Of a stretch of DNA of 64,000 nucleotides, positions 1-64,000 are shown in pieces. Position numbers and translations under genes: made by a program. Numbering within the stretch: the first letter of the stretch is position 1; each line of letters opens with the position of its first letter. Under the pieces are notes generated by a model. That model was not told the origin of the DNA, searched no databases, and saw only the letters and a program-made list of their open reading frames with translations. The DNA is taken from contig NZ_CP082966.1 in NCBI RefSeq assembly GCF_019968605.1, positions 3,027,501-3,091,500 of the forward strand. The letters are read 5' to 3'. This stretch comes from Polaribacter litorisediminis (lineage in GTDB: Bacteria; Bacteroidota; Bacteroidia; Flavobacteriales; Flavobacteriaceae).

Positions 1-1263
1 CCCTTCTGGAATATGATAAGCCGTACAAGAAGATTTATCATCAATGATTAAGTTCTCTAGCCCACTATCTTCAAAACTAAAATGAACAGCACCTAGACTA
101 ACATTTATTTTTTTAACGTTGCGTAATACAATATCTATTGAAAAATAGTTATCGTCTTTCTTTCGGTAGTTAATCTTTTCACCATTAATGGTCAACTTTT
201 TTAGATTTTCTTCAAAAATTTCTACACTACCCTCCTGTAGTATAAAATTAAATTGTGGCACCATTGCCGGCATTTTTTTATATTGGCTGGGCGCATTAAT
301 ACCCAACATCTTCATAAACTTTTCAGCATCTGCAATAATGACTTGTGTTTCTGTAGGTTCGCATTCAATAGCTTCTTGCCCCATACTAGAAGTAATGATC
401 AATTTATACTCTTGATTTTTATCAATAAACTTTGATAGTTTTTTTAACATCTTATCCGTATGATCCATAGAAAAAAGTATTTCGTTACTATAGGTGCGTA
501 TCCATTCACCATCATAGTCTAAATTTTCGTATTCATCAGGAAAAAGTGCCGCCCAATATCGATGCATACTAGACGCTACATGGTTGGTAAAAAAAGTAAC
601 AAAATCAGGTTTTTTATCATTTAACTGTTTAAAAAACACATCAAAAGATAAAACTGCTTGAAATGTTCTCCTTCTTACATTTTTCCAAGGATCAATTTTT
701 TCTTCTACCAATTGCTTAGCCACACTAGTCATCGTATCTAGTTTAAATCCGAATTTTGTAATTTGTACAAGTCCAGCCAAGATTTCACCGTACGGTAAAG
801 CGTTATCAACATTACGCCCTGATTTTCTTGATAGATTTAAATTAATTTTCTGAAATAATTCGATATCCTTTGGGAAACATTCGTGATTTGGAGCAAACAC
901 GTCAGGTATATAGAAATCATAATTTTCTGTATTTTTTGGTACCGTTTGCGTATGTAAAGACCCAAAAACACCTGTCTTTATGCGATTACTTGATAAGATG
1001 TCCCATATTGGAGGAAACTCTTTATCAACTTCGGTAAGATTTTGATTAAAATCGGAAACAAAATGTTGATGACTTGGCACCCCTCTGTGTAATGTTGGCC
1101 AAGTGTTCCAAGGAGAAAGATGTCCTTTATTTTCAGTTATCGTTTCGTATTTCTTAAATTTGGGATAATTCTTAGCCAGCCAAGAGTTTGGCCTCATCTT
1201 CATGTAATATTGAAAAACTCGAATTGGAACCTCATTTAATTCAAAAAAAATTATCTTATTCAT
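1..1263 (-). CDS. Phosphodiesterase-like (alkaline phosphatase superfamily?) protein, 3' end missing
   Basis: An open frame of 421 codons starts at the ATG at 1263 and runs off the left edge of the window, so only the N-terminal part is seen. It begins MNKIIFFELNEVPIRVFQYY and contains FLTNH-like text (VTFFTNHVASSMHRYW, about residue 250) followed by a conserved-looking ITSSMGQEAIE. This pattern recalls type I phosphodiesterase/nucleotide pyrophosphatase proteins encoded in surface-polysaccharide clusters, where a metal-binding Asp/His set is spread along the chain. No signal peptide is evident. It reads in the same direction as the WecA-like gene that lies just upstream (63-bp gap), which fits a glycan biosynthesis operon. 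The family assignment is an inference from general resemblance only; the coding status is firm. Confidence 0.7.
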   Translation of the reverse strand, partial: MNKIIFFELNEVPIRVFQYYMKMRPNSWLAKNYPKFKKYETITENKGHLSPWNTWPTLHRGVPSHQHFVSDFNQNLTEVDKEFPPIWDILSSNRIKTGVFGSLHTQTVPKNTENYDFYIPDVFAPNHECFPKDIELFQKINLNLSRKSGRNVDNALPYGEILAGLVQITKFGFKLDTMTSVAKQLVEEKIDPWKNVRRRTFQAVLSFDVFFKQLNDKKPDFVTFFTNHVASSMHRYWAALFPDEYENLDYDGEWIRTYSNEILFSMDHTDKMLKKLSKFIDKNQEYKLIITSSMGQEAIECEPTETQVIIADAEKFMKMLGINAPSQYKKMPAMVPQFNFILQEGSVEIFEENLKKLTINGEKINYRKKDDNYFSIDIVLRNVKKINVSLGAVHFSFEDSGLENLIIDDKSSCTAYHIPEG

Positions 1264-1326
1264 AATGCTTTCATACTTTTGGATGTAAATTTTTATTTTA
1301 CGAAAATAAGGTATTTGTTAGAGTGG

Positions 1327-2463
1327 TTAAAATAAAATTTGAATTGCTGAAATTAAATGTTTAAAACTATTTTTTTTTCCAATATTCGCTTTCAGCTTGT
1401 AAAATAGCCCTAAAAAGAAGATAAAATAGAAAATCGAAATCCCCAACATTTGAAAACTATTAAAATAGGTAGACATGTATATAATTGAGACCGCTATTAA
1501 AAAATTAAGACAGCATAAAAACAAACTCGCTTTAAAATGCGTGAGCCCTGAATCTATTAATATATGATGGATATGATTTCTATCGGGATAAAAAGGACTG
1601 CTTTTTTTAAGTAAACGAACTCCAATGACTCTTAGAGTATCAAAACCAGGAATAAAAAAGATTCCGCTAATAACAATAAGTTTATTCTCTGCAACAAAAG
1701 AATATTCAGACAATAAAGAAATATCCATTGTTAAAAACTTTAAGGAAAAAACGGCGATGCAGAAACCCATTATTAAAGAACCTGTATCTCCCATAAATAT
1801 TTTTTTTGTAAGAGACACATTGTATCTAAGATAAGCAAGTAAAATACCTATTAAACTTAAGCAAAACAAAAAATAAAAATAAATACCTGCTGCATAAAAT
1901 AGAAATGCATAAATACTAAAAATAGCAATTCCGATAACAGAGGCCAAACCATCGATACCGTCTATTAAATTATACGAGTTTATAATGGTTAGCATAACTA
2001 TCGTAACCAAAATATACGATACAATCGGCGGAATACCTTCAATCCCTAAAAACCCCTCTAAAGAAGTTATCTTATAACAAGCACAAAAAATTACAAAAGA
2101 AATAGCAATCAACTCTGCCCCTACTTTAGCTCTGGGTGCAGAAATTACTAAATCATCCTTTAATCCTACAGCGAACATTAAAGCCAATGCCCCTAGCAAA
2201 TTTATACCAATGCCGTCGACATCCCAATTTTTAATAAAAATAAAAGCAAAAGATATGGTCAGAAAAAATGAGACACCGGCCATTGTAGGCGTGGAAATTT
2301 TATGCGAACTCCTTTCAGGTGGCAAATCAACTAAATCTCTACTATGAAGAATTTCTCTTATTTTAGGAATTAAAATAGTTACCATTATAAAAGATCCAAT
2401 GAGAGAAAGTATGGATATTACATAAAGATTGTCGAAAGTTAAACGCTGTATGAATGATTCCAT
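1327..2463 (-). CDS. UDP-GlcNAc (or related):undecaprenyl-phosphate sugar-1-phosphate transferase, WecA/TagO-like
   Basis: A 378-residue polytopic membrane protein of the MraY/WecA glycosyltransferase-4 family. It transfers a sugar-1-phosphate from a UDP-sugar to undecaprenyl phosphate at the inner membrane, the first step of O-antigen, capsule or teichoic-acid-like glycan assembly. Visible family signatures are DLPPERSSHK (about residue 46), the Mg-binding GLKDDL (about 100), NLIDGIDGLA (about 165), MGDTGS (about 227) and the cytoplasmic RNHIHHILID loop (about 300). About ten hydrophobic segments separate these. Length matches the family. It sits at the edge of a region with a methyltransferase remnant and a membrane-protein remnant, consistent with a partly decayed polysaccharide cluster. 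The sugar used cannot be read from the sequence. Confidence 0.9.
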   Translation of the reverse strand: MESFIQRLTFDNLYVISILSLIGSFIMVTILIPKIREILHSRDLVDLPPERSSHKISTPTMAGVSFFLTISFAFIFIKNWDVDGIGINLLGALALMFAVGLKDDLVISAPRAKVGAELIAISFVIFCACYKITSLEGFLGIEGIPPIVSYILVTIVMLTIINSYNLIDGIDGLASVIGIAIFSIYAFLFYAAGIYFYFLFCLSLIGILLAYLRYNVSLTKKIFMGDTGSLIMGFCIAVFSLKFLTMDISLLSEYSFVAENKLIVISGIFFIPGFDTLRVIGVRLLKKSSPFYPDRNHIHHILIDSGLTHFKASLFLCCLNFLIAVSIIYMSTYFNSFQMLGISIFYFIFFLGLFYKLKANIGKKNSFKHLISAIQILF

Positions 2464-3236
2464 TACTATTTTCCTTTATTTCTAATAAAATTATAACTTA
2501 CCTAAATACTTTAATATAAATTATTTTAAATAATCAATATTAAGATATTTTTACTTTATCAAAACAAGGGATTCATTTTTATAGTGCAAGTTAAACATAT
2601 TTCTTTTAAATGTAATTTAATTGAACACAACAAATAATATACATATTTAAACTCTAAACTAAAGAAAGCTACTAAAAAACATCTTTTGATGAATAAATAT
2701 CATGATAATAATATTAACAAATATAAAAAAGGAAATAGTAATGTTGTGGAAATGTATAGGTAATTTAAGACATCAATTAAAAGTTATGGCTTACAAATAA
2801 CAACATAACTAGCTAAATTCAATTTTATTTCCTTTTTATTTCACTATTAAATATACCCTTACTACCCTTTAGACATCTAATGCCGTAATACATGGTTTCT
2901 TTTTCGCTTCCTTTTTATTAAAAAAATGACCATCATCAATGCGATGTCAATTCTTTTTAATTTCAATAAATCAAAAAATAATTCAATGGGTGTAATTACC
3001 ATAATTAAGAAGAAATAAACTTTAAAGAGCATCTATAAATCCAGAAATAGATTGTTTATAAAATTTACAATTTCAATGAAACTATTTGATTTTTAGCAAC
3101 AGTCTTCTCTTCTTTTCTCTTCTCTTCGGTTTTTCTGATCTTGGGACGCAAGTGTATCCAAAATTTTAATTTTTTTTTAAAAAAAATGACGAGAATACGG
3201 AAACCCGTAAAGATTATTAAAATATTGCTAGTAGTT
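2464..3236. other. AT-rich non-coding stretch
   Basis: About 770 bases between the WecA-like gene and a long direct repeat. Frames on both strands are closed frequently and I recognise no gene, RNA or mobile-element end. A pyrimidine-rich tract lies at about 3107-3130. The stretch is probably decayed sequence at the border of the variable region. Confidence 0.5.
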
Positions 3237-3466
3237 TTGAGGAAAAATATGGAGGATGTATTTGTGATATGAGCAAATAAGAAAAACTCATTCGTCTAAA
3301 GTACTGTGTTTGCTAGTTTTTAAATGAAACCGAAAAATCGAATTGATGGTATCGCATTCAAAAAGCATACAAAGGTACATAAAGATTTAAAAAAGAAAAA
3401 ATAATAACAATTATAGCTATATGCGATATCACAGCAATGAGGGTATATAATTGTTAGTTACAATTA
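3237..3466. repeat. Long direct repeat, copy 1 (about 230 bp)
   Basis: Nearly the same sequence recurs at 4557-4787, with scattered substitutions. Both copies contain TATCGCAT and, about 100 bp later, its reverse complement ATGCGATA. Both end with a TTGTT...ACAATT inverted motif. The two copies bracket a broken methyltransferase gene and a truncated membrane-protein gene. This resembles the end of a gene cassette or a non-autonomous mobile repeat; the family is unknown to me. Confidence 0.75.
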
Positions 3467-3477
3467 AAACTAAAATT

Positions 3478-4371
3478 ATGAAAAATTTTGAATTAAAAAA
3501 ACATGACAAATATGATTACTTCTCAGTTGAACCAATGCCTAGTAAAAAGGAACTGAGTACATTTTATAAGAATGAATACTACCAGAAAGATTCTGGTCAA
3601 TATGCTAAAAATTATTCAGACATTGAACTTGAATACTTTGCGAGTGATTGTAAGGTGTTGCAGCGACTATTTTCAAGAACTTTCCCTAATTCCAATCGGA
3701 AATCGATTCTTGATGTTGGTTGTGGCGAAGGGTATTAAAGTAATTTTTTTCTAAAAAACAATTGGGATGTTAATTGTTTCGATTATTCTGAATTTGGTAT
3801 CATGACCCACAATCCCAATCTTAAAAATCACTTTGTCAAAGGTGAGTTAGAGAACTTGTTAAAAGAAGTAAAACAAAAAGAACAAAAGCATTCTATTATT
3901 CTTCTAAAAAATGTCCTTGAGCATGTTATTTCACCAACTTCAACACTTAAGCTTATTAAGGACATAATGGATGAGGAAACTTTGCTGTATATCGATGTGC
4001 CAAACGACTATTCTTCATTTCAAGATTTTTTAATTAAGAATAGTTATACTAAAAACACATGGTTTTGCCCACCACAGCACTTGCATTATTTTCAATTCGA
4101 TTCGATACAAAAACTTCTTCAGGGTGAAGGGTTTGAAATAGTTAGTTTACAAGCTGGTTACCCAATCGAACAATTTTTGGTAAATGAATTTTCTAACTAT
4201 GTTAAAAATAAACATACTGGAAAATCGGCTCATCTTTCAAGGTGTGAAATCAGTGCTTTTTTATTAAATCAAGGCATAGATAAATATATAAAGCTAAAAG
4301 AAGTCTACGGTGATTTGTCATTTGGACGAGAAATTCATGTTAGCGTAAAACTCAAAAACAAAAGCAACTAG
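3478..4371 (+). pseudogene. SAM-dependent class I methyltransferase interrupted by an in-frame stop
   Basis: Reading from the ATG at 3478, the frame gives a Methyltransf_23-like protein up to the SAM-binding motif ILDVGCGEGY, then meets TAA at 3736-3738. The same frame continues without other stops (SNFFLKNNWDVNCFDYSEFG, then KNVLEHV) to 4371, giving a total of about 297 residues, normal for the family. One point mutation therefore separates this from an intact gene. Such enzymes often modify sugars in glycan clusters, which suits the neighbouring WecA-like gene. It lies between two long direct repeats. Re-initiation at 3802 would give a 189-residue fragment without motif I, which is unlikely to be active. 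A base-call error at 3736 is the main alternative. Confidence 0.8.
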
Positions 4372-4439
4372 CAAGGTGTATAATGCATAACCTTCGGGAT
4401 ACGGCGCCATACAATATACGTTCTATGCAAATAAAACTA

Positions 4440-4556
4440 ATGAAAAAAGAACTTATAATATCAATTAGTCTTCTAATAATTAGCTTTTTACCAATCTTCA
4501 TATTAGGTGAACAAAGCTGGATTACGATTCATGATAATTTAGATTCGGGAGTGTAA
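4440..4556 (+). pseudogene. N-terminal remnant of a polytopic membrane protein
   Basis: A 38-codon frame starts MKKELIISISLLIISFLPIF and runs to SWITIHDNLDSGV before stopping at TAA 4554-4556. One transmembrane segment followed by a W-I-x-I-H-D-N-L-D motif resembles the beginning of DUF6044/YfhO-like membrane proteins of glycan loci; this is a memory-based guess. The frame is cut off exactly where the second long direct repeat begins, so a recombination or insertion event probably removed the rest. Confidence 0.5.
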
Positions 4557-4787
4557 TTTTGAAAAAAAATAGGGGTGATGTATTTGTGATATGGGCAAGT
4601 AAGAAAAAACCATTCATCTAAAGTACTGTTTTTCTTAGTTTTTAAATGAAACCGAAAAATCGAACTGATGGTATCGCATTCAAAAAGCGTACAAAGTTAC
4701 AGAAAGATTTAAAAAAGAAAAAATAATAACAATTATAGCTATATGCGATATCACAGCAATGAGGATATACAATTGTTGGCAACAATT
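4557..4787. repeat. Long direct repeat, copy 2 (about 230 bp)
   Basis: Second copy of the repeat at 3237-3466. It ends with the palindromic core TTGTTGGCAACAA, where copy 1 has the degenerate TTGTTAGTTACAA. The toxin gene on the other strand ends four bases later. Confidence 0.75.
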
Positions 4788-4790
4788 TAA

Positions 4791-5354
4791 CTATAACTGA
4801 GTATGTAGAAAATCAGCAGTATCTTTTAATCCTCGATTTCTTAATATATCCAAAACTTGAAACTCATCCAAATCAGGATTTCTTCTATTCAAAACTAGCT
4901 CTTTAAAAGCTTTGACAGCCAGATCTGGATTTAAATCAACGATATCTGTGAGAAAGTCGTCAGCAGTTTTTGCTGTTAAACCAAAAGATGCTAAATATTC
5001 TTTTGGAAAATCCTTAATGTTGTTTGTAACAATAACATTTGCATTTGTCTTAATAGCAGCTGCCAAAACGTGTCTATCTTTAGGGTCTGGTAGTTTAAGG
5101 CTACTGATTAAACCCGAATAATTATTAACCAAAGCATCAGGGAATGCTTGATTTGCTCTATTAGCTCTTTTACTTGATTCCTCTAAGCTTACACCTTTTC
5201 TCGACATTATGTCTTTCCATTCATCAAAAATATGCTCACTCCATTTTGGAGTAAACATATCATAATATGCAAAACAGAAAAGTAAATCTCTAATCTCAAT
5301 TGGATAAATAACATTTGTATCTAGGACACATTTAAATCTAACACTATGAATCAT
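4791..5354 (-). CDS. PIN-domain ribonuclease toxin (VapC-like)
   Basis: A 187-residue protein whose first half is a PIN domain. The N-terminal CVLDTNVIYP holds the first catalytic Asp (D12), DPKDRHVLAAA (about residue 89) supplies the next acidic pair, and VIVTNNIKDF (about 107) carries the last one. PIN toxins cleave RNA with Mg2+ and are neutralised by a co-encoded antitoxin. Its start overlaps the end of the HTH gene at 5344-5799 by 11 bp, the usual antitoxin-first layout. The C-terminal 60 residues extend beyond the minimal domain, as in chromosomally encoded PIN_26-type toxins. It lies in a cassette-like region with other stability modules. Confidence 0.85.
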   Translation of the reverse strand: MIHSVRFKCVLDTNVIYPIEIRDLLFCFAYYDMFTPKWSEHIFDEWKDIMSRKGVSLEESSKRANRANQAFPDALVNNYSGLISSLKLPDPKDRHVLAAAIKTNANVIVTNNIKDFPKEYLASFGLTAKTADDFLTDIVDLNPDLAVKAFKELVLNRRNPDLDEFQVLDILRNRGLKDTADFLHTQL

Positions 5355-5799
5355 ATAAACCTAATTCTTCATCCGACTTCATCATATCAATAATATGCTG
5401 TTTCTGAATTTTCTTCATGCTCTTTTTATGTTTCATAACATCTTCAAATTTAACCCTTCTATGTTTACCAACTTTAGTGAATTCAATTTCACCTTCTTCA
5501 AGAAGTTTAACTAAATGAGGTCTTGAACAACCTAAAATTTCAGCAGCTTTTTGAGTTGTGATCTCTGTCGCAACTGGGACAAGTGAAAAAGGCTTTCCTT
5601 GGCTCATTGCTTTTAATATTTCACCAAGAAATTTTAAAGCACTTAAAGGAATTTTAATTTTTTCTTGAGTTTCTTCAATTTCTATCTCTGGATTTTCCGA
5701 CTTCAATTGTTCTATTACAGAAGCCAAAGCATCATAGGATTCTATTGCTAATTTTTGCTCATCTTTCGAAGGCCTATTGATTTTCTTAAAAGTTTCCAT
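5344..5799 (-). CDS. Excisionase-type HTH antitoxin partner of the PIN toxin
   Basis: A 151-residue protein with a MerR/excisionase-like helix-turn-helix at about residues 82-125 (EITTQKAAEILGCSRPHLVK, then a wing GEIEFTKVGKHRRVKFEDV). The N-terminal 80 residues are helical, the C-terminus basic. It precedes and overlaps the PIN gene, so it most likely binds and inhibits the toxin and represses the shared promoter. An AT-rich stretch with short repeats upstream (5800-5875) would be the operator; I see no clear single motif there. Confidence 0.8.
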   Translation of the reverse strand: METFKKINRPSKDEQKLAIESYDALASVIEQLKSENPEIEIEETQEKIKIPLSALKFLGEILKAMSQGKPFSLVPVATEITTQKAAEILGCSRPHLVKLLEEGEIEFTKVGKHRRVKFEDVMKHKKSMKKIQKQHIIDMMKSDEELGLYDS

Positions 5800-5875
5800 T
5801 GTCGCTGTTTCAATATAGTTTTATACAATATTAAACGAAATAAACGAAACAATCTTACAATTTTATGTTAAAATT

Positions 5876-6040
5876 AAAAAACTATTGCCAATCACGAAGC
5901 ATATGGCGTGCCGACCTGTGCCGTGTTTCGGTATAGGCCAACGCTATGTGCCTTGTTGACCGATCCATTGCTAAGAATAAGGCAGGAAAACGACGGTTTG
6001 GGTTTGGGTTTTAAAAGGAGTGTGATTGGAGAAAAGAGCG
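5876..6040. repeat. Cassette-flanking direct repeat, copy 1
   Basis: About 160 bp that recur at 8019-8185 in the same orientation, on the two sides of the mobile mystery gene pair. Shared landmarks are GCCGACCTGTGCCGTGTTTC, TATAGGCCAACGCTAT, TGCCTTGTTGAC and GGTTTGGGTTT. The left part (GCATATGGCGTGCC) is imperfectly complementary to the right part (GGCCAACGCTATGTGCC), giving a folded, attC-like shape. No integron integrase is visible here. Recombination between the copies would excise the gene pair. Confidence 0.7.
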
Positions 6041-6847
6041 CGTTTTCAATATTTCTAGTACATACGAGCTATGTATAATGCGTTTTTTAAATTTTTAGTC
6101 CTTTTAGAGCGTGTTTTAGGGCTCATTTTTTTGAGTTTAGACACTAGTATACTACGGGCACATTGCCATTTCTTTACTATTTGTATTTCAATTTTTTACG
6201 TATTGCTATCTTGTTATACGCTTTTGGAGGACCTCTACCATCGAATGTTAACAGCGTGATTAAAACTCCTTTTTTACAACTAGGGCCGCAACGATGTACC
6301 TATTTTTCTATCAAAACATACTCATCGATCACATCTAAATCTTTATTGGCTAATTGAAGCTGGAGGTGTGGTCGCTTTTTATTACTCTTTTGAGCGTTAC
6401 AATGATCTGTTTGCTTACCCAAGTAAATATGCCTATGTGCCTGCCGGCAGCCAGGCAGGTAGGATTTCTGCTTGGCCTGTCCTGAGCGTAGTCGAAGGGT
6501 CAGTACCGAGTTTTATAGTCTCGCTTTCTTCAGATGTAACTTCGCAGTTACCACCATTGCCACTTACTAATGCTTCAAGAAGCCTGTCCTGAGCGAAGTC
6601 GAAGGGTTACTCCTGTGCATAAGGGGCTTACACCCTGTAGATTCATTATTTACCTTTCGCTAAATAAAAGATGCCCATACTGGGCACACACTGCATATAA
6701 AAAATAGGCGAAACACTCCTAAATTCATAGCTTTGAACTCGTATCAAAGTTCGTGCTTAGCCCAAAGTTTGGTGCTTCGTAATCGCCTACTTTTCATATA
6801 CTAAACGTTGGCTTTAATTTAAACGAGAACCTTTTAGACTAATTTAT
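6041..6847. other. Non-coding cassette interior with dispersed repeats
   Basis: No convincing gene on either strand. It holds two copies of the dispersed motif CCTGTCCTGAGCG(A/T)AGTCGAAGG (6475-6500 and 6592-6606), a REP-like GCCTGCCGGCAGCCAGGCAG at 6438-6457, and an imperfect inverted repeat between about 6693-6715 (ATAAAAAATAGGCGA) and 6783-6806 (TCGCCTACTTTTCATAT). The last could be a second attC-like fold. Short open frames here do not look like proteins. Confidence 0.5.
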
Positions 6848-6959
6848 TCATACATATGTGTATGATTATTTACATAAAAGAATACACATAAGTATTCTTT
6901 TTTTGTATATTTATACATATTTGTATACTTTTGTTTTGATTTACATACTTATATGTATA
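6848..6959 (+). promoter_or_regulatory. Promoter with four operator-like repeats for the mobile mystery operon
   Basis: Four short dyads lie in tandem: CATACATATGTGTATG (about 6849), GAATACACATAAGTATTC (about 6880), TATACATATTTGTATA (6911) and TACATACTTATATGTATA (6942). A Bacteroidota -7 box TACTTTTG sits at 6926-6933 overlapping the third. The layout suggests autorepression by the XRE protein encoded immediately downstream. Confidence 0.6.
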
Positions 6960-6971
6960 AAATATTGACGA

Positions 6972-7433
6972 ATGAGAAACAAGAAAAAACTACTCGTAGA
7001 ACAATTAGACCAAAAACTGGCTTATTTTAAAGATGCAGGAATGATCCTGGTCCCACAAAAAGGATGGGTAAATACTATTAGAACCACTCTTAATATGACA
7101 AGAGACCAATTAGGGACCAAACTTGACTTGACTAAAGGAGCTATTCAAAAAATCGAAGAACGTGAAGCTACAGGTCAGATAACTATAAACAAACTAAAGG
7201 ATGTTGGCAATGCCTTGAATATGAAGTTTATATATGGTTTTATTCCTAAAGATGGGACCATCGAAAGTCTAATCAACTTAAAGGCTGAAAAACTGGCCCG
7301 AAAAATTGTTTTAAGGACCAATCAAAATATGAAATTAGAGGACCAAGGAATCAGTGAAGATAAAATTGAACATTCCATAAATGACTTGGCTAATGAAATA
7401 AAAAGGGAAATGAGAAAGTCATTATGGGATTAG
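6972..7433 (+). CDS. Mobile mystery protein A (XRE-family HTH)
   Basis: A 153-residue protein with a Cro/C1-type helix-turn-helix at about residues 35-90 (WVNTIRTTLNMTRDQLGTKL, then TKGAIQKIEEREATG). The pattern W-I-x-x-I-R-x-L-x-M and the following VGNALNMKFIYGFIP are typical of the TIGR02612 'mobile mystery protein A' family, which is regularly found beside a Fic protein in mobile contexts. It most likely acts as antitoxin/repressor of that Fic protein. It overlaps the Fic gene by 10 bp. Tandem dyads upstream are probable autoregulatory sites. The pair lies between two 160-bp direct repeats, so it looks like a movable cassette. Confidence 0.85.
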   Translation: MRNKKKLLVEQLDQKLAYFKDAGMILVPQKGWVNTIRTTLNMTRDQLGTKLDLTKGAIQKIEEREATGQITINKLKDVGNALNMKFIYGFIPKDGTIESLINLKAEKLARKIVLRTNQNMKLEDQGISEDKIEHSINDLANEIKREMRKSLWD

Positions 7434-8020
7434 ATTTAAAATACGCAGATGGCCAAACACCTTTAGATGAAGACGAAAAAGAAGGTCTAAAAATAAAATT
7501 AATAACAACTCAAAAAGAACTCGATGAATTTGAACAGTTAAATATTGAAAATGCTGTAGAATGGACTATTCGAGCTAATTTAAAACCTGAAAAAATATTG
7601 ACTGAAAAGTTTATAAAAGATTTACACAAAAAAATGTACGGCGATGTTTGGAAATGGGCAGGTGAATTTAGAAAGACTGACAAAAACATTGGAATAAAAT
7701 GGACTCAAATCGGAATAGAACTGAAAAATCTAATTGATGACACTAAATATTGGTTAACTAACAAGACTTATCCACCTAAAGAAATTGCTATTAGATTTAA
7801 ACATAGAATCGTAGCAATTCACTGCTTTCCCAATGGAAATGGTAGACACTCAAGAATGATGGCTGATATAATTATTGAATCTATTTTCGGAAAAGAAATT
7901 TTCAGCTGGCACCAGTCAAATATGGTTAGCCTAGATGCAACAAGAAAAGAGTATATCATAGCATTAAGAGAAGCTGACAATGGACATATAATACCATTAA
8001 TAACATTTGCAGAAAACTAA
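7424..8020 (+). CDS. Mobile mystery protein B (Fic-domain protein)
   Basis: A 198-residue Fic protein. The catalytic motif is HCFPNGNGRHSR (H133 in place of HPFxxGNGRxxR), intact except for Cys replacing Pro. Fic proteins transfer AMP or related groups to target proteins. Upstream, WKWAGEFRKTDKNIGI (about residue 76) matches the beta-flap that positions the target. The protein fits TIGR02613 'mobile mystery protein B', usually coupled to protein A as here. Start chosen at 7424, giving a 10-bp translational overlap with protein A. A second direct-repeat copy begins at its stop codon. Confidence 0.87.
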   Translation: MGLDLKYADGQTPLDEDEKEGLKIKLITTQKELDEFEQLNIENAVEWTIRANLKPEKILTEKFIKDLHKKMYGDVWKWAGEFRKTDKNIGIKWTQIGIELKNLIDDTKYWLTNKTYPPKEIAIRFKHRIVAIHCFPNGNGRHSRMMADIIIESIFGKEIFSWHQSNMVSLDATRKEYIIALREADNGHIIPLITFAEN

Positions 8021-8185
8021 AAAACTATTACCAATAACTAACCATATGCCATGCCGACCTGTGCCGTGTTTCGGTATAGGCCAACGCTATATGCCTTGTT
8101 GACTGATCCATTGCTAAGAATAAGGGGGAAAAACGACCGTTTGGGTTTGGGTTTGGGTTTTAAAAGGAGTGTAATTGGGGAAAGT
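8019..8185. repeat. Cassette-flanking direct repeat, copy 2
   Basis: Copy of 5876-6040 with about ten substitutions and one extra GGGTTT unit in the GGGTTTGGGTTT tract. It starts at the stop codon of the Fic gene, as a cassette recombination site would. Confidence 0.7.
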
Positions 8186-8246
8186 AGAGAGTTTTTAATA
8201 TTCGGCTGTGCTCAGCCTAACGAATACCTTATAAAAAACTAATTTT

Positions 8247-8287
8247 AAAACGGAAAAATTATCAGACAGAGTTTAAATTACACTCCC
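8247..8287. repeat. Possible insertion-sequence end remnant
   Basis: The segment ends AAATTACACTCCC (8275-8287). The inverted form GGGAGTGTAATTT occurs at 4547-4559, where it truncates a membrane-protein gene. The orientation is that expected of terminal inverted repeats bracketing 4547-8287, but no transposase is present and similarity beyond 13 bp is weak. Confidence 0.3.
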
Positions 8288-8355
8288 AATATTTTTTTAA
8301 AATTAGTATTACAATACACTTTTAAATATAAATAATCTGTTCCCTACAAAACAAA

Positions 8356-8381
8356 AAAGGTTTAACATCCGTTAAACCTTT
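8356..8381 (-). terminator. Rho-independent terminator of the thioredoxin gene
   Basis: Perfect 11-bp stem (AAAGGTTTAAC / GTTAAACCTTT) with a four-base loop, followed on the minus strand by a T-rich run. It lies 25 bp after the trxA stop codon. Confidence 0.85.
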
Positions 8382-8406
8382 ATACTATTATAAAAAATGA
8401 ATACTT

Positions 8407-8724
8407 CTATAATGCAGCATCAATCTTACCTGTATAGGTTTTTTTAGGAGCAACTCCTACTTGCTTATCAATCACTTCTCCGTTTTTAAAGATTAAAACA
8501 GTTGGTATGTTACGAACACCATATTTAGCAGCAAATTCTTGATTAGCATCTACATCAACTTTACCTACAATTGCTTTTCCTTCATATTCAGCGTGAATTT
8601 CATCTACAATTGGCCCTACCATTCTACAAGGTCCGCACCAAGCTGCCCAAAAGTCTACCAATACTGGTTTGTCTGATTGTAATACTACTTCGTCAAAATT
8701 TGCGTCTGTGATTTCTAATGCCAT
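8407..8724 (-). CDS. trxA: Thioredoxin
   Basis: A 105-residue thioredoxin, standard length. The redox-active WCGPC is at residues 29-33 within VDFWAAWCGPC, followed by the cis-proline region RNIPTVLIFKNGE (about 72-84). It reduces protein disulfides in the cytosol using electrons from thioredoxin reductase. It is monocistronic: a hairpin terminator follows and a 270-bp gap separates it from metF. No export signal is present. Nothing unusual. Confidence 0.97.
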   Translation of the reverse strand: MALEITDANFDEVVLQSDKPVLVDFWAAWCGPCRMVGPIVDEIHAEYEGKAIVGKVDVDANQEFAAKYGVRNIPTVLIFKNGEVIDKQVGVAPKKTYTGKIDAAL

Positions 8725-8998
8725 TTTATATCTATTTTAAATTGTTATTTCGTTTAAGATTACAAAAGTAGTCTTTTTATGTTTGCTCAATATTTTACAA
8801 AAATTGCTTTTTACTATGTATCTATCAATAGTTCTTATGCTGACAGCTAGAATGTTGCTTAAAAAAATAGTTTCAATTTAACTTATTTTTAGAAATTTAT
8901 CCCCTGTAATTCCCATCACAAAAAAGTAAAACACACCTGTATCAAGACTCGTAATTAAAACCAAAACTCAACTTTTAAAATTGAAAAACACTTTTATT

Positions 8999-9952
8999 TT
9001 AAAACAACTCTTTCGCAATTGCCTGAATATTATCACTTTTACCCATAGAATAATAATGTAAAACTGGAACGCCTGCCGCTAATAATTCTCTAGATTGCTG
9101 AATTGCCCATTCTATCCCCACTTGACGAACCTCTTTACTCGTTTTACAACTTTCTACACTATGAATTAAAGTTTCTGGCAAATCGATTCTAAAAACCTGT
9201 GGCAATAATTGCAGATGTCGTTGCACAGCAATTGGCTTAATCCCTGGGATTATAGGAATATGAATCCCCATTTTTTTTGCAGCCTCTACAAACTCAAAAT
9301 ACTTCTGATTGTCAAAAAACATTTGCGTTACCACATAATCTGCGCCTGCAGCTACTTTTTCTTTTAAACGCTTTAAATCGGTTTGTAAAGAAGGCGCCTC
9401 CAAGTGTTTCTCAGGATACCCAGCAACACCAATACAAAAATCTGCTTTATTGGTCGCTTCCATTACATCATGTAAATATTTTCCACAATTTAAATTCTGA
9501 ATTTGAGTAACTAAATCTTTTGCATATTTATGACCTCCATTTGAAGCTTCAAAATATTTTTGATGACTCATCGCATCTCCTCTTAACGCCATTACATTAT
9601 CAATTCCTAGATAATGACAATCTACCAGCAAGTATTCTGTTTCTTCTTTTGTAAAACCTCCACACAACACATGGGGCACAGTATCAACATTATATTTGTG
9701 TTTTATTGCTGCACAAATACCCACAGTTCCTGGTCGCATTCTTGTAAGTTTTCTATCTAATAAACCTTCTTTTTCTATATACACATATTCTTCCCTCGAA
9801 GTGGTTACGTCTATAAAAGGTGGATTAAATTCCATTAAAGGATCAATATTGTTGTATAATTCCTGAATATTTTTTCCTTTTTTGGGCGGAATTATTTCAA
9901 AAGAAAATAATGTTTTTCCGTTCGATTTTTTAATGTGATCTGTAATTTTCAT
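8999..9952 (-). CDS. metF: 5,10-methylenetetrahydrofolate reductase
   Basis: A 317-residue flavoprotein that reduces methylene-THF to methyl-THF, the methyl donor for methionine synthase. Family features are the N-terminal FSFEIIPPKKGKN, the region DVTTSREEY, CGGFTKEETEYLL, the FAD/folate-binding NVMALRGD and YVVTQMFFDNQKYFEF, and PIIPGIKPI (about residue 232). Length is usual for bacterial MetF. It lies downstream of the two metH genes on the same strand, after a 424-bp gap full of short repeats, so it may be co-regulated by the SAM riboswitch only by read-through. Confidence 0.96.
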   Translation of the reverse strand: MKITDHIKKSNGKTLFSFEIIPPKKGKNIQELYNNIDPLMEFNPPFIDVTTSREEYVYIEKEGLLDRKLTRMRPGTVGICAAIKHKYNVDTVPHVLCGGFTKEETEYLLVDCHYLGIDNVMALRGDAMSHQKYFEASNGGHKYAKDLVTQIQNLNCGKYLHDVMEATNKADFCIGVAGYPEKHLEAPSLQTDLKRLKEKVAAGADYVVTQMFFDNQKYFEFVEAAKKMGIHIPIIPGIKPIAVQRHLQLLPQVFRIDLPETLIHSVESCKTSKEVRQVGIEWAIQQSRELLAAGVPVLHYYSMGKSDNIQAIAKELF

Positions 9953-10376
9953 AAGCCTCCCTTAATCCCTCCAAAGGAGGGAAACTGTTGTGGGTTATTT
10001 TCTGTTATTAATTTATTTTATTAGGGCGTTCCCTAAAAAGGTCGCGCTTTCCATTATATCTTTTTATGCCAAATACAATTCAGCATTTGCTTTTTTTATC
10101 AGAAAGTATTTTTAAAATCCTGATGACACTAAAATGAGTCAGCATAAAAAGGATGCCATTGCAATCGCTAACGCAACTTATTTGCCAACTTAATTTCGAA
10201 TACAGTGAAGCAATTTTCCTTTTTAACTGGATATTGCTGCCTCATTCTTCCTCGTAATGACCGACTTTTTCTTTGACGAATTTTCTTTTTTAAATACATT
10301 CAAGGCTTTTGAAACCTTGTAACATAATTATATATCGCAGACCTCACAGGTTTTAAAAACCTGTGAGGTCTATAAA
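9953..10376. repeat. Intergenic region made of dispersed repeats
   Basis: Between metF and metH the bases hold several unrelated repeats of a type common in Flavobacteriaceae: TCCCTCCAAAGGAGGGA near 9966; GGGCGTTCCCTAAAAAGG near 10024; a segment ending CCTCGTAATGAC near 10250. A perfect 33-bp hairpin (AGACCTCACAGG arms, 10339-10371) lies six bases past the metH stop. The hairpin has no T-run and is more REP-like than a standard terminator. No coding sequence seen. Confidence 0.6.
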
Positions 10377-13300
10377 TTATTCTTCAGCCAGAGTTGGATG
10401 CAACCACTTTCTTGCTTTCTCTTTTGTAATTCCTTTTCGCTCTGCAAAATCAGTCACTTGATCGTTCGTAATTTTCCCTAAACCAAAATATTTGGCTTCT
10501 TTATTCGCAAAATAATAACCAGATACCGCTGCTGCTGGCCACATTGCCAAGCTTTCTGTAAGCGTAACCCCTATGTTTTCTCTTACTTGTAGCAAATCCC
10601 AAATTGTTTCTTTTTCTAAATGATCCGGACATGCTGGATACCCCGGTGCCGGGCGAATTCCTTTATAATTTTCTTTAATCAAATCTTCATTGGTTAAACC
10701 TTCATCTGCATCATAACCCCAATGTTTGGTTCTAATTTGTTTGTGCAAATATTCGGCCAATGCTTCTGCAAATCTATCTGCAATGGCTTGTGCCATAATC
10801 GCATTGTAATCGTCCTCTTTATCTTTATAACTGTCTGCCAATTCTTGTGCCCCAAAAATTGCCACACAAAAAGAACCCATATAATCTGTTTTGCCTGTTT
10901 CTTTTGGAGCTATAAAATCTGATAAAGCAATATTAGGAATGCCTGGTCGCTTTTTTAATTGCTGACGTAAAGTTCTAAAAACGGCTACTTCTTTTCCTTT
11001 TTTCTGAACAGAAATATCATCATCATTTACAGTATTGGCTTCAAACAGACCAAAAACTGCTTTTGGCTTTAAAAGCTGTTTTGCAATGATTTCTTGCATC
11101 ATTTTTTGAGCATCTTCAAAAAGTTGCGTTGCCTGCTCTCCAACAATATTGTCTGTTAAAATAGATGGATATTTACCGTGTAAATCCCAACTTCTAAAAA
11201 ACGGACTCCAATCTATAAAAGGCACTAATTCTTTTAAACTTAATTGCTTTAAAACCTGAATCCCCAGCTCTTTTGGCTTTTTAATTTCAGTCATTTTCCA
11301 ATCAATTTTATATTTTCTCCTGCGCGCCTCTTCAATTGAAATGTATGATTTTTCCTTTCCTCGCTTTAAAAACTTAACTCTAAATTCGTCGTAATCTTTT
11401 TTTAATTTTGCAACATATAAATGGCTCGTTTTCTTATTCAATAAATCACCCACCACAGTCACAGCTCTCGAAGCATCATTTACATGAACTACCGCGTTTT
11501 TATATTGGGTATCAATTTTCACAGCAGTATGCGCTTTAGATGTGGTTGCGCCACCAATAAGTAAAGGAATTTTAAAATTTTGTCGTTCCATTTCTTTGGC
11601 TAAATAAACCATTTCATCTAACGAAGGAGTAATTAATCCGCTTAAACCAATCACATCAACATTTTCTCTTTTTGCCGTTTCAATGATTTTTTCTGGTGGC
11701 ACCATGACCCCTAAATCTACAATTTGGTAATTATTGCAACCCAAAACAACACTCACAATATTTTTACCAATATCATGCACATCACCTTTTACAGTCGCCA
11801 TTAAAATTTTACCTGCCCCCTCCGCCCCCGAAAGGGGAACTTGCGCATTTTTGCGAATAACTTCTATAACTTTATCTAAATTAAATAAAACATCTTCATT
11901 TGTAAATCTAACAACAGAAAGCCCCTTACTTTCTAACCATTCTGTTCGTTGTTTATCATTTTCTTTATTTTCTGGTAATTGATGTATTAGTCCATCTATT
12001 TCAATAACTAACTTTAATTTTAAGCAAATAAAATCTGTAATATATGGACCTATTATATGCTGCCTTCTAAATTTATGTTCATCTAATTGTTTATTACTTA
12101 AAACATTCCAAAGCATTTTTTCTGCTTCTGTTGGTTTGTTTCGCATTTCTTTAGCAAATTCTTTCAATCTATCATATAAGATTGGGTCCGCAAGTTTTCT
12201 ATAATCTATTTTTTTGGTCTGCTGAGAAGTTCCCCCTTTGAGGGCGGAGGGGGCTTTTTTTGCTTCCTCTATAAAAGGATTTAAATACCCCACTGCTTTT
12301 TTCATTACTCTTGCCGATTTTACCACCTGTGGCAAAAACATTTTTCCTGCACCAAATAAATCTCCAACCACGTTCATACCGATCATTAAATGCCCTTCGA
12401 TGACTTCAATTGGTGCAGAAGCTTCTTGCCTTGCTTGCTCTACATCTTCTATGATAAAAGCATCAATTCCCTTCACTAAAGCATGTGTAATTTTTTCTTG
12501 TAAAGATTTTTCTCTCCAAGATAGATCTGCACCTGCTTCTTTTTTAGAGCCTTTTACAGTTTCTGCAAAATCTAACAACCTTTCGGTAGCATCTTCTCTT
12601 CTGTCAAGAATAACATCTTCTACCCGTTCTAATAAATCTTTAGGAATGTCATCATAAACCTCTAACAAAGCAGGATTTACAATTCCTATATTCATACCTG
12701 CCTGAATAGCGTGATACAAAAACACGGAATGCATTGCTTCTCGAACGCCATTATTTCCTCTGAATGAAAAAGATACATTGCTAACACCACCACTCACGGA
12801 AACATTGGGTAAATTTTCTCGCACCCATCTGGTTCCTTCAATAAAATCGATGGCATTTCTTTTATGCTCATCCATCCCTGTCGCAACAGGAAATATATTT
12901 AAATCGAAAATAATATCTTCGGATGGAAAGTGGACAATGTCTACCAATATTTTATAAGAACGTTTGGCTATTTCTATTCTACGTTCATAATTATCTGCTT
13001 GCCCAACTTCATCAAAAGCCATGACAATTACCGCAGCACCGTAGCGTTTTATTTGCTTTGCTTCCCAAATAAATTTGTCTTCACCTTCTTTTAATGAAAT
13101 GGAGTTTACTATACATTTTCCTTGCACAACTTGCAAACCTGCTTCAATGATTTCCCATTTAGAGCTATCAATCATCATTGGTACTCTGCAAATATCTGGC
13201 TCAGCAGCAATTAAATTTAAGAAACGTACCATGGCTTCTTTTCCATCAATCAAACCATCATCAAAATTAATATCGATAATTTGTGCACCTCCATCAACTT

Positions 13301-13475
13301 GATGTCTTGCAACATCTAAAGCTTCATCGAATTTCTCTTCTTTTATTAAACGTAAGAATTTTTTAGATCCCGCTACATTTGTTCGTTCTCCAACATTTAT
13401 AAAATTGCTGTTTTCGTTTAGAACTAAAGGTTCTAAACCAGACAAATGCATATATTTAGTTTGTTTTACTTTCAT
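10377..13475 (-). CDS. metH: Methionine synthase, folate/cobalamin/AdoMet modules, with an inserted DUF559 domain
   Basis: A 1032-residue protein holding the last modules of cobalamin-dependent methionine synthase; the homocysteine module is a separate gene just upstream (13491-14510). Order: methyl-THF-binding TIM barrel (residues about 25-290, [15 protein letters not shown]); helical cap (about 310-400, [17 protein letters not shown]); insert (about 408-554); B12-binding Rossmann domain with GDVHDIGKN, its His being the cobalt ligand (about 565); reactivation domain with [12 protein letters not shown] (about 955). The insert is a Vsr/DUF559-type nuclease domain ([25 protein letters not shown]) that replaces the short linker normally present. 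The frame is open through both insert ends, so a full fusion protein can be made. Whether both activities survive is unknown. Confidence 0.93.
11815..12254 (-). mobile_element. In-frame DUF559 endonuclease element inside metH
   Basis: A 440-bp segment bounded by 28-bp inverted repeats (11815-11842 and 12227-12254; 25 of 28 positions match). They begin GCCCCCTCCGCCC and end GGGGAACTT. Between them the reading frame encodes a DUF559/Vsr-like PD-(D/E)xK domain: [30 protein letters not shown] and VIEIDG, with D and E/D as metal ligands. Both inverted repeats are translated ([12 protein letters not shown] on one side, [11 protein letters not shown] on the other), so the host gene is not broken. 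It resembles an intein or homing element in its effect but has no splicing motifs. Confidence 0.85.
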
Positions 13476-13490
13476 CTTCTTTCTATCATT

Positions 13491-14510
13491 TTAATAAGAC
13501 CTTTCGACTGCGCTCAAGATGACAGCTTCACGTGGTTTATATTTTGCTGCAATATTAGCAATTACACGAATATGCTCTGGCGAAGTTCCGCAACACCCAC
13601 CAATAATATTAATTAAATCTTTCTTTAAATACTCTTCTATTTGCTCTCCCATTTCTTCTGGAGATTCGTCATATTCACCAAAAGCATTTGGCAAACCAGC
13701 ATTGGGATGTGCAGAAATGGCAAAATCTGTTTTATTCGCGATGGATTCTAAGTGAGGTTGCAATAAATTAGCGCCCAAAGCACAATTAAATCCGACAGAT
13801 AATAAAGGAATATGAGAAACAGAAATCAAAAAAGCTTCTGCGGTTTGCCCAGACAATGTTCTACCAGAAGCATCTGTAATAGTGCCACTTAACATAATAG
13901 GAATGTTGATATTTCTTTCTTCCTTTACTTCTTCAATAGCAAATAATGCTGCTTTTGCGTTTAAAGTATCAAAAACAGTTTCTACCAATAACAGGTCAAC
14001 TCCTCCATCAATTAAAGCTTCGGCTTGCTGTTTATATGCGATTCTTAAATCGTTAAATGTTACAGCTCTATAACCTGGATCATTTACATCTGGAGACATA
14101 CTTGCTGTTCTGTTTGTTGGCCCTATAGAACCTGCTACAAAACGAGGTTTATGGGGTTCTTTGAGAGTAAATTCGTCTGCAACTTCTTTGGCAATTTTAG
14201 CCGATTGATAGTTTAATTCATAGACTAAATCCTCCATTTGGTAATCTGCCATGGCAATTGTTGTACCAGAAAATGTATTGGTTTCTATGATATCTGCACC
14301 CGCTTCAAAATATTTACCATGAATGGTTTTTATAGCTTCTGGTTGGGTAATAGACAATAAATCATTATTACCCTGCAAAGAAGTTGGGTAGTTTTTAAAA
14401 CGTTCTGCTCTAAAATCTTCTTCTGTAAATTTATAAGCTTGCAACATGGTACCCATGGCACCATCTAAGACTAAAATTCGCTCTTGTAAAGCGTTGTATA
14501 TATTCGACAT
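13491..14510 (-). CDS. metH: Methionine synthase, homocysteine-binding subunit
   Basis: A 339-residue homocysteine S-methyltransferase module, the N-terminal part of MetH as a separate gene, a normal split in Bacteroidota. It starts [12 protein letters not shown] and carries the zinc ligands in VGFNCALGA and [11 protein letters not shown]. Zinc activates homocysteine for methyl transfer from methylcobalamin bound by the partner. Only 15 bp separate it from the larger subunit. A SAM-I riboswitch lies about 90 bp upstream and should turn the operon off when SAM is abundant. The last residues ([11 protein letters not shown]) are encoded by a dispersed repeat and form an extra tail. Confidence 0.95.
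13499..13523. repeat. Dispersed repeat forming the C-terminal tail of the homocysteine module
   Basis: The minus strand reads GTCATCTTGAGCGCAGTCGA and onward, a member of the same family as CTGAGCGAAGTCGAAGG found at 6475 and 6592. Here it is translated at the end of the gene (VILSAVER) just before the stop codon. Confidence 0.7.
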
Positions 14511-14597
14511 TTTTTGATATTTTTATCAATATATGTCATCAGGAAAAGTGTTTTTTCGCTGTTATCTGTCAAAATATTCTGAAATTAATTCAGCACG

Positions 14598-14712
14598 TTT
14601 TGTAGAATGTAGCACCTTCTTTTGTCTTTAAAATTAAAGATCTTGATTTTCATCAAGACAAGGGTTGCCAAGGCTTCAACGGGTCTAATCCCTCTACCTT
14701 TCGTGATAACAT
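14598..14712 (-). promoter_or_regulatory. SAM-I (S-box) riboswitch
   Basis: On the minus strand: TTATCACGAAAGGTAGAGGG, then ATTAGACCCGTTGAAGCC, TTGGCAACC, a variable CTTGATGAAAATCAAG hairpin, and the closing AAGGTGCTACATTC. These match the conserved core of the SAM-I aptamer (P1/P2 with kink-turn, GCAACC, AAGGTGC). It lies in the leader of the metH operon, so SAM binding should repress methionine synthesis. The expression platform between 14511 and 14598 shows no simple T-tailed hairpin. Confidence 0.92.
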
Positions 14713-14957
14713 TATCAATAAGTGAATGAACTGGCTACAAATTAACGGATTATTTTTTTAAATAAATAATGTTATGAAGAAAAAACCTACAAATTCATAA
14801 ACTTTAAAATTGAATGAGGTTCATCTATTTTAATACTTACTATTTTTATTTTATATAACAACTTGCTAGCTCTATATTCGTTGTAATTTAGACCGATTTC
14901 TAATATCAAAAAATAGTTTCAACGAGTTCTTTTCTAAAAGTTTAGCACTTTTTAACG

Positions 14958-15287
14958 CTAGGATTCTGGAGCTAATTCCACTTCTAATCCGTCTAATTCA
15001 GAGGTAATTTGTATTTGACAACCTAGCCTACTGTTATCTTCTACATAAAAAGCTTCTGCTAACATGGCCTCTTCATCCGCTGAAATTTCTGGCAATTTAT
15101 GATCAGATAATATATAACATTGACAAGAAGCACACATGGCCATTCCACCACAAATTCCGATGGTACCTTCCTCTGCTAATTCGTAAGAGCGAATAACCTC
15201 CATCAAATTCATTGCCATATCTGTGGGTGCCACCAACTCATGGGTTTCACCATTTCTATCCGTTATTTTTATATTGATGTCTTGCAT
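14958..15287 (-). CDS. Adrenodoxin-type 2Fe-2S ferredoxin
   Basis: A 109-residue electron carrier. The cluster ligands are visible as C46-x5-C52-x2-C55 in GICGGMAMCASCQC and C90 in RLGCQI, the adrenodoxin/Isc pattern rather than the plant type. It could donate electrons to a P450, a desaturase or Fe-S assembly; no partner gene is adjacent. It is separated from metH by 450 bp and is probably transcribed alone. Confidence 0.9.
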   Translation of the reverse strand: MQDINIKITDRNGETHELVAPTDMAMNLMEVIRSYELAEEGTIGICGGMAMCASCQCYILSDHKLPEISADEEAMLAEAFYVEDNSRLGCQIQITSELDGLEVELAPES

Positions 15288-15437
15288 CTATTTTCTTTTT
15301 AATAAAATTATGTGCAAAGTTAAAGAAACCCAACAAGAATATGAGAGTATACCCTTTGAAATTAAGATTTTGTGATCGAGCGTCTAAAAGGAGTTTCAAC
15401 CTAAATCTTTCACAGAATCGTGCTTAAAAGTCTCTCC

Positions 15438-15689
15438 TTACACAGCTAAACTTCTTAGTAATTTTTTGACGAAATTTTCCTCTAATAATTGAAATAGCGA
15501 AGCAATATCTGTTCTTGCATTATTACGATTTCTAGCACTAGTTCTTTGTAAAACTGAATTTAAGTATTCAATGACTATTTTCTTTGTAATAAAGGTGATG
15601 AGATGGCTATAAAGTTCTTTTGATTCTAATCATTTTTCGAATGCTCCTAAAACGTTTACGGTACGTAAAAGTAAGAAAGTTAAAGGCAT
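15438..15689 (-). pseudogene. Relic of a tyrosine integrase
   Basis: Two fragments in line match the integrase at 40477-41961. The start MPLTF (ATG at 15687-15689) parallels MPLIREFLTF. A core-binding fragment ending at the stop 15438-15440 (EYLNSVLQRTSARNRNNARTD, in two pieces, then SLFQLLEE) parallels FLNSILLETSPRSRNNYRTE and SLFQVLKN. The middle and the catalytic domain are gone. The start lies 50 bp from the left tRNA-half repeat, exactly as the intact gene lies 49 bp from the right one. Confidence 0.75.
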
Positions 15690-15695
15690 AAAAAA

Positions 15696-15720
15696 AGCGG
15701 ATTGTCGTAAACAATCCGCT
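15696..15720 (-). terminator. Hairpin terminator after the tRNA-half repeat
   Basis: Perfect 10-bp stem (AGCGGATTGT / ACAATCCGCT), five-base loop, then seven T residues on the minus strand. It follows the 3' end of the tRNA-like sequence, so it may once have terminated the tRNA transcript. Confidence 0.8.
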
Positions 15721-15738
15721 CTATTATTGAGGACAACC

Positions 15739-15813
15739 TAGTAGCGGGAACTGGACTCGAACCAGTGATCTTTGGGTTATGAGTTCGAGGAAAACACTCA
15801 TTTCTACCCTTTT
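15739..15813. repeat. Attachment-site repeat (3' half of tRNA-Met), left copy
   Basis: 75 bp identical to 42010-42084 except two positions. On the minus strand, its last 45 bases run from an anticodon loop CTCATAA (CAU) through the T-arm (CTGGTTCGAGTCCAG) to the acceptor 3' strand CCCGCTACTA. The 5' half of a tRNA is absent. The remaining 30 bases are not tRNA and probably are element end sequence. This is the usual footprint of tyrosine-integrase islands that use the anticodon-loop-to-3'-end block. Confidence 0.85.
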
Positions 15814-15996
15814 CAACCCTATTTATTTTAAAATCGTGTTCAGTTTAGATCGGATTATTTATATAATTTTCTCTGTGCAATTTATCAATTTTTATAATGA
15901 AAATAAAAACTATTTTTATTATTCGAAAAGTAACAAAACAGTTCAAATTAATACAAAAAAAATCAACAGTTTCTATACAATAAAATTAGTTTAAAA

Positions 15997-17535
15997 CTAA
16001 TTTTTTATAAACGCTGTTTCCAATTCTTCTAAAGATTTTCCTTTGGTCTCTGGCAATATTTTTATAAAAATTAAAAAACCTATTAAAGCGATGATTCCAA
16101 AGATAAAAAAGGTGAGTGCATTCCCTAAATTTGACAATTCCCAAGGAAAAATAAGTTGCACAACCGAACTTATTAAAGAGTTTACAAATGCAATAACACC
16201 GATTGCTAATCCTCTATATTTAATAGGATATAACTCAGAAAGTAACACCCACATAACAGGCCCTAAAGAAAATGCAAAACAAGCAATAAAACCTAAAATA
16301 CCAATAAGTACTAAGTTTGCATTCATAGTGGTTGCTGCTTCTAAAATACTACCGTCATTTTTGCTGTAAATTCTATTTCCTAAAACACTTTTTACATCGT
16401 CCTTAAAGTCGATATCATTATCATACACTTTATCAACTAACGGTAATAATTTTTGAGAATCTTGAAAATCAAACTGACTTACTTTATTTTCAGTTAGTTG
16501 ATAAGTTGCTTGATTAAATCCATATGCGCATAATAATAAACTTACTGCTACACCAGCTGTTCCAATTAACAACAAGGGTCTTCTGCCCATTCTGTCAATT
16601 AAATACATCGCAATAAAAGTAAAAATAACTGTAATTGTGCTTAATAAAATTCCGGATGAAAAAGCAGCATCTGTTCCAATTCCTGTTTGTTTAAATATGG
16701 ATGTTGCATAAAAATATACAGCATTGATTCCTGTAATTTGCTGCAAAATTCCAACAACTAATCCTACCATTAAAATAAAACGTAAAGAAGGTTTTAATAA
16801 ATCTGTAATTTTTAAAGGTGATTTATTTTTATCTGCTTGTACATTTTTATCAATTGAAGCTATTTCTAATTCTGCTTTTACTTTACCATGAATTTGATGT
16901 AACACCTGTTTTGCTTCATCATATTTTTCTCGTAAATACAACCAACGTGGACTTCTAGGAACAAAAAATAAAAAGATAAAATACAACAATGCAGGCACTA
17001 GTTCTACTCCTAACATCCATCTCCAAACATTTTCATCTGTTAAAAAAGTATCACCAGAAGTATTGTATTTATTAAAAAAATAATTACTTAAAAAAGCTGC
17101 AAAAAAGCCAAGAACTATATTTAATTGCTGAATAGCTACCAGCTTTCCTCTGTTTTCGGCGGTAGAAATTTCTGCAATATACATGGGTGCCAATACTAAG
17201 GCTGCTCCAAAAGCCAAACCACCGATCATTCTTGCGATATAGAGTATTTCATAAGACCACGCTAATGCCGAAAAAACAGCTGAAATTGCGTATAAAAAAG
17301 CAACGAAAAGTAACATCTTTTTCCTACCTATTTTATCACTTAACCTTCCAGAAAACAACATGGCTATCATTGCTGCAAAAGAAGGCGAACTAACTACCCA
17401 ACCAGATTGAAGATCACTTAAATTAAACTCAGGACCTGCGTAAGACATTACACCCGAAATAATGCCTGCATCGAATCCGAAAAGAAATCCTCCTAAGGAA
17501 ACTACAAAGGCTATTAATGTTAATTTTTTGGTCAT
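15997..17535 (-). CDS. Sugar porter (MFS) of the glucan locus
   Basis: A 512-residue inner-membrane sugar:H+ symporter of the MFS sugar-porter family. Motifs are GFDAGIISGVM in TM1, GRLSDKIGRKKML after TM2, PRSPRWLY, QQITGINAVYFYATSIF in TM7, DRMGRRPLLL and the terminal PETKGKSLEELE. An unusual loop of about 60 polar residues lies between TM9 and TM10 (around 345-405). It probably imports glucose or short gluco-oligosaccharides released by the adjacent hydrolases. It is the last gene of the run and follows GH30 with a 10-bp gap, so it is in the same operon. Confidence 0.93.
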   Translation of the reverse strand: MTKKLTLIAFVVSLGGFLFGFDAGIISGVMSYAGPEFNLSDLQSGWVVSSPSFAAMIAMLFSGRLSDKIGRKKMLLFVAFLYAISAVFSALAWSYEILYIARMIGGLAFGAALVLAPMYIAEISTAENRGKLVAIQQLNIVLGFFAAFLSNYFFNKYNTSGDTFLTDENVWRWMLGVELVPALLYFIFLFFVPRSPRWLYLREKYDEAKQVLHQIHGKVKAELEIASIDKNVQADKNKSPLKITDLLKPSLRFILMVGLVVGILQQITGINAVYFYATSIFKQTGIGTDAAFSSGILLSTITVIFTFIAMYLIDRMGRRPLLLIGTAGVAVSLLLCAYGFNQATYQLTENKVSQFDFQDSQKLLPLVDKVYDNDIDFKDDVKSVLGNRIYSKNDGSILEAATTMNANLVLIGILGFIACFAFSLGPVMWVLLSELYPIKYRGLAIGVIAFVNSLISSVVQLIFPWELSNLGNALTFFIFGIIALIGFLIFIKILPETKGKSLEELETAFIKN

Positions 17536-17545
17536 AAAAGTGATT

Positions 17546-19051
17546 TTAATTGATTACAATGGTTTGAATTGCATGTGGCAATAGTTGTAATTTAGATGTT
17601 TTTAAATCAATTGTAATTGTATAGTCTAAAGTTTTATCAGAAGTATTCATTGCTATAATTGCAATACTGTTATTTGTATTTTTAAAAGCTGTAGAAATAA
17701 TACTATTAGAACTTGTAACACTGGTAATTCTTTTTGCTCCTGGTCTTATAAATTTAGAAAAATGACCAATGTAATAAAAGGAGTTTGTAAAGGTTAACTC
17801 ATCTGTTTGTGTGTTTCCATGAACTGGGGCAAAACATAAATTTCCAACATGATTTGGCCCTCCAGTTTCATCTAAAAGGATATTCCAATCTGTCCATGCA
17901 ACAGTGCCATTGTTAAAATCTTTAATCATCGATTTTCCATAACGTTCTGCTAATGATGGATCTTCATTTTCTAATCTTTTAACGTCATATCCTTCATTAC
18001 ATCCTTCCGTAAAAATCAGTTTTTTATCGGGATACGCTTCTTGTACGCTGGCCACATTTGAAAACATTGGATTGTCGTCTTTCCAATCTTCATACCAATG
18101 AAAACCTGTTCCCCAAACGTATTTTGCGGCTTCTGGATCGTTTAAAATAGTACTTGCTCTTTGATATAATAAATCTCTATTATGATCCCAAACTATAATT
18201 TTTTTATCGCCTAAACCATCTTTTTCTAATGTTGGTCCTAAATAATTTTTTAAAAAATCGCGCTCTTCTTCTGCTGTATAAATACACGATTCCCAACGTT
18301 GCACAGCCATTGGCTCATTTTGAATAGAAAGACCCCAAATTGGAATTCCCTCTTTTTCATAAGCTTTTATAAATTTAGAGTAATAATTTGCCCAAGGTTG
18401 GTAAAATTCTTCCTTTAATTTACCTCCTTTTAACATGCTGTTATTTGTTTTCATAAATGCAGGAGGACTCCAAGGACTTGCATACATGGTTAATTTGCCA
18501 CCTGCAGCTTCAATTGCTTTTTTTGTAAACGGAATTCTATATTTTTTATCATGATCTACAGAAAAGGTTTTGAGTTCTTTATCACCTTCTTTAACATAGG
18601 TGTAACTTGCTGTTGAAAAATCGCAACTGTGAATAATTGTTCTTGCTAACGAATAGCCAATCCCTTTTTCTATATCAAAATAGGCTTCTAAAAACAGCTT
18701 TTGGTTTTCTTTTGATAATTTATAAAAGGTTTCTGCAGAAGCATCTGTTAAAGCTGCACCTATTCCTACAAATTCTTGAAATTGATTTTTAGGATCAACT
18801 ACAATATCTATCTCTGTTTCTAACGGTTGTTTAAAGTCTGAAAATGAAATGGTATCTGTTAGTGTAAGTTTTAATTCTGAGTTATGAGCTGTGGTATAAA
18901 CTTTTACTGTTGCTGTTGCAATATCAAAAGAGATTTGTTCTTTTTCTAATTGATTTTCATCATTGCTTTTTACTTCTTTACATTGATAAAAACCAAAAGA
19001 AATAAGAAGCATACAAAAATATAAAGACTGTCTTTTTAAACTTTTTTTCAT
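17546..19051 (-). CDS. GH30 glucanase lipoprotein (probable beta-1,6-glucosidase activity)
   Basis: A 501-residue glycoside hydrolase of family GH30. A lipoprotein signal ends at FYQC (about residue 24). The acid/base Glu is in SIQNEPMAVQRWESC (about 248) and the nucleophile Glu in KLIFTEGCNEGY (about 345). ASPWSPPAFMKTNNSM (about 190) is typical of the family. Subfamily GH30_3 members split beta-1,6 branches, fitting laminarin or similar branched beta-glucans, and the neighbours GH16, GH3 and GH5 support this. Predicted to be anchored at the membrane facing the periplasm or surface. Confidence 0.9.
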   Translation of the reverse strand: MKKSLKRQSLYFCMLLISFGFYQCKEVKSNDENQLEKEQISFDIATATVKVYTTAHNSELKLTLTDTISFSDFKQPLETEIDIVVDPKNQFQEFVGIGAALTDASAETFYKLSKENQKLFLEAYFDIEKGIGYSLARTIIHSCDFSTASYTYVKEGDKELKTFSVDHDKKYRIPFTKKAIEAAGGKLTMYASPWSPPAFMKTNNSMLKGGKLKEEFYQPWANYYSKFIKAYEKEGIPIWGLSIQNEPMAVQRWESCIYTAEEERDFLKNYLGPTLEKDGLGDKKIIVWDHNRDLLYQRASTILNDPEAAKYVWGTGFHWYEDWKDDNPMFSNVASVQEAYPDKKLIFTEGCNEGYDVKRLENEDPSLAERYGKSMIKDFNNGTVAWTDWNILLDETGGPNHVGNLCFAPVHGNTQTDELTFTNSFYYIGHFSKFIRPGAKRITSVTSSNSIISTAFKNTNNSIAIIAMNTSDKTLDYTITIDLKTSKLQLLPHAIQTIVIN

Positions 19052-19119
19052 CTGTTTATTTGTTATTGATAAAGTATCAAATTTAATTATTGTACTAAAA
19101 AATCGAAATTTAGTGATGG

Positions 19120-20964
19120 CTACTTTTTATCACTTTCGTTGTTTTTATAAGTTAAACCGTACCCAAAATTATACAATGGTTCTTTTGATGTATCCCAAAA
19201 ATTAACACCATATTTTTCATTAAAATCTTCTACAGATTTAGGCCAAGAATGTGGCAATTTACCCATAAAATCGTAATCACCAAAAAGCACCTCTGCAATT
19301 CCATCTCCTTCTGATCCTGGCAACCAAGCAGCAATAAATGCATCGGATACATGTATTTGTTTTGTAGTTACTAAAGGTCTTCCAGAAATTAAAACAACTA
19401 CTGTTTTAACGCCATTTTCAGCATATTTTGTTATGTATTTTTGATGTGACTCACTTAAAGTTAGTTTATTTTCTTTATTCGAATCATTAATATCTCCAAA
19501 CATTTCTGCATAAGGTGTTTCACCCACAACAATGATGGCTACATCTGCATCAAAATGATTTTCTGTGGCTTCTTTATCATAAACAATTTCTGCTTTGGTA
19601 ATGGCTTTTATGCCGTCTAAAATAGTCGTTGCACCTTTGTAATTTTCTCTTATACCTTGCCAAGCCATTGTCCAACCACCAGATTGCAATCCTGAATTAT
19701 TAGCATGTTCCCCTACCACAACTATTTTTTTAAAGTCTTTACTTAATGGTAAAATACGATTCTTATTTTTTAACAATACTAATGATTCACGAACAGCCTC
19801 TCTTGCTTTATTTCGATGATTTTGACTTCCAATTTTTGAGATTAAAGATGAATTTGGATATGGGTTTTTAAATAAATCGAGTCTAAATTTTTGTCTTAAA
19901 ATTCTTTTAACAGCATCATTAATTCTATCAATAGAAACCAAATCATTCGCAACTGCATTTTTTAATCCATTTTGAAAAACTTCTAAATCACCATCAACAG
20001 CCATCAACACATCTACACCTGCATTAATTACTTCATTTTTACCAAACCTAGAATAGCCTTTCCAATCAGATATGACAATTCCGTCAAAACCCATATTTTT
20101 TTTTAAGGTATCGTTAATTAAAACTTTATGAGCGTGCATTGGTATGCCTGTTAACGTGTTAAATGAAGCCATTACTGCGCCTACTTTCGCTTTTACAGCA
20201 GCTTTGTAAGGTGGTAATAATTTTCCTGAAACTTCTTTCATAGATAAAGACGTATTTCCTCCTTCTATTCCGAAATCTGTTGCTCCATCGCCAATAAAAT
20301 GTTTAGCCGTTGCCATTACTGTATGGCTGTCTTTTAAATTTCCTTGAAGACCTTCTATTGAAGCTTTTGCCATTTTAGTTGTTAGTACCGTGTTTTCTGA
20401 AAATGCTTCGTACACTCTTCCCCATTTTTCATTATAAGGAATGGCAACACAAGGGGAAAATGTCCAATTAAAACCTGTAGCTTGCACTTCAATCGCTGTA
20501 ATTTGAGCAACTTCTTTTACCAAAGTTGTATTTTGAGTTGCGCCCAAACCAATATTATGAGGAAAAATAGTTGCGCCTTGAAAAGTATTTTGACCATGAA
20601 CAGCATCTACCGCAAATAATAAAGGAATTCCTAAACGCGTTGATAGGGCTTTTTCTTGCAAAGCTTTAAATCTGTTTTGCCATCCTAAAGCATCATTTCC
20701 TGGATTTGGGCCTTGAGTATGGATTACAGATCCAATGAATTTTGTGGCAATATCATTATCTGAATCCATATCTGCAAAATGTCGTACTTGAGACATTTGC
20801 CCTATTTTTTCGTCTAAAGTCATTAAGGCTAATAATGAATCAACTTTGTTTTCAATACGTCTATCTTCATTAAAATAAGTTTTGTTTTTACATCCGTTTA
20901 AAACGGAAATCAAAAAAACAATTGATAGCAAGTAAAATTTAGGTTCAATCCTTGATGGAATCAT
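19120..20964 (-). CDS. GH3 beta-glucosidase lipoprotein
   Basis: A 614-residue family 3 hydrolase with a lipoprotein signal (ISVLNGCKNK). The N-terminal barrel contains LFAVDAVHGQN, ATAKHFIGDGATDFG and the nucleophile Asp in GIVISDWKGY (about residue 300). The second domain starts near NRILPLSKDF and contains VVVGETPYAEMFGD, and the protein ends with WDTSKEPLYNFGYGLTY. It releases glucose from the non-reducing end of beta-gluco-oligosaccharides in the periplasm. Length and domain order match BglX-like enzymes lacking the C-terminal fibronectin domain. It lies 68 bp upstream of GH30, in the same operon. Confidence 0.95.
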   Translation of the reverse strand: MIPSRIEPKFYLLSIVFLISVLNGCKNKTYFNEDRRIENKVDSLLALMTLDEKIGQMSQVRHFADMDSDNDIATKFIGSVIHTQGPNPGNDALGWQNRFKALQEKALSTRLGIPLLFAVDAVHGQNTFQGATIFPHNIGLGATQNTTLVKEVAQITAIEVQATGFNWTFSPCVAIPYNEKWGRVYEAFSENTVLTTKMAKASIEGLQGNLKDSHTVMATAKHFIGDGATDFGIEGGNTSLSMKEVSGKLLPPYKAAVKAKVGAVMASFNTLTGIPMHAHKVLINDTLKKNMGFDGIVISDWKGYSRFGKNEVINAGVDVLMAVDGDLEVFQNGLKNAVANDLVSIDRINDAVKRILRQKFRLDLFKNPYPNSSLISKIGSQNHRNKAREAVRESLVLLKNKNRILPLSKDFKKIVVVGEHANNSGLQSGGWTMAWQGIRENYKGATTILDGIKAITKAEIVYDKEATENHFDADVAIIVVGETPYAEMFGDINDSNKENKLTLSESHQKYITKYAENGVKTVVVLISGRPLVTTKQIHVSDAFIAAWLPGSEGDGIAEVLFGDYDFMGKLPHSWPKSVEDFNEKYGVNFWDTSKEPLYNFGYGLTYKNNESDKK

Positions 20965-21031
20965 ATATTTTTATGAATAAAAGTTTATCGGTATATTAGG
21001 TTTAAAAAGTTGGTTTTATGAAACTTGATGA

Positions 21032-21889
21032 TTATTTATATTCGTGTTTTACCCAATCAACTTCCATAACCCACTCTTTACTCTTCATTGGAGAATCTGT
21101 AATTTTAGCAAAATTTAAAATAGCAAACATAGGCTCAGGATATTTGTCTCCTTCACCAACATTTCTATAGATCTCTTTATCATCCACTCTGTACACTAAA
21201 TCACTACCTTCCCACTCAACAGAATACTCATGATATTCATTTAGAGTAACATCAAAACCTTTTCTCAAGCTCCACCAATCACCTTTATCACATTCGCCTA
21301 AACTTTTGATAGCACCTGCTGTAAAATGGTCTTTTTGATGATCTCCGTGATGTTCAAAAATATCAATTTCACCAGAACCTGTTAAAGGCCAACAAATATT
21401 TTCATTTTCTTCTTGTACGGGTGATTCGTTATTTTGTGCACCTAAAAGCCACCAAGCAGGAAACATACTTGGCTCCCCATTACTCCCTAATTTTAATCTT
21501 GCAGTCCATTTACCTTTGATAAATTCTTTTTTGTTTTTAGATACAATGCGTCCTGCTACATATTGCGTTTCTGGATGCTGTTTTCCATTTTTATCCAAGT
21601 TATCACAGGGGCTTGGTTTACCTGTATCTACCACTTTCAATTTTAAGGTACCCTCACTCACTTCTCTTGTTCCAAATTCACCATCAGGCACATAGCAATG
21701 TGTTTCATTATTTACCCAAATGCGTTGGTCTTGCCAATTATTTGAATTAAAAGTATCGAAGTTGTCTAGAAAATCTACTTTCCATTCACCCGAAGTTGGG
21801 TTTTTATTTGAATCTTTTTTTTCTTTTGGTTTACATGCGAATATTAGTGTTCCTAATAAGATTAAATTTAATAAAAATATTTTTTTCAT
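21032..21889 (-). CDS. GH16 endo-beta-1,3-glucanase (laminarinase) lipoprotein
   Basis: A 285-residue GH16 enzyme with a lipoprotein signal ending at IFACK. The catalytic signature GEIDIFEHHG (about residue 175) holds the nucleophile and acid/base Glu with the bulge residue of the laminarinase type (E-x-D-x-x-E). Substrate-lining tryptophans occur in MFPAWWLLG, and the chain ends VDWVKHEYK as in this family. It should cut beta-1,3-glucan at the cell surface, making oligosaccharides for the SusCD pair. A short hypothetical gene separates it from GH5. Confidence 0.93.
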   Translation of the reverse strand: MKKIFLLNLILLGTLIFACKPKEKKDSNKNPTSGEWKVDFLDNFDTFNSNNWQDQRIWVNNETHCYVPDGEFGTREVSEGTLKLKVVDTGKPSPCDNLDKNGKQHPETQYVAGRIVSKNKKEFIKGKWTARLKLGSNGEPSMFPAWWLLGAQNNESPVQEENENICWPLTGSGEIDIFEHHGDHQKDHFTAGAIKSLGECDKGDWWSLRKGFDVTLNEYHEYSVEWEGSDLVYRVDDKEIYRNVGEGDKYPEPMFAILNFAKITDSPMKSKEWVMEVDWVKHEYK

Positions 21890-21929
21890 GATTCGTTTTA
21901 AATTAGGTGTTTAATAATGTTATTCAAGT

Positions 21930-22151
21930 TTAAATGGTAGCTGACTCTATGGCAAAATACAACTCATTATCATCTATAAATCTTAGAATCAATATTTTAC
22001 TCAATTCATCTATAGTTGATAAATCTTCTTTTTGGTTTTTTATTACTTTTAAATTGTCATCCATTTCTTTATCGCCATAAAAAGGTTTTTGAGCCTCTAG
22101 ATATTCAACAATTTGTTGTTTGAGTGTTTTCATAGTTTTTCCTGATATCAA
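21930..22151 (-). CDS. Hypothetical small protein
   Basis: A 73-residue frame (68 if ATG at 22133 is used) on the operon strand between GH5 and GH16. It is acidic and helical in character (LKQQIVEYLEAQKPFYGDKE, then STIDELSKILILRFIDDNEL). No signal peptide and no known domain. Possibly a small cytoplasmic protein, possibly a chance frame; the 170-bp untranslated stretch before it (22152-22321) shows nothing. Confidence 0.45.
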   Translation of the reverse strand: MISGKTMKTLKQQIVEYLEAQKPFYGDKEMDDNLKVIKNQKEDLSTIDELSKILILRFIDDNELYFAIESATI

Positions 22152-22321
22152 TTTACTAATACCTTCTGTTTCTATTGCATTTACAATTCAAATTGATTGA
22201 AAATACTCTTTTACTTTTTTCAGTAATCTTCTCTTTTGCCCTTTTGATATTGCAAAAGGAATTGTTAGAATTAAATAGATAACATTAAAAGGTGCTGCAA
22301 TTTTCTTCAAGTTGAATTTGT

Positions 22322-25012
22322 TTAATTTTTTATTATTTTTTTCTGAAATTGCCCTTTGTTTGTTTCGATTATTAAGAAATAAACTCCCGGTTTTAAGTTC
22401 GATAAATTATATACGTTCTTTATTAAATCAGGTTGTATTTTGTTTATCAAACGACCATTCGCATCAATAATACTTAATTTCTGAAGAACTTGTTCATTAT
22501 TTAATATAATTTGGTAATTCTCTGAAACAGGGTTTGGAAATATTGATATATCATCACTTACGACATCTTCAGTGCTTAAGCTACTTACAAATTCAAACTC
22601 AAACCAATTCATATTAAAACCACTTTGTAACACTTTCATTTTTAACGTATAAATACCCTCGTTTAAAGTTGTTTGTGCAGCACTTGTTTGCCAAGATTGC
22701 CAGCCACCAGTTACAGGTAAATTCATGATAGAAACACTTTGCACATTCTCATTATTTAATAATTCAAATTCTACTTCACCAACATTTGATTCTGCTGCTG
22801 TTCTAACATTTAAATTATAATTTCCACTATCCGCAATATAGATTAAGTATTCTGCATAATCTCCAGCATCTGTGAACCCTATATTTTGCCCTGCACCAGT
22901 ATCCGTTGTGCTTTCTGTTTGTAAACCAAATTGATTCGAAAAGTCCTCTGCTTGAATTTTTCCAGGCACTAGAAGTCTAGTTATCAAATTATTTTCTACA
23001 ATTTTACTTTGAAAAGCAGGTAAAGTAGCGTTAAATGTTGATGTAATACTGTTACCGTTATAACTGACTTTAATTTCATCTTGATAAAATAAATAATTCT
23101 CTAACTCAATGGTAATTAATCGATTATTAGAAGGATTTATTGCTGATGATGTTATGGTCCTTGTGGCATTATTTACAGTTACTTCAAACAAATCATTTGT
23201 AAGTTCTTGACTGTTTAGAGGATGATTTAAAATGATTTTAATCGATTTTTCATCATCATTTGTGCTAGCACTTAAAACATTAAAAGCGGGTATAGCCTCT
23301 GTTGATTGTAAGAATTCGATACTACTCATATTGTAAGATGCATTGCCATCTACCAAAATTTTAAGCACATGTGTACCTGCTTCAATATATTTATTGGTAA
23401 CCGTTTGGAATACAAAGTTATTCCAACCGCCTGTGCTTCCTAAAGTAACAGCTCCTGCAAAATCAACATCATCTAAAAAGAACTTTGGTTTTCCGCCAGT
23501 TTGTTCTGTAGCATATCTAAATTTGAAATTGTAGAAACCCGTTTCTTCAACATTTACGGTATATTTTAACCATTCGTTTTTTTGTGTAAAACCAATATGA
23601 TACCCATTACTATTTGTATTGTCTGTATTGGTTTGAATATCTACACCATCGTTTCTATAGTTCCAACCAGAGTTCCAAGGCTGATAATTGCCCGTAGACA
23701 AACTATAATTTCCATAATCCATATCGTTATACGCAATACCATTGCTCCCTAAATCATAATCAGAAAGATAAATGAGCCCTGGAATGGTATGGTTTTTATA
23801 CGGAATGTGGGTTTCATCTTGTGGTTGTCTAATACAGGCATCCACAACATCTCTATAGTATTCGTTATTATCTACTAATAAATCGTCCGTTAACTGTTTT
23901 AATCCGTCGATGGCATCTTGTGCTGATGGCTGTGTAGCTTCGCCTTTCCAATAGTTAATAATGGCTTCGTATTTTGGATTTGAATTTATTGAAAAAGGAC
24001 TTACTATTGTCTCAATTCTTTTCCAAGGCCACCAAGACCAACCAATATCATTGTCTTCAAATAAATTGATAGCTTCTGTGTACCAAACATTCGAATTTTC
24101 ACCAGATTCTCCCATCCAAAGTGGTACGTTGTGTTGGTTTCTCATATCTAAAACCCACTGAATGGAAGCAGTATCATTATAGGTCCAATATTTATGGAAA
24201 CTATAGACCATATTCGAATCCCAAGGAGGCGTTAAACCTGTAAAATCATTGGCAAACCAGTTTCCTTCAATATAAATAATATGATTGGAGTCATGGGCTC
24301 TTATGGCATTGGTTGCTCTTACGTACAAATCTCTCAAAACTCCAGATTCTAAAGGCCAGTTGACTTCATTAAGTAAATCATATCCGCCAATCCATTCTTT
24401 GTCTTTGTATCTTTCTGCTAACTTACCCCACAAAGCAACGGTTTTGCTTTTATTCAATTCGCTTTCCCAAAGAGAAGGTTTATCTGAGTCATAATCTGAA
24501 ATTGCTGCGTCTTGACCTTGTCCTCCAGGAGCTGCATGTAGGTCTAGAATAAGATAAATTTCATTTGCTTCGCACCAAGTTAAGAGTTCATCAACCATTT
24601 CAAAACCTGTTTCTAACCAAGTATTTTCGCCTTGTACAGGTTCAGCTTCTATGGGTGGTGTAAACAAATTGTAATGCATAGCTAAACGTACACTGTTATA
24701 TCCCCATTTTTTAATGGAATCTAAATCTTGTTTGGTAAAAAAATTCTTGCGCCAATTGGTGTAAAACGTTTTGGTTTCTTCTTCTCCAATTAACAGGTCT
24801 AATTTTTCTATAAACTCATGTTGAGTGTCTGCGGCTCCAGAAGAATTCATCATATAGCCTTCTTGTAACATCCAACCACCTAAGCCTATTCCTTTTAATA
24901 AAACTTCTTCTCCTTTTGAGTTGATGATTTTTTTACCTAAAGTTCTTAATCCTTGGGCATTGAGAGAAATTGCACCTATTAAAAACAGATACATTACATA
25001 TTTTTTTATCAT
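22322..25012 (-). CDS. GH5 glucanase with two CBM6-like modules and a T9SS sorting tail
   Basis: An 896-residue secreted enzyme. Signal peptide (1-19), then a GH5 barrel (about 20-370): GIGLGGWMLQEGY, LDLHAAPGGQG, acid/base Glu in GYDLLNEVNWP (about 215), nucleophile Glu in PLWMGESGEN (about 305). Two CBM6-like beta-sandwiches follow (about 415-570 and 680-800: PGKIQAEDFSNQFG, GDYAEYLIYI), with a bacterial Ig-like linker between. The end (ISIFPNPVSENYQI ... GVYFLIIETNKGQFQKKIIKN in outline) is a type A type IX secretion tail, so it is exported and surface-attached. GH5 plus CBM6 suits an endo-acting beta-1,3- or beta-1,6-glucanase; the linkage is not certain. Confidence 0.9.
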   Translation of the reverse strand: MIKKYVMYLFLIGAISLNAQGLRTLGKKIINSKGEEVLLKGIGLGGWMLQEGYMMNSSGAADTQHEFIEKLDLLIGEEETKTFYTNWRKNFFTKQDLDSIKKWGYNSVRLAMHYNLFTPPIEAEPVQGENTWLETGFEMVDELLTWCEANEIYLILDLHAAPGGQGQDAAISDYDSDKPSLWESELNKSKTVALWGKLAERYKDKEWIGGYDLLNEVNWPLESGVLRDLYVRATNAIRAHDSNHIIYIEGNWFANDFTGLTPPWDSNMVYSFHKYWTYNDTASIQWVLDMRNQHNVPLWMGESGENSNVWYTEAINLFEDNDIGWSWWPWKRIETIVSPFSINSNPKYEAIINYWKGEATQPSAQDAIDGLKQLTDDLLVDNNEYYRDVVDACIRQPQDETHIPYKNHTIPGLIYLSDYDLGSNGIAYNDMDYGNYSLSTGNYQPWNSGWNYRNDGVDIQTNTDNTNSNGYHIGFTQKNEWLKYTVNVEETGFYNFKFRYATEQTGGKPKFFLDDVDFAGAVTLGSTGGWNNFVFQTVTNKYIEAGTHVLKILVDGNASYNMSSIEFLQSTEAIPAFNVLSASTNDDEKSIKIILNHPLNSQELTNDLFEVTVNNATRTITSSAINPSNNRLITIELENYLFYQDEIKVSYNGNSITSTFNATLPAFQSKIVENNLITRLLVPGKIQAEDFSNQFGLQTESTTDTGAGQNIGFTDAGDYAEYLIYIADSGNYNLNVRTAAESNVGEVEFELLNNENVQSVSIMNLPVTGGWQSWQTSAAQTTLNEGIYTLKMKVLQSGFNMNWFEFEFVSSLSTEDVVSDDISIFPNPVSENYQIILNNEQVLQKLSIIDANGRLINKIQPDLIKNVYNLSNLKPGVYFLIIETNKGQFQKKIIKN

Positions 25013-25026
25013 TTTTTTTTTGTTTT

Positions 25027-26244
25027 TTATAAATTATCTAAACCATATAAGGTAATTTCTGAGCCAACAGTAATCTGAGTACTACCGTAATTTGAAGTGA
25101 TCGAAAATTTTAAATATCTAAATTGCTCTGAAGTGTTTGGTAAACTAAATTCGTGACCCTCAATAGCTTCTTGAAAAGCCGCTGTAGTAATATTACCTGC
25201 TGCATCTCTTGGGTCTCCAATATCAAATTGACCTAATAAATCCCAAGTTTGGCCGTCATTACTGGAGTATAAATCGAACGTTTTTATGTTTTCTTCTTGA
25301 TAATGATACGTAACACCTCCACCATTAAACCAAAATGCTCTTTGCCAAACTTTAAATCGCTGAATTTTTACATTTTTATTTAAATCAATCACAATATCTA
25401 AAGGAAAATTTAAGCTACCTCCATTATTATCTCTGGTGATGATAAAATAACTATTATCGGCATCTGTTTCTACAGTATCAACTACATCATCCCAAAAATT
25501 AACGGTTCTACCTTCAAAAGCATCTCCGTTTATGGATTGATTAGCAATAAGTGTCCAAGTTGATTTATCTATCTTTTCTTCAAATAAAGGAGTATATTTT
25601 CCTTTTTCTACAAGTTCTGTAATATTACCATCAAAGTCTTCGACCTTAGTGAAAAACGTTAACTCTTTAGCTGCTAAACCTCTTATAAAAATACTTTCTT
25701 GAGGATTATTTGATGACAATATTCTAATGGTTTCTTCGCCATCATCAAGAATATGAACATAGACAAAAACAGTTTTAGAGGCTATGTTTTCCCAAGTGAT
25801 TTTTACCCCTCCTAAATCTGGAGTAATATTGACACTCTCTTGTACTAAAAAAATAAAAGATTCTAAAGGTGTAAAAGCTACTTCTACAGTATTAGATACA
25901 TTTTTATTCAAATCAATTACATACAACTTTACGTTTACAGGTGTAGATTGATTTAATCCATTTACTTCAATAGAGGTATTATGTTTGCTTGCCACTTTAA
26001 AAACTTCTTCTCCTTGCGAATTTGTATAAATTGCTTTTACATACAAAATATCATCATCTGATGGAAGCGAATAATTAATAATGCCTCCTCCATTAGTAGG
26101 AGTAACACTCACATTAGATACAATTCCTGGAGCTGTTCTATCTATATTATCATCTTCTGAACATGCAATAATTGTTATAAAAACAAAGATTGCAAAGAAT
26201 ACGATTTTATTAATTTGTTTTCTCATAATGTCTATTTTTACCAA
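25027..26244 (-). CDS. Surface glycan-binding lipoprotein (DUF4959/DUF5000 type)
   Basis: A 405-residue lipoprotein (signal ends IIACSEDDN). It has two fibronectin-like repeats (about 35-125 starting TAPGIVSNVSVTP, and 130-225) and a C-terminal discoidin-like domain (about 250-400: KVWQRAFWFNGG, IKTFDLYSSNDGQTWDLLG). This is the DUF4959-DUF5126-DUF5000 arrangement of proteins encoded right after SusD, which hold polysaccharide at the surface. Its start overlaps the susD stop by 7 bp, showing coupled translation. Confidence 0.88.
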   Translation of the reverse strand: MVKIDIMRKQINKIVFFAIFVFITIIACSEDDNIDRTAPGIVSNVSVTPTNGGGIINYSLPSDDDILYVKAIYTNSQGEEVFKVASKHNTSIEVNGLNQSTPVNVKLYVIDLNKNVSNTVEVAFTPLESFIFLVQESVNITPDLGGVKITWENIASKTVFVYVHILDDGEETIRILSSNNPQESIFIRGLAAKELTFFTKVEDFDGNITELVEKGKYTPLFEEKIDKSTWTLIANQSINGDAFEGRTVNFWDDVVDTVETDADNSYFIITRDNNGGSLNFPLDIVIDLNKNVKIQRFKVWQRAFWFNGGGVTYHYQEENIKTFDLYSSNDGQTWDLLGQFDIGDPRDAAGNITTAAFQEAIEGHEFSLPNTSEQFRYLKFSITSNYGSTQITVGSEITLYGLDNL

Positions 26245-28157
26245 CCTGGATTTTGAACTAGATTAGGATTTCTTGATAATTCTGTAAAGCTTATAGGCTG
26301 GAAATAATCTCTAGGGGAGTTAAAAGAACGCTGACCTATTTCTTTAATTTGATAATAATTTGCTTCGGAGTCTTCATTAATAGACCAACCTCTAATTGGC
26401 GTTGAAAAATACTCTGTTCCTAATTTCCATCTTCGAACATCGTAATAACGATGAGCTTCAAAAGCCAGTTCTATAGATCTTTCTTGCCGTATAATTTCTC
26501 TTAAACCTTCTTGACTTAAATGTTTGTTAATAGAAATTGCGTTATCCGGATTACTCCAAGCATCTTCTACTGAGGGTATTCCTGCTCTTTCACGTATCAT
26601 ATTTAAAGATTCATAAACTAGTGCAGATGGCCCACTAACCTCATTTAGTGCCTCTGCATAATTTAAATACAATTCACTTAATCGAATCATTGGCCAAGGA
26701 TAAGAAATGGCTTTATTATAAGCGTCTCCTTCGGTATCTTGGTGTACCAACTTTTTTAAAGCATAACCCGTTTCTAGAAAATCGCCTGTATTTGCAACTC
26801 TACCGTGTGTTTCTCCGCTTCTCATTTTTAAATTCCAAATACTACCCCAAGTTCTATTGATACCCCTATCAAAACCCAAAGATGCATAAAAACGAGGTTC
26901 TCTATCTAAGTTTAATTTTGCAGTTCTATTGGCAAATTGGGCATAAAAACGTTGATTAAAAGCGATAGAAGCAACATCATATCTATTGGTATAATCGAAA
27001 TTTTTATCCTCATTAATGGGTAATCCGTTTTTTGTGTAATAGGTTTCTGCCATTCTTAAAGTTGGCGATAACCATTGCCAAGCAGCTTCTAGAGCAGATG
27101 AATTTGGATCTTTCATTAAAGCAGGAGATTGAATTTGCCAAAACTGCCCATTAGTTACTGGGCTTGAGTTACCCCAAACTAATTCAGAATTCCAAGGATC
27201 TGTAATTGCAAAACGATTACTATATTGATCTCTAACAAATTTAAATTGAAAATTATTCGCATCAAAAGTAGGTGGAGTATCTGTATAATAATACATACTT
27301 ACCCCTTGAGCTATCGCAGCATCTAAAGCCTCTTTTGCTGCATCTGCAGCTAATTGCCACTTAGATTCATCAAAATTTTGATTAAAAAAATGTTCGCCAT
27401 CTTTATTTACGAAATTTGAGTAAAACTCAGTATTTCCATTAAACAAAGGGCTTGCACTATATAAAAGCACCCTTGCTTTTATTGCCCTTGCAATTACCTT
27501 GTCTATTCTGCCTAAATCATTATTACCAACAACTCTTTCGGGTAAATTAGTAATGGCCTCATCAATAGTGTTTGTGATGTATAAAAAGCACTCATCTACT
27601 GTTTTTCTCTCTACTCTTACGGCTTCGTCAGACGCATCTATAGGCAAATTAATATCTATTATTGGGATAGGGCCATAATTACTTAATAATAAAAAGTGAT
27701 AAAATGCCTTTAAAAAACCAACTTCCGCTTTCCATTGATTTTTTTCTGATTCGTTCATATCAACAACCAAATCAATATTTTCTATAAGTATATTACAACT
27801 TCTAATTCCTTCCCATAAAGACCCTTGTCCTCGGCCAATAGCACCAAAACCAGACCAATACCCCATTAAGGGGTTAGAAACCGTTTGTTGCCCTTTCATA
27901 ACTCTAATGGCATCGGGTTCTTTTGGCACTGGTACAGCCAATTCATCACTTAAAAGCGCATAACTTGAGTACGTACCATCATTTTGAGGCAAATAACTGT
28001 AGCAATTAGCTAGCGCATTATAAGCTGTTTCTTTTCTATTAAAAAGTAACCTTAATTCTTGTGTACCATCTGGTACGATGTCTAAATATTTTTCACAACT
28101 ACTAAAAGTGAAGATTGAGAAAAATAATACTAGTATAATTTTATTTTTTATTTTCAT
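26238..28157 (-). CDS. SusD/RagB-family outer-membrane glycan-binding lipoprotein
   Basis: A 639-residue SusD-like protein. Lipoprotein signal ends FSSCEKYLD. TPR-type helices give typical text: YNALANCYSYLP, GFLKAFYHFLLLSNYGPIPI, AIKARVLLYSASPLFNG, and the C-terminal IRLSELYLNYAEALNEV, IRQERSIELAFEAHRYYDVRRW. It forms the lid of the SusC channel and loads gluco-oligosaccharide. It follows susC with an 11-bp gap. Longer than the average (about 550) owing to loops in the middle. Confidence 0.95.
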   Translation of the reverse strand: MKIKNKIILVLFFSIFTFSSCEKYLDIVPDGTQELRLLFNRKETAYNALANCYSYLPQNDGTYSSYALLSDELAVPVPKEPDAIRVMKGQQTVSNPLMGYWSGFGAIGRGQGSLWEGIRSCNILIENIDLVVDMNESEKNQWKAEVGFLKAFYHFLLLSNYGPIPIIDINLPIDASDEAVRVERKTVDECFLYITNTIDEAITNLPERVVGNNDLGRIDKVIARAIKARVLLYSASPLFNGNTEFYSNFVNKDGEHFFNQNFDESKWQLAADAAKEALDAAIAQGVSMYYYTDTPPTFDANNFQFKFVRDQYSNRFAITDPWNSELVWGNSSPVTNGQFWQIQSPALMKDPNSSALEAAWQWLSPTLRMAETYYTKNGLPINEDKNFDYTNRYDVASIAFNQRFYAQFANRTAKLNLDREPRFYASLGFDRGINRTWGSIWNLKMRSGETHGRVANTGDFLETGYALKKLVHQDTEGDAYNKAISYPWPMIRLSELYLNYAEALNEVSGPSALVYESLNMIRERAGIPSVEDAWSNPDNAISINKHLSQEGLREIIRQERSIELAFEAHRYYDVRRWKLGTEYFSTPIRGWSINEDSEANYYQIKEIGQRSFNSPRDYFQPISFTELSRNPNLVQNPGW

Positions 28158-28167
28158 TTTTTTCGCT

Positions 28168-31100
28168 TTAAAAATTAACTTGAACTCCTAGATTAAAAAC
28201 CCTTTGAGGTGGATAGCCTAAACCATTACCTGCCATCTCGGGATCCCATAAATCAAATTTTGAAAAATGGAGTAAGTTAACACCTGTAAAATAGACTCTG
28301 GTTTGGGTTTCAGAAAAAACCTTACCTAAGGATTCTGGTAAAGTATACCCAAGTTCAACATTTTTTAGCCTTAAAAAATCTCCACTTCTTAACCACCAAG
28401 TAGACTGCTTTTCATTATTATCTATAGCATAAGTAGCTAAACGTGGCCAAAATGCATTAGGATCTGGATTGTTTTCTGACCAATGATTATCTGCGATAAT
28501 ACTTAACGCATTTCGTTCGTTTACAAAAGGAGAAATATCATTTGGATTAATTAAGAATGATGTTCTTGCAACTCCTTGCATAAAGACAGAAAAGTCGAAA
28601 TTCTTATATTTAGCTGAAAACCCAAAACCATATACAATTTCTGGCACATTTGGCCTACCAATTGGCACTTGGTCAGATTCATTTACAACACCATCATTAT
28701 TTACATCTGTATATTTAATGTCTCCCGGTAAATAAGAGTTTGTTGTAGAGAAACCATTAAATTGTTCTGGAGAATTATTGATATCTTCTTGATCTACAAA
28801 TAATCTTTCAGCGATATAACCCCATTGTTGATTTACTGGATGACCAATTCTACTTAAATTTTGATCTTGAAATTCTGGTTCACCATTTATCAATACTTCA
28901 TTTGTGGCGTATGTAAAATTACCTCTTGCTGTAATGTAAAAATCTCCACTAAATGCGTGATTGTAATCTACAGATAAATCGATACCATTTGATCTTACTT
29001 CACCTATATTACTACTAATTACTGTAGTAAGCCCAGAAGTTTCTGGTATAAATTGACGTTCCATATAGATGTCTCGTCTATTTTCTGTAAAAATATCTGC
29101 AATAACATTTAATTTATTAAAAAGACCAAATTCTATACCAATATTAGACTTTGTGGCGATCTCCCAACTCACGCTTTCATTTGCATATCTATTAATAATA
29201 AAACCATTGTAATAGTTGTTGTAATTAGAGCCAAAAGAATACCCTGTTCCACCATTATTTAAGTTCACATCAGATAAATAGAAAAAACGATCACTAGCAC
29301 TTGAAATTCCATCATTACCGACTAATCCATAAGAATATCTTAATTTAAATAAGTTAACAGCTGGTAAGTTTTTTTCAAAAAATTCCTCATTAGATAGTAT
29401 CCAACCAAATCCTACAGAAGGGAAAAATCCGAAACGATTTTCCTCTGCGAACTTTTCTGATCCATTATATCCAAAATTAAATTCGCTAAAATAACGATCG
29501 TCAAAGCTATAGGAAGCTCTACCAGAAATACCGGTATTTCTCGAGGGCAATGTAGAAAAAGCAGTATTACCACCAATAGTATTTAGAGCTTCTTGAAAAT
29601 AATTAACCAATAAACCACTCACTGCGTGTTTTTCGTTAAAAGTTCTATTGTATTCTAAGACAGCTTCATAGTAAAAATTACTATTCCCGTTATTATTTAC
29701 AGTTGGGTTGTTTAAAAATTCTGTTCCTTCTTGAATTTGAATTAATGAATTGACAACGCCTGTTGGTGTTTGCACCTCAGATGAACCGTAAAAAAATGGC
29801 GTAAAACTTCGTTCATTTTGATTTTCTGTATACGTTCTTACAGAAGCCATTGCACGTAATTTTAAACCTTCGGTAATAAACTTTAAATCTTGATTTACTT
29901 GAAATTGAGCTAAGGTTGTATTTGCGAATCGATCTCTAAATCCTCTTACACTTTCAGCATATGGATTTGGAAAACCACCATTCCCTTTATTTCCAAAAAG
30001 TGTGTGATTAAAGGACTGAGTGTTTTCATCCGCTTCGTAAACTTTTGGAAAATTAGCAGGATTTGCTTGCGAAACTTGATAAAATATATCTGTTGCACTT
30101 ACTACAGGACCATTATATCTTTCGAACAAAGAATAGAATTTAGCAGAAACCTTTGTTGTTTTAGTTAAGTTTATATTAATATTCGCTCTTAAATTAGATC
30201 TACTGATATCAATATTATTATTAAAATTATTTAAAGGATCTACCCTTAACAAACCGGTTTCTTTTGCGCTTGTAACAGATAAGTAATATTGTGCTACTTC
30301 TCCACCTCCATTTATGTTTGCGTTAAATCTTCTATTCATTGTAAAATCTTTAAACAACTCATTATGCCAATTTACATCTGGGTAAAGATTCGGGTTTAAT
30401 CCATTACGAGTTCCTTCAATTTTCTCTTTAGAGTATAATAATGTAGCAGAAGGATCTCTCATTCTTTGTGCTCTATTATATAGCTCCATGTAGTCTACAG
30501 CGCCTAAAAAATTATTTACCTGAGAAGGTGCTGACATTGAATTTTCATAACGTACAGATACTTTTGCTTTTCCTTTTTTACCTTCTTTTGTGGTTACTAA
30601 AACAACACCATTTGCCCCTCTAGCTCCATATAAAGAGGTTGCTGTTGCATCTTTCATAATTGAAAAAGAAGCAATATTATCTGGTTCTAAACGCGCTAAA
30701 TCGTCTGTGGTAATTTGTAAACCATCTAACAAAATTAATGGGCTATTGTTAAAACCAAACGTTGTAACACCACGAATAAAAAATGCTGCATTGTCGGCTC
30801 CTGGCTCCCCTGATCTTTGATAAGAAATTAAACCAGAAATTTGTCCAGCTAATGCGTTGGTTATATTGGAAGTAGGTTGTTTTATGTCTCCAACTTTCAT
30901 AGAAGTTACCGAACCAATAACACTAGTTTTCTTTTGTTTAGAAAAGGCAACAATCTGTATTTCCTCTAATTCATCTAAACTTTGTTTTAAAATTACATTA
31001 ATTTTCTTTTGATTGGAAACAATTACTTTTTTTGTTTCATACCCTAAATACGCAAATACCAAGACTGCATTGGGTGTCTTTATATTGATTGCATATTTAC

Positions 31101-31305
31101 CATCAAAATCTGTACTTATACCATTTGTTGTACCCTCTACTAATACAGATACTCCAGGAAGCGGATTTCCTATATCATCATAAACTTCACCTGAAACTAC
31201 AACGGTTTGGGAATATGAAGAAAATGTAAGTAAAAAAATTACAAAAGGTAATAATTTTAACAATAATGTTTTTCCTTTTTTCATTGATTGATTATTTAAT
31301 AGCAC
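28168..31305 (-). CDS. SusC/RagA-family TonB-linked outer-membrane transporter
   Basis: A 1045-residue TonB-dependent transporter. Signal peptide, then a carboxypeptidase-regulatory-like domain (about 35-115: VSGEVYDDIGNPLPGVSVLV), plug domain (about 120-235: NALAGQISGLISYQRSGEPG, FSIMKDATATSLYGARGANG), and the beta-barrel ending GYPPQRVFNLGVQVNF. It imports beta-glucan oligosaccharides with the SusD partner, driven by TonB. The likely true start is the second ATG at 31284 (MKKGKTLLLKLL), seven codons inside the longest frame, because it gives a clean signal peptide. A strong hairpin lies just upstream. Confidence 0.96.
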   Translation of the reverse strand: MLLNNQSMKKGKTLLLKLLPFVIFLLTFSSYSQTVVVSGEVYDDIGNPLPGVSVLVEGTTNGISTDFDGKYAINIKTPNAVLVFAYLGYETKKVIVSNQKKINVILKQSLDELEEIQIVAFSKQKKTSVIGSVTSMKVGDIKQPTSNITNALAGQISGLISYQRSGEPGADNAAFFIRGVTTFGFNNSPLILLDGLQITTDDLARLEPDNIASFSIMKDATATSLYGARGANGVVLVTTKEGKKGKAKVSVRYENSMSAPSQVNNFLGAVDYMELYNRAQRMRDPSATLLYSKEKIEGTRNGLNPNLYPDVNWHNELFKDFTMNRRFNANINGGGEVAQYYLSVTSAKETGLLRVDPLNNFNNNIDISRSNLRANININLTKTTKVSAKFYSLFERYNGPVVSATDIFYQVSQANPANFPKVYEADENTQSFNHTLFGNKGNGGFPNPYAESVRGFRDRFANTTLAQFQVNQDLKFITEGLKLRAMASVRTYTENQNERSFTPFFYGSSEVQTPTGVVNSLIQIQEGTEFLNNPTVNNNGNSNFYYEAVLEYNRTFNEKHAVSGLLVNYFQEALNTIGGNTAFSTLPSRNTGISGRASYSFDDRYFSEFNFGYNGSEKFAEENRFGFFPSVGFGWILSNEEFFEKNLPAVNLFKLRYSYGLVGNDGISSASDRFFYLSDVNLNNGGTGYSFGSNYNNYYNGFIINRYANESVSWEIATKSNIGIEFGLFNKLNVIADIFTENRRDIYMERQFIPETSGLTTVISSNIGEVRSNGIDLSVDYNHAFSGDFYITARGNFTYATNEVLINGEPEFQDQNLSRIGHPVNQQWGYIAERLFVDQEDINNSPEQFNGFSTTNSYLPGDIKYTDVNNDGVVNESDQVPIGRPNVPEIVYGFGFSAKYKNFDFSVFMQGVARTSFLINPNDISPFVNERNALSIIADNHWSENNPDPNAFWPRLATYAIDNNEKQSTWWLRSGDFLRLKNVELGYTLPESLGKVFSETQTRVYFTGVNLLHFSKFDLWDPEMAGNGLGYPPQRVFNLGVQVNF

Positions 31306-31333
31306 AGCAAAAGCAAAGACTTTTGCTGTGCTA
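31300..31333 (-). promoter_or_regulatory. Intercistronic hairpin before susC
   Basis: Perfect 14-bp stem (TAGCACAGCAAAAG with its complement) and six-base loop, between the T9SS-protein stop and the susC start. No T-run follows on the minus strand, so it is more likely an mRNA-stabilising or partial-termination element than a full terminator. Confidence 0.55.
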
Positions 31334-31339
31334 TACTTT

Positions 31340-33769
31340 TTATTCTTTAATTAACTTCTTAAACATTCCGTTAATTTCTAGAAAGTAAAATCCAGGTTTC
31401 AAAGTTTCTATAGATAATTCATTTGTTTCTATGGTCTTTTTAAGAACTTGTTTCGAATTGATATCAAAAATTCTAATGTCTTTTTTACCATCTAAATTGC
31501 TAAAACGAATCATATCATTTGCAGGATTAGGGAAAAATTGAAAACTTGTTTTGTCAAAATCATTTGCAGATGCAGTACCTTGTAATTGTGGTCCTTTTAG
31601 ATCATCTATATAAAAATCTCCAGTAACGGCTCCATTTCCTGGCCCAATAAAGATAAAAATATGATCAAAGTTTATGCCGTCGGCTAACTCAGACGCATCA
31701 ATATAAATCGTTTGCCATTGGTTTGCTTCTAGAATATCTCCCCATACTTCAAGATTTGCGTTTTGATCACCATCTTCTTTTGCATCAGAAAGTTTAAACA
31801 TAAAGTTAGTGGCAACAGAAGAATATACTCTAAAAGAAAAAATATCGTCTTTCGTTGCATCATAAGGTGCATTTAATTGAAAATGAATTCTTTCCCATCC
31901 ACCCCAAGTATCTCCTTTGGTCCACTTCGTAACCATATTTGCACCCCCTGCTGGATCTGCAACAGTTTCGTAAGCTCCTGGCACGTCTCCCATAGATTCT
32001 GAGACTGCTGTTAAAGAAGCGCCATCAAAGTCGTTATAAGTAACCATACTAATACCTGAAGTATTTGTTGTAAAAGTTGCCCAAACTCCTGTAACATTAG
32101 TGTTATTTTCTTTGTACTTAATTACATCGTCTTTAATACCAAACCAATATTGTGTATTAGCTTTTAGTAAATCTGATGGTTTTATTGAAATACTATTCTT
32201 AACATCATTTATGGAAGTAATTGATGAAACAAGCGTTCCTGAAGCATCACCCTCTCTTAATTCAACAAAAGGAGAAATATCAGTAATTGTTGAGCCGTCT
32301 AAATTTACAAACTGAAAATTTGATGAAATTGTAGGATTGCTAAGTAATGAAACTCCTGTTGCGTCATTTTCTGGACTTAAAGTTGTTTCTACTGCAGGTG
32401 GCACATTACTTTTTAAATAATCATCAAAATAATAAACGTCTCCTGCTACTGAACCTCCAGAACGATCTCTGTCAAAATAGATTTGTGCTCTATCATAGTT
32501 ACTTGCTGTAGTTGCACCATAGTTAAAAATTAACTCTACCCATTTATTGGTTTCGGTCACATCAATTATTTGTTCTTCTCCTTGACCCCAATCTGGATAA
32601 TTTTGTAATTTAACAGTTACAGCCACGGGTTTACTAACCCAAACTTTTACCTTAATAAAGGGGGTTTCTGCAAAATCTAAAGGAGCTAAAGGAGTTGCCC
32701 CATCAACTAAACTGTTTTCTAAACCAGAATCGTTACCTGCATGAGTGTACTCTCCAACATTTGCCGAAGTGTTGATTCCTGAGGGATCTGGATTAGCAAT
32801 TTTTGCAAAACCTGTACCTGCCCAAGATTCAAAACCTACATTTTCATTGGTTGTATCAAAATCAAATAATATTTCATTAACGTCTCCAGTAACCGCTGCT
32901 TTTGTAGTGAAACTTGCAGCAAATCCTGTTACAGCTTCGTCTGTTGAGAATTCGATTGTATTATCTAACACGCCGTACCAGTAGGTTGTTGAGTTGCTTA
33001 AATCGCTTGTTGGATCTATAATAATTTTGTTTTTATCACCATTAATACTGGCAGAAAAAGGCACATCCGCACCGTTTACATCATCTACTCTCAAAGCAAT
33101 TTTTCCAGTTAAATCTGTAATTTCGGAATCATCTAAGTTTCTAAAATTTCCATTGGTTCCAATTTCTAAGTTGGTATTAATAGCAACATCTACAGCACTA
33201 TCCGCTGGACTATATACTGCAGCTGGTGTAGTGTACATAGCAGGCCCTTTTATATCATCAAAGAAATAGAAATCTCCTTCAGTTGTATTTGCACCCCCTA
33301 TTATGATAACAATATTATTCATATAGATATTAGAATACGCACTAAAATCAAAAGTTAGTTCTACCCATTTGTTAATGTCAGTAGAAGTTATGGAAGATGT
33401 TACTTCTATATTATTACCCCAATCTGGTGCATTTTCTAAATGGAAAGTAACATCAATTTCTTCGGTTGCGAAAACCTTCATTTTAAAGACTGGGTTTGAT
33501 GCTAAATTAAAAGGCATTGGAAATACAGAATTGGGATCTATAACTCCAATTCCAATTCCGTTGTCACTACCGGCTGTAAATTGACCTACAAAACCTGAAA
33601 CATTCGTTTCATCGGGAGCAGGGTTTGTAACTTTAGCAAAAGTTGAAGATGTATTCCAACTATTAAAAACAATGTTGGGATTGTTTGTGTCAAAATCTAC
33701 GTGTGTAACCTCTTGGGCATTTGCTATGCCAAAAGTTAAAAACAGCATTAAAAGTAATCTTAGTTTCAT
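31340..33769 (-). CDS. Secreted multi-domain glycan-binding protein with T9SS tail
   Basis: An 809-residue exported protein at the head of the operon. Signal peptide LLLMLFLTFGIANA. Three related carbohydrate-binding-like beta-sandwiches (about 20-170, 295-450, 590-725) each end in a GDFYFFDDI/GDVYYFDDY/GDFYIDDLKGP strand. Two Ig-like Big_5 repeats (VYSPADSAVDVAINTN; LSPENDATGVSLLSN) lie between. The tail FQFFPNPANDMIRFSNLDG to the C-terminal lysines is a type IX sorting domain. No catalytic motif seen. It is most likely a surface or released glucan-binding protein. It begins 260 bp from the regulator, and the operon promoter should lie in 33770-34029. Confidence 0.75.
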   Translation of the reverse strand: MKLRLLLMLFLTFGIANAQEVTHVDFDTNNPNIVFNSWNTSSTFAKVTNPAPDETNVSGFVGQFTAGSDNGIGIGVIDPNSVFPMPFNLASNPVFKMKVFATEEIDVTFHLENAPDWGNNIEVTSSITSTDINKWVELTFDFSAYSNIYMNNIVIIIGGANTTEGDFYFFDDIKGPAMYTTPAAVYSPADSAVDVAINTNLEIGTNGNFRNLDDSEITDLTGKIALRVDDVNGADVPFSASINGDKNKIIIDPTSDLSNSTTYWYGVLDNTIEFSTDEAVTGFAASFTTKAAVTGDVNEILFDFDTTNENVGFESWAGTGFAKIANPDPSGINTSANVGEYTHAGNDSGLENSLVDGATPLAPLDFAETPFIKVKVWVSKPVAVTVKLQNYPDWGQGEEQIIDVTETNKWVELIFNYGATTASNYDRAQIYFDRDRSGGSVAGDVYYFDDYLKSNVPPAVETTLSPENDATGVSLLSNPTISSNFQFVNLDGSTITDISPFVELREGDASGTLVSSITSINDVKNSISIKPSDLLKANTQYWFGIKDDVIKYKENNTNVTGVWATFTTNTSGISMVTYNDFDGASLTAVSESMGDVPGAYETVADPAGGANMVTKWTKGDTWGGWERIHFQLNAPYDATKDDIFSFRVYSSVATNFMFKLSDAKEDGDQNANLEVWGDILEANQWQTIYIDASELADGINFDHIFIFIGPGNGAVTGDFYIDDLKGPQLQGTASANDFDKTSFQFFPNPANDMIRFSNLDGKKDIRIFDINSKQVLKKTIETNELSIETLKPGFYFLEINGMFKKLIKE

Positions 33770-34029
33770 AATAAATTAATAATTAGGTTAAAATAACATA
33801 CATTTTAGATAATTGCTTAGTTGTTCATATTATGAATAAGTCATAATTTTGTTTCATCTAGGAAACGGGTACAAACAACATCATAATTATATTGGACCCC
33901 AAAATTGAGCTAAAACTTGTTATTTAACAATTTATTAACCTCTACAAAAATCATATTACAGATAAAATTACCTCTACAAAACCTTTGTTAAAAATTATAA
34001 AATACTGATTTTTAGTTATTTGTAATTTT

Positions 34030-36906
34030 TTAAAACTTTTGAATGTAGTTTACTAAGTTTTCTTCTTTATCTAAATTAAATTTTTTACGTAATCTATATC
34101 TACTTTGTTCTACACTTGTAATGGCAACATTCATTAAGGAAGCAATTTCTTTTGAGGAAAGGTTTAGTTTTAAATAAGCACTTAACTTAATTTCATTAGA
34201 AGATAAATTGGAATGTTTTTCTCTTAAATTTTCGAAAAATTGTGAGTGAGAATTGCTAAAATGCAGTTGAAAGGTCAACCAATCTTCCTTATCTACTAAA
34301 TGATTATTAATTTTTTTTACTACTTTTTTTACGGGGTAATGTAATGAACTGTTCACCAACTCTTCATCTATCTTTTTAATATCATTAATTAAATCGGTTA
34401 ACAATTCGTTTTTCTTAATGTTATTTAAAGTAGAAGAAGCTAAGGCTGCATTTTTCTTTTTAATTTCTAAGTTTAGGTTTTCTTCTTTTAATAAGAGTAA
34501 TTTTTTGTCTGCCTCTAATTTTTCTAACTCAAATTTCTCCTTTTGCCGCTCTCTTTTTTGTTTTTCTAACTGCTTTAAACGGTTTACATATTTTATGTTT
34601 TTTCTATTTAAATATGCCCAATAGCTAAAAAAGATAACAATAAAAGCTATTACATAAAAAGCGATAGCCCATTTACTGATATACCATGGATATGCTATAT
34701 AAAAAGGAATTTTAACTATTTTAGAAGCTACTTCATTTTCGCCTTTGGCTTTTATTTCTAATACATATCCCCCAGAAGAAATACCTGGAAAATTTATCTC
34801 GCGAGTATTTACCCAATTAGACCAACTGCCGTCTTTAAATCCGTTTAGTTTATATTGTATTAGTTTAGAATTTCCTAAAGGTGTTTTTGGTAAGGCAATT
34901 TTTACTTTCAAGTAATTATTGGAATACGGAATTTTTAATTCTTCTATTTCATCTATTGGAGCTTTTATCGTATCTGTTACCCCAATTAATTCTATAGATT
35001 TAACAAGGGGCTCAGAATTAAAATTTAGTTTTTTATTTCTTTTAATGTTGTGAAAAACAATACCATCTTCTATACCAATTCCAAAAGTATTTTTATCTAT
35101 TTTTTTGAATTTGTTAAAATCATTTAAATGCTTATTCCAAAAATTATAAAAAGAAGCTTCGTTAATGTTAAAACGATTTTGATCTCTTAACACATAGCCT
35201 AAAGATTTTGGTGTAGAATACCAAAATACATTTTCGTCCTGGTAAATATGATTAATATTCTGTATCCCTTTAAAAATTTCTGTAGGGTATTTGGCTTTTG
35301 TGAACACATTATCAATTGTGTCATAAAAAAAGAATCCTTTACGATTGTAAAAAACTAGATTGCCATCAATTTTAGCAAAGTAAGCATAAGGGGCTATATT
35401 GGGGTTGTCTGCCCCATAAAACTCAACGTCTTCAAGGTGTAATCCATCAAAAGACAATCTTAACCTGTAATACCCTTTAGAAGGATGTGCTACCCAAATT
35501 TGATCATATTGATCGAACTCTATAAAACGAGAAGATTCTCCAAAGTTTTCGAACTTTCTTATAAATTTCCATTGATTATTGTTTTTCTTAAAAACAGCTA
35601 ATCCAGAATAAAAGCCAACATATAATAGGTCTTTGATTTTAGGGTGTTTTTTAAAAATCCAACCACCACCTTCTATATGAATAGTTTGTAACGATTTATT
35701 TTTAATAAAAGAAAGTCCTTTTTGACTTCCTACTAAAATTTCATCATCTACTTCATCAATTTCCCAAATTCTATCTGTACTTGCATCAATCAATTGTGGT
35801 TCAGATAACGAATTGTGAATGTTTTTTGCAAACAAACCTTGATTGGTACCTAAATAGAGTATAGAATCTTTTAAAAAACTTGTGTATACCGTTCCAAAAT
35901 TACTTTTGGTATCTAATAAATATTTAGAATTATTATTTATTTCGATATAACTGACCCCCGATTCTGTACTTAACCAAATATTATTGTTTAAATCATTAAA
36001 AATTTTTTTAACAGCATTGTTGTCGATGCCTTTTGCCTTGTTAATATGTGTTATTATTTTTCCTTTATCAGAAATAATGTAAAAACCATTTCTTAGAGTT
36101 CCTACAATAAATTGTTGGTTAGTATATTTTGCTACATCTGTAATGATAAACTTTTCAAATTTTGTATTTTCTACCCAGTCTTTTTTTTCTAAAGCATTAT
36201 TTTTAAGACACCAAAAACCATTATTTTTAGTTGCAATTAATACTGTATTGTCTTTTTCTACAAATACATCAATAATATCCATAGCAATATTTTCTGTACC
36301 TTTTACTAGTGTTCTTTCACTATTTATTATTTGGAATAAGCCCACAGAAACGTCTTGAAAAAAAGCACTCTTATTAGATATAAAAAGGTTACTAAACCCT
36401 TTATTTGCCTGAAAACTTGTTAATTTTTCTGTTAAAGGATCAAACGCATATATAAACTGAAATGATTGAAAAAAAATCTTTCCCTCAATTTCAATAATAT
36501 TTGTAAACACTGGCAATAATGGCGCTTCTTTACTTGGGTATTTAAAAAACAAACTTTTATAGGTAAGTTTTCCGTTTTTAGTTTTAGACCAAAATCCAAA
36601 ACCACCATGACCTCCTGTATAAATATGTTGATCATCTTTATATAAAACCGATCTTAGGTCTGACTGATCTTCAACGGAATAACTCGTCCATCTAAATCCA
36701 TCAAATTCAATTAATGCACCTGAAGTAGCAAAATAAAGCAATCCATTTGCATCTTGAGAGATATCAAAAACCTTTAAATCTTTTTTTACTTCTTCTTTTG
36801 AAAAATTTTTAATGAGTGGTACACCTGGAAGATTTGAAAATTGGCCTAGTAAAGAATTTGAAAAACAGAAAAATATTAGAAAAAAAAATAGTCTATTTAT
36901 TTTCAT
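34030..36906 (-). CDS. Beta-propeller / Y_Y_Y / LuxR-HTH one-component regulator of the glucan locus
   Basis: A 958-residue membrane-spanning regulator. Signal peptide, then many Reg_prop propeller repeats (to about 640, such as VKKIFNDLNNNIWLSTESGV), a Y_Y_Y domain (about 655-740), one TM helix (WAIAFYVIAFIVIFFSYWAY, about 750), a coiled coil (about 775-850, rich in K/E/L) and a C-terminal LuxR-type HTH (about 895-958: LSSNEIKLSAYLKLNLSSKE, SVEQSRYRLRKKF). There is no histidine-kinase or receiver domain, so unlike hybrid two-component sensors it would act directly, the periplasmic part sensing oligosaccharide. Same strand and directly upstream of the operon it presumably activates. Confidence 0.88.
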   Translation of the reverse strand: MKINRLFFFLIFFCFSNSLLGQFSNLPGVPLIKNFSKEEVKKDLKVFDISQDANGLLYFATSGALIEFDGFRWTSYSVEDQSDLRSVLYKDDQHIYTGGHGGFGFWSKTKNGKLTYKSLFFKYPSKEAPLLPVFTNIIEIEGKIFFQSFQFIYAFDPLTEKLTSFQANKGFSNLFISNKSAFFQDVSVGLFQIINSERTLVKGTENIAMDIIDVFVEKDNTVLIATKNNGFWCLKNNALEKKDWVENTKFEKFIITDVAKYTNQQFIVGTLRNGFYIISDKGKIITHINKAKGIDNNAVKKIFNDLNNNIWLSTESGVSYIEINNNSKYLLDTKSNFGTVYTSFLKDSILYLGTNQGLFAKNIHNSLSEPQLIDASTDRIWEIDEVDDEILVGSQKGLSFIKNKSLQTIHIEGGGWIFKKHPKIKDLLYVGFYSGLAVFKKNNNQWKFIRKFENFGESSRFIEFDQYDQIWVAHPSKGYYRLRLSFDGLHLEDVEFYGADNPNIAPYAYFAKIDGNLVFYNRKGFFFYDTIDNVFTKAKYPTEIFKGIQNINHIYQDENVFWYSTPKSLGYVLRDQNRFNINEASFYNFWNKHLNDFNKFKKIDKNTFGIGIEDGIVFHNIKRNKKLNFNSEPLVKSIELIGVTDTIKAPIDEIEELKIPYSNNYLKVKIALPKTPLGNSKLIQYKLNGFKDGSWSNWVNTREINFPGISSGGYVLEIKAKGENEVASKIVKIPFYIAYPWYISKWAIAFYVIAFIVIFFSYWAYLNRKNIKYVNRLKQLEKQKRERQKEKFELEKLEADKKLLLLKEENLNLEIKKKNAALASSTLNNIKKNELLTDLINDIKKIDEELVNSSLHYPVKKVVKKINNHLVDKEDWLTFQLHFSNSHSQFFENLREKHSNLSSNEIKLSAYLKLNLSSKEIASLMNVAITSVEQSRYRLRKKFNLDKEENLVNYIQKF

Positions 36907-36933
36907 AGATAAAGTAATTTATTGTTTTTTAAC

Positions 36934-37368
36934 TTAGTTCTTTGTTTTAGCTAGTTTTTCTATATAGTTTTCTATTAACATACTTCCAAAACCAGCTTTA
37001 TCATTTCTCAAAAATTCCACACTTTCATTATTACCCATTGTAGGATGTACTTCTCTTAAATGCTTATCACTCCAAATTCCTAACTCAATAATTAAAGGCG
37101 TTAACTCTAATGCTTTTTCGGTCAAGTGATAGTAAACCGATTTTTTATTAGTAGGTAGTTTCGATTTTGTAATCAGTACAAATTCTTCTAATTGTTTCAG
37201 TTTGGTGGCAAGAATATTGGTCGCAATTCCTTCGTCGCTCTCGGTAAAATCCTTGAAAGTTTCTTTGTTTTCAATTAGCATCTGCTTAATAATTACCAGC
37301 ATCCATTTATCCCCTAAAATATCAAGAGCCGAAGTAAAAGGGCAATTGCATCTAAATTTTATTTCCAT
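36934..37368 (-). CDS. HxlR-family transcriptional regulator
   Basis: A 144-residue winged-helix protein with the family hallmark CPFTSALDILGDKWMLVII (C9 onward) and the wing region LTEKALELTPLIIELGIWSD. HxlR proteins bind dyads as dimers and often sense electrophiles through the N-terminal Cys. It is divergent from the SnoaL/SDR operon across a 144-bp gap that holds several ACTTGCA repeats, so it probably controls that operon and itself. Confidence 0.9.
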   Translation of the reverse strand: MEIKFRCNCPFTSALDILGDKWMLVIIKQMLIENKETFKDFTESDEGIATNILATKLKQLEEFVLITKSKLPTNKKSVYYHLTEKALELTPLIIELGIWSDKHLREVHPTMGNNESVEFLRNDKAGFGSMLIENYIEKLAKTKN

Positions 37369-37412
37369 TCGTTGTTGCTTTTATCGATTGCAAAGATAGT
37401 AAAATATATTTT

Positions 37413-37494
37413 TTACTTGCAAAATGAAATTAATCTTAGTTATTACTTGCATATTGAAAGTATTTTAGTACTTTTGCTTGCGAAATACAAGTAA
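37413..37494 (+). promoter_or_regulatory. Divergent promoter with HxlR-type repeats
   Basis: TACTTGCAAAATG (37413), TACTTGCATATTGAAAGTA (37445) and GCTTGCGAAATACAAGTA (37475) are related repeats; TACTT...AAGTA forms a dyad. A -33 TTG (37447-37449) and a -7 TACTTTTG (37469-37476) with 19-bp spacing overlap them, pointing right to the gene at 37513. Confidence 0.6.
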
Positions 37495-37512
37495 TAATTC
37501 ATATAGAATAGA

Positions 37513-38397
37513 ATGAAAAAAGTAATCACAGTAATGATGTTAGCAGGTATTCTTGCTTCCTGTAAAACAACAAAAACGAATAAAACAAGCGAGAGTAATC
37601 ATTCAAAAACAACAACAATGAGTAAAAAAGAAACCGTAGGCACTTTTTTAGGTGCTGTAATGCAACAAAATCCTGAAAAAATGAGAGAATTGGCGAATAC
37701 TAATTACATTCAGCACAACCCATTTATCCCAACAGGACTAGAACCATTCATACAAATGCTTCCTATCCTCAAAGAAAACGGAACAACTGCTGAAAATATT
37801 AGAATGTTTCAAGATGGAAATTATGTGTTTATGCACAACATTTGGCGAAATGCAAAGCCTTTTGGGGCAGATGAAATGGTTTCATTTGATATTATCCGAT
37901 TAGATGAAAAAGGAAAAGTAGCCGAACACTGGGACGCTATGACGCCTTTGATAAAAGAAACAGCAAGTGGCAGAACACAAACCGATGGTTCTACAACCTT
38001 GTCAGATTTAGATAAAACCGAAGCAAATAAAGCTTTGGTTACTTCTTTTATTAATGATATACCGATGGGTAAAAATCAACATAAAATTGCAGAATACATC
38101 AGTATAGAGCAATATGACCAACATAATCCTCAAATAAAAGATGGTTTGAATGGGTTGGGCGAATTTTTCCAATATCTATCTTCACAAAATATAGTATTTA
38201 AATATACCAAACTTCACAAAGTATTGGGCGAAGGCAACTTTGTTCTTACCGTAAGCGAAGGCGAATTGATGGGAAAGAAGCAAGTATTTTATGATTTATT
38301 CAGACTGAAAAACGGTAAAATTATAGAACATTGGGATGTAATTCAAGAAATTCCAACCGAAGGTTTAGCGAATGATAACGGAATGTTTAACTTTTAA
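37513..38397 (+). CDS. SnoaL/NTF2-like lipoprotein with two repeated domains
   Basis: A 294-residue lipoprotein (signal ends GILASCKTTK). The mature part consists of two SnoaL-like domains in tandem (about 40-160 and 165-290), each with NYIQHNPFIP / EQYDQHNPQI and a final KVAEHWDAMTP / KIIEHWDVIQE strand. SnoaL folds act as cyclases, isomerases or small-ligand binders; the substrate is unknown. It is followed after 6 bp by an SDR gene, and both are probably induced by release of HxlR. It may detoxify or modify small organic compounds. Confidence 0.85.
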   Translation: MKKVITVMMLAGILASCKTTKTNKTSESNHSKTTTMSKKETVGTFLGAVMQQNPEKMRELANTNYIQHNPFIPTGLEPFIQMLPILKENGTTAENIRMFQDGNYVFMHNIWRNAKPFGADEMVSFDIIRLDEKGKVAEHWDAMTPLIKETASGRTQTDGSTTLSDLDKTEANKALVTSFINDIPMGKNQHKIAEYISIEQYDQHNPQIKDGLNGLGEFFQYLSSQNIVFKYTKLHKVLGEGNFVLTVSEGELMGKKQVFYDLFRLKNGKIIEHWDVIQEIPTEGLANDNGMFNF

Positions 38398-38403
38398 AAT
38401 TAG

Positions 38404-39279
38404 ATGATAATGAAAAATATAATAATCACAGGAAGTAGTAGCGGTTTTGGTCTAAAAGCTGTTAAAGATTTTGCAGATAAAGGCTATCAAGTATTTGCGA
38501 CAATGCGAAACCTAGAAGAAAAAAACGCAAAAGTTAAAACAGAATTGGAAGATTATTCATCTCACATTAAAGTGGTTGATATGGATGTAACTAATGATAC
38601 TTCTGTAGAAGAGGCTATGGACAGCATTCTTAAACAAGCAGGAAACATAGATATTTTAATTAACAATGCAGGTATTATGTATATTGGCATAACGGAAGCA
38701 TTTAGTGTTGAACAGGCCCGCTTTCAGATGGAAACCAATTATTTTGGTGCGATCAGAACCATGCAAGCCGTTTTACCTGCAATGAGAAAATCAGGTTCTG
38801 GCTTAATTATCAACACCTCTTCGCTCGTTGGTCGTATATCGCCACCATTTTTTGGAACTTATACCGCTACAAAACACGCTTTAGAAGGTTATTCTCAAGC
38901 CTTACGTTATGAGGTTTCTCCTTTTGGTGTAGATATCGTAATGGTAGAACCAGGACCTTTTGGAACAGGGTTATTGGCATCAGGACAAGCTCCTACTCAT
39001 AGCGATACTCTGGAATCTTATGGTGAATTGGCAGGTGTTCCTACCGCAATGGGCGAAAGTTTTGCTAAAATGTTACAAAGTGAAGATGCTCCAGACCCAC
39101 AATGGGTAGTAGATGCCTATTTAAAATTAGCAGAAAGGCCATTTGGCAAACGTCCTACTCGAACTGTTGTAGGAATTACTTGGGGCGTTGATGAAATTAA
39201 CGAATTAACACAACCTATTCAAGATAGAGTTCTTAAAGAAATGCAGTTAGAAAATGTACTTGGCGGCATTTCGGCATAA
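38404..39279 (+). CDS. Short-chain dehydrogenase/reductase
   Basis: A 291-residue classical SDR (start at 38404 or, two codons later, at the ATG at 38410). The nucleotide site is ITGSSSGFGLKAV (TGxxxGxG), NNAG is present at about 92-95, the catalytic Ser is in INTSSLVGR (about 142) and YTATKHALEG carries the catalytic Tyr and Lys (about 157 and 161). It oxidises or reduces an alcohol/carbonyl with NAD(P). Co-transcribed with the SnoaL lipoprotein gene. Confidence 0.93.
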   Translation: MIMKNIIITGSSSGFGLKAVKDFADKGYQVFATMRNLEEKNAKVKTELEDYSSHIKVVDMDVTNDTSVEEAMDSILKQAGNIDILINNAGIMYIGITEAFSVEQARFQMETNYFGAIRTMQAVLPAMRKSGSGLIINTSSLVGRISPPFFGTYTATKHALEGYSQALRYEVSPFGVDIVMVEPGPFGTGLLASGQAPTHSDTLESYGELAGVPTAMGESFAKMLQSEDAPDPQWVVDAYLKLAERPFGKRPTRTVVGITWGVDEINELTQPIQDRVLKEMQLENVLGGISA

Positions 39280-39379
39280 CCAGTTAACTTTCAAATAATT
39301 TAATAAAATCACAAGGGTTTCGGCTCTTGTGATTTTTTTATCGGAATGTTTGGAGAAATTGGCTACAACTTATTAATAA

Positions 39380-39566
39380 CAGCTATGGTTCAGGAATTGC
39401 ATATACAACTTCTCAAAAAAATTTAAAAAATGATCATACCGTAATCATGAGTGGAAGAAATTTTTCTAAACTCGAAAAAGTAGCGCAAGAAAACCCGAAA
39501 ATTTATATATTTCAGAGTGATGTGAAAGATGACACAAAAGTAAGAATTATGGTATTTCAAAAATAG
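39380..39566 (+). pseudogene. Fragment of a second SDR gene
   Basis: A short open stretch reads GSGIAYTTSQKNLKNDHTVI and then SGRNFSKLEKVAQENPKIYI, resembling the N-terminal Rossmann part of an SDR (glycine motif, NDHTVI...GRN). The frame has no proper start and ends at TAG 39564-39566 before any catalytic residues. It is a decayed gene or a fragment left by recombination. The following bases to 39643 contain nothing recognisable. Confidence 0.5.
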
Positions 39567-39643
39567 AGGCAGTTCAATTTAGAGATGGATTACTCGATTT
39601 GATTAAAAAAGCAAAATTAGAAAATAAAACAAAAAGAAGTGTC

Positions 39644-40084
39644 TTAACTTTTAAACGACAGTCTATTTCCTAAGTAAACTAACTTATTGGTATGTAAATC
39701 AAAATAAGGAATTTGTCCCATTAAGTTTGGTGGTAAATTTTTAATTTGATGATATCGTTTTAAACTAGCCGCTAGTTTTAAAACATCCCCTTTAGTTGCC
39801 GGTTTATTTTCTTCTGGAGTAAAAATATTTTTAGCAATTTCAACGATACCTGCTCCAATTGCTGAGTTCGCAACTCCGGCTGTACTTATTTCATCTACTT
39901 TTACTTTACTAGTCCCCTGCTCTTTCTCTTTTATTTGAAGTTCAGTAGACTTTATTGCTAGTCCAACATTTTTAAAACGATGAAATGAAACCCTGCAAGA
40001 ATTGCTACAAAACTTCTGTACCTTCCTTCTTTTTGGTACAAAATCCTTTTTACAGTATCGACAGCAATAGTATTGCTCTTCCAT
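39644..40084 (-). CDS. Zinc-ribbon protein of the integrase cluster
   Basis: A 146-residue protein with an N-terminal zinc finger, C8-x2-C11-x14-C26-x3-C30 (CRYCKKDF ... KFCSNSCRVSFH). The C-terminal part is basic and may be helical (KGDVLKLAASLKRYHQIKNL). Not a known enzyme. It lies downstream of the integrase and a small gene on the same strand, with a 36-bp perfect palindrome directly upstream of its start. It may be a DNA-binding accessory factor, such as an excision factor or regulator; this is inference. Confidence 0.65.
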   Translation of the reverse strand: MEEQYYCCRYCKKDFVPKRRKVQKFCSNSCRVSFHRFKNVGLAIKSTELQIKEKEQGTSKVKVDEISTAGVANSAIGAGIVEIAKNIFTPEENKPATKGDVLKLAASLKRYHQIKNLPPNLMGQIPYFDLHTNKLVYLGNRLSFKS

Positions 40085-40095
40085 ATTTTTTGTGT

Positions 40096-40131
40096 ATTAA
40101 GCGTTAATTGTACGTACAATTAACGCTTAAT
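40096..40131. promoter_or_regulatory. 36-bp perfect palindrome upstream of the zinc-ribbon gene
   Basis: Both halves (ATTAAGCGTTAATTGTAC and its exact complement) meet at a GTAC centre. Core AGCGTTAA-N3-TACGTA-N3-TTAACGCT recurs once more in the window at 42571-42598, across the right attachment repeat. It starts 12 bp before the ATG at 40084, so an operator is the simplest explanation. Confidence 0.75.
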
Positions 40132-40149
40132 TGCAATAAAGTGCAACTT

Positions 40150-40473
40150 TTATTCGATTTTTATATCAAAAACGGTTTCTAACAAATACTTTTGAGATTC
40201 TTCATCTGTAAGATACTGTTGTTTTTTCTTCTTTACTTTTTGTTTAGTTGAAGCAATTTCTTCTTGCAGTATTTCTGGAATATTTAAGTTAATCATAACG
40301 CATTCCCGCATAAAATCCTCTTCAGCTTGGGTTTTTCTAAAACTAGGAAAATCTTTATCAATATCTGATTTATGCAACACATAAGCCGCATTTTGTAGCG
40401 TAAAATGACCTAAATACTTTTTATACCTTTCATCTTTACTTGAATGAACATCCATGACTAATAATTCTGCCAA
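40150..40473 (-). CDS. Hypothetical protein downstream of the integrase
   Basis: A 107-residue charged, helical protein (MAELLVMDVHSSKDERYKKY at the start, a lysine-rich stretch KQKVKKKKQQ near 80). The gap to the integrase stop is only three bases, so translation is coupled. No domain recognised. It could complement the integrase, whose C-terminal catalytic part is not recognisable, but the sequence shows no H-x-x-R motif. Confidence 0.6.
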   Translation of the reverse strand: MAELLVMDVHSSKDERYKKYLGHFTLQNAAYVLHKSDIDKDFPSFRKTQAEEDFMRECVMINLNIPEILQEEIASTKQKVKKKKQQYLTDEESQKYLLETVFDIKIE

Positions 40474-40476
40474 ATA

Positions 40477-41961
40477 CTACATTGCAAATAAATGATCTTT
40501 GTAATTATTAATTAAAATTGAAAATTGTGCTAGATTTAAGACGGATTCATATTCAGCCAAATCAAATAAATTCTCCTTTAAAGCACGTTGCTTTTTGAAT
40601 ACTTCTTGTGATTCGTCTTTATCATCCATAAAAATAATATCCATTTTTTTCCCCGCCATAATTAAGACATCAAATGCCCAATCAATTTCATTGAGCACTT
40701 TTTCTTCCATAAAGACTTCAACATAACTTTTTGGTATATAAAACAAGAATGGATACGAAGCTCGGTCTCTTAATTCTTCAAAAATCGCATGTACTTTTCT
40801 AGGTTCCTTGTTCATGTTATTTGAATAATTTTGAGTAATCTTCAGGTAAAAATCAGGTAATTCATCAAATAAAATACTAGGAATAATTTTCGTTTTTAAC
40901 GGGCTATTTTTTGCCTTAAACTGAACTGTTTTTGTATTTAAATTGATGTCTTTTATTTTCAAACGACAAACCTCAATGGGTCTTATAAAAGTATAAGAAA
41001 CAAATTTTATAAATAGTAATAAAAGGGGGGCTTGTTTTTCTAAATAGGTAAAGATGTTTTCTTGCTCTTTTCGAGTATAGGTTTTATGTCTTGTGGGTTT
41101 CGATTTTAATACAGGAATTGTTGGGATGTAGTCTTCAGTGGCCATTTCATTGTTCTTGAGCACTTGAAAAAGACTTCCTAATTCAGTCCGATAGTTGTTC
41201 CTACTTCGTGGGCTTGTTTCTAAAAGGATACTATTCAAAAAGGCTGTGAGATCTTTTCTTGTTATCTCTTTGATGTTTTTCTTATCCGGACAGGTCTTTT
41301 GTATCCAAGTAATAAACCGGAGTATTTTACTTCTATAATCTCGAATCGTTCCTTTACTGACTTCTTTTTCCTTGAGGTCTAAAGCAGTATCAAATGCTTT
41401 TTGAATGGAAATCCCTTCTTCTTTTGGTTGAATTTGTGAAGTTTTTTCTTTTTCAGAAAACTCTTTTTCTTTTGATTTCTTACTCTTTTGTGTGGTCTCT
41501 TTTTTGGTATTGACTGTGAATGACTTTTCGTCTATGGCTTCTTGAATAGCTTTTTTTATAGCATTATTGACCCTTGATGAAATAACTTCTTCTTTTTCCT
41601 TCTCAATGGAAGTTTTGGTTGCCGATGATCTTTTTAATTGATCGTACAACTCAGCATTATCTGCAAATGGATTGTAGCCTTGGCGCAATAGATACAGTAA
41701 ATTTTTACGATACGAAGTTAGAATTGTGAGTCGAGCTTCTTTGGTTTTGTATTTATTTACTTTTCCATAGATGTTTCCCAATCTTTTCATTCTTCCTGTT
41801 TTAGGATTCCGAAAGGAAAAATACACATACCAGCGCTTGGAAAGGTCTCCGTCTGCTGTATAGATTTTGGGTAGCGAAAAATGGGTTTTCTTTTTCAAAT
41901 CGTGTCCCAAATCGTGTTCATTTTTAATCGTAAATGTAAGAAATTCGCGAATTAAAGGCAT
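40477..41961 (-). CDS. Tyrosine-integrase-like protein without a recognisable catalytic C-terminus
   Basis: A 494-residue protein. The N-terminal arm-binding region (YVYFSFRNPKTGRMKRLGNI) and core-binding domain (about 200-275: FLNSILLETSPRSRNNYRTE) are typical of flavobacterial island integrases. Arg I is present in FIRPIEVCRLKIKDIN (about 327), and a basic beta-hairpin follows (VQFKAKNSPLKTKIIP). After about residue 365 the sequence diverges. I find no H-x-x-R box and no terminal tyrosine motif, where family members have YSFRHTF and GH-x-T...KYL. Either a divergent C-terminus or a hybrid/inactive protein. Its start is 49 bp from the right attachment repeat, as expected for the element's integrase. 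Confidence 0.75.
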   Translation of the reverse strand: MPLIREFLTFTIKNEHDLGHDLKKKTHFSLPKIYTADGDLSKRWYVYFSFRNPKTGRMKRLGNIYGKVNKYKTKEARLTILTSYRKNLLYLLRQGYNPFADNAELYDQLKRSSATKTSIEKEKEEVISSRVNNAIKKAIQEAIDEKSFTVNTKKETTQKSKKSKEKEFSEKEKTSQIQPKEEGISIQKAFDTALDLKEKEVSKGTIRDYRSKILRFITWIQKTCPDKKNIKEITRKDLTAFLNSILLETSPRSRNNYRTELGSLFQVLKNNEMATEDYIPTIPVLKSKPTRHKTYTRKEQENIFTYLEKQAPLLLLFIKFVSYTFIRPIEVCRLKIKDINLNTKTVQFKAKNSPLKTKIIPSILFDELPDFYLKITQNYSNNMNKEPRKVHAIFEELRDRASYPFLFYIPKSYVEVFMEEKVLNEIDWAFDVLIMAGKKMDIIFMDDKDESQEVFKKQRALKENLFDLAEYESVLNLAQFSILINNYKDHLFAM

Positions 41962-41967
41962 AAAAAA

Positions 41968-41989
41968 ACAGTTTAGTGACCTAAACTGT
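41968..41989 (-). terminator. Hairpin between integrase and attachment repeat
   Basis: Stem ACAGTTTAG / CTAAACTGT with four-base loop, followed on the minus strand by seven T residues. It mirrors the hairpin at 15696-15720 near the left repeat. Confidence 0.75.
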
Positions 41990-42009
41990 TGATTTATATT
42001 GATTTAAAA

Positions 42010-42084
42010 TAGTAGCGGGAACTGGACTCGAACCAGTGACCTTTGGGTTATGAGTTCGAGGAAAACACTCATTTCTGCCCTTTT
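42010..42084. repeat. Attachment-site repeat (3' half of tRNA-Met), right copy
   Basis: Same 75 bp as 15739-15813 with two substitutions. On the minus strand it reads from the CAU anticodon loop to the acceptor 3' end. The 5' half of the tRNA is missing on its right, so this copy is itself the left end of another island rather than an intact tRNA gene. Confidence 0.85.
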
Positions 42085-42570
42085 TTAGCTATATTTTGAT
42101 TAAATTGTGTACGAAAGTGTGTACTCTAATTTATAATAATTTTCTTCTCAAATGTAATAAAAAAACTCAAATAATTCTCAATCTATATCTTTAAATAGTT
42201 CATCTACTTTTACAATTAACAGATCATAACAATCAACCATATTTTTACCCCAACTTAACCGATTTTCTAATTCAAAATTCATGCTATTATTATTTATTGC
42301 AGTGTGTTCGAGTTCATGTACTTTCCTTTCTACTTTTTTATTAAATTTTATTTTTTGTCAATAATTATTTAAAACTAGAGGAGCCTCATCATCTTTTACA
42401 TTTTTTTTAAAATGAAGTAGTTATTGCGCAATCTTTTAGTATTTTAGAAAATGGTTTGGAGCGTACTAAGTCATAAAATTGATTCCTTGAAATAGGTTTA
42501 TTTCTTTTAATATTTGTCATAAGTTTAAGTGCTATATCTTAGATAAAATTTATTGATTTTTAGCAATTTA
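42085..42570. other. Left end of the second island, gene remnants
   Basis: No intact gene. The minus strand has a short frame from 42283 to 42181 (MNFELENRLSWGKNMVDCYD, then LFKDID and stop), with further open coding-like text upstream, and another 37-codon frame starting at 42521 (MTNIKRNKPISRNQFYDLVR). Both look like pieces of mobile-element genes, but I cannot name the families. Confidence 0.4.
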
Positions 42571-42600
42571 GCGTTAAGCTTACGTAACATTAACGCTAAA
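42569..42600. promoter_or_regulatory. Second copy of the AGCGTTAA/TACGTA/TTAACGCT dyad
   Basis: TTTAGCGTTAA and TTAACGCTAAA arms flank TTACGTAA. The 28-bp core has the same arm sequences and spacing as the palindrome at 40096-40131; only the two N3 spacers differ. It lies about 50 bp before a short open frame on the plus strand. Confidence 0.65.
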
Positions 42601-42648
42601 TACAGGTTATGACTAATTAACGGATATACAATTAAAAAATAAAAAACT

Positions 42649-42777
42649 ATGAATCCCCTGATTAAAGATAAAATTAAAAGTGTCATTTCTAATAAATGGA
42701 TTGATGGTCTTGTTGAAAAAAAAATTAGAATATTTGACCGAAATGTTTACGTCTGCAATAGAGTTAAATTATGCTAA
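42649..42777 (+). CDS. Hypothetical 42-residue protein
   Basis: A short frame MNPLIKDKIKSVISNKWIDG followed by a basic tail ending CNRVKLC. It starts 50 bp after the dyad at 42569 and has an A-rich leader (AAAAAATAAAAAACT), plausible for Bacteroidota translation. No family recognised; it could be a small DNA-binding or excisionase-like protein, or a chance frame. Confidence 0.35.
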   Translation: MNPLIKDKIKSVISNKWIDGLVEKKIRIFDRNVYVCNRVKLC

Positions 42778-42827
42778 AAAATAATATAAATTAACTTTTT
42801 CCTTTAGAAATAGGCATTCTTATATCT

Positions 42828-42863
42828 TGTGCAAATAGACTGCACATCACAGAAGTATATTTG
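42828..42863 (+). promoter_or_regulatory. Promoter motif TGCA-N7-TGCA plus -7 box, site 1
   Basis: TGTGCAAATAGACTGCACA (dyad TGTGCA/TGCACA, 42828-42846) is followed after a short gap by the -7 box TATATTTG (42856-42863). The same arrangement occurs before the genes starting at 46130 and 50233. Confidence 0.65.
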
Positions 42864-42940
42864 TACTGTAAAAAAATAATTTATACTTTTTATCTTGATA
42901 AGAGAATTAAAAAAATCAACTACAATTTGAATATCTATTT

Positions 42941-43291
42941 ATGACACCGCAGGAAATTAAAGAAATACTTATTGACAGTTGTTTGCAACAAAATCCTGAT
43001 ATCTTTTTTAAAACGTTGTTTTTAGAGAATGTAAAAACTAGTTTTCCTTCAAAGATAAATTTTTTTCATTTTTTTTGTCATATAATTGATAATACCAAAG
43101 AAAATTCTATTGGACAACTTCATTTAGAATGCATAGAAAAAGACATCCCTGATCAACATATCGTTGCTGCGGATACTTTGGAATTTTACAGTCATTTAAA
43201 ATTTTATGATGAACGCCATACCTATCCAAGAATTATGATTTATTATTTAATTATCAATAAAGAAATAACATTTGATATTAGTCCTTTTTAA
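42941..43291 (+). CDS. Hypothetical protein upstream of the Cas4-like nuclease
   Basis: A 116-residue acidic protein (MTPQEIKEILIDSCLQQNPD at the start; HFFCHIIDN and YPRIMIYYLIINKE later). No signal peptide or known domain. It is the first gene of a two-gene unit (24-bp gap to the nuclease) with a promoter of the TGCA-N7-TGCA type 78 bp upstream. Confidence 0.65.
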   Translation: MTPQEIKEILIDSCLQQNPDIFFKTLFLENVKTSFPSKINFFHFFCHIIDNTKENSIGQLHLECIEKDIPDQHIVAADTLEFYSHLKFYDERHTYPRIMIYYLIINKEITFDISPF

Positions 43292-43314
43292 AAACTAAAA
43301 AACATTGGAAAACC

Positions 43315-44211
43315 ATGAGTGATTATACATATTACATTGATAATAATGCTATCCAATTAGGAGATCTAGCCTATAGTATTGGTGATTTTAAATGTGCTTT
43401 TGACAATTATAACAAAGCATTGAATAGATTACGAAAATATCAAGGTGATAGAATGGCGCCTATGATGATAGCTTCTGGTCTCGTAAAAAAAGTAAATGAA
43501 ACTTCTAATCTAGTACATGGAGGAACATCCACTTTGAAGTTTGATCCTTGGAAGTTGTCAAAAACTTCCTTTGTAAAGGGAAAGCAATGTTTAAAACATC
43601 TTTATTTAGATAAACACAAAAAACAGTATAAAACTCCAATTAGTGAGGAAAAAAAGCAATTATTTAAAAAAGGTCATACTTTTGAAGATACTGTTAGAAA
43701 CACCGCTTTTCCTAATGGAATTAACATTAAGGAAACAGTAGGCTTCAATTTTGGTTATTTCAACTCGTATACAAAGTTTTTACTTCAAAATTATCAAGAA
43801 CAAGTGCTTTATGAAGCCACCATTATTGAAGATGAAGTTTTGGTAATGTGTGATGTTTTGGTTCAACATAAAAATGGGAAAATTGATGTCTATGAAATAA
43901 AGCTACATACCCAAGTAAATGAAGCTGTTTTGGCAGATTTAGCTTTACAATATGCTATTTGTAAAAAACGCTTTGGTTCTAATTTGAACTCTTTTAATTT
44001 GATTTTAAGAGCTCCGGGTAAAACGCCGAATTGGAAAATAGAAAATGTAACTGACAATTTGGAACCTCAAATACCCCATGTTGATGAAAAAATTAAAGAA
44101 TATAAGACTGTTTTATGGGGTAAAGAGCCTAATGTAGGCATGGGAACTCATTGCCAAACACCTTATGAATGTGATTTTATAGACTATTGTAAAAAAGTAA
44201 GGAATCAATGA
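43315..44211 (+). CDS. Cas4/RecB-like PD-(D/E)xK nuclease with Fe-S cysteines
   Basis: A 298-residue protein. The first 60 residues look like a TPR-type helical hairpin (LAYSIGDFKCAFDNYNKALN). The nuclease domain starts SKTSFVKGKQCLKHLYLDK. Catalytic signs: H121 in KKGHTFEDTV, D180 in VMCDVLV, E194-x-K196 in DVYEIKLHT, and LQYAI (motif QxxxY-like). Four cysteines, C92, C280, C286 and C292 (THCQTPYECDFIDYC), match the 4Fe-4S ligands of Cas4, AddB and DUF2779 proteins. Such enzymes trim DNA ends; Cas4 does so for spacer precursors. It lies 13 kb from cas1 in the same island, so a role in adaptation is possible but unproven. Its stop overlaps the stop of the convergent gene. Confidence 0.75.
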   Translation: MSDYTYYIDNNAIQLGDLAYSIGDFKCAFDNYNKALNRLRKYQGDRMAPMMIASGLVKKVNETSNLVHGGTSTLKFDPWKLSKTSFVKGKQCLKHLYLDKHKKQYKTPISEEKKQLFKKGHTFEDTVRNTAFPNGINIKETVGFNFGYFNSYTKFLLQNYQEQVLYEATIIEDEVLVMCDVLVQHKNGKIDVYEIKLHTQVNEAVLADLALQYAICKKRFGSNLNSFNLILRAPGKTPNWKIENVTDNLEPQIPHVDEKIKEYKTVLWGKEPNVGMGTHCQTPYECDFIDYCKKVRNQ

Positions 44212-45209
44212 TAGTTTAAACCATATTGAGCAACAATCTCGGTATGTTTATTATGTAACTTTAGATATACTTCTAAGTCATAACTTACATCATAATTTTT
44301 ATCTTTATAATGTTCTGGTAATGGTTTATATTTCTCTATAAAGTATTCATGAAGATCATATATTTTATTAAAATACTCCAACACATGTTCAAATCCTGTT
44401 AGATCAATTTTGATGGTTACTTTTTTTATTTTGGCACTAGCAATTGAATTTTTGGAATATTTTTTAGGAAGTTTAAATCTAACAGCACCATATAAATTAT
44501 CCTGATTTTTGAAAAACCAAATTAACTTTTCTTCTTCTGTTTTAAGTTCTTCAAAATCTAAAAGTGCTTTTGTAGCTTTCTTATTATTCGCATACACTTT
44601 ACTTATATCATCTAAATCACTTTTTATTCTTTGAGTTTTTTGAAAAAGTCTGTGTCTATTAAACAGCATCTCATAGGGATGACGATTATTGAAATAATCT
44701 TTAAAAAACTTATATTTTTTGTACCACTCAACAAATTGTTTTAGTGTTATGGGTTCTTTAAATTTTGAGACTTCATTCACTATATTTTTATACTGATTTT
44801 TAATCTGCGTGTATACTTCAGAAGGTTTGAATTTCACTTTATCTTCTTCATAAAACAATATATTTAAATTATATTTTTTTGCCAAATTTCTATTATTACT
44901 TAGTTTACTACAAATACAGAGGCCATCTATAAAAACACCATCTTTACTTTCTATTAGTATGTCCAGATAGTGACCCGAATTACAAACAAATGAAAGACCT
45001 TCATATCCTATGTGGCAAACACCTTCACAAGTACCTTTATAGCTTTCATCAAACCTAGAATAACCTTGCTTTTTTAATTCATTAAATTCAGATGATATTT
45101 TTTTTAGAAAAGTCTTTTTACTGACTTCCATGTATAGTACATTATCATGCAAATATTCTCCGAATTTAGCAGTATTAAAGTTTTTAAGGGCTTGAATAAT
45201 ATGTTGCAT
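44205..45209 (-). CDS. Hypothetical protein
   Basis: A 334-residue soluble protein, convergent with the nuclease gene (7-bp overlap of ends). The N-terminal half has an NTF2-like flavour (LKNFNTAKFGEYLHDNVLYM, followed by cysteine-rich GTCEGVCHIGYEGLSFVCNS), and the C-terminal half is helical. CEGVCHIGYEGLSFVC could bind metal. I recognise no family. Its own promoter is not obvious in 45210-45356. Confidence 0.6.
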   Translation of the reverse strand: MQHIIQALKNFNTAKFGEYLHDNVLYMEVSKKTFLKKISSEFNELKKQGYSRFDESYKGTCEGVCHIGYEGLSFVCNSGHYLDILIESKDGVFIDGLCICSKLSNNRNLAKKYNLNILFYEEDKVKFKPSEVYTQIKNQYKNIVNEVSKFKEPITLKQFVEWYKKYKFFKDYFNNRHPYEMLFNRHRLFQKTQRIKSDLDDISKVYANNKKATKALLDFEELKTEEEKLIWFFKNQDNLYGAVRFKLPKKYSKNSIASAKIKKVTIKIDLTGFEHVLEYFNKIYDLHEYFIEKYKPLPEHYKDKNYDVSYDLEVYLKLHNKHTEIVAQYGLNYH

Positions 45210-45356
45210 ACTAGTTTTATGAAAAAATGGCTAATCTAATTTAAACTAGATACTTTTTTAGTGATTGTTTAAAAATTATTTTATTTAAGATTTACTTTTT
45301 TTATTTATCCCAAAACGATTCTTTTTAAACTTAAAGGATCCTTTTAATTCTTAATT

Positions 45357-46130
45357 TTATTTTCTTAAATCTATTTCTTTAAAAACAATTGAATCCATAT
45401 GAGGTGTTGGTCTATATTCAATAGCATCATCCATTACAAATTCAGTACTATCAAATTGTAATTTTCCTTGTCTAAATTTAACTTTTGTTTTTAAATAAAG
45501 AGAAGGGCAACAATGCGCATCTTTATGATGACACATAGATACTCCTTTTAAAAAACCATCTTCTATTTTTTGATATCTAAACGCATTAGGCCAACCTTCT
45601 CTTTTACATCCACAAATTTCGGTTTCATTGGTAACATCCTCTAGCACAAAATTAGTACCCTGATTTATAAACACGTAAAAAAAAGTTACTTCATTATAAC
45701 CATCCGATCTAAAAACACTAATAATACAATCTCGTTTATGGTCTTCATTTAAATCTCCAAATATGATGGAATTATTTGCATACTCTTGTTCATTTATTTT
45801 TATTGGAAGCGGGTAATAACTAATGTTTTCCTCATATTCTTTTCCTCCAAATAATTCAATTGAATTTTTTGTATCGTAGTCTTCTATGACTTTTATATAA
45901 TTACTCTTTTTCTTAAAATTTAGAAATTCTTCTTCTGTTATTGTTTCAGGTTTAAACTCTACAACAAGATTTTTGTATACAACTTCAAAATTATTTTTTT
46001 CCTCCTGTATAATTTCTTTATTTATGTCTGAATTATTCTCTGTAGCTTTTTTAACACATTGAATAAACAAACAAGAAATTAAAATTAACAGCCAAAAGAA
46101 TACATTTGGAGTTTTCATTTTTTTGTACAT
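45357..46130 (-). CDS. Hypothetical lipoprotein
   Basis: A 257-residue exported lipoprotein (signal FFWLLILISCLFIQCVKK; the start may be the ATG two codons later). The mature chain holds IIFGDLNEDHKRDCIISVFR, an FG-GAP-like D-x-N-x-D calcium loop, and a cysteine/histidine-rich part (ETEICGCKREGWPN, CHHKDAHCCPS). Such proteins are common and uncharacterised in Flavobacteriaceae. Its promoter has the TGCA-N7-TGCA motif and a perfect -7 box TAAGTTTG (46160-46153). Confidence 0.65.
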   Translation of the reverse strand: MYKKMKTPNVFFWLLILISCLFIQCVKKATENNSDINKEIIQEEKNNFEVVYKNLVVEFKPETITEEEFLNFKKKSNYIKVIEDYDTKNSIELFGGKEYEENISYYPLPIKINEQEYANNSIIFGDLNEDHKRDCIISVFRSDGYNEVTFFYVFINQGTNFVLEDVTNETEICGCKREGWPNAFRYQKIEDGFLKGVSMCHHKDAHCCPSLYLKTKVKFRQGKLQFDSTEFVMDDAIEYRPTPHMDSIVFKEIDLRK

Positions 46131-46152
46131 TAAATTTGATATTTTATGAAAG

Positions 46153-46186
46153 CAAACTTATTAAAGATATATGCAAGCTATTTGCA
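46153..46186 (-). promoter_or_regulatory. Promoter motif TGCA-N7-TGCA plus -7 box, site 2
   Basis: On the minus strand TGCAAATAGCTTGCA (46186-46172), 11 bases, then TAAGTTTG (46160-46153), 22 bases before the ATG at 46130. The motif overlaps the stop codon of the TPR gene. Confidence 0.65.
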
Positions 46187-47740
46187 TCTTTTAAAAACCT
46201 TCCATCCCCACTCATTCTTCTTTTTATTGTAAGATAAAATTATTTTCGCAGCAACTTCATCACCATCTTTTAAATGGTGTTTTTTTATAATATCTGGTGA
46301 AACAAAGTTCTTGTTTATAAATCCAAAATCTCTGTTTTCAGGGATTCGTATCTTCCCAGAGATTTCTTTTATACATTCTGAAACCTCATCTGCACTTGGT
46401 TTTATGGTTAATACTGTGTAAAAACCTTCATCACCCTTTTGGTTTATTCGTGCTTTGTAAATATCACCAATTTTTGGGTTTATTTTTAAATGTTTGTAAC
46501 TGAAAAAACCATAAATACTTTTGTCTTTGATAAAGTTTGCTATCTTTTTATTCGTATTTACAAAATCGATGGTGATTACTAATTCCTCATGATTGTTGTA
46601 CAATAGTTCCTCTGCAAGGATGGATTGCTCTTGGTAAAACTTTTTATTACTTTTAAGATCTGGATTTTTTTCGAACCAATTTTGATGTGTATACTTAATT
46701 AATTCGTTATTGATTTTCCAATCATTCTTTTTTCTAATATTCATTGCATTTAAAACTTCTACAGAAGCCTCACTGTACAACTCCTTTTGAACCAGCAATT
46801 CCGCTAATTTTTGATGCACGTTTACTAAAAAACTTTCTTTAGTATTTAATGTTAATGCCTTGCATAAGCATGGTATTTGTATATCAATATCATCCGCATG
46901 TGCTTCACCTAATAATTCCCATACCCAGAAATCATTTTTCTTCTTTTTCACAAAAGGAATTAATGAATTTTTGGCATCCTCAAATCTATTCAAGGCTAAC
47001 AACAATTTAGACTTGTAATACAATGAATACTGATATTCAGGATGTTTGTTAATGACCTCATTTAGAAAGGATAAAAAATATTCTGTTTTATTAACATCTA
47101 TTTTAGTTGACATAAATCTGCCTTCAACCTCAATAATTTCTACCTTTAATAATACTTTTGAATAAGCAATAATCACTTGTTCAACAAAAGACATTGTCTT
47201 TTTTCCTTTGATTTCAAATGGCTCAAAATCTTCTTCTAAAAAATTATCAAAACCAGCCCATTGAAATACTTCTAAATATGTGCTTCCAGAATGGATCATA
47301 TCATTTGGGGCTGAATTTACATTAAACGGGTTTTCTTTGAAAGCTTTGTGTAAGGATTTTAACAAAAAACTATGCCCTTTTGATGGTGCTAGTTTTAGCG
47401 ATTTTATTGCTTCAAAAATTGATTTTGCCGAGTTGAATTTGTCAGTATTATTCAGTGTGCTTTTTAATATTTGAAAATTATGTCCTCCAATCGCCCAACA
47501 AAGCTGTTCGTAAAACATCCCTTCATCTTCTGGTAATTTTAATTCAAAAACTTTTAAAATTATTGGTAAAAAAGCATCTTGATTCCCTTGCTGTTTTTTT
47601 AACATTGCATAATATACCCAAGCCAAATTTCTCTTCGCCCAAATATTCTCTGGTGTTGCCTCCAGTTCGCTTTTTGCCATCGCCAAAGCTTCTTCTAATT
47701 TACCTGAATCTCTTAGTTCTTTGATTTCTTTAGATGGCAT
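46178..47740 (-). CDS. TPR protein with a C-terminal cold-shock/S1-like domain
   Basis: A 520-residue protein. N-terminal TPR-like helices (ELRDSGKLEEALAMAKSELE, NIWAKRNLAWVYYAML; further repeats to about 350). The last 90 residues look like an OB-fold nucleic-acid-binding domain (GKIRIPENRDFGFINKNFVS, LKDGDEVAAKIILSYNKKKN). It overlaps the helicase gene by 11 bp, so the two are translated together and probably cooperate. Combination of TPR scaffold, OB-fold and helicase is seen in bacterial conflict systems, but I know of no named match. Confidence 0.7.
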   Translation of the reverse strand: MPSKEIKELRDSGKLEEALAMAKSELEATPENIWAKRNLAWVYYAMLKKQQGNQDAFLPIILKVFELKLPEDEGMFYEQLCWAIGGHNFQILKSTLNNTDKFNSAKSIFEAIKSLKLAPSKGHSFLLKSLHKAFKENPFNVNSAPNDMIHSGSTYLEVFQWAGFDNFLEEDFEPFEIKGKKTMSFVEQVIIAYSKVLLKVEIIEVEGRFMSTKIDVNKTEYFLSFLNEVINKHPEYQYSLYYKSKLLLALNRFEDAKNSLIPFVKKKKNDFWVWELLGEAHADDIDIQIPCLCKALTLNTKESFLVNVHQKLAELLVQKELYSEASVEVLNAMNIRKKNDWKINNELIKYTHQNWFEKNPDLKSNKKFYQEQSILAEELLYNNHEELVITIDFVNTNKKIANFIKDKSIYGFFSYKHLKINPKIGDIYKARINQKGDEGFYTVLTIKPSADEVSECIKEISGKIRIPENRDFGFINKNFVSPDIIKKHHLKDGDEVAAKIILSYNKKKNEWGWKVFKRCK

Positions 47741-49859
47741 ATTGTTCTAATTTTTTGATTAATAGTTGTAATTTTATATCCTCTTTGCAGTTGAATGTTT
47801 TTGGGAGTGCCCTAGAAAAACTTCCGTTTTTTTTGAAATAGAATTGTATATTGGAAGTTACACTATCCGTAACTAGAAAATATTGAACAAAATATTTATT
47901 TACTTGTTCATCAATATTGGTTATGACTATATCTAATTCTTGACAACACGCTCTCACAACAAAATATAATGATTCCAAAAAATCTACACTTGGCTTGTAA
48001 GCTAACATGACACCTGTCAAGTCGTTATGATTGAAAATATCTTCAAGTTCTTTTTCTTCGGCAGTACCTCTTTTATTTAGTACTTCAAATTGATTAACAA
48101 AATGACCTGAAGCCTTATGACTTGCTTTTAATATAAACTCTTGAGTTGCATTGTAGCTCACGGTATATCTTTCTAAATAATCTCTGGACGCAACATTAAT
48201 GATTGCATAATTCGTAGCTTCTAATTTTTCTTTTACCTCCCAATACTTTAAACTTTTTGCTTTGTGATCTGTTGCCTTATGAAAGGGTGATGTATTGACG
48301 TTTTCCAGATACAATGCATTGTTTGGTATTCTACCAACATTAGTGATCTCTGCTATTTTTAATTTACTAAACGTAGTTAAATGAGGAGGGTTTATCGCAT
48401 AAACTGTATTTACACCTCGAGTTGTGGCTGTATACGTCCATCTTAAGGCATCATTACTTAAACCTGCTCTGCCAGAATAGTCTACAAACACCTTATCCCA
48501 TTCACCACCTTGAGATTTATGGCAAGTAATTGCATAGCCATATTTTACCCTCAAAGCATTGTAAAATGGATCTTTGATTAACGCATCTTTAAATTCTTTT
48601 GAACCTACTTTGAACTTAGATAATCCGTTTTGTCTTCTCTTTTCTTGTTCTTGATTAAAACGCATTACAAAATTGATATATAATGCCTTTGTCATGTCTA
48701 ATGTTAAATCTCTATCAATACTATTTAACAAATCATCAATAATATAACAGCATATATCTTCATCAAAATGAGGCACTCTAAATGCTATTTCTCTAAATTT
48801 TAATTTGATAATTTCTTTTATTCTTTTGCCATTACGCAGCACATACACTGGGACAGATTGCTCAACCGTATGTTGTGAAACCTGAACCACTTTTGCCAAA
48901 TCTCCGTTATACAATTCTGTCTTGTACGAATATTGATTGTTATTATTTATCATGATGATATCTCCTGCTACAATTGCTTTCTGGTCTGGAAATAACACTT
49001 CTCTTAATGCAAAATTATAATGGTAGGCTTGTGCATTTGAAAATGATATGATTACACCATCTCCTATTTCTGGATTTGGGTAAAGGTTTGTAAACTGATT
49101 AACGATATCATACGAATCTAACTTTACAAAACTTTCTTGATCATATTTTAACTCGATTGTATTTCTTGATGATTCTTTTAAAAGTGCTCTAATACTATTT
49201 GCATTTTCTAATATTAAATTATCATCTTGTCTCATAACTTGCGTTAGTTCTGAAAACTCACAAGCATATCCTAATTCCTTAAAATAATCAATTTCTAGTG
49301 CTTTGGATTGATTATCGCCAACTGGTGGCAGCTGAGCCGGATCTCCTACAAAAATAATTTTATTGTTTTTATTTGTCGTAAAAGTGTGCATCAGCAAATC
49401 ATTTAGAAGAAAGTTAGTTCCAAAATCAAACAGTTCGTTCTTAGCTTCTTTAGAAGAAATCATAGACGACTCATCTACAATTAACACCCTTTCATTATTT
49501 GACTCTAAATCAATTGGGAAGTAATATTTTACACTATGATCTGCCAATTCTTTAGATTCTGCATTAATTGCTTTTAAATCTTCTAATTTATAAATACTGC
49601 TATGTATAGTTCTACCAAAACCTGTCTTATCCTTTAATACTTTAGCAGCTCTTCCTGTAGGTGCTATAATATTAAAAAGTCTTTTATTTTCTTCTAAATA
49701 TTTTACTATCCCACTAATTAAAGTTGTTTTCCCAGTACCTGCATAACCTTGAAGGATAAATATACTTTTATCACTTTCTAGGAAATCATTTATGTGACCA
49801 ACTGTATTTTGTTGATCTCCATTTAGTCTGATATTTTGGTAAAAATTTTTTAATTTCAT
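47730..49859 (-). CDS. RecD/Pif1-like superfamily 1 DNA helicase
   Basis: A 709-residue helicase. Walker A GYAGTGKTTLIS (about 38-49), Walker B VDESSMIS (about 127), motif III GDPAQLPPVG (about 170), and C-terminal motifs YAITCHKSQGGEWDKVFVDY and LRWTYTATTRG (about 450-500). The final 200 residues are an extra domain of unknown fold. It should unwind DNA 5' to 3' using ATP. It lies between DUF3127 (20 bp upstream) and the TPR gene (overlap), forming one operon. A C-terminal piece of a second helicase of the same type enters the window at its right edge. Confidence 0.88.
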   Translation of the reverse strand: MKLKNFYQNIRLNGDQQNTVGHINDFLESDKSIFILQGYAGTGKTTLISGIVKYLEENKRLFNIIAPTGRAAKVLKDKTGFGRTIHSSIYKLEDLKAINAESKELADHSVKYYFPIDLESNNERVLIVDESSMISSKEAKNELFDFGTNFLLNDLLMHTFTTNKNNKIIFVGDPAQLPPVGDNQSKALEIDYFKELGYACEFSELTQVMRQDDNLILENANSIRALLKESSRNTIELKYDQESFVKLDSYDIVNQFTNLYPNPEIGDGVIISFSNAQAYHYNFALREVLFPDQKAIVAGDIIMINNNNQYSYKTELYNGDLAKVVQVSQHTVEQSVPVYVLRNGKRIKEIIKLKFREIAFRVPHFDEDICCYIIDDLLNSIDRDLTLDMTKALYINFVMRFNQEQEKRRQNGLSKFKVGSKEFKDALIKDPFYNALRVKYGYAITCHKSQGGEWDKVFVDYSGRAGLSNDALRWTYTATTRGVNTVYAINPPHLTTFSKLKIAEITNVGRIPNNALYLENVNTSPFHKATDHKAKSLKYWEVKEKLEATNYAIINVASRDYLERYTVSYNATQEFILKASHKASGHFVNQFEVLNKRGTAEEKELEDIFNHNDLTGVMLAYKPSVDFLESLYFVVRACCQELDIVITNIDEQVNKYFVQYFLVTDSVTSNIQFYFKKNGSFSRALPKTFNCKEDIKLQLLIKKLEQYAI

Positions 49860-49879
49860 GGTTTTTGCAATTCTTATTA

Positions 49880-50233
49880 TTAAAAAGGTAAACCGTCATC
49901 TTCCTCTTCCAATTGACTTTGATCAAAAGTTTCTGGTTGTGGGATATTTCCCATACCTACTTTCTCATTTTGCACACTTTCAATTTTCCAAGCTTTAATA
50001 TCTGTGTACCATCTGTTATTGTATGGTCTACTTTCAATATCAAAATCAACAACAAGCTCTTTACCTACTTGTAAAATCTCGTTGTTAATTTTATCTCCCC
50101 AGATAGATATACATATCTTTTTTGGGTACTGTGCATCGGTCTCCACAATAATATCTTGCTTTTTCCATTCTCCGTTTTTGCTCGTTCCTGTTTGTAACGG
50201 TAGACATTCTATTAATTTCGCTTTTAGTTGCAT
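49880..50233 (-). CDS. DUF3127 OB-fold (ssDNA-binding-like) protein
   Basis: A 117-residue protein of the DUF3127 family, an OB-fold similar to single-stranded DNA-binding proteins (KLIECLPLQTGTSKNGEWKK at the start, then WGDKINNE). It ends with an acidic tail SQLEEEDDGLPF that closely resembles the SSB C-terminal tip (DDDIPF), which recruits helicases and nucleases. It is the first gene of the helicase operon, so it probably coats ssDNA for the helicase. Confidence 0.88.
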   Translation of the reverse strand: MQLKAKLIECLPLQTGTSKNGEWKKQDIIVETDAQYPKKICISIWGDKINNEILQVGKELVVDFDIESRPYNNRWYTDIKAWKIESVQNEKVGMGNIPQPETFDQSQLEEEDDGLPF

Positions 50234-50258
50234 TTTTTATTTCTTTTAATATTATAGT

Positions 50259-50293
50259 ACAAAGATGCGATACATGTGTGCAGTGTATTTGCA
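50259..50293 (-). promoter_or_regulatory. Promoter motif TGCA-N7-TGCA plus -7-like box, site 3
   Basis: On the minus strand TGCAAATACACTGCA (50293-50279), 12 bases, then CATCTTTG (50266-50259), 25 bases before the DUF3127 start. Same architecture as at 42828 and 46153. Confidence 0.65.
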
Positions 50294-50465
50294 TTATTAT
50301 TGATTCTCTATTCTTATTTCACTTTTTTAGCACCCTTGAGTTTTTTCGGCTACTTATTTTTTACAAACTCATTTCTAAATCTAATATTCTTAGCATTCGG
50401 GTTTTCATTTTGTTTTTTTTAAACTGCTCTACAGTTCTTCTTCTCTTAACAATATAATCGCCTCT

Positions 50466-50475
50466 TAGAAATCTA
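50466..50475. promoter_or_regulatory. Operator-like palindrome TAGAAATCTA, site h
   Basis: Exact palindrome in the conserved block (AACAATATAATCGCCTCTTAG before it). Unlike the others it lies 233 bp from the next start on the minus strand (DUF3127), directly behind the stop codon of the left 79-residue family copy. It may be a relic of a lost array unit. Nothing else is recognised in 50294-50465. Confidence 0.6.
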
Positions 50476-50490
50476 TTTTCCCTCCCAAAG

Positions 50491-50730
50491 CTATATCGTA
50501 ATTACCTCTAAAATTTCATTTTCACTAGAACTTTTTAAATAGCGTGTATACGCTGCGATATTTTTAATTTTATCATAAATTCTTATAAATCCATCACTAA
50601 ATTTTACTTGAATAGTGCTTCCGCCTGGTTGATGAGATAATGGGTTTGTTCTATATTGGTCTGCTACTAAAAATGAATTATTTGATTCTTGTCCTAAATT
50701 GTTAAAAATTGGATTTATGTTATAGCCTAT
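50491..50730 (-). pseudogene. 79-residue family C protein, left copy, start codon lost
   Basis: A fully open 80-codon frame, identical in length and about 80% identical to the three tandem copies at 62117-62990 (FNNLGQESNNSFLVADQYRT, HQPGGSTIQVKFSDG, KNIAAYTRYLKSSSENEILE). The ATG present in the other copies is ATA here, and residues 2-5 differ. All other codons are intact, so the loss may be recent, or ATA may be used weakly. It stands on the far side of the CRISPR array from the other copies. Confidence 0.75.
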
Positions 50731-50781
50731 GGTTTATGGTTTTAGTTGTTTACTTGCTATACGAACAATATAAGCCTCGCA

Positions 50782-50791
50782 TAGAAACCTA
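50782..50791. promoter_or_regulatory. Operator-like palindrome, site i (one mismatch)
   Basis: TAGAAACCTA in the conserved block CTATACGAACAATATAAGCC TCGCA; 52 bp upstream of the lost start codon of the left family C copy, the same distance as in the intact copies. Confidence 0.6.
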
Positions 50792-50924
50792 TTTTAAAAC
50801 TAACATTTATGAAGGAAGCTTTTTATTAGCATAGATATAAAAGAAACAACAAAATCTTTATACTGTATTCATGAACTTACTTTTTCAAAAAAGCAATGGA
50901 CAGACAAGAATTGGTAATCAGAAT

Positions 50925-53900
50925 GTGTTAATCCTTGTTTTAATGGAACTTACTTTTTGAGACGGTTACAAATTGATTAGTAAAAACTCTAAAAAATGTC
51001 TTAATCCTTGTTTTAATGGAACTTACTTTTTGAGACTTTTACATCTAAGGACTTAGAGAAAATGACAAAAAGGTCTTAATCCTTGTTTTAATGGAACTTA
51101 CTTTTTGAGAAAATGCACGCAATTGGGATAACAAAAGCAGAAGAGGTCTTAATCCTTGTTTTAATGGAACTTACTTTTTGAGCTGGAGAAAAAACTGGGT
51201 GGCTGCGTTATTGGAACTCGTCTTAATCCTTGTTTTAATGGAACTTACTTTTTGAGCATTGATATTCATAACATTAGCAATATTTATTTGCGTGTCTTAA
51301 TCCTTGTTTTAATGGAACTTACTTTTTGAGTCATCCCTAATAGGTTGGTAGATCTGAATGACGAAAGGTCTTAATCCTTGTTTTAATGGAACTTACTTTT
51401 TGAGTAAAACATTATATGGATTGTTATGACAAGTGGGGTAAGGTCTTAATCCTTGTTTTAATGGAACTTACTTTTTGAGATAGTTTCACTACAAGTAAAG
51501 CAAGATATGCTATAGTCTTAATCCTTGTTTTAATGGAACTTACTTTTTGAACTAAAAATAAAGTAAATTATGCGCTTATTTGTGTAGGAGTCTTAATCCT
51601 TGTTTTAATGGAACTTACTTTTTGAGCTGGTCACAAAGCGCTCATTGCTTTAAGCTTTACGGTCTTAATCCTTGTTTTAATGGAACTTACTTTTTGAGTC
51701 TTAACAGACCCTTTTTACGTATAGATTGGAAATAGTCTTAATCCTTGTTTTAATGGAACTTACTTTTTGAGTTACAACTGCTGGGTGTATTATTTGTAGC
51801 GTAAAAGTCTTAATCCTTGTTTTAATGGAACTTACTTTTTGAGTTGTATCTGTAATGGATATAGAATCTTGCCCTGAATCGTCTTAATCCTTGTTTTAAT
51901 GGAACTTACTTTTTGAGTAATTCAACCAAGTGGTAATCCTGCATTTCTTACTGTCTTAATCCTTGTTTTAATGGAACTTACTTTTTGAGCCCGAAGATTA
52001 TCTGTGTCTCTTCACGAGGATACTCTTGTCTTAATCCTTGTTTTAATGGAACTTACTTTTTGAGTGACCAAATGGACACCAAAGGCGAAGGAGGAGAGAG
52101 GTCTTAATCCTTGTTTTAATGGAACTTACTTTTTGAGATTGTTAATGAATTTAGTGAATGTGTGGGACCACTTAGTCTTAATCCTTGTTTTAATGGAACT
52201 TACTTTTTGAGTCAGAATTTAGAGGAAACTCTACAGGAAATCTAGTTGGTGTCTTAATCCTTGTTTTAATGGAACTTACTTTTTGAGAAAAAAAGTAAAT
52301 CATAGTTTGTAACCTCTTCACGGGAGTCTTAATCCTTGTTTTAATGGAACTTACTTTTTGAGCAATTAGTACGCCCTGGGTATGTTCTAACAGACATGAG
52401 TCTTAATCCTTGTTTTAATGGAACTTACTTTTTGAGCCGTGTACGACGAGCTATATGCTTCTGGTATACGTGAGTCTTAATCCTTGTTTTAATGGAACTT
52501 ACTTTTTGAGTTTAAGTAAAAGTCAAAAGTTAGAGCTTTTATACAAGTGTCTTAATCCTTGTTTTAATGGAACTTACTTTTTGAGAGGACAAGAAAAGTC
52601 CTACCTTTTATTACAATAGCGATAAGTCTTAATCCTTGTTTTAATGGAACTTACTTTTTGAGCTTTGTGAATCCATGGAGAATAGTAATGAATCTGAAAT
52701 TGTCTTAATCCTTGTTTTAATGGAACTTACTTTTTGAGTGTTTTACAGATTACTTTTCTAAAAGAATTGGCGAAGTGTCTTAATCCTTGTTTTAATGGAA
52801 CTTACTTTTTGAGCAATAACGACTTCTTGTTACCCACTGAAGTAGAGGCATGTCTTAATCCTTGTTTTAATGGAACTTACTTTTTGAGCAATTAGTACGC
52901 CCTGGGTATGTTCTAACAGACATGAGTCTTAATCCTTGTTTTAATGGAACTTACTTTTTGAGTTTAAGTAAAAGTCAAAAGTTAGAGCTTTTATACAAGT
53001 GTCTTAATCCTTGTTTTAATGGAACTTACTTTTTGAGAGGACAAGAAAAGTCCTACCTTTTATTACAATAGCGATAAGTCTTAATCCTTGTTTTAATGGA
53101 ACTTACTTTTTGAGACTTATTGTTCGTCCGACACGAATAGCTTCCAAAGAAGTCTTAATCCTTGTTTTAATGGAACTTACTTTTTGAGGAATTTAAAGAA
53201 GCTGGTTTTGAAGGAACAGAACTTGAGTCTTAATCCTTGTTTTAATGGAACTTACTTTTTGAGGAATTTAAAGAAGCTGGTTTTGAAGGAACAGAACTTG
53301 AGTCTTAATCCTTGTTTTAATGGAACTTACTTTTTGAGACTCGTGAAGAGTATACAGATGCCCTAAAAACAGATTGTCTTAATCCTTGTTTTAATGGAAC
53401 TTACTTTTTGAGTCGAGAGAAAGTTTGTATATCATAGCCCTGTTACTGGTCTTAATCCTTGTTTTAATGGAACTTACTTTTTGAGACTTATTGTTCGTCC
53501 GACACGAATAGCTTCCAAAGAAGTCTTAATCCTTGTTTTAATGGAACTTACTTTTTGAGGAATTTAAAGAAGCTGGTTTTGAAGGAACAGAACTTGAGTC
53601 TTAATCCTTGTTTTAATGGAACTTACTTTTTGAGACTCGTGAAGAGTATACAGATGCCCTAAAAACAGATTGTCTTAATCCTTGTTTTAATGGAACTTAC
53701 TTTTTGAGTCAATCGAGCAAACGCTAAAACAGCAAGATATGATTAGTCTTAATCCTTGTTTTAATGGAACTTACTTTTTGAGATTATGCCAGAAAAAGCT
53801 GCAGGAAAGATGAAAGACGCGTCTTAATCCTTGTTTTAATGGAACTTACTTTTTGAGAACTATAAATTATGAACTTAAACATTCCTGGTGTAAGTCTTAA

Positions 53901-56071
53901 TCCTTGTTTTAATGGAACTTACTTTTTGAGATAACTTAACTTATTACATGGAATATTTCATAAAAATGTCTTAATCCTTGTTTTAATGGAACTTACTTTT
54001 TGAGCTAATCAAGAGCTAACTGAAGCCATTAATGAGCGTATGTCTTAATCCTTGTTTTAATGGAACTTACTTTTTGAGTCTTGGTTCAAGTATGGGCAAC
54101 AAACAAAGAGTGTGAAAAGTCTTAATCCTTGTTTTAATGGAACTTACTTTTTGAGCCAGTCACTTGAACTTCTAGGAATAGAAGTAATTAAAGTCTTAAT
54201 CCTTGTTTTAATGGAACTTACTTTTTGAGAACACAGCAAATCAAGGTTCCTTAGAGGTATTAGTGGTCTTAATCCTTGTTTTAATGGAACTTACTTTTTG
54301 AGATAAAACAAATTTCGATAAACAAAACAAAATATTTTGTCTTAATCCTTGTTTTAATGGAACTTACTTTTTGAGTTGACTTGAAGGACGGAAAAAAAGG
54401 ATTGAATGCAAGTCTTAATCCTTGTTTTAATGGAACTTACTTTTTGAGTCCTTGAAAAAAACGGTTACAAATTAATAAGTAAAAAGTCTTAATCCTTGTT
54501 TTAATGGAACTTACTTTTTGAGACAAAGATTATTTAAGTAAACCAAACCAAGGACTACCTGTCTTAATCCTTGTTTTAATGGAACTTACTTTTTGAGAAT
54601 TAGCAGAAGCTATTGATGAAAGAATAGCTGATTGTCTTAATCCTTGTTTTAATGGAACTTACTTTTTGAGTTAAAACTTTATTAGCTAAACCTTATAAGC
54701 TTGTGTGTCTTAATCCTTGTTTTAATGGAACTTACTTTTTGAGCTGGAAGTAAAGGAGTCTAATGCTGGAAACCTCGTACTGTCTTAATCCTTGTTTTAA
54801 TGGAACTTACTTTTTGAGCCCAAAGAATTTGGGATAACTATGAACGGGAACAAGGTCTTAATCCTTGTTTTAATGGAACTTACTTTTTGAGTGGAAAAAG
54901 ATGTCATTTACCAAAATCAGAAACACTAGTCTTAATCCTTGTTTTAATGGAACTTACTTTTTGAGAAAGAACAAATCTTCGAGAAGTACAAAGAAAACCG
55001 TCTTAATCCTTGTTTTAATGGAACTTACTTTTTGAGGACAACTTATTAGTTGAAGTGTGGGCTAATAACAGGTCTTAATCCTTGTTTTAATGGAACTTAC
55101 TTTTTGAGTCAACGTAGAAAAACTAAACTACTATGGTTCAGGAATGGGTCTTAATCCTTGTTTTAATGGAACTTACTTTTTGAGGCTAAGTACATGCATT
55201 GGCTTAGAGTTATGGAAGAAAGGTCTTAATCCTTGTTTTAATGGAACTTACTTTTTGAGAAGAAGTACCATACATCTATAAGTATAAGTTAGCGATTGTC
55301 TTAATCCTTGTTTTAATGGAACTTACTTTTTGAGCCTGAAACACATGCGTTACATAATATGCGTGTGTATGTCTTAATCCTTGTTTTAATGGAACTTACT
55401 TTTTGAGCAATGCTGACGTTTTTATCATCCCTAACGGATTGGTGTCTTAATCCTTGTTTTAATGGAACTTACTTTTTGAGACAATGTTTTAACTTCTGTG
55501 AAAGCAGGTGATAGTTTGTCTTAATCCTTGTTTTAATGGAACTTACTTTTTGAGATTAATTTTAAACCTTTAAAACTTTTACAATGGATAGTCTTAATCC
55601 TTGTTTTAATGGAACTTACTTTTTGAGTTTTTTAGAAAGATATTTTAAAGATGGATGCCCTTACAGTCTTAATCCTTGTTTTAATGGAACTTACTTTTTG
55701 AGTATCAAGTATAGCAAAGAGGAAACTAAAGTCCTTAAGTCTTAATCCTTGTTTTAATGGAACTTACTTTTTGAGCGTTTTTAACAAAGGACGTAGAAAG
55801 TGTTTCCGAATTGTCTTAATCCTTGTTTTAATGGAACTTACTTTTTGAGTTTTTTGTTATAACGGTATTACCGAGTTCAATCGTGTCTTAATCCTTGTTT
55901 TAATGGAACTTACTTTTTGAGCGTTTACAAGGATTTATCAGGTGCAGAAGCTGTCTATGGTCTTAATCCTTGTTTTAATGGAACTTACTTTTTGAGACTG
56001 TTATTTCTTTATTGGAGGAAAGATTAAATTTATTGTCTTAATCCTTGTTTTAATGGAACTTACTTTTTGAG
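50925..56071 (-). CRISPR. CRISPR array, 70 repeats and 69 spacers
   Basis: The 37-bp repeat begins GTCTTAATCCTTGTTTTAAT and ends GGAACTTACTTTTTGAG on the plus strand; spacers are 35-40 bp. Read on the minus strand the repeat ends ATTAAGAC, similar to the ATTGAAAC 5' handle of type I-B/III crRNAs, so transcription is probably leftwards. The repeats are almost invariant; exceptions are the leftmost (GTGTTAAT, 50925) and the one at 51515 (last base A). A degenerate leftmost repeat supports the leader being on the right, beside cas1. Seven spacers are duplicates of others, leaving about 62 different ones. Many spacers look coding. No interference gene is visible in the window. Confidence 0.98.
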
Positions 56072-56213
56072 ACCTGAATTTCTAAACCGCTAAAAATCAA
56101 TTTATTAAGATCAATTTTCTTAATAAAACCTTGATATAAACCATATTTTAGTACCTTTTTTTGCGTTTGCAAAACTATAAATTATTTTTAACTAAAGTAC
56201 ATATAATATTTAA
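56072..56213 (-). promoter_or_regulatory. CRISPR leader
   Basis: 142 AT-rich bases between the perfect right-hand repeat and the cas1 stop. It contains a perfect 10-bp inverted repeat TTTATTAAGA / TCTTAATAAA (56101-56110 and 56118-56127, seven-base loop) 30 bp from the first repeat. That could be a leader-anchoring site or a cas1 terminator (a short T-run follows on the minus strand). Confidence 0.6.
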
Positions 56214-57194
56214 TTATTCTTTAAAAACTTTTAATTTTTGAGCAAAACTTTTTGCCCAAAGCTCAATATGGTTGGTACGAGATCTGCTATTGCCTTTAAT
56301 CGGTATAATTTCATCCATATAATTATTAAAACTATTTACTAATATTCGTTTACCATTTTCATTTAACAACCAAACCTGGTTATTAATATCAAAAAAATCT
56401 GGAAACATTATTTTTTGCATGCATAAATCTACTACAACAAAATCTGCCCAAACTCTAAAAATCTCTATAACATCATACACTAAAACAGGTCTGTTATAGG
56501 TATCTCTATGAAAAACACCCAAATAAGGGTCTATACCCGCTACTATTAAGGCACGCTCTACATGTATATAAAGTATGCCGTAACAATAATTTAGCATGGC
56601 ATTAAACATATCAAATGCAGGATGCTGGCTTCTCTTTTTAAACTTATACATATCTGGTAAATTGTTATTTAAAACTTCAAAATACAATTTAGAACTATAC
56701 CCTTCTATCCCCCTTATTTTATCAGTAATTAATTTAGTATTTTCTTCTTTTAAGTTTATCAATTTTTCTATGGACTTTTGTAACTTTTTATAGCTAATTT
56801 CTATATGCTGCTTATTAGAGTAATCATATTTTTGTAACGAAATTATGAGCGTTTGCTGGTTTTCTATCTTTTGTTGCATTAAGTTCTTAATCCATACAAT
56901 GGCTGCATTAGATTTGCTAAATGCAGCTTGGTTTTTACGTATACTAGAAATACTACCGTATTTAGAACTCCAAATACGCCCTTTTGGCGTACCTGTTTTG
57001 CCTATTAAAATAACTTCAATTTCATGCGCTATCGCTAAAAACAAAACGTTAGATGTTAATTGAACAGATTTGTTAAGTAATATAGATTTTACCTTAGAAA
57101 CCGGCACATTATGGTATTCTTTTTCATACCCTACAACAAACATATCGTTCTTCACCTTTATACTTGCACCGTATTTATTTATCACCAACTGCAT
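56214..57194 (-). CDS. cas1: CRISPR-associated endonuclease/integrase Cas1
   Basis: A 326-residue Cas1, the integrase that inserts spacers at the leader end. Beta-rich N-terminal domain (to about 85), then the helical catalytic domain with the metal ligands E173 (KLYFEVLN), H229 (YLGVFHRDTYNRP) and E244 (YDVIEIFRVWADF). Length and the HRDTYNRP text fit Cas1 proteins accompanying type III/I-B loci of Bacteroidota. It is the last gene of the operon, three bases after cas2, and its stop faces the leader. Confidence 0.97.
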   Translation of the reverse strand: MQLVINKYGASIKVKNDMFVVGYEKEYHNVPVSKVKSILLNKSVQLTSNVLFLAIAHEIEVILIGKTGTPKGRIWSSKYGSISSIRKNQAAFSKSNAAIVWIKNLMQQKIENQQTLIISLQKYDYSNKQHIEISYKKLQKSIEKLINLKEENTKLITDKIRGIEGYSSKLYFEVLNNNLPDMYKFKKRSQHPAFDMFNAMLNYCYGILYIHVERALIVAGIDPYLGVFHRDTYNRPVLVYDVIEIFRVWADFVVVDLCMQKIMFPDFFDINNQVWLLNENGKRILVNSFNNYMDEIIPIKGNSRSRTNHIELWAKSFAQKLKVFKE

Positions 57195-57197
57195 TGC

Positions 57198-57626
57198 TTA
57201 TATAAATAAGGTTGCTTTGTGATGCACAATAATATCAAAATCAATATTTTCTCCAATTATGGTTGTTTTGTTTAAAATATCTTCTCCAATTGGTATGATA
57301 AAAATAGAATCTTTGTTGGTATACATATCATTAATCTCTTTTAATGTTTGTTGAATTTTTTGGTACAATTCTCTTTTAATATTTCCAAAAAAAACAGAAA
57401 GTTGCACTCTTACTAATCCGTTTCTTTCTAAATAAGTAGAAACATAAGTTCTTATTTTAGAATCGCTTATATCATAAATTATATAAATATAAACACTATT
57501 TAGGTTTTTTTTATTTTTACTAATCAGCTCCATAATTTTCGAAATTCTTACATTTATAGCCTCTAAACCATCTACTAATGGTTTTGCCTCTTCAACAAGT
57601 TGATTTAGATTAGTCAACCCCGCCAT
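57198..57626 (-). CDS. cas2: CRISPR-associated protein Cas2
   Basis: Cas2, the structural partner of Cas1. The core is YIYIIYDISDSKIRTYVSTY, RVQLSVFFGN and SIFIIPIGED, with the conserved Asp after the first strand. I use the ATG at 57626 (142 residues) instead of 57686: the earlier start overlaps the primase-like gene by 77 bp, the later one by 17 bp. Still longer than a minimal Cas2 (about 95), owing to a helical N-terminal extension of about 45 residues (NQLVEEAKPLVDGLEAINVR). The C-terminal tail DFDIIVHHKATLFI is also extra. Confidence 0.93.
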   Translation of the reverse strand: MAGLTNLNQLVEEAKPLVDGLEAINVRISKIMELISKNKKNLNSVYIYIIYDISDSKIRTYVSTYLERNGLVRVQLSVFFGNIKRELYQKIQQTLKEINDMYTNKDSIFIIPIGEDILNKTTIIGENIDFDIIVHHKATLFI

Positions 57627-58683
57627 CCGCCTCTTTTGTGTTAATGCTATCAAATTCAAATGCGGATCTTTCTTCTTCTTCTTCATAATTGTCTGAATTG
57701 GTATTGTAGATTAAATTTTCTATTATTAAAACGCTTGCTTCTGCTAATTGCGCTGCCGGTTTTTGCGCTAGGTTTTTTACAACCGTAAACCCTTTTTTAC
57801 CATAATAAATATTAATAATTGTATTTAAACTTGTATCGCCAATCTTAAGTTTTAAGCCGTAATTAATTTCATCTATACTTATTACATTTACATGATGTTT
57901 ACTAAAATTAGTTGGTAATAGTTCTTTAAGTTCTTTTAATGGTGCAGGTACCGTGTATTGTTTTTGTTTTTTAAGTGTTTTAGGTTTTAGTGTTTTTAAT
58001 ATCTCTGCATACGTTTGGTTAGAGATGGCTGGTTTACCCGGTTTTATTGCTGCACTATTATCTTTATTAAGAACATCTTCTATCTCATCTATAAAAGGAA
58101 ACATGGTATCTGAGTAAAAATCTACCTCTAAATTGGTTGCATTATTATTATAATACACATTTTCATCATAAGACAAAAAACATATTCTAGTAGCATCACT
58201 TGTACTAAAATCTACATAATTTTCTAGAACATACTGTTTTGCAAAACTTCTAGAAAATATCTGATAAAAATTACTGTATTCTTTTAAAGAAGCAATAGGG
58301 TTGCTTAATTTAAAGACAACTTTTAGACCGGTACCACTTGGCGAAATAAACGCTAACTTTACTCTTGCATCTTTACATATTGTTTCTTTTAATGTCGTAA
58401 TTTTCTCTTCATCTCCGTAAGCATCAATATCTATAATAAGAAAATCTACTTTACAAAAGTTTTCTGAACATCGAAAATTATCTTTAAACTCTGCTCCAAT
58501 AAAATAAGGTAATTTTCTTTTTAAAAAACCGAAAGATGCTTTATCTATACCCCTTACCTTTCTTAGTTTATCAACGGTATATTTTAAAGATTTGTCTGAG
58601 AATTTTTGTATTAAATTACTCATAGATATGGCACTAAGAGGCACTGTGTTAGATTTTGAAATGTCTGTACTGTAATAAACCAT
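57610..58683 (-). CDS. CRISPR-associated primase-polymerase-like protein (BT4734/VirE_N AEP domain)
   Basis: A 357-residue protein whose first 200 residues are an archaeo-eukaryotic primase-like domain of the BT4734 (VirE_N) type. Motif I is FLIIDIDAYG (D85, D87), motif II SPSGTGLKVVF (114-124), motif III VDFSTSDATRICFLSYD (157-173). The remaining 150 residues hold a lysine-rich linker and a small C-terminal domain (about 255-330). Primase-polymerases encoded with cas1-cas2 (CAPPs) are reported to act in adaptation, probably filling or copying spacer precursors. Here it is directly upstream of cas2 with a 17-bp overlap, which supports that role. The assignment to CAPP by context is strong; polymerase activity is not proven. 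Confidence 0.85.
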   Translation of the reverse strand: MVYYSTDISKSNTVPLSAISMSNLIQKFSDKSLKYTVDKLRKVRGIDKASFGFLKRKLPYFIGAEFKDNFRCSENFCKVDFLIIDIDAYGDEEKITTLKETICKDARVKLAFISPSGTGLKVVFKLSNPIASLKEYSNFYQIFSRSFAKQYVLENYVDFSTSDATRICFLSYDENVYYNNNATNLEVDFYSDTMFPFIDEIEDVLNKDNSAAIKPGKPAISNQTYAEILKTLKPKTLKKQKQYTVPAPLKELKELLPTNFSKHHVNVISIDEINYGLKLKIGDTSLNTIINIYYGKKGFTVVKNLAQKPAAQLAEASVLIIENLIYNTNSDNYEEEEERSAFEFDSINTKEADGGVD

Positions 58684-58711
58684 TAGATTTTGTTTTTTAA
58701 ATTGTGAATAA

Positions 58712-59032
58712 TTAACTTAAATATTTATGTTTTCTTTTGATGTTTTTCCAGGCTTTTAAGTTTTTATAAACCGTAATAATTGCTGCTCCACTTGCATCTG
58801 TCATGACCACTAAATTCATTAAAGAATCTCTTTTTAAAGATTTTGGTACTTCTTTTTTGCCAGTGTTTTTTAAACTGTAAAAACAAAAGCCTTGTTTATA
58901 AATTGGCGTGGCATTTTCTAAGATAAAAACAATACTTTCGTTATTTACTCCGCGTTGTTTAGATCTTTTATTAGAATGATCTGTATGGCTATGCATTTGA
59001 TTAATAGAAGTACTTATTAAATTTGAATTCAT
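58712..59032 (-). CDS. DUF4258 protein, first gene of the cas operon
   Basis: A 106-residue protein: HSNKRSKQRGVNNESIVFIL (residues about 19-38) and AAIITVYKNLKAWK (about 84-97) are the hallmark blocks of DUF4258, a small domain related in outline to BECR/RelE-like ribonuclease toxins. An N-terminal polar extension of 15 residues precedes it; ATG at codon 13 is an alternative start. It lies 28 bp upstream of the primase-like gene and directly behind the shared operator at 59093, so it is controlled with cas1-cas2. I know of no described role for DUF4258 in CRISPR adaptation. Confidence 0.8.
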   Translation of the reverse strand: MNSNLISTSINQMHSHTDHSNKRSKQRGVNNESIVFILENATPIYKQGFCFYSLKNTGKKEVPKSLKRDSLMNLVVMTDASGAAIITVYKNLKAWKNIKRKHKYLS

Positions 59033-59092
59033 AATTGTAAGTTTTAAATAATTAGTTTAAATTTGAGTTATAATTATAATATAGATCTCACT

Positions 59093-59102
59093 TAGAAATC
59101 TA
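59093..59102. promoter_or_regulatory. Operator-like palindrome TAGAAATCTA between the cas operon and the WYL gene
   Basis: Minus-strand context TTGGAAGATAGATTTCTAAG then TGAGATCTATATTAT; 61 bp before the DUF4258 start and 18 bp before the WYL start. The block matches those in front of the small-protein genes, so a single factor, presumably the WYL protein, could control all of them and itself. Confidence 0.7.
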
Positions 59103-59119
59103 TCTTCCAAGCCAAAAAA

Positions 59120-60193
59120 ATGCCTGTTAGCTACTCTCCACATCTTAGATTAAAAGAATTAGAAAAACTATTACAAAATACCTTGCATTATCCAGAAGGT
59201 TGCGAAAAAGAAGAATATCAGGGCGTTTGGACAAAACAAGAGTTAGCCGAAAAAATTTCTGAAATATTTAGTTTAGAGAGAACTCTAACAACTAAAACAA
59301 TAGAAAATGATCTTAAAAAAATGGAAGAAGACTACCACGCTCCCATCGATAAAAAAAACATTTATTTACAAGGTTTTAAAGTAAAATCTAATGGTACAAA
59401 TGTAAAAAAAGTAGGTTATTTTTATTACGATACAAAAATCTCTATATTTAATAATAATAATTTATCGCAAGAAGATTTAAAAAACTTAAGAACTGTGGTA
59501 GATATGCTCAAGCAGTTTAAAGGTTTTAGTTATTTTGAAGATGTAGATGTATTGATAGATAAATTAGAGTTAAAGGCTTCTAAAAATAACCATGCTTCAA
59601 TAATTTTTGAAACTATAGATGAGTTTACGGGCTTAGAACATGTAGATCTCATTGCAAGTGCCATTAAAAATAGCAAAGTTTTAAAAATAAAATACCAGCC
59701 TTTTTATGAAAGTAAACCGGTAACCTATACAATACACCCATACCAACTTAGAGAATATAACAATCGTTGGTTTGTTTTAGCACATACAGAAGAGTTTAAA
59801 GAAAGAAAATTAGGTGTTTATGGTTTATCTAGAATAACAGAAGAACCAAAATTAATAGCTAAAACTTTTATTAAAACCTACACCAATTTAGTAAAAACTT
59901 ATTTTAAAGATATTATTGGTGTTACCAACTTCTTAGATGATAAAGTAGAACATGTTGTTTTTGAAGCTTATGGTATGCGTGCAAATTACATTAAAACCAA
60001 ACCTTGGCACCCTAGTCAACAAATTGTTTCCGAAACAGCAGATACCTGCACTTTTTCTTTAGATATTAAAATTAATAATGAGCTTATAGCGTTAATCTTA
60101 CAATTTGGTCTTGATATTAAAATATTAGAACCTGCATCTTTACAAAATACTATTATCGATACATTAAAAAAAGCGACAGATTTATATGCTTAA
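59120..60193 (+). CDS. HTH-WYL-WCX transcriptional regulator
   Basis: A 357-residue regulator. N-terminal winged helix (about 35-95: VWTKQELAEKISEIFSLERT, TTKTIENDLKKMEEDY), a WYL domain (about 170-260: KILKIKY-like strand VLKIKYQPFYES, then IHPYQLREYNNRWFVLAHTE and LGVYGLSRI) and a C-terminal WCX domain (about 275-355). This is the architecture of BrxR/CapW-type repressors that bind a ligand, often thought to be a nucleic acid or nucleotide, and control phage-defence operons. It is divergent from the cas operon with an 87-bp gap containing the shared palindrome. Confidence 0.92.
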   Translation: MPVSYSPHLRLKELEKLLQNTLHYPEGCEKEEYQGVWTKQELAEKISEIFSLERTLTTKTIENDLKKMEEDYHAPIDKKNIYLQGFKVKSNGTNVKKVGYFYYDTKISIFNNNNLSQEDLKNLRTVVDMLKQFKGFSYFEDVDVLIDKLELKASKNNHASIIFETIDEFTGLEHVDLIASAIKNSKVLKIKYQPFYESKPVTYTIHPYQLREYNNRWFVLAHTEEFKERKLGVYGLSRITEEPKLIAKTFIKTYTNLVKTYFKDIIGVTNFLDDKVEHVVFEAYGMRANYIKTKPWHPSQQIVSETADTCTFSLDIKINNELIALILQFGLDIKILEPASLQNTIIDTLKKATDLYA

Positions 60194-60196
60194 TAA

Positions 60197-60514
60197 TTAA
60201 AACTGAAATGTAATTTTTTTCCAGCGCTGGTTATTACAATATTTTAAGGTTAATCTTGCATTTTTAACGGAATGTTTAAGTTCTTGTAAAAACTCAAGAA
60301 CAGCTTGTAAATTATTTTCTGGCACAAATAACTCGGCATTTTTAAACTGATCTAATTCGTTAATAAGAGACGCAAAACCATCTTCATGATTATTTTCTTT
60401 AAAATAAATAATACTTCCTTCAGAAGTGTATTTTTTAGCAATATATTTAATAGAATCTGTTTCTTTGTAAACGACAGTTTGTTTATCTAAAGCAAATTGA
60501 GTTGTATTTTTCAT
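60197..60514 (-). CDS. Hypothetical protein
   Basis: A 105-residue protein, convergent with the WYL gene (3-bp gap). It reads like a small alpha/beta protein (TVVYKETDSIKYIAKKYTSE, LQAVLEFLQELKHSVKNARL, and a basic end NQRWKKITFQF). No recognised family. It stands at the downstream end of the small-peptide array and may be the last gene of that transcript. Confidence 0.6.
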   Translation of the reverse strand: MKNTTQFALDKQTVVYKETDSIKYIAKKYTSEGSIIYFKENNHEDGFASLINELDQFKNAELFVPENNLQAVLEFLQELKHSVKNARLTLKYCNNQRWKKITFQF

Positions 60515-60539
60515 ATCATTATTTTTAATTGGGTAATCT

Positions 60540-60632
60540 CTATTTTTTACTATTCTTACTATTTTTATTATTATTACTATTTTCTAAAATGGCTGCTACT
60601 AAAGCTAAAGCCGCGAATGCTATTTTATACAT
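60540..60632 (-). CDS. Micro-ORF, 30 residues, hydrophobic peptide
   Basis: MYKIAFAALALVAAILENSN followed by a run of N, S and K. A hydrophobic helix of about 15 residues then a polar, Asn/Lys-rich tail, as in the array members to its right. Sequence is distinct from families A and B. It is the leftmost unit of the array. Confidence 0.55.
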   Translation of the reverse strand: MYKIAFAALALVAAILENSNNNKNSKNSKK

Positions 60633-60692
60633 AATTTTACTTTTTTTTTGATGATTTAAATGATTTTTTACTTTTCTAATTCTTGTCTTTAT

Positions 60693-60800
60693 TTATTCAT
60701 GATTACTTTCTTTAACTGCTTTTTCTTCTTCTTGATCTACATAAATTTTTGCTATCGTTAATGCTGCTCCTAAAACTGTTAATATTAATTTTACGTTCAT
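60693..60800 (-). CDS. Micro-ORF family A, copy 1 (35 residues)
   Basis: MNVKLILTVLGAALTIAKIY, then VDQEEEKAVKESNHE. Hydrophobic/amphipathic N-terminal helix and acidic tail. About 75% identical to the other family A copies at 61122, 61423 and 61857, and the most divergent of them. Confidence 0.65.
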   Translation of the reverse strand: MNVKLILTVLGAALTIAKIYVDQEEEKAVKESNHE

Positions 60801-60833
60801 AATTTTACTTTTTTTAATGATTAAAATGATTTG

Positions 60834-60929
60834 TTACTTGTCTAATTTATTGCTGTTCTCGTTATCTGAATAATTCTTTACTAAGTCAATTGCCAATTCT
60901 AAAATGGTTATTATTGTTTTTGTGTTCAT
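60834..60929 (-). CDS. Micro-ORF family B-like (31 residues)
   Basis: MNTKTIITILELAIDLVKNY followed by SDNENSNKLDK. The helix carries charged residues in register (amphipathic); NYSDN is the family B signature. It is a diverged family B member with a family A-type start (MNTKT), so possibly a hybrid. Confidence 0.6.
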   Translation of the reverse strand: MNTKTIITILELAIDLVKNYSDNENSNKLDK

Positions 60930-60970
60930 AATTTTTGTCTTTTGTTGATGAATAATAATTTGTTACTTCC

Positions 60971-61063
60971 CTATTTTTTGTTCTTGTTTTTGTCGTTATT
61001 TGAATAATTATCTACCAAGGCGATTGCCAATCCTAAAAAGGCTTTGATTACTGCTGGATTCAT
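60971..61063 (-). CDS. Micro-ORF family B, copy 1 (30 residues)
   Basis: MNPAVIKAFLGLAIALVDNY then SNNDKNKNKK. Hydrophobic helix followed by an Asn/Lys tail. Preceded by the array's conserved leader (AATTATTATTAATCAACAAA). Confidence 0.65.
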   Translation of the reverse strand: MNPAVIKAFLGLAIALVDNYSNNDKNKNKK

Positions 61064-61121
61064 AATTCTATTTTTTTGTTGATTAATAATAATTTGTTAC
61101 TTCTCTAATTTTTGTCTTTGT

Positions 61122-61229
61122 TTATTGATGATTACTTTCTTTAACTGCTTTTTGTTCTTCCTGATCTACATAAATTTTTGCTATTGTTAGTGCTGCTCCT
61201 AAAAGTGCTAATATTGTTTTTGCGTTCAT
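61122..61229 (-). CDS. Micro-ORF family A, copy 2 (35 residues)
   Basis: MNAKTILALLGAALTIAKIY then VDQEEQKAVKESNHQ. Identical in protein to copy 3 at 61423 although the DNA has synonymous changes (GCA/GCG, TTA/CTA), which suggests selection on the peptide. Confidence 0.7.
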   Translation of the reverse strand: MNAKTILALLGAALTIAKIYVDQEEQKAVKESNHQ

Positions 61230-61270
61230 AATTTTTGTCTTTTGTTGATTAATAATAATTTGTTACTTCC

Positions 61271-61364
61271 CTATTTTTTGTTCTTGTTTTTGTTGTTATT
61301 TGAATAATTATCTACTAAGGCGATTGCCAATCCATAAAATGGCTCTGATTACTGCTGGATTCAT
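61271..61364 (-). pseudogene. Micro-ORF family B, copy 2, frameshifted
   Basis: Same as the other family B copies but with one inserted base after codon 10 (TTTTATGGATT where the others have TTTTAGGATT). The product becomes MNPAVIRAILWIGNRLSR and stops early. The downstream bases still show the old family B tail. Confidence 0.7.
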
Positions 61365-61422
61365 AATTTTAATTTTTTGTTGATTAATAATAATTTGTTA
61401 GTTCTTTAATTTTTGTCTTTGT

Positions 61423-61530
61423 TTATTGATGATTACTTTCTTTAACTGCTTTTTGTTCTTCCTGATCTACATAAATTTTTGCTATTGTTAGTGCCGCTCC
61501 TAAAAGCGCTAGTATTGTTTTTGCGTTCAT
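61423..61530 (-). CDS. Micro-ORF family A, copy 3 (35 residues)
   Basis: MNAKTILALLGAALTIAKIY then VDQEEQKAVKESNHQ, in a 301-bp A-B repeat unit relative to 61122. Confidence 0.7.
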   Translation of the reverse strand: MNAKTILALLGAALTIAKIYVDQEEQKAVKESNHQ

Positions 61531-61571
61531 AATTTTTGTCTTTTGTTGATTAATAATAATTTGTTACTTCC

Positions 61572-61664
61572 CTATTTTTTGTTCTTGTTTTTGTCGTTAT
61601 CTGAATAATTATCTACTAAGGCGATTGCCAATCCTAAAATGGCTGTGATTACTGCTGGATTCAT
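61572..61664 (-). CDS. Micro-ORF family B, copy 3 (30 residues)
   Basis: MNPAVITAILGLAIALVDNY then SDNDKNKNKK. Confidence 0.7.
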   Translation of the reverse strand: MNPAVITAILGLAIALVDNYSDNDKNKNKK

Positions 61665-61705
61665 AATTCTATTTTTTTGTTGATTAATAATAATTTGTTA
61701 CTTCT

Positions 61706-61798
61706 CTAATTTTTGTTCTTGTTTTTGTCGTTATCTGAATAATTATCTACTAAGGCGATTGCCAATCCTAAAATGGCTGTGATTACTGCTGGATTCAT
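61706..61798 (-). CDS. Micro-ORF family B, copy 4 (30 residues)
   Basis: MNPAVITAILGLAIALVDNY then SDNDKNKNKN. A tandem duplicate of copy 3 (134-bp spacing), differing at the last residue. Confidence 0.7.
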   Translation of the reverse strand: MNPAVITAILGLAIALVDNYSDNDKNKNKN

Positions 61799-61856
61799 AA
61801 TTCTATTTTTTTGTTGATTAATAATAATTTGTTACTTCTCTAATTTTTGTCTTTGT

Positions 61857-61964
61857 TTATTGATGATTACTTTCTTTAATTGCTTTTTGTTCTTCCTGAT
61901 CTACATAAATTTTTGCTATTGCTAGTGCCGCTCCTAAAAGCGCTAGTATTGTTTTTGTGTTCAT
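61857..61964 (-). CDS. Micro-ORF family A, copy 4 (35 residues), first of the array transcript
   Basis: MNTKTILALLGAALAIAKIY then VDQEEQKAIKESNHQ. It is the promoter-proximal unit: the degenerate operator at 62023 lies 59 bp upstream and a perfect one at 62091. All array members to its left lack such a promoter and have only a 40-bp conserved leader, so they probably share one polycistronic message. Confidence 0.7.
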   Translation of the reverse strand: MNTKTILALLGAALAIAKIYVDQEEQKAIKESNHQ

Positions 61965-62022
61965 AATTTTTGTCTTTTGTTGATTAATAATAAGTTGTAT
62001 ACTTAGTAATATAATGTTCGCT

Positions 62023-62032
62023 TAGAAAATTT
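62023..62032. promoter_or_regulatory. Operator-like site a (degenerate)
   Basis: TAGAAAATTT within the block AATATAATGTTCGC ... TTTCCAAG; two mismatches to the palindrome. It lies 59 bp upstream of the first micro-ORF of the array. Confidence 0.5.
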
Positions 62033-62090
62033 GTTTCCAAGTGGTTTTTTTTAGTTATTTACCTTCTATACTAACAATATAACTTTCGCA

Positions 62091-62100
62091 TAGAAATCTA
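62091..62100. promoter_or_regulatory. Operator-like palindrome TAGAAATCTA, site b
   Basis: Full block CTAACAATATAACTTTCGCA then TAGAAATCTATTTACCAAC. It is in the position expected for a family C gene to its left, but that gene has been replaced by the micro-ORF array. Confidence 0.65.
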
Positions 62101-62116
62101 TTTACCAACTGAAAAA

Positions 62117-62356
62117 CTATATCGGAATCACTTCCAGAATTTCATTTTCACTAGAACTTCTTAAATAGCGTGTATACGCAGCAATATTTTTAATTTTATC
62201 ATAAATTCTTATAGATCCATCACTGTATTTTACTTGAATGGTGCTTCCTCCTAGTTGACGTGATAATGGGTTCGTTCTATATTCGTCTGCTACTGAAAAT
62301 GAATTGTTTGATTCCTGTACTAAATTGTTAATAATTGAAGTTCTGTTATAAGACAT
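62117..62356 (-). CDS. 79-residue family C protein, tandem copy 1
   Basis: MSYNRTSIINNLVQESNNSF, then VADEYRTNPLSRQLGGSTIQ, a strand-turn-strand YSDGSIRIYDKIKN and the end ENEILEVIPI. Soluble, no signal peptide, probably a small alpha/beta fold. I recognise no family. Three copies follow at an exact 317-bp period, each with its own promoter block. Differences between copies are concentrated near residues 9-22 and 69-74. Confidence 0.75.
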   Translation of the reverse strand: MSYNRTSIINNLVQESNNSFSVADEYRTNPLSRQLGGSTIQVKYSDGSIRIYDKIKNIAAYTRYLRSSSENEILEVIPI

Positions 62357-62407
62357 GGTTTATGGTTTTAGTTATTTACTTTCTATACTAACAATATAAC
62401 CGTCGCA

Positions 62408-62417
62408 TAGAAATCTA
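62408..62417. promoter_or_regulatory. Operator-like palindrome TAGAAATCTA, site c
   Basis: 52 bp upstream of family C copy 1, in the block AACAATATAACCGTCGCA. Confidence 0.7.
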
Positions 62418-62433
62418 TTTACCAACTGAAAAA

Positions 62434-62673
62434 CTATATCGGAATCACTTCCAGAATTTCATTTTTACTAGAATTTGTTAAATAGCGTGTATACGCAGCA
62501 ATATTTTTAATTTTATCATAAATTCTTATAGATCCATCGCTGTACTTTACTTGAATGGTGCTTCCTCCTGGTTGACGTGATAATGGGTTCGTTCTATATT
62601 CGTCTGCTACGTAAAGTGAATTGTTTGATTCTTGTACTAAATTGTTAAAAATTGAAGTTCTGTTATAAGACAT
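62434..62673 (-). CDS. 79-residue family C protein, tandem copy 2
   Basis: Differs from copy 1 at a few residues (FNNL, SLYVADEYRT, RQPGGST, YLTNSSKNEILE). Own promoter block upstream. Confidence 0.75.
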   Translation of the reverse strand: MSYNRTSIFNNLVQESNNSLYVADEYRTNPLSRQPGGSTIQVKYSDGSIRIYDKIKNIAAYTRYLTNSSKNEILEVIPI

Positions 62674-62724
62674 GGTTGATGGTTTTAGTTATTTACTTTC
62701 TATACTAACAATATAAGCGTCGCA

Positions 62725-62734
62725 TAGAAATCTA
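62725..62734. promoter_or_regulatory. Operator-like palindrome TAGAAATCTA, site d
   Basis: 52 bp upstream of family C copy 2, in the block AACAATATAAGCGTCGCA. Confidence 0.7.
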
Positions 62735-62750
62735 TTTACCAACTCAAAAA

Positions 62751-62990
62751 TTATATCGGAATCACTTCCAGAATTTCACTTTTATTAGAATTTCTTAAAT
62801 AGCGTGTATACGCAGCAATATTTTTAATTTTATCATAAATTCTTATAGATCCATCACTGTACTTTACTTGAATAGTGCTTCCTCCTGGTTGACGTGATAA
62901 TGGGTTCGTTCTATATTCGTCTGCTACGTAAAGTGAATTGTTTGATTCTTGTACTAAATTGTTAAAAATTGAAGTTCTGTTATAAGACAT
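62751..62990 (-). CDS. 79-residue family C protein, tandem copy 3
   Basis: Almost identical to copy 2 (end YLRNSNKSEILEVIPI). The last 14 residues reappear at the end of the chimeric frame at 63068-63220. Confidence 0.75.
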   Translation of the reverse strand: MSYNRTSIFNNLVQESNNSLYVADEYRTNPLSRQPGGSTIQVKYSDGSIRIYDKIKNIAAYTRYLRNSNKSEILEVIPI

Positions 62991-63041
62991 GGTTGATGGT
63001 TTTAGTTATTTACTTTCTATACTAACAATATAAGCGTCGCA

Positions 63042-63051
63042 TAGAAATCTA
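63042..63051. promoter_or_regulatory. Operator-like palindrome TAGAAATCTA, site e
   Basis: 52 bp upstream of family C copy 3, in the block AACAATATAAGCGTCGCA. Confidence 0.7.
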
Positions 63052-63067
63052 TTTACCAACTCAAAAA

Positions 63068-63220
63068 TTATATCGGAATCACCTCCAGAATTTCACTTTT
63101 ATTAGAATTTCTTGCATAGCTTGGATGCTTCTCTAGGTTTTTCCCTTTTTCCTTTTCTAAATAAATTTGAGCTACTACTGTTGCGAATCCTAAAATGGCT
63201 ACTACTACTTTTACATCCAT
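63068..63220 (-). CDS. Chimeric 50-residue protein: micro-ORF head, family C tail
   Basis: Starts MDVKVVVAILGFATVVAQIY, then LEKEKGKNLEKHPSYA, like family A peptides (AILG...A.IY.E). It ends RNSNKSEILEVIPI, the exact last 14 residues of family C copy 3, in frame. A deletion or unequal crossover must have joined a hydrophobic-peptide gene to the 3' end of a family C gene without breaking the frame. It has its own operator block 76 bp upstream. Confidence 0.65.
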   Translation of the reverse strand: MDVKVVVAILGFATVVAQIYLEKEKGKNLEKHPSYARNSNKSEILEVIPI

Positions 63221-63295
63221 AATTTTTGTTTTTATTGGTTTATGATTATTATTTTTCAGTTATTTACTTTCTATACTAACAATATAACTTTCGCA

Positions 63296-63305
63296 TAGAA
63301 ATCTA
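63296..63305. promoter_or_regulatory. Operator-like palindrome TAGAAATCTA, site f
   Basis: In the block AACAATATAACTTTCGCA, 76 bp upstream of the chimeric frame. Confidence 0.65.
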
Positions 63306-63321
63306 TTTTCAATCTGAAAAA

Positions 63322-63694
63322 CTATATCGGAATCACTTCTAAAATTTCTTTTTTATGAGCACTTTTCTATGATTTCTGTATTGCTCATAATTCCACTTTT
63401 TAAACTGCTACTACTTCTATTTTAATTCTTGACAAATTTATAAAAATACTATGCAATATAATTGCACAAATAATGTCACATTCATAATTTTTCATTTGTC
63501 CGAGTTTTTTTTCAAAGGTTTTTACATTTTTAATTTTATCAGAAATTCTAATAGATTCATTACCGTATTTTACTTTCATGGTATTTCCTCCTAGTTGATG
63601 TGATAATGGGTTTGCTCCAGATACGTCTGCTACAAAAAATGAATTGTTTGATTCTTGTCCTAAATTGTTAAAATTTAATTTCTTTTATAAGACA
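63322..63694 (-). pseudogene. Degenerate family C copy
   Basis: The start ATGTCTTATAAAAG is kept but a stop follows after six codons. Another frame keeps NNLGQESNNSFFVADVSGAN and a diverged IRISDKIKNVKTFEKK, and family C 3' sequence (TATATCGGAATCACTTC) survives at 63322-63343. A clear ATG lies 53 bp from operator site g. Decayed unit of the array. Confidence 0.65.
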
Positions 63695-63746
63695 TGGTTT
63701 ATGGTTTTAGTTATTTGCTTCCTATACAAACAATATAACTTTCGCT

Positions 63747-63756
63747 TAGAAATCTA
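63747..63756. promoter_or_regulatory. Operator-like palindrome TAGAAATCTA, site g
   Basis: In the block CAAACAATATAACTTTCGCT, 53 bp upstream of the degenerate family C copy. It is the rightmost site in the window. Confidence 0.65.
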
Positions 63757-63873
63757 TTTACCTACTGAAATTTATGAAGCATTTCATAGCCATAAATACC
63801 ATAAAAAAAGGCATAGGTATAAGAAGCAATTCCTAAAATTTTATAAAATATAATGAAGTTTAATAGCTGTAAG

Positions 63874-64000
63874 CTAATAGGAATACGAATATAATTCTTT
63901 GGATGCTCTGGTTACAGCAGTATAATTCCAACGTAAGTCTTTCCAATTCGTATTTTTATGTAGATACACGTTTTCCCATTCTCCTCCCTGAGATTTGTGT
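63874..64000 (-). CDS. C-terminal end of a second RecD-like helicase (partial)
   Basis: The minus strand enters the window with HKSQGGEWENVYLHKNTNWK and continues LRWNYTAVTRASKELYSYSY to a stop at 63874-63876. These are the last helicase motifs (V and VI), as in CHKSQGGEWDKVF and LRWTYTATTRG of the helicase at 47730-49859. The protein ends soon after motif VI, so unlike the first it lacks the 200-residue C-terminal extension. Confidence 0.75.
   Translation of the reverse strand, partial: HKSQGGEWENVYLHKNTNWKDLRWNYTAVTRASKELYSYSY

Follow-up and report, generated by a model that had tools for sequence, protein, structure and literature searches.

A promoter block concentrated in a type III-D CRISPR island of Polaribacter litorisediminis is most likely the operator of an adjacent WYL regulator

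Two groups of WYL-domain regulators are among the closest described parallels to the locus analyzed here. DriD of Caulobacter and PafBC of mycobacteria are ssDNA-activated activators with a wHTH-WYL-WCX plan that answer DNA damage cell-wide and use a site at a fixed distance from a poor −10 or −7 element; DriD also has a divergent promoter, and PafB reads a −26 motif (PMC11804915). BrxR and CapW are repressors of the same domain plan that adjoin a defense operon and have an inverted-repeat operator at its promoter. Csa3a of Sulfolobus islandicus, a CARF-HTH archaeal regulator, is a precedent for a regulon joining adaptation genes (PMC7480081), and the available portion of that source mentions no small-protein arrays for it. 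CAPP_B modules combine PrimPol-Cas1-Cas2 with a RecD-like helicase in Bacteroidetes with type III systems, and DbCas1 is reported to interact with a RecD-like helicase (PMC8211822); the main text of that paper never uses the word WYL. The initial annotation of our locus knew of no described system like it, and we likewise found neither a WYL-controlled adaptation regulon nor such a small-protein array in the available portions of the open-licence PMC literature, from which subscription papers are mostly absent, but sll7009, BrxR, CapW and Csa3a are precedents, Csa3a for an adaptation regulon itself.

We analyzed a 64,000-nucleotide stretch of contig NZ_CP082966.1 (the window). Its island combines a CAPP_B adaptation operon with a type III-D CRISPR locus whose effectors lie to the right of the window, in a stretch that we call L015. 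PADLOC detected Cas10d (1.5e-143), Cas5_IIId (9.4e-144) and Cas7_IIId (6.9e-160) there, which identifies the system as type III-D, and L015 holds a RecD-like helicase, Csx20, a CARF-HEPN Csx1, III-D RAMPs, Cas5, Cas10d, Cas6 and a second WYL gene. A recombinase-like gene was seen by eye beyond these effector genes. Within the window, the CRISPR-associated primase-polymerase type B, CAPP_B (57610..58683, − strand; NF040562, PrimPol_Db, E 7.3e-71), scored 239 bits over the whole protein against a curated cut-off of 200, and it forms one same-strand gene run (56214-58683) with cas2 (57198..57686, −) and cas1 (56214..57194, −). A 106-aa protein that resembles DUF4258 weakly (E 0.085, under the cut-off) is encoded at 58712..59032 (−). 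The CRISPR array of 70 repeats (50925..56071, −) is the sole genome location of its repeat, and a degenerate repeat at its left end and the ATTAAGAC handle indicate that it is probably transcribed leftward, with its leader beside cas1. Its spacers had no convincing match in the contigs compared or in the island.

Farther left on the − strand lie genes for a DUF3127 protein (49880..50233; PF11325, 3.9e-31), a RecD-like helicase with a TBP-TOTE domain (47730..49859) and a TPR/DUF7017/S1CSD-TOTE protein (46178..47740). By eye, the DUF3127 protein ends in DDGLPF, resembling an SSB tip. The helicase is 35% identical to one beside cas1-PrimPol-cas2 in G759, where a 28% identical homologue of the TOTE protein comes after cas2 and the two flank cas1-PrimPol-cas2 within one gene run. 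Given this gene run and the reported DbCas1-helicase interaction, the block described below precedes both parts of the likely adaptation machinery. Compared with described CAPP_B modules, the island adds a putative shared operator, DUF3127 and arrays of small proteins, namely family C and micro-ORFs. Among five CAPP_B loci outside this genome, three of them represented by stretches of only 5.4, 10.4 and 3.9 kb, family C was found in one and a nearby WYL gene in two.

A pattern search confirmed the eight exact copies of the palindrome TAGAAATCTA (written on the + strand) and the two near copies reported in the initial annotation; exact copies start at 50466, 59093, 62091, 62408, 62725, 63042, 63296 and 63747 and nowhere else in the window, against an expectation of 0.29 and a maximum of 3 among 100 shuffles. 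At genome scale the bare 10-mer alone is not special, with 30 matches versus 56 (28+28) for its reversed control. The extended block GNNNNNTAGATTTCTANGCGANNNTTATATT, allowing up to 3 mismatches, matched 11 places in the 4.34-Mb genome, far from the hundreds of scattered occurrences that had been named as grounds for abandoning the regulon idea, and its reversed control matched 0. Ten of the 11 lie inside the CRISPR island, all on one strand; the eleventh, with 3 mismatches, lies outside it, 178 bp upstream of a gene read by eye as pheT. With up to 2 mismatches, a shortened block gave 0 matches in nine genomes besides this one, five of them from its genus, and the reversed control gave 4. The block had 0 exact matches in viral contigs. 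The flanks of the palindrome, described earlier as conserved, are so as a majority rule: the copy at 59093 lacks CGC, and those at 63296, 50466 and 50782 lack TTNCCAA. The concentration of this promoter block in one island is a real signal.

All sites are assigned to the − strand except that at 59093..59102, which stands between the gene for the WYL regulator WYL1 (+) and the DUF4258-like/PrimPol/cas2/cas1 operon (−), 60 from the DUF4258-like start codon and 17 bp from the start of the divergent WYL1 gene. Exact palindromes at 62408..62417, 62725..62734 and 63042..63051 stand upstream of the family C copies at 62117-62356, 62434-62673 and 62751-62990, and the distance from palindrome to start codon is 51 in these three intact genes and, by gap-free alignment, also 51 in two degenerate copies. 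The exact site at 63747..63756 is upstream of a family C copy broken by an early stop, and the near copy TAGGTTTCTA (50782..50791, one core mismatch) precedes a degenerate copy without an ATG. An exact palindrome at 63296..63305 lies upstream of a chimeric ORF (63068-63220) with its start codon at 75. The near copy at 62023..62032 precedes the start of the first micro-ORF by 58 nt, and the exact copy at 62091..62100 precedes the micro-ORF array by 126 nt. The distances first given for family C, the micro-ORFs, the chimera and the operon agree with ours within one base of counting. The exact palindrome and block at 50466..50475, directly beyond the 3′ end of the degenerate family C copy, had been regarded as an unexplained extra site; it is indeed exact, but it stands 232 nt upstream of the DUF3127 gene and hence before the DUF3127-helicase-TOTE set, for which it may be too distant or superseded by a nearer promoter. 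The data thus support a block concentrated in the island before adaptation, helicase and small-protein units, with a WYL gene close to one copy.

Family C cassettes account for eight of the ten sites, the block having been carried along by duplication. Relative to copy 3, identity in copies 1 and 2 is 97-100% for the block and 95-97% for the frame; in the two diverged copies it is 84% for the block, 90% for the leader, and 86% and 74% for the frame. Since the block travels by duplication, the eight cassette sites count roughly once, and the sequence suggests about two or three independent sites. We trained a scoring matrix on the eight cassette sites only, held out 59093 and 62023, and scanned 84 kb. 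The held-out sites scored 24.9 and 22.4 bits, respectively, directly after the training sites in the ranking, compared to 13.0 for the next-best position and a maximum of 22.0 across 40 simulated sequences of 84 kb. By this ranking, the cassette signal recurs at 59093 in unrelated surroundings; 62023 barely exceeds the simulations and could be a duplicate that has diverged. Separately, a degenerate copy, TAGATTTCCA, before the second RecD-like helicase (L015, ~1270) ranked ~116 in the 84 kb, at simulation level, and was dropped.

WYL1 (59120..60193, +; 357 aa) has the wHTH-WYL-WCX plan, with Pfam matches to WYL (1.2e-10) and WCX (5e-9), a modelled N-terminal winged helix, and AlphaFold and PDB matches. 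The initial annotation assigned it to the BrxR/CapW type, for which our comparisons gave no specific support. In a profile search against known structures, DriD and PafB chains were found at E ~1e-4, BrxR at 0.12 and 0.14 and a CapW chain at 0.4, and BrxR and CapW are thus not its closest sequence relatives of known structure. The WYL1 model matches the BrxR/CapW fold and, over WYL-WCX, the DriD/PafBC fold, with Foldseek ranking PafB (5e-12) and DriD (1e-11) before BrxR (3e-7) and CapW (8e-7), while a second comparison with VIA-align tied BrxR and DriD. The profile search and Foldseek therefore place WYL1 nearer to DriD/PafBC than to BrxR/CapW. Among 80 loci kept of 235 on genome contigs, relatives of WYL1 are at most 36% identical, the best in the collection (L080, 36%) being divergent from cas1-PrimPol-cas2; the best 10 of 20 plasmid relatives are at most 33% identical. 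No member of the WYL1 clade was found in viral contigs, nor DNA resembling the WYL1/operon gap in plasmids. The second island regulator, WYL2, lies in the effector operon (L015:11453-12451) and is 30% identical to WYL1 across 198 residues of WYL/WCX.

The three intact family C genes (62117..62990, −) encode 79 aa each. A single-sequence search found 13 related proteins in 5.8 billion, and a profile search found 374, of which 120 were listed. Relatives occur at 12 loci on IMG/VR contigs 10-349 kb in length and at one further locus, and in 5 of the 13 listed viral loci the next gene, by eye, encodes a small membrane protein. A 128-aa member is present in the G105 type III locus, with a PIF1-like helicase between it and cas1-PrimPol-cas2; its profile E of 2e-22 comes from a profile that had included that member. 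Family C was absent from 298 of 299 same-family genomes, the remaining one being this genome, and no relative was found in genome contigs, in named phages (three queries), in plasmids or in PHROGs. Family C is thus rare, related to small proteins of uncultured viruses and an infrequent partner of CAPP_B loci. Its model has a pLDDT of 70, and the best PDB match reached only E 0.83. A suspected KTSC-like fold was not borne out by any such Pfam match, and a G086 candidate was dropped as weak (E 0.008, inside a 561-aa frame). Outside this genome, the listed family C matches have five distinct longest contigs of >10 kb, and four of these have exactly the size of the longest contig of a WYL1 homologue (14528, 19622, 16655 and 16971), and the two homologues are probably on the same metagenome contigs. 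The micro-ORF array (60540..61964, −) comprises nine frames, each 30-35 aa long and hydrophobic at the N-terminus, and a further one cut to 18 aa, and had no viral relative; at its end, a 105-aa protein (60197..60514, −) matched no family searched.

The −7 element of Flavobacterium johnsoniae is TAHHTTTG (PMC6847099). A consensus match, TAAATTTG (59058..59065, +), with a TTG 20 nt upstream, is the probable WYL1 promoter, and a second match lies 40 nt farther upstream; counted from the element at 59058, the palindrome would span roughly +24 to +33. In the leftward units the −7 elements are poor (TATATTGT, TATATTAT or TATATTAC in place of TAHHTTTG). The spacing between palindrome and TATATT is N9 in 10 of 10 sites, eight of them cassette duplicates, and with the start taken 4-5 nt past the −7 element, the palindrome centers near −26 in these units. 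This placement recalls the −26 motif of PafBC and the constant spacing that DriD keeps at poor promoters, but a repressor positioned near −26 would also work.

Together, these findings suggest that the block is most likely the operator of WYL1, and our preferred reading, held tentatively and a little short of probable, is one ssDNA-responsive, WYL1-activated regulon with the block as its shared operator inside the type III-D island. We count toward it the island concentration, the held-out ranking of 59093 and 62023, the N9 spacing, the adjacency of WYL1, the common contig sizes, the L080 arrangement and the Foldseek order. The model of the initial annotation, in which WYL1 is a BrxR/CapW-like repressor on a block inside core promoters and ligand binding releases the regulon, seems to us rather unlikely: DriD and PafBC rank ahead in both the profile search and Foldseek, the leftward promoters would be weak unaided with their poor −7 elements, and the 10-bp core is shorter than the described CapW sites of 19-24 bp. 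Two R-boxes are described in the BrxR island, compared to ten sites here that include small-gene arrays. With WYL1 nearer to DriD/PafBC and the site near −26 ahead of a poor −7 element, repression is one simple reading among others, and by analogy we lean toward DriD-like activation.

Two further explanations leave WYL1 uninvolved. The block could be the mere promoter of a duplicating small-gene cassette captured by the adaptation operon, as the predominance of cassette sites and the decay of the block about as fast as its surroundings in diverged copies would allow, but 59093 keeps the palindrome and N9 spacing between a regulator gene and an operon, and four other contigs appear to link WYL1 with family C; we consider this explanation improbable. 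We give still less credence, as very improbable, to another factor (WYL2, the 105-aa protein or a host regulator) reading the block. WYL2 is a second island regulator related to WYL1, and the CAPP_B-adjacent WYL gene of G105 is more like WYL2; on the other hand, neither the effector operon nor the surroundings of WYL2 has a block match, the shortened block is missing from five same-genus genomes, and a different inverted repeat in the WYL2-cas6 gap, ATTACGcaaCGTAAT (2 exact places genome-wide), is a better candidate operator for WYL2.

Under the WYL1-activated regulon that we prefer, WYL1 would probably bind the TAGA-TT-TCTA core as a dimer. The WYL domains would take up ssDNA that builds up during phage replication, after DNA damage or through target cutting. 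WYL1 may then recruit RNA polymerase to the weak promoters, as DriD and PafBC do, and so turn on PrimPol-cas2-cas1 together with the DUF3127-RecD-TOTE genes and the arrays of small proteins. Since its site is just downstream of the start of its own consensus promoter, WYL1 should limit its own expression. Unlike the cell-wide DriD and PafBC responses, the block here is concentrated in a CRISPR island, with a putative ssDNA role for WYL1. We also consider, as a speculative long shot, an ssDNA-triggered program coupling spacer acquisition by PrimPol-Cas1-Cas2 and the helicase to a tandem phage-derived small protein: family C might be a replication or membrane partner captured from phages, a bait or adaptor that steers acquisition to replicating phage DNA, and the micro-ORF peptides might correspond to the small membrane protein encoded after family C in 5 of the 13 viral loci.

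At stake is the question of how type III cells hold spacer acquisition off until it is needed, for which this locus offers a single defined operator, sensor-like regulator and gene set. The family C array marks a CAPP_B-locus partner that also occurs in uncultured phages and that matches no family in the libraries searched. Judging from the sequence, one nearby sensor-like protein probably controls adaptation genes and repeated tiny proteins together, and if WYL1 answers to ssDNA, memory formation would be tied directly to phage replication.

The type III-D effector operon, which lies to the right of the window, is headed by a second WYL regulator, WYL2 (L015:11453-12451, corresponding to G000:C1:3102953-3103951 in genome coordinates). 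In the gap between WYL2 and cas6, we found ATTACGcaaCGTAAT ahead of a TATATTTG element, which makes it a candidate second operator.

Within the window, the 50-aa ORF at 63068-63220 is a chimera: its N-terminus is hydrophobic like that of the micro-ORFs, whereas its C-terminus comes from family C, an arrangement that recombination between the two arrays would produce. A longer family C-like protein of 128 aa (L163:3463-3849) is found in a different bacterial family, inside a type III locus with cas1-PrimPol-cas2. By eye, family C relatives on five viral contigs (L172, L174, L175, L179, and L181) are directly followed by a hydrophobic protein of 69-89 aa, and a HAD-like phosphatase gene lies at most two genes further on in three of them (L172, L174, and L175).

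Within the CRISPR array, in the stretch 52340-53690, six spacers are each found in two or three copies, and runs of these spacers recur in the same order, so internal duplication accounts for part of the array's growth. The last residues of the DUF3127 protein, DDGLPF (49880-49900), by eye resemble the C-terminal tip of SSB. Proteins linked to the CRISPR-associated primase-polymerase type B (CAPP_B) system carry TOTE-type domains both in the window (46178-49859), with TBP-TOTE, S1CSD-TOTE, and DUF7017, and in G759, another genome with a cas1-PrimPol-cas2 locus, with S1CSD-TOTE and DUF7017.
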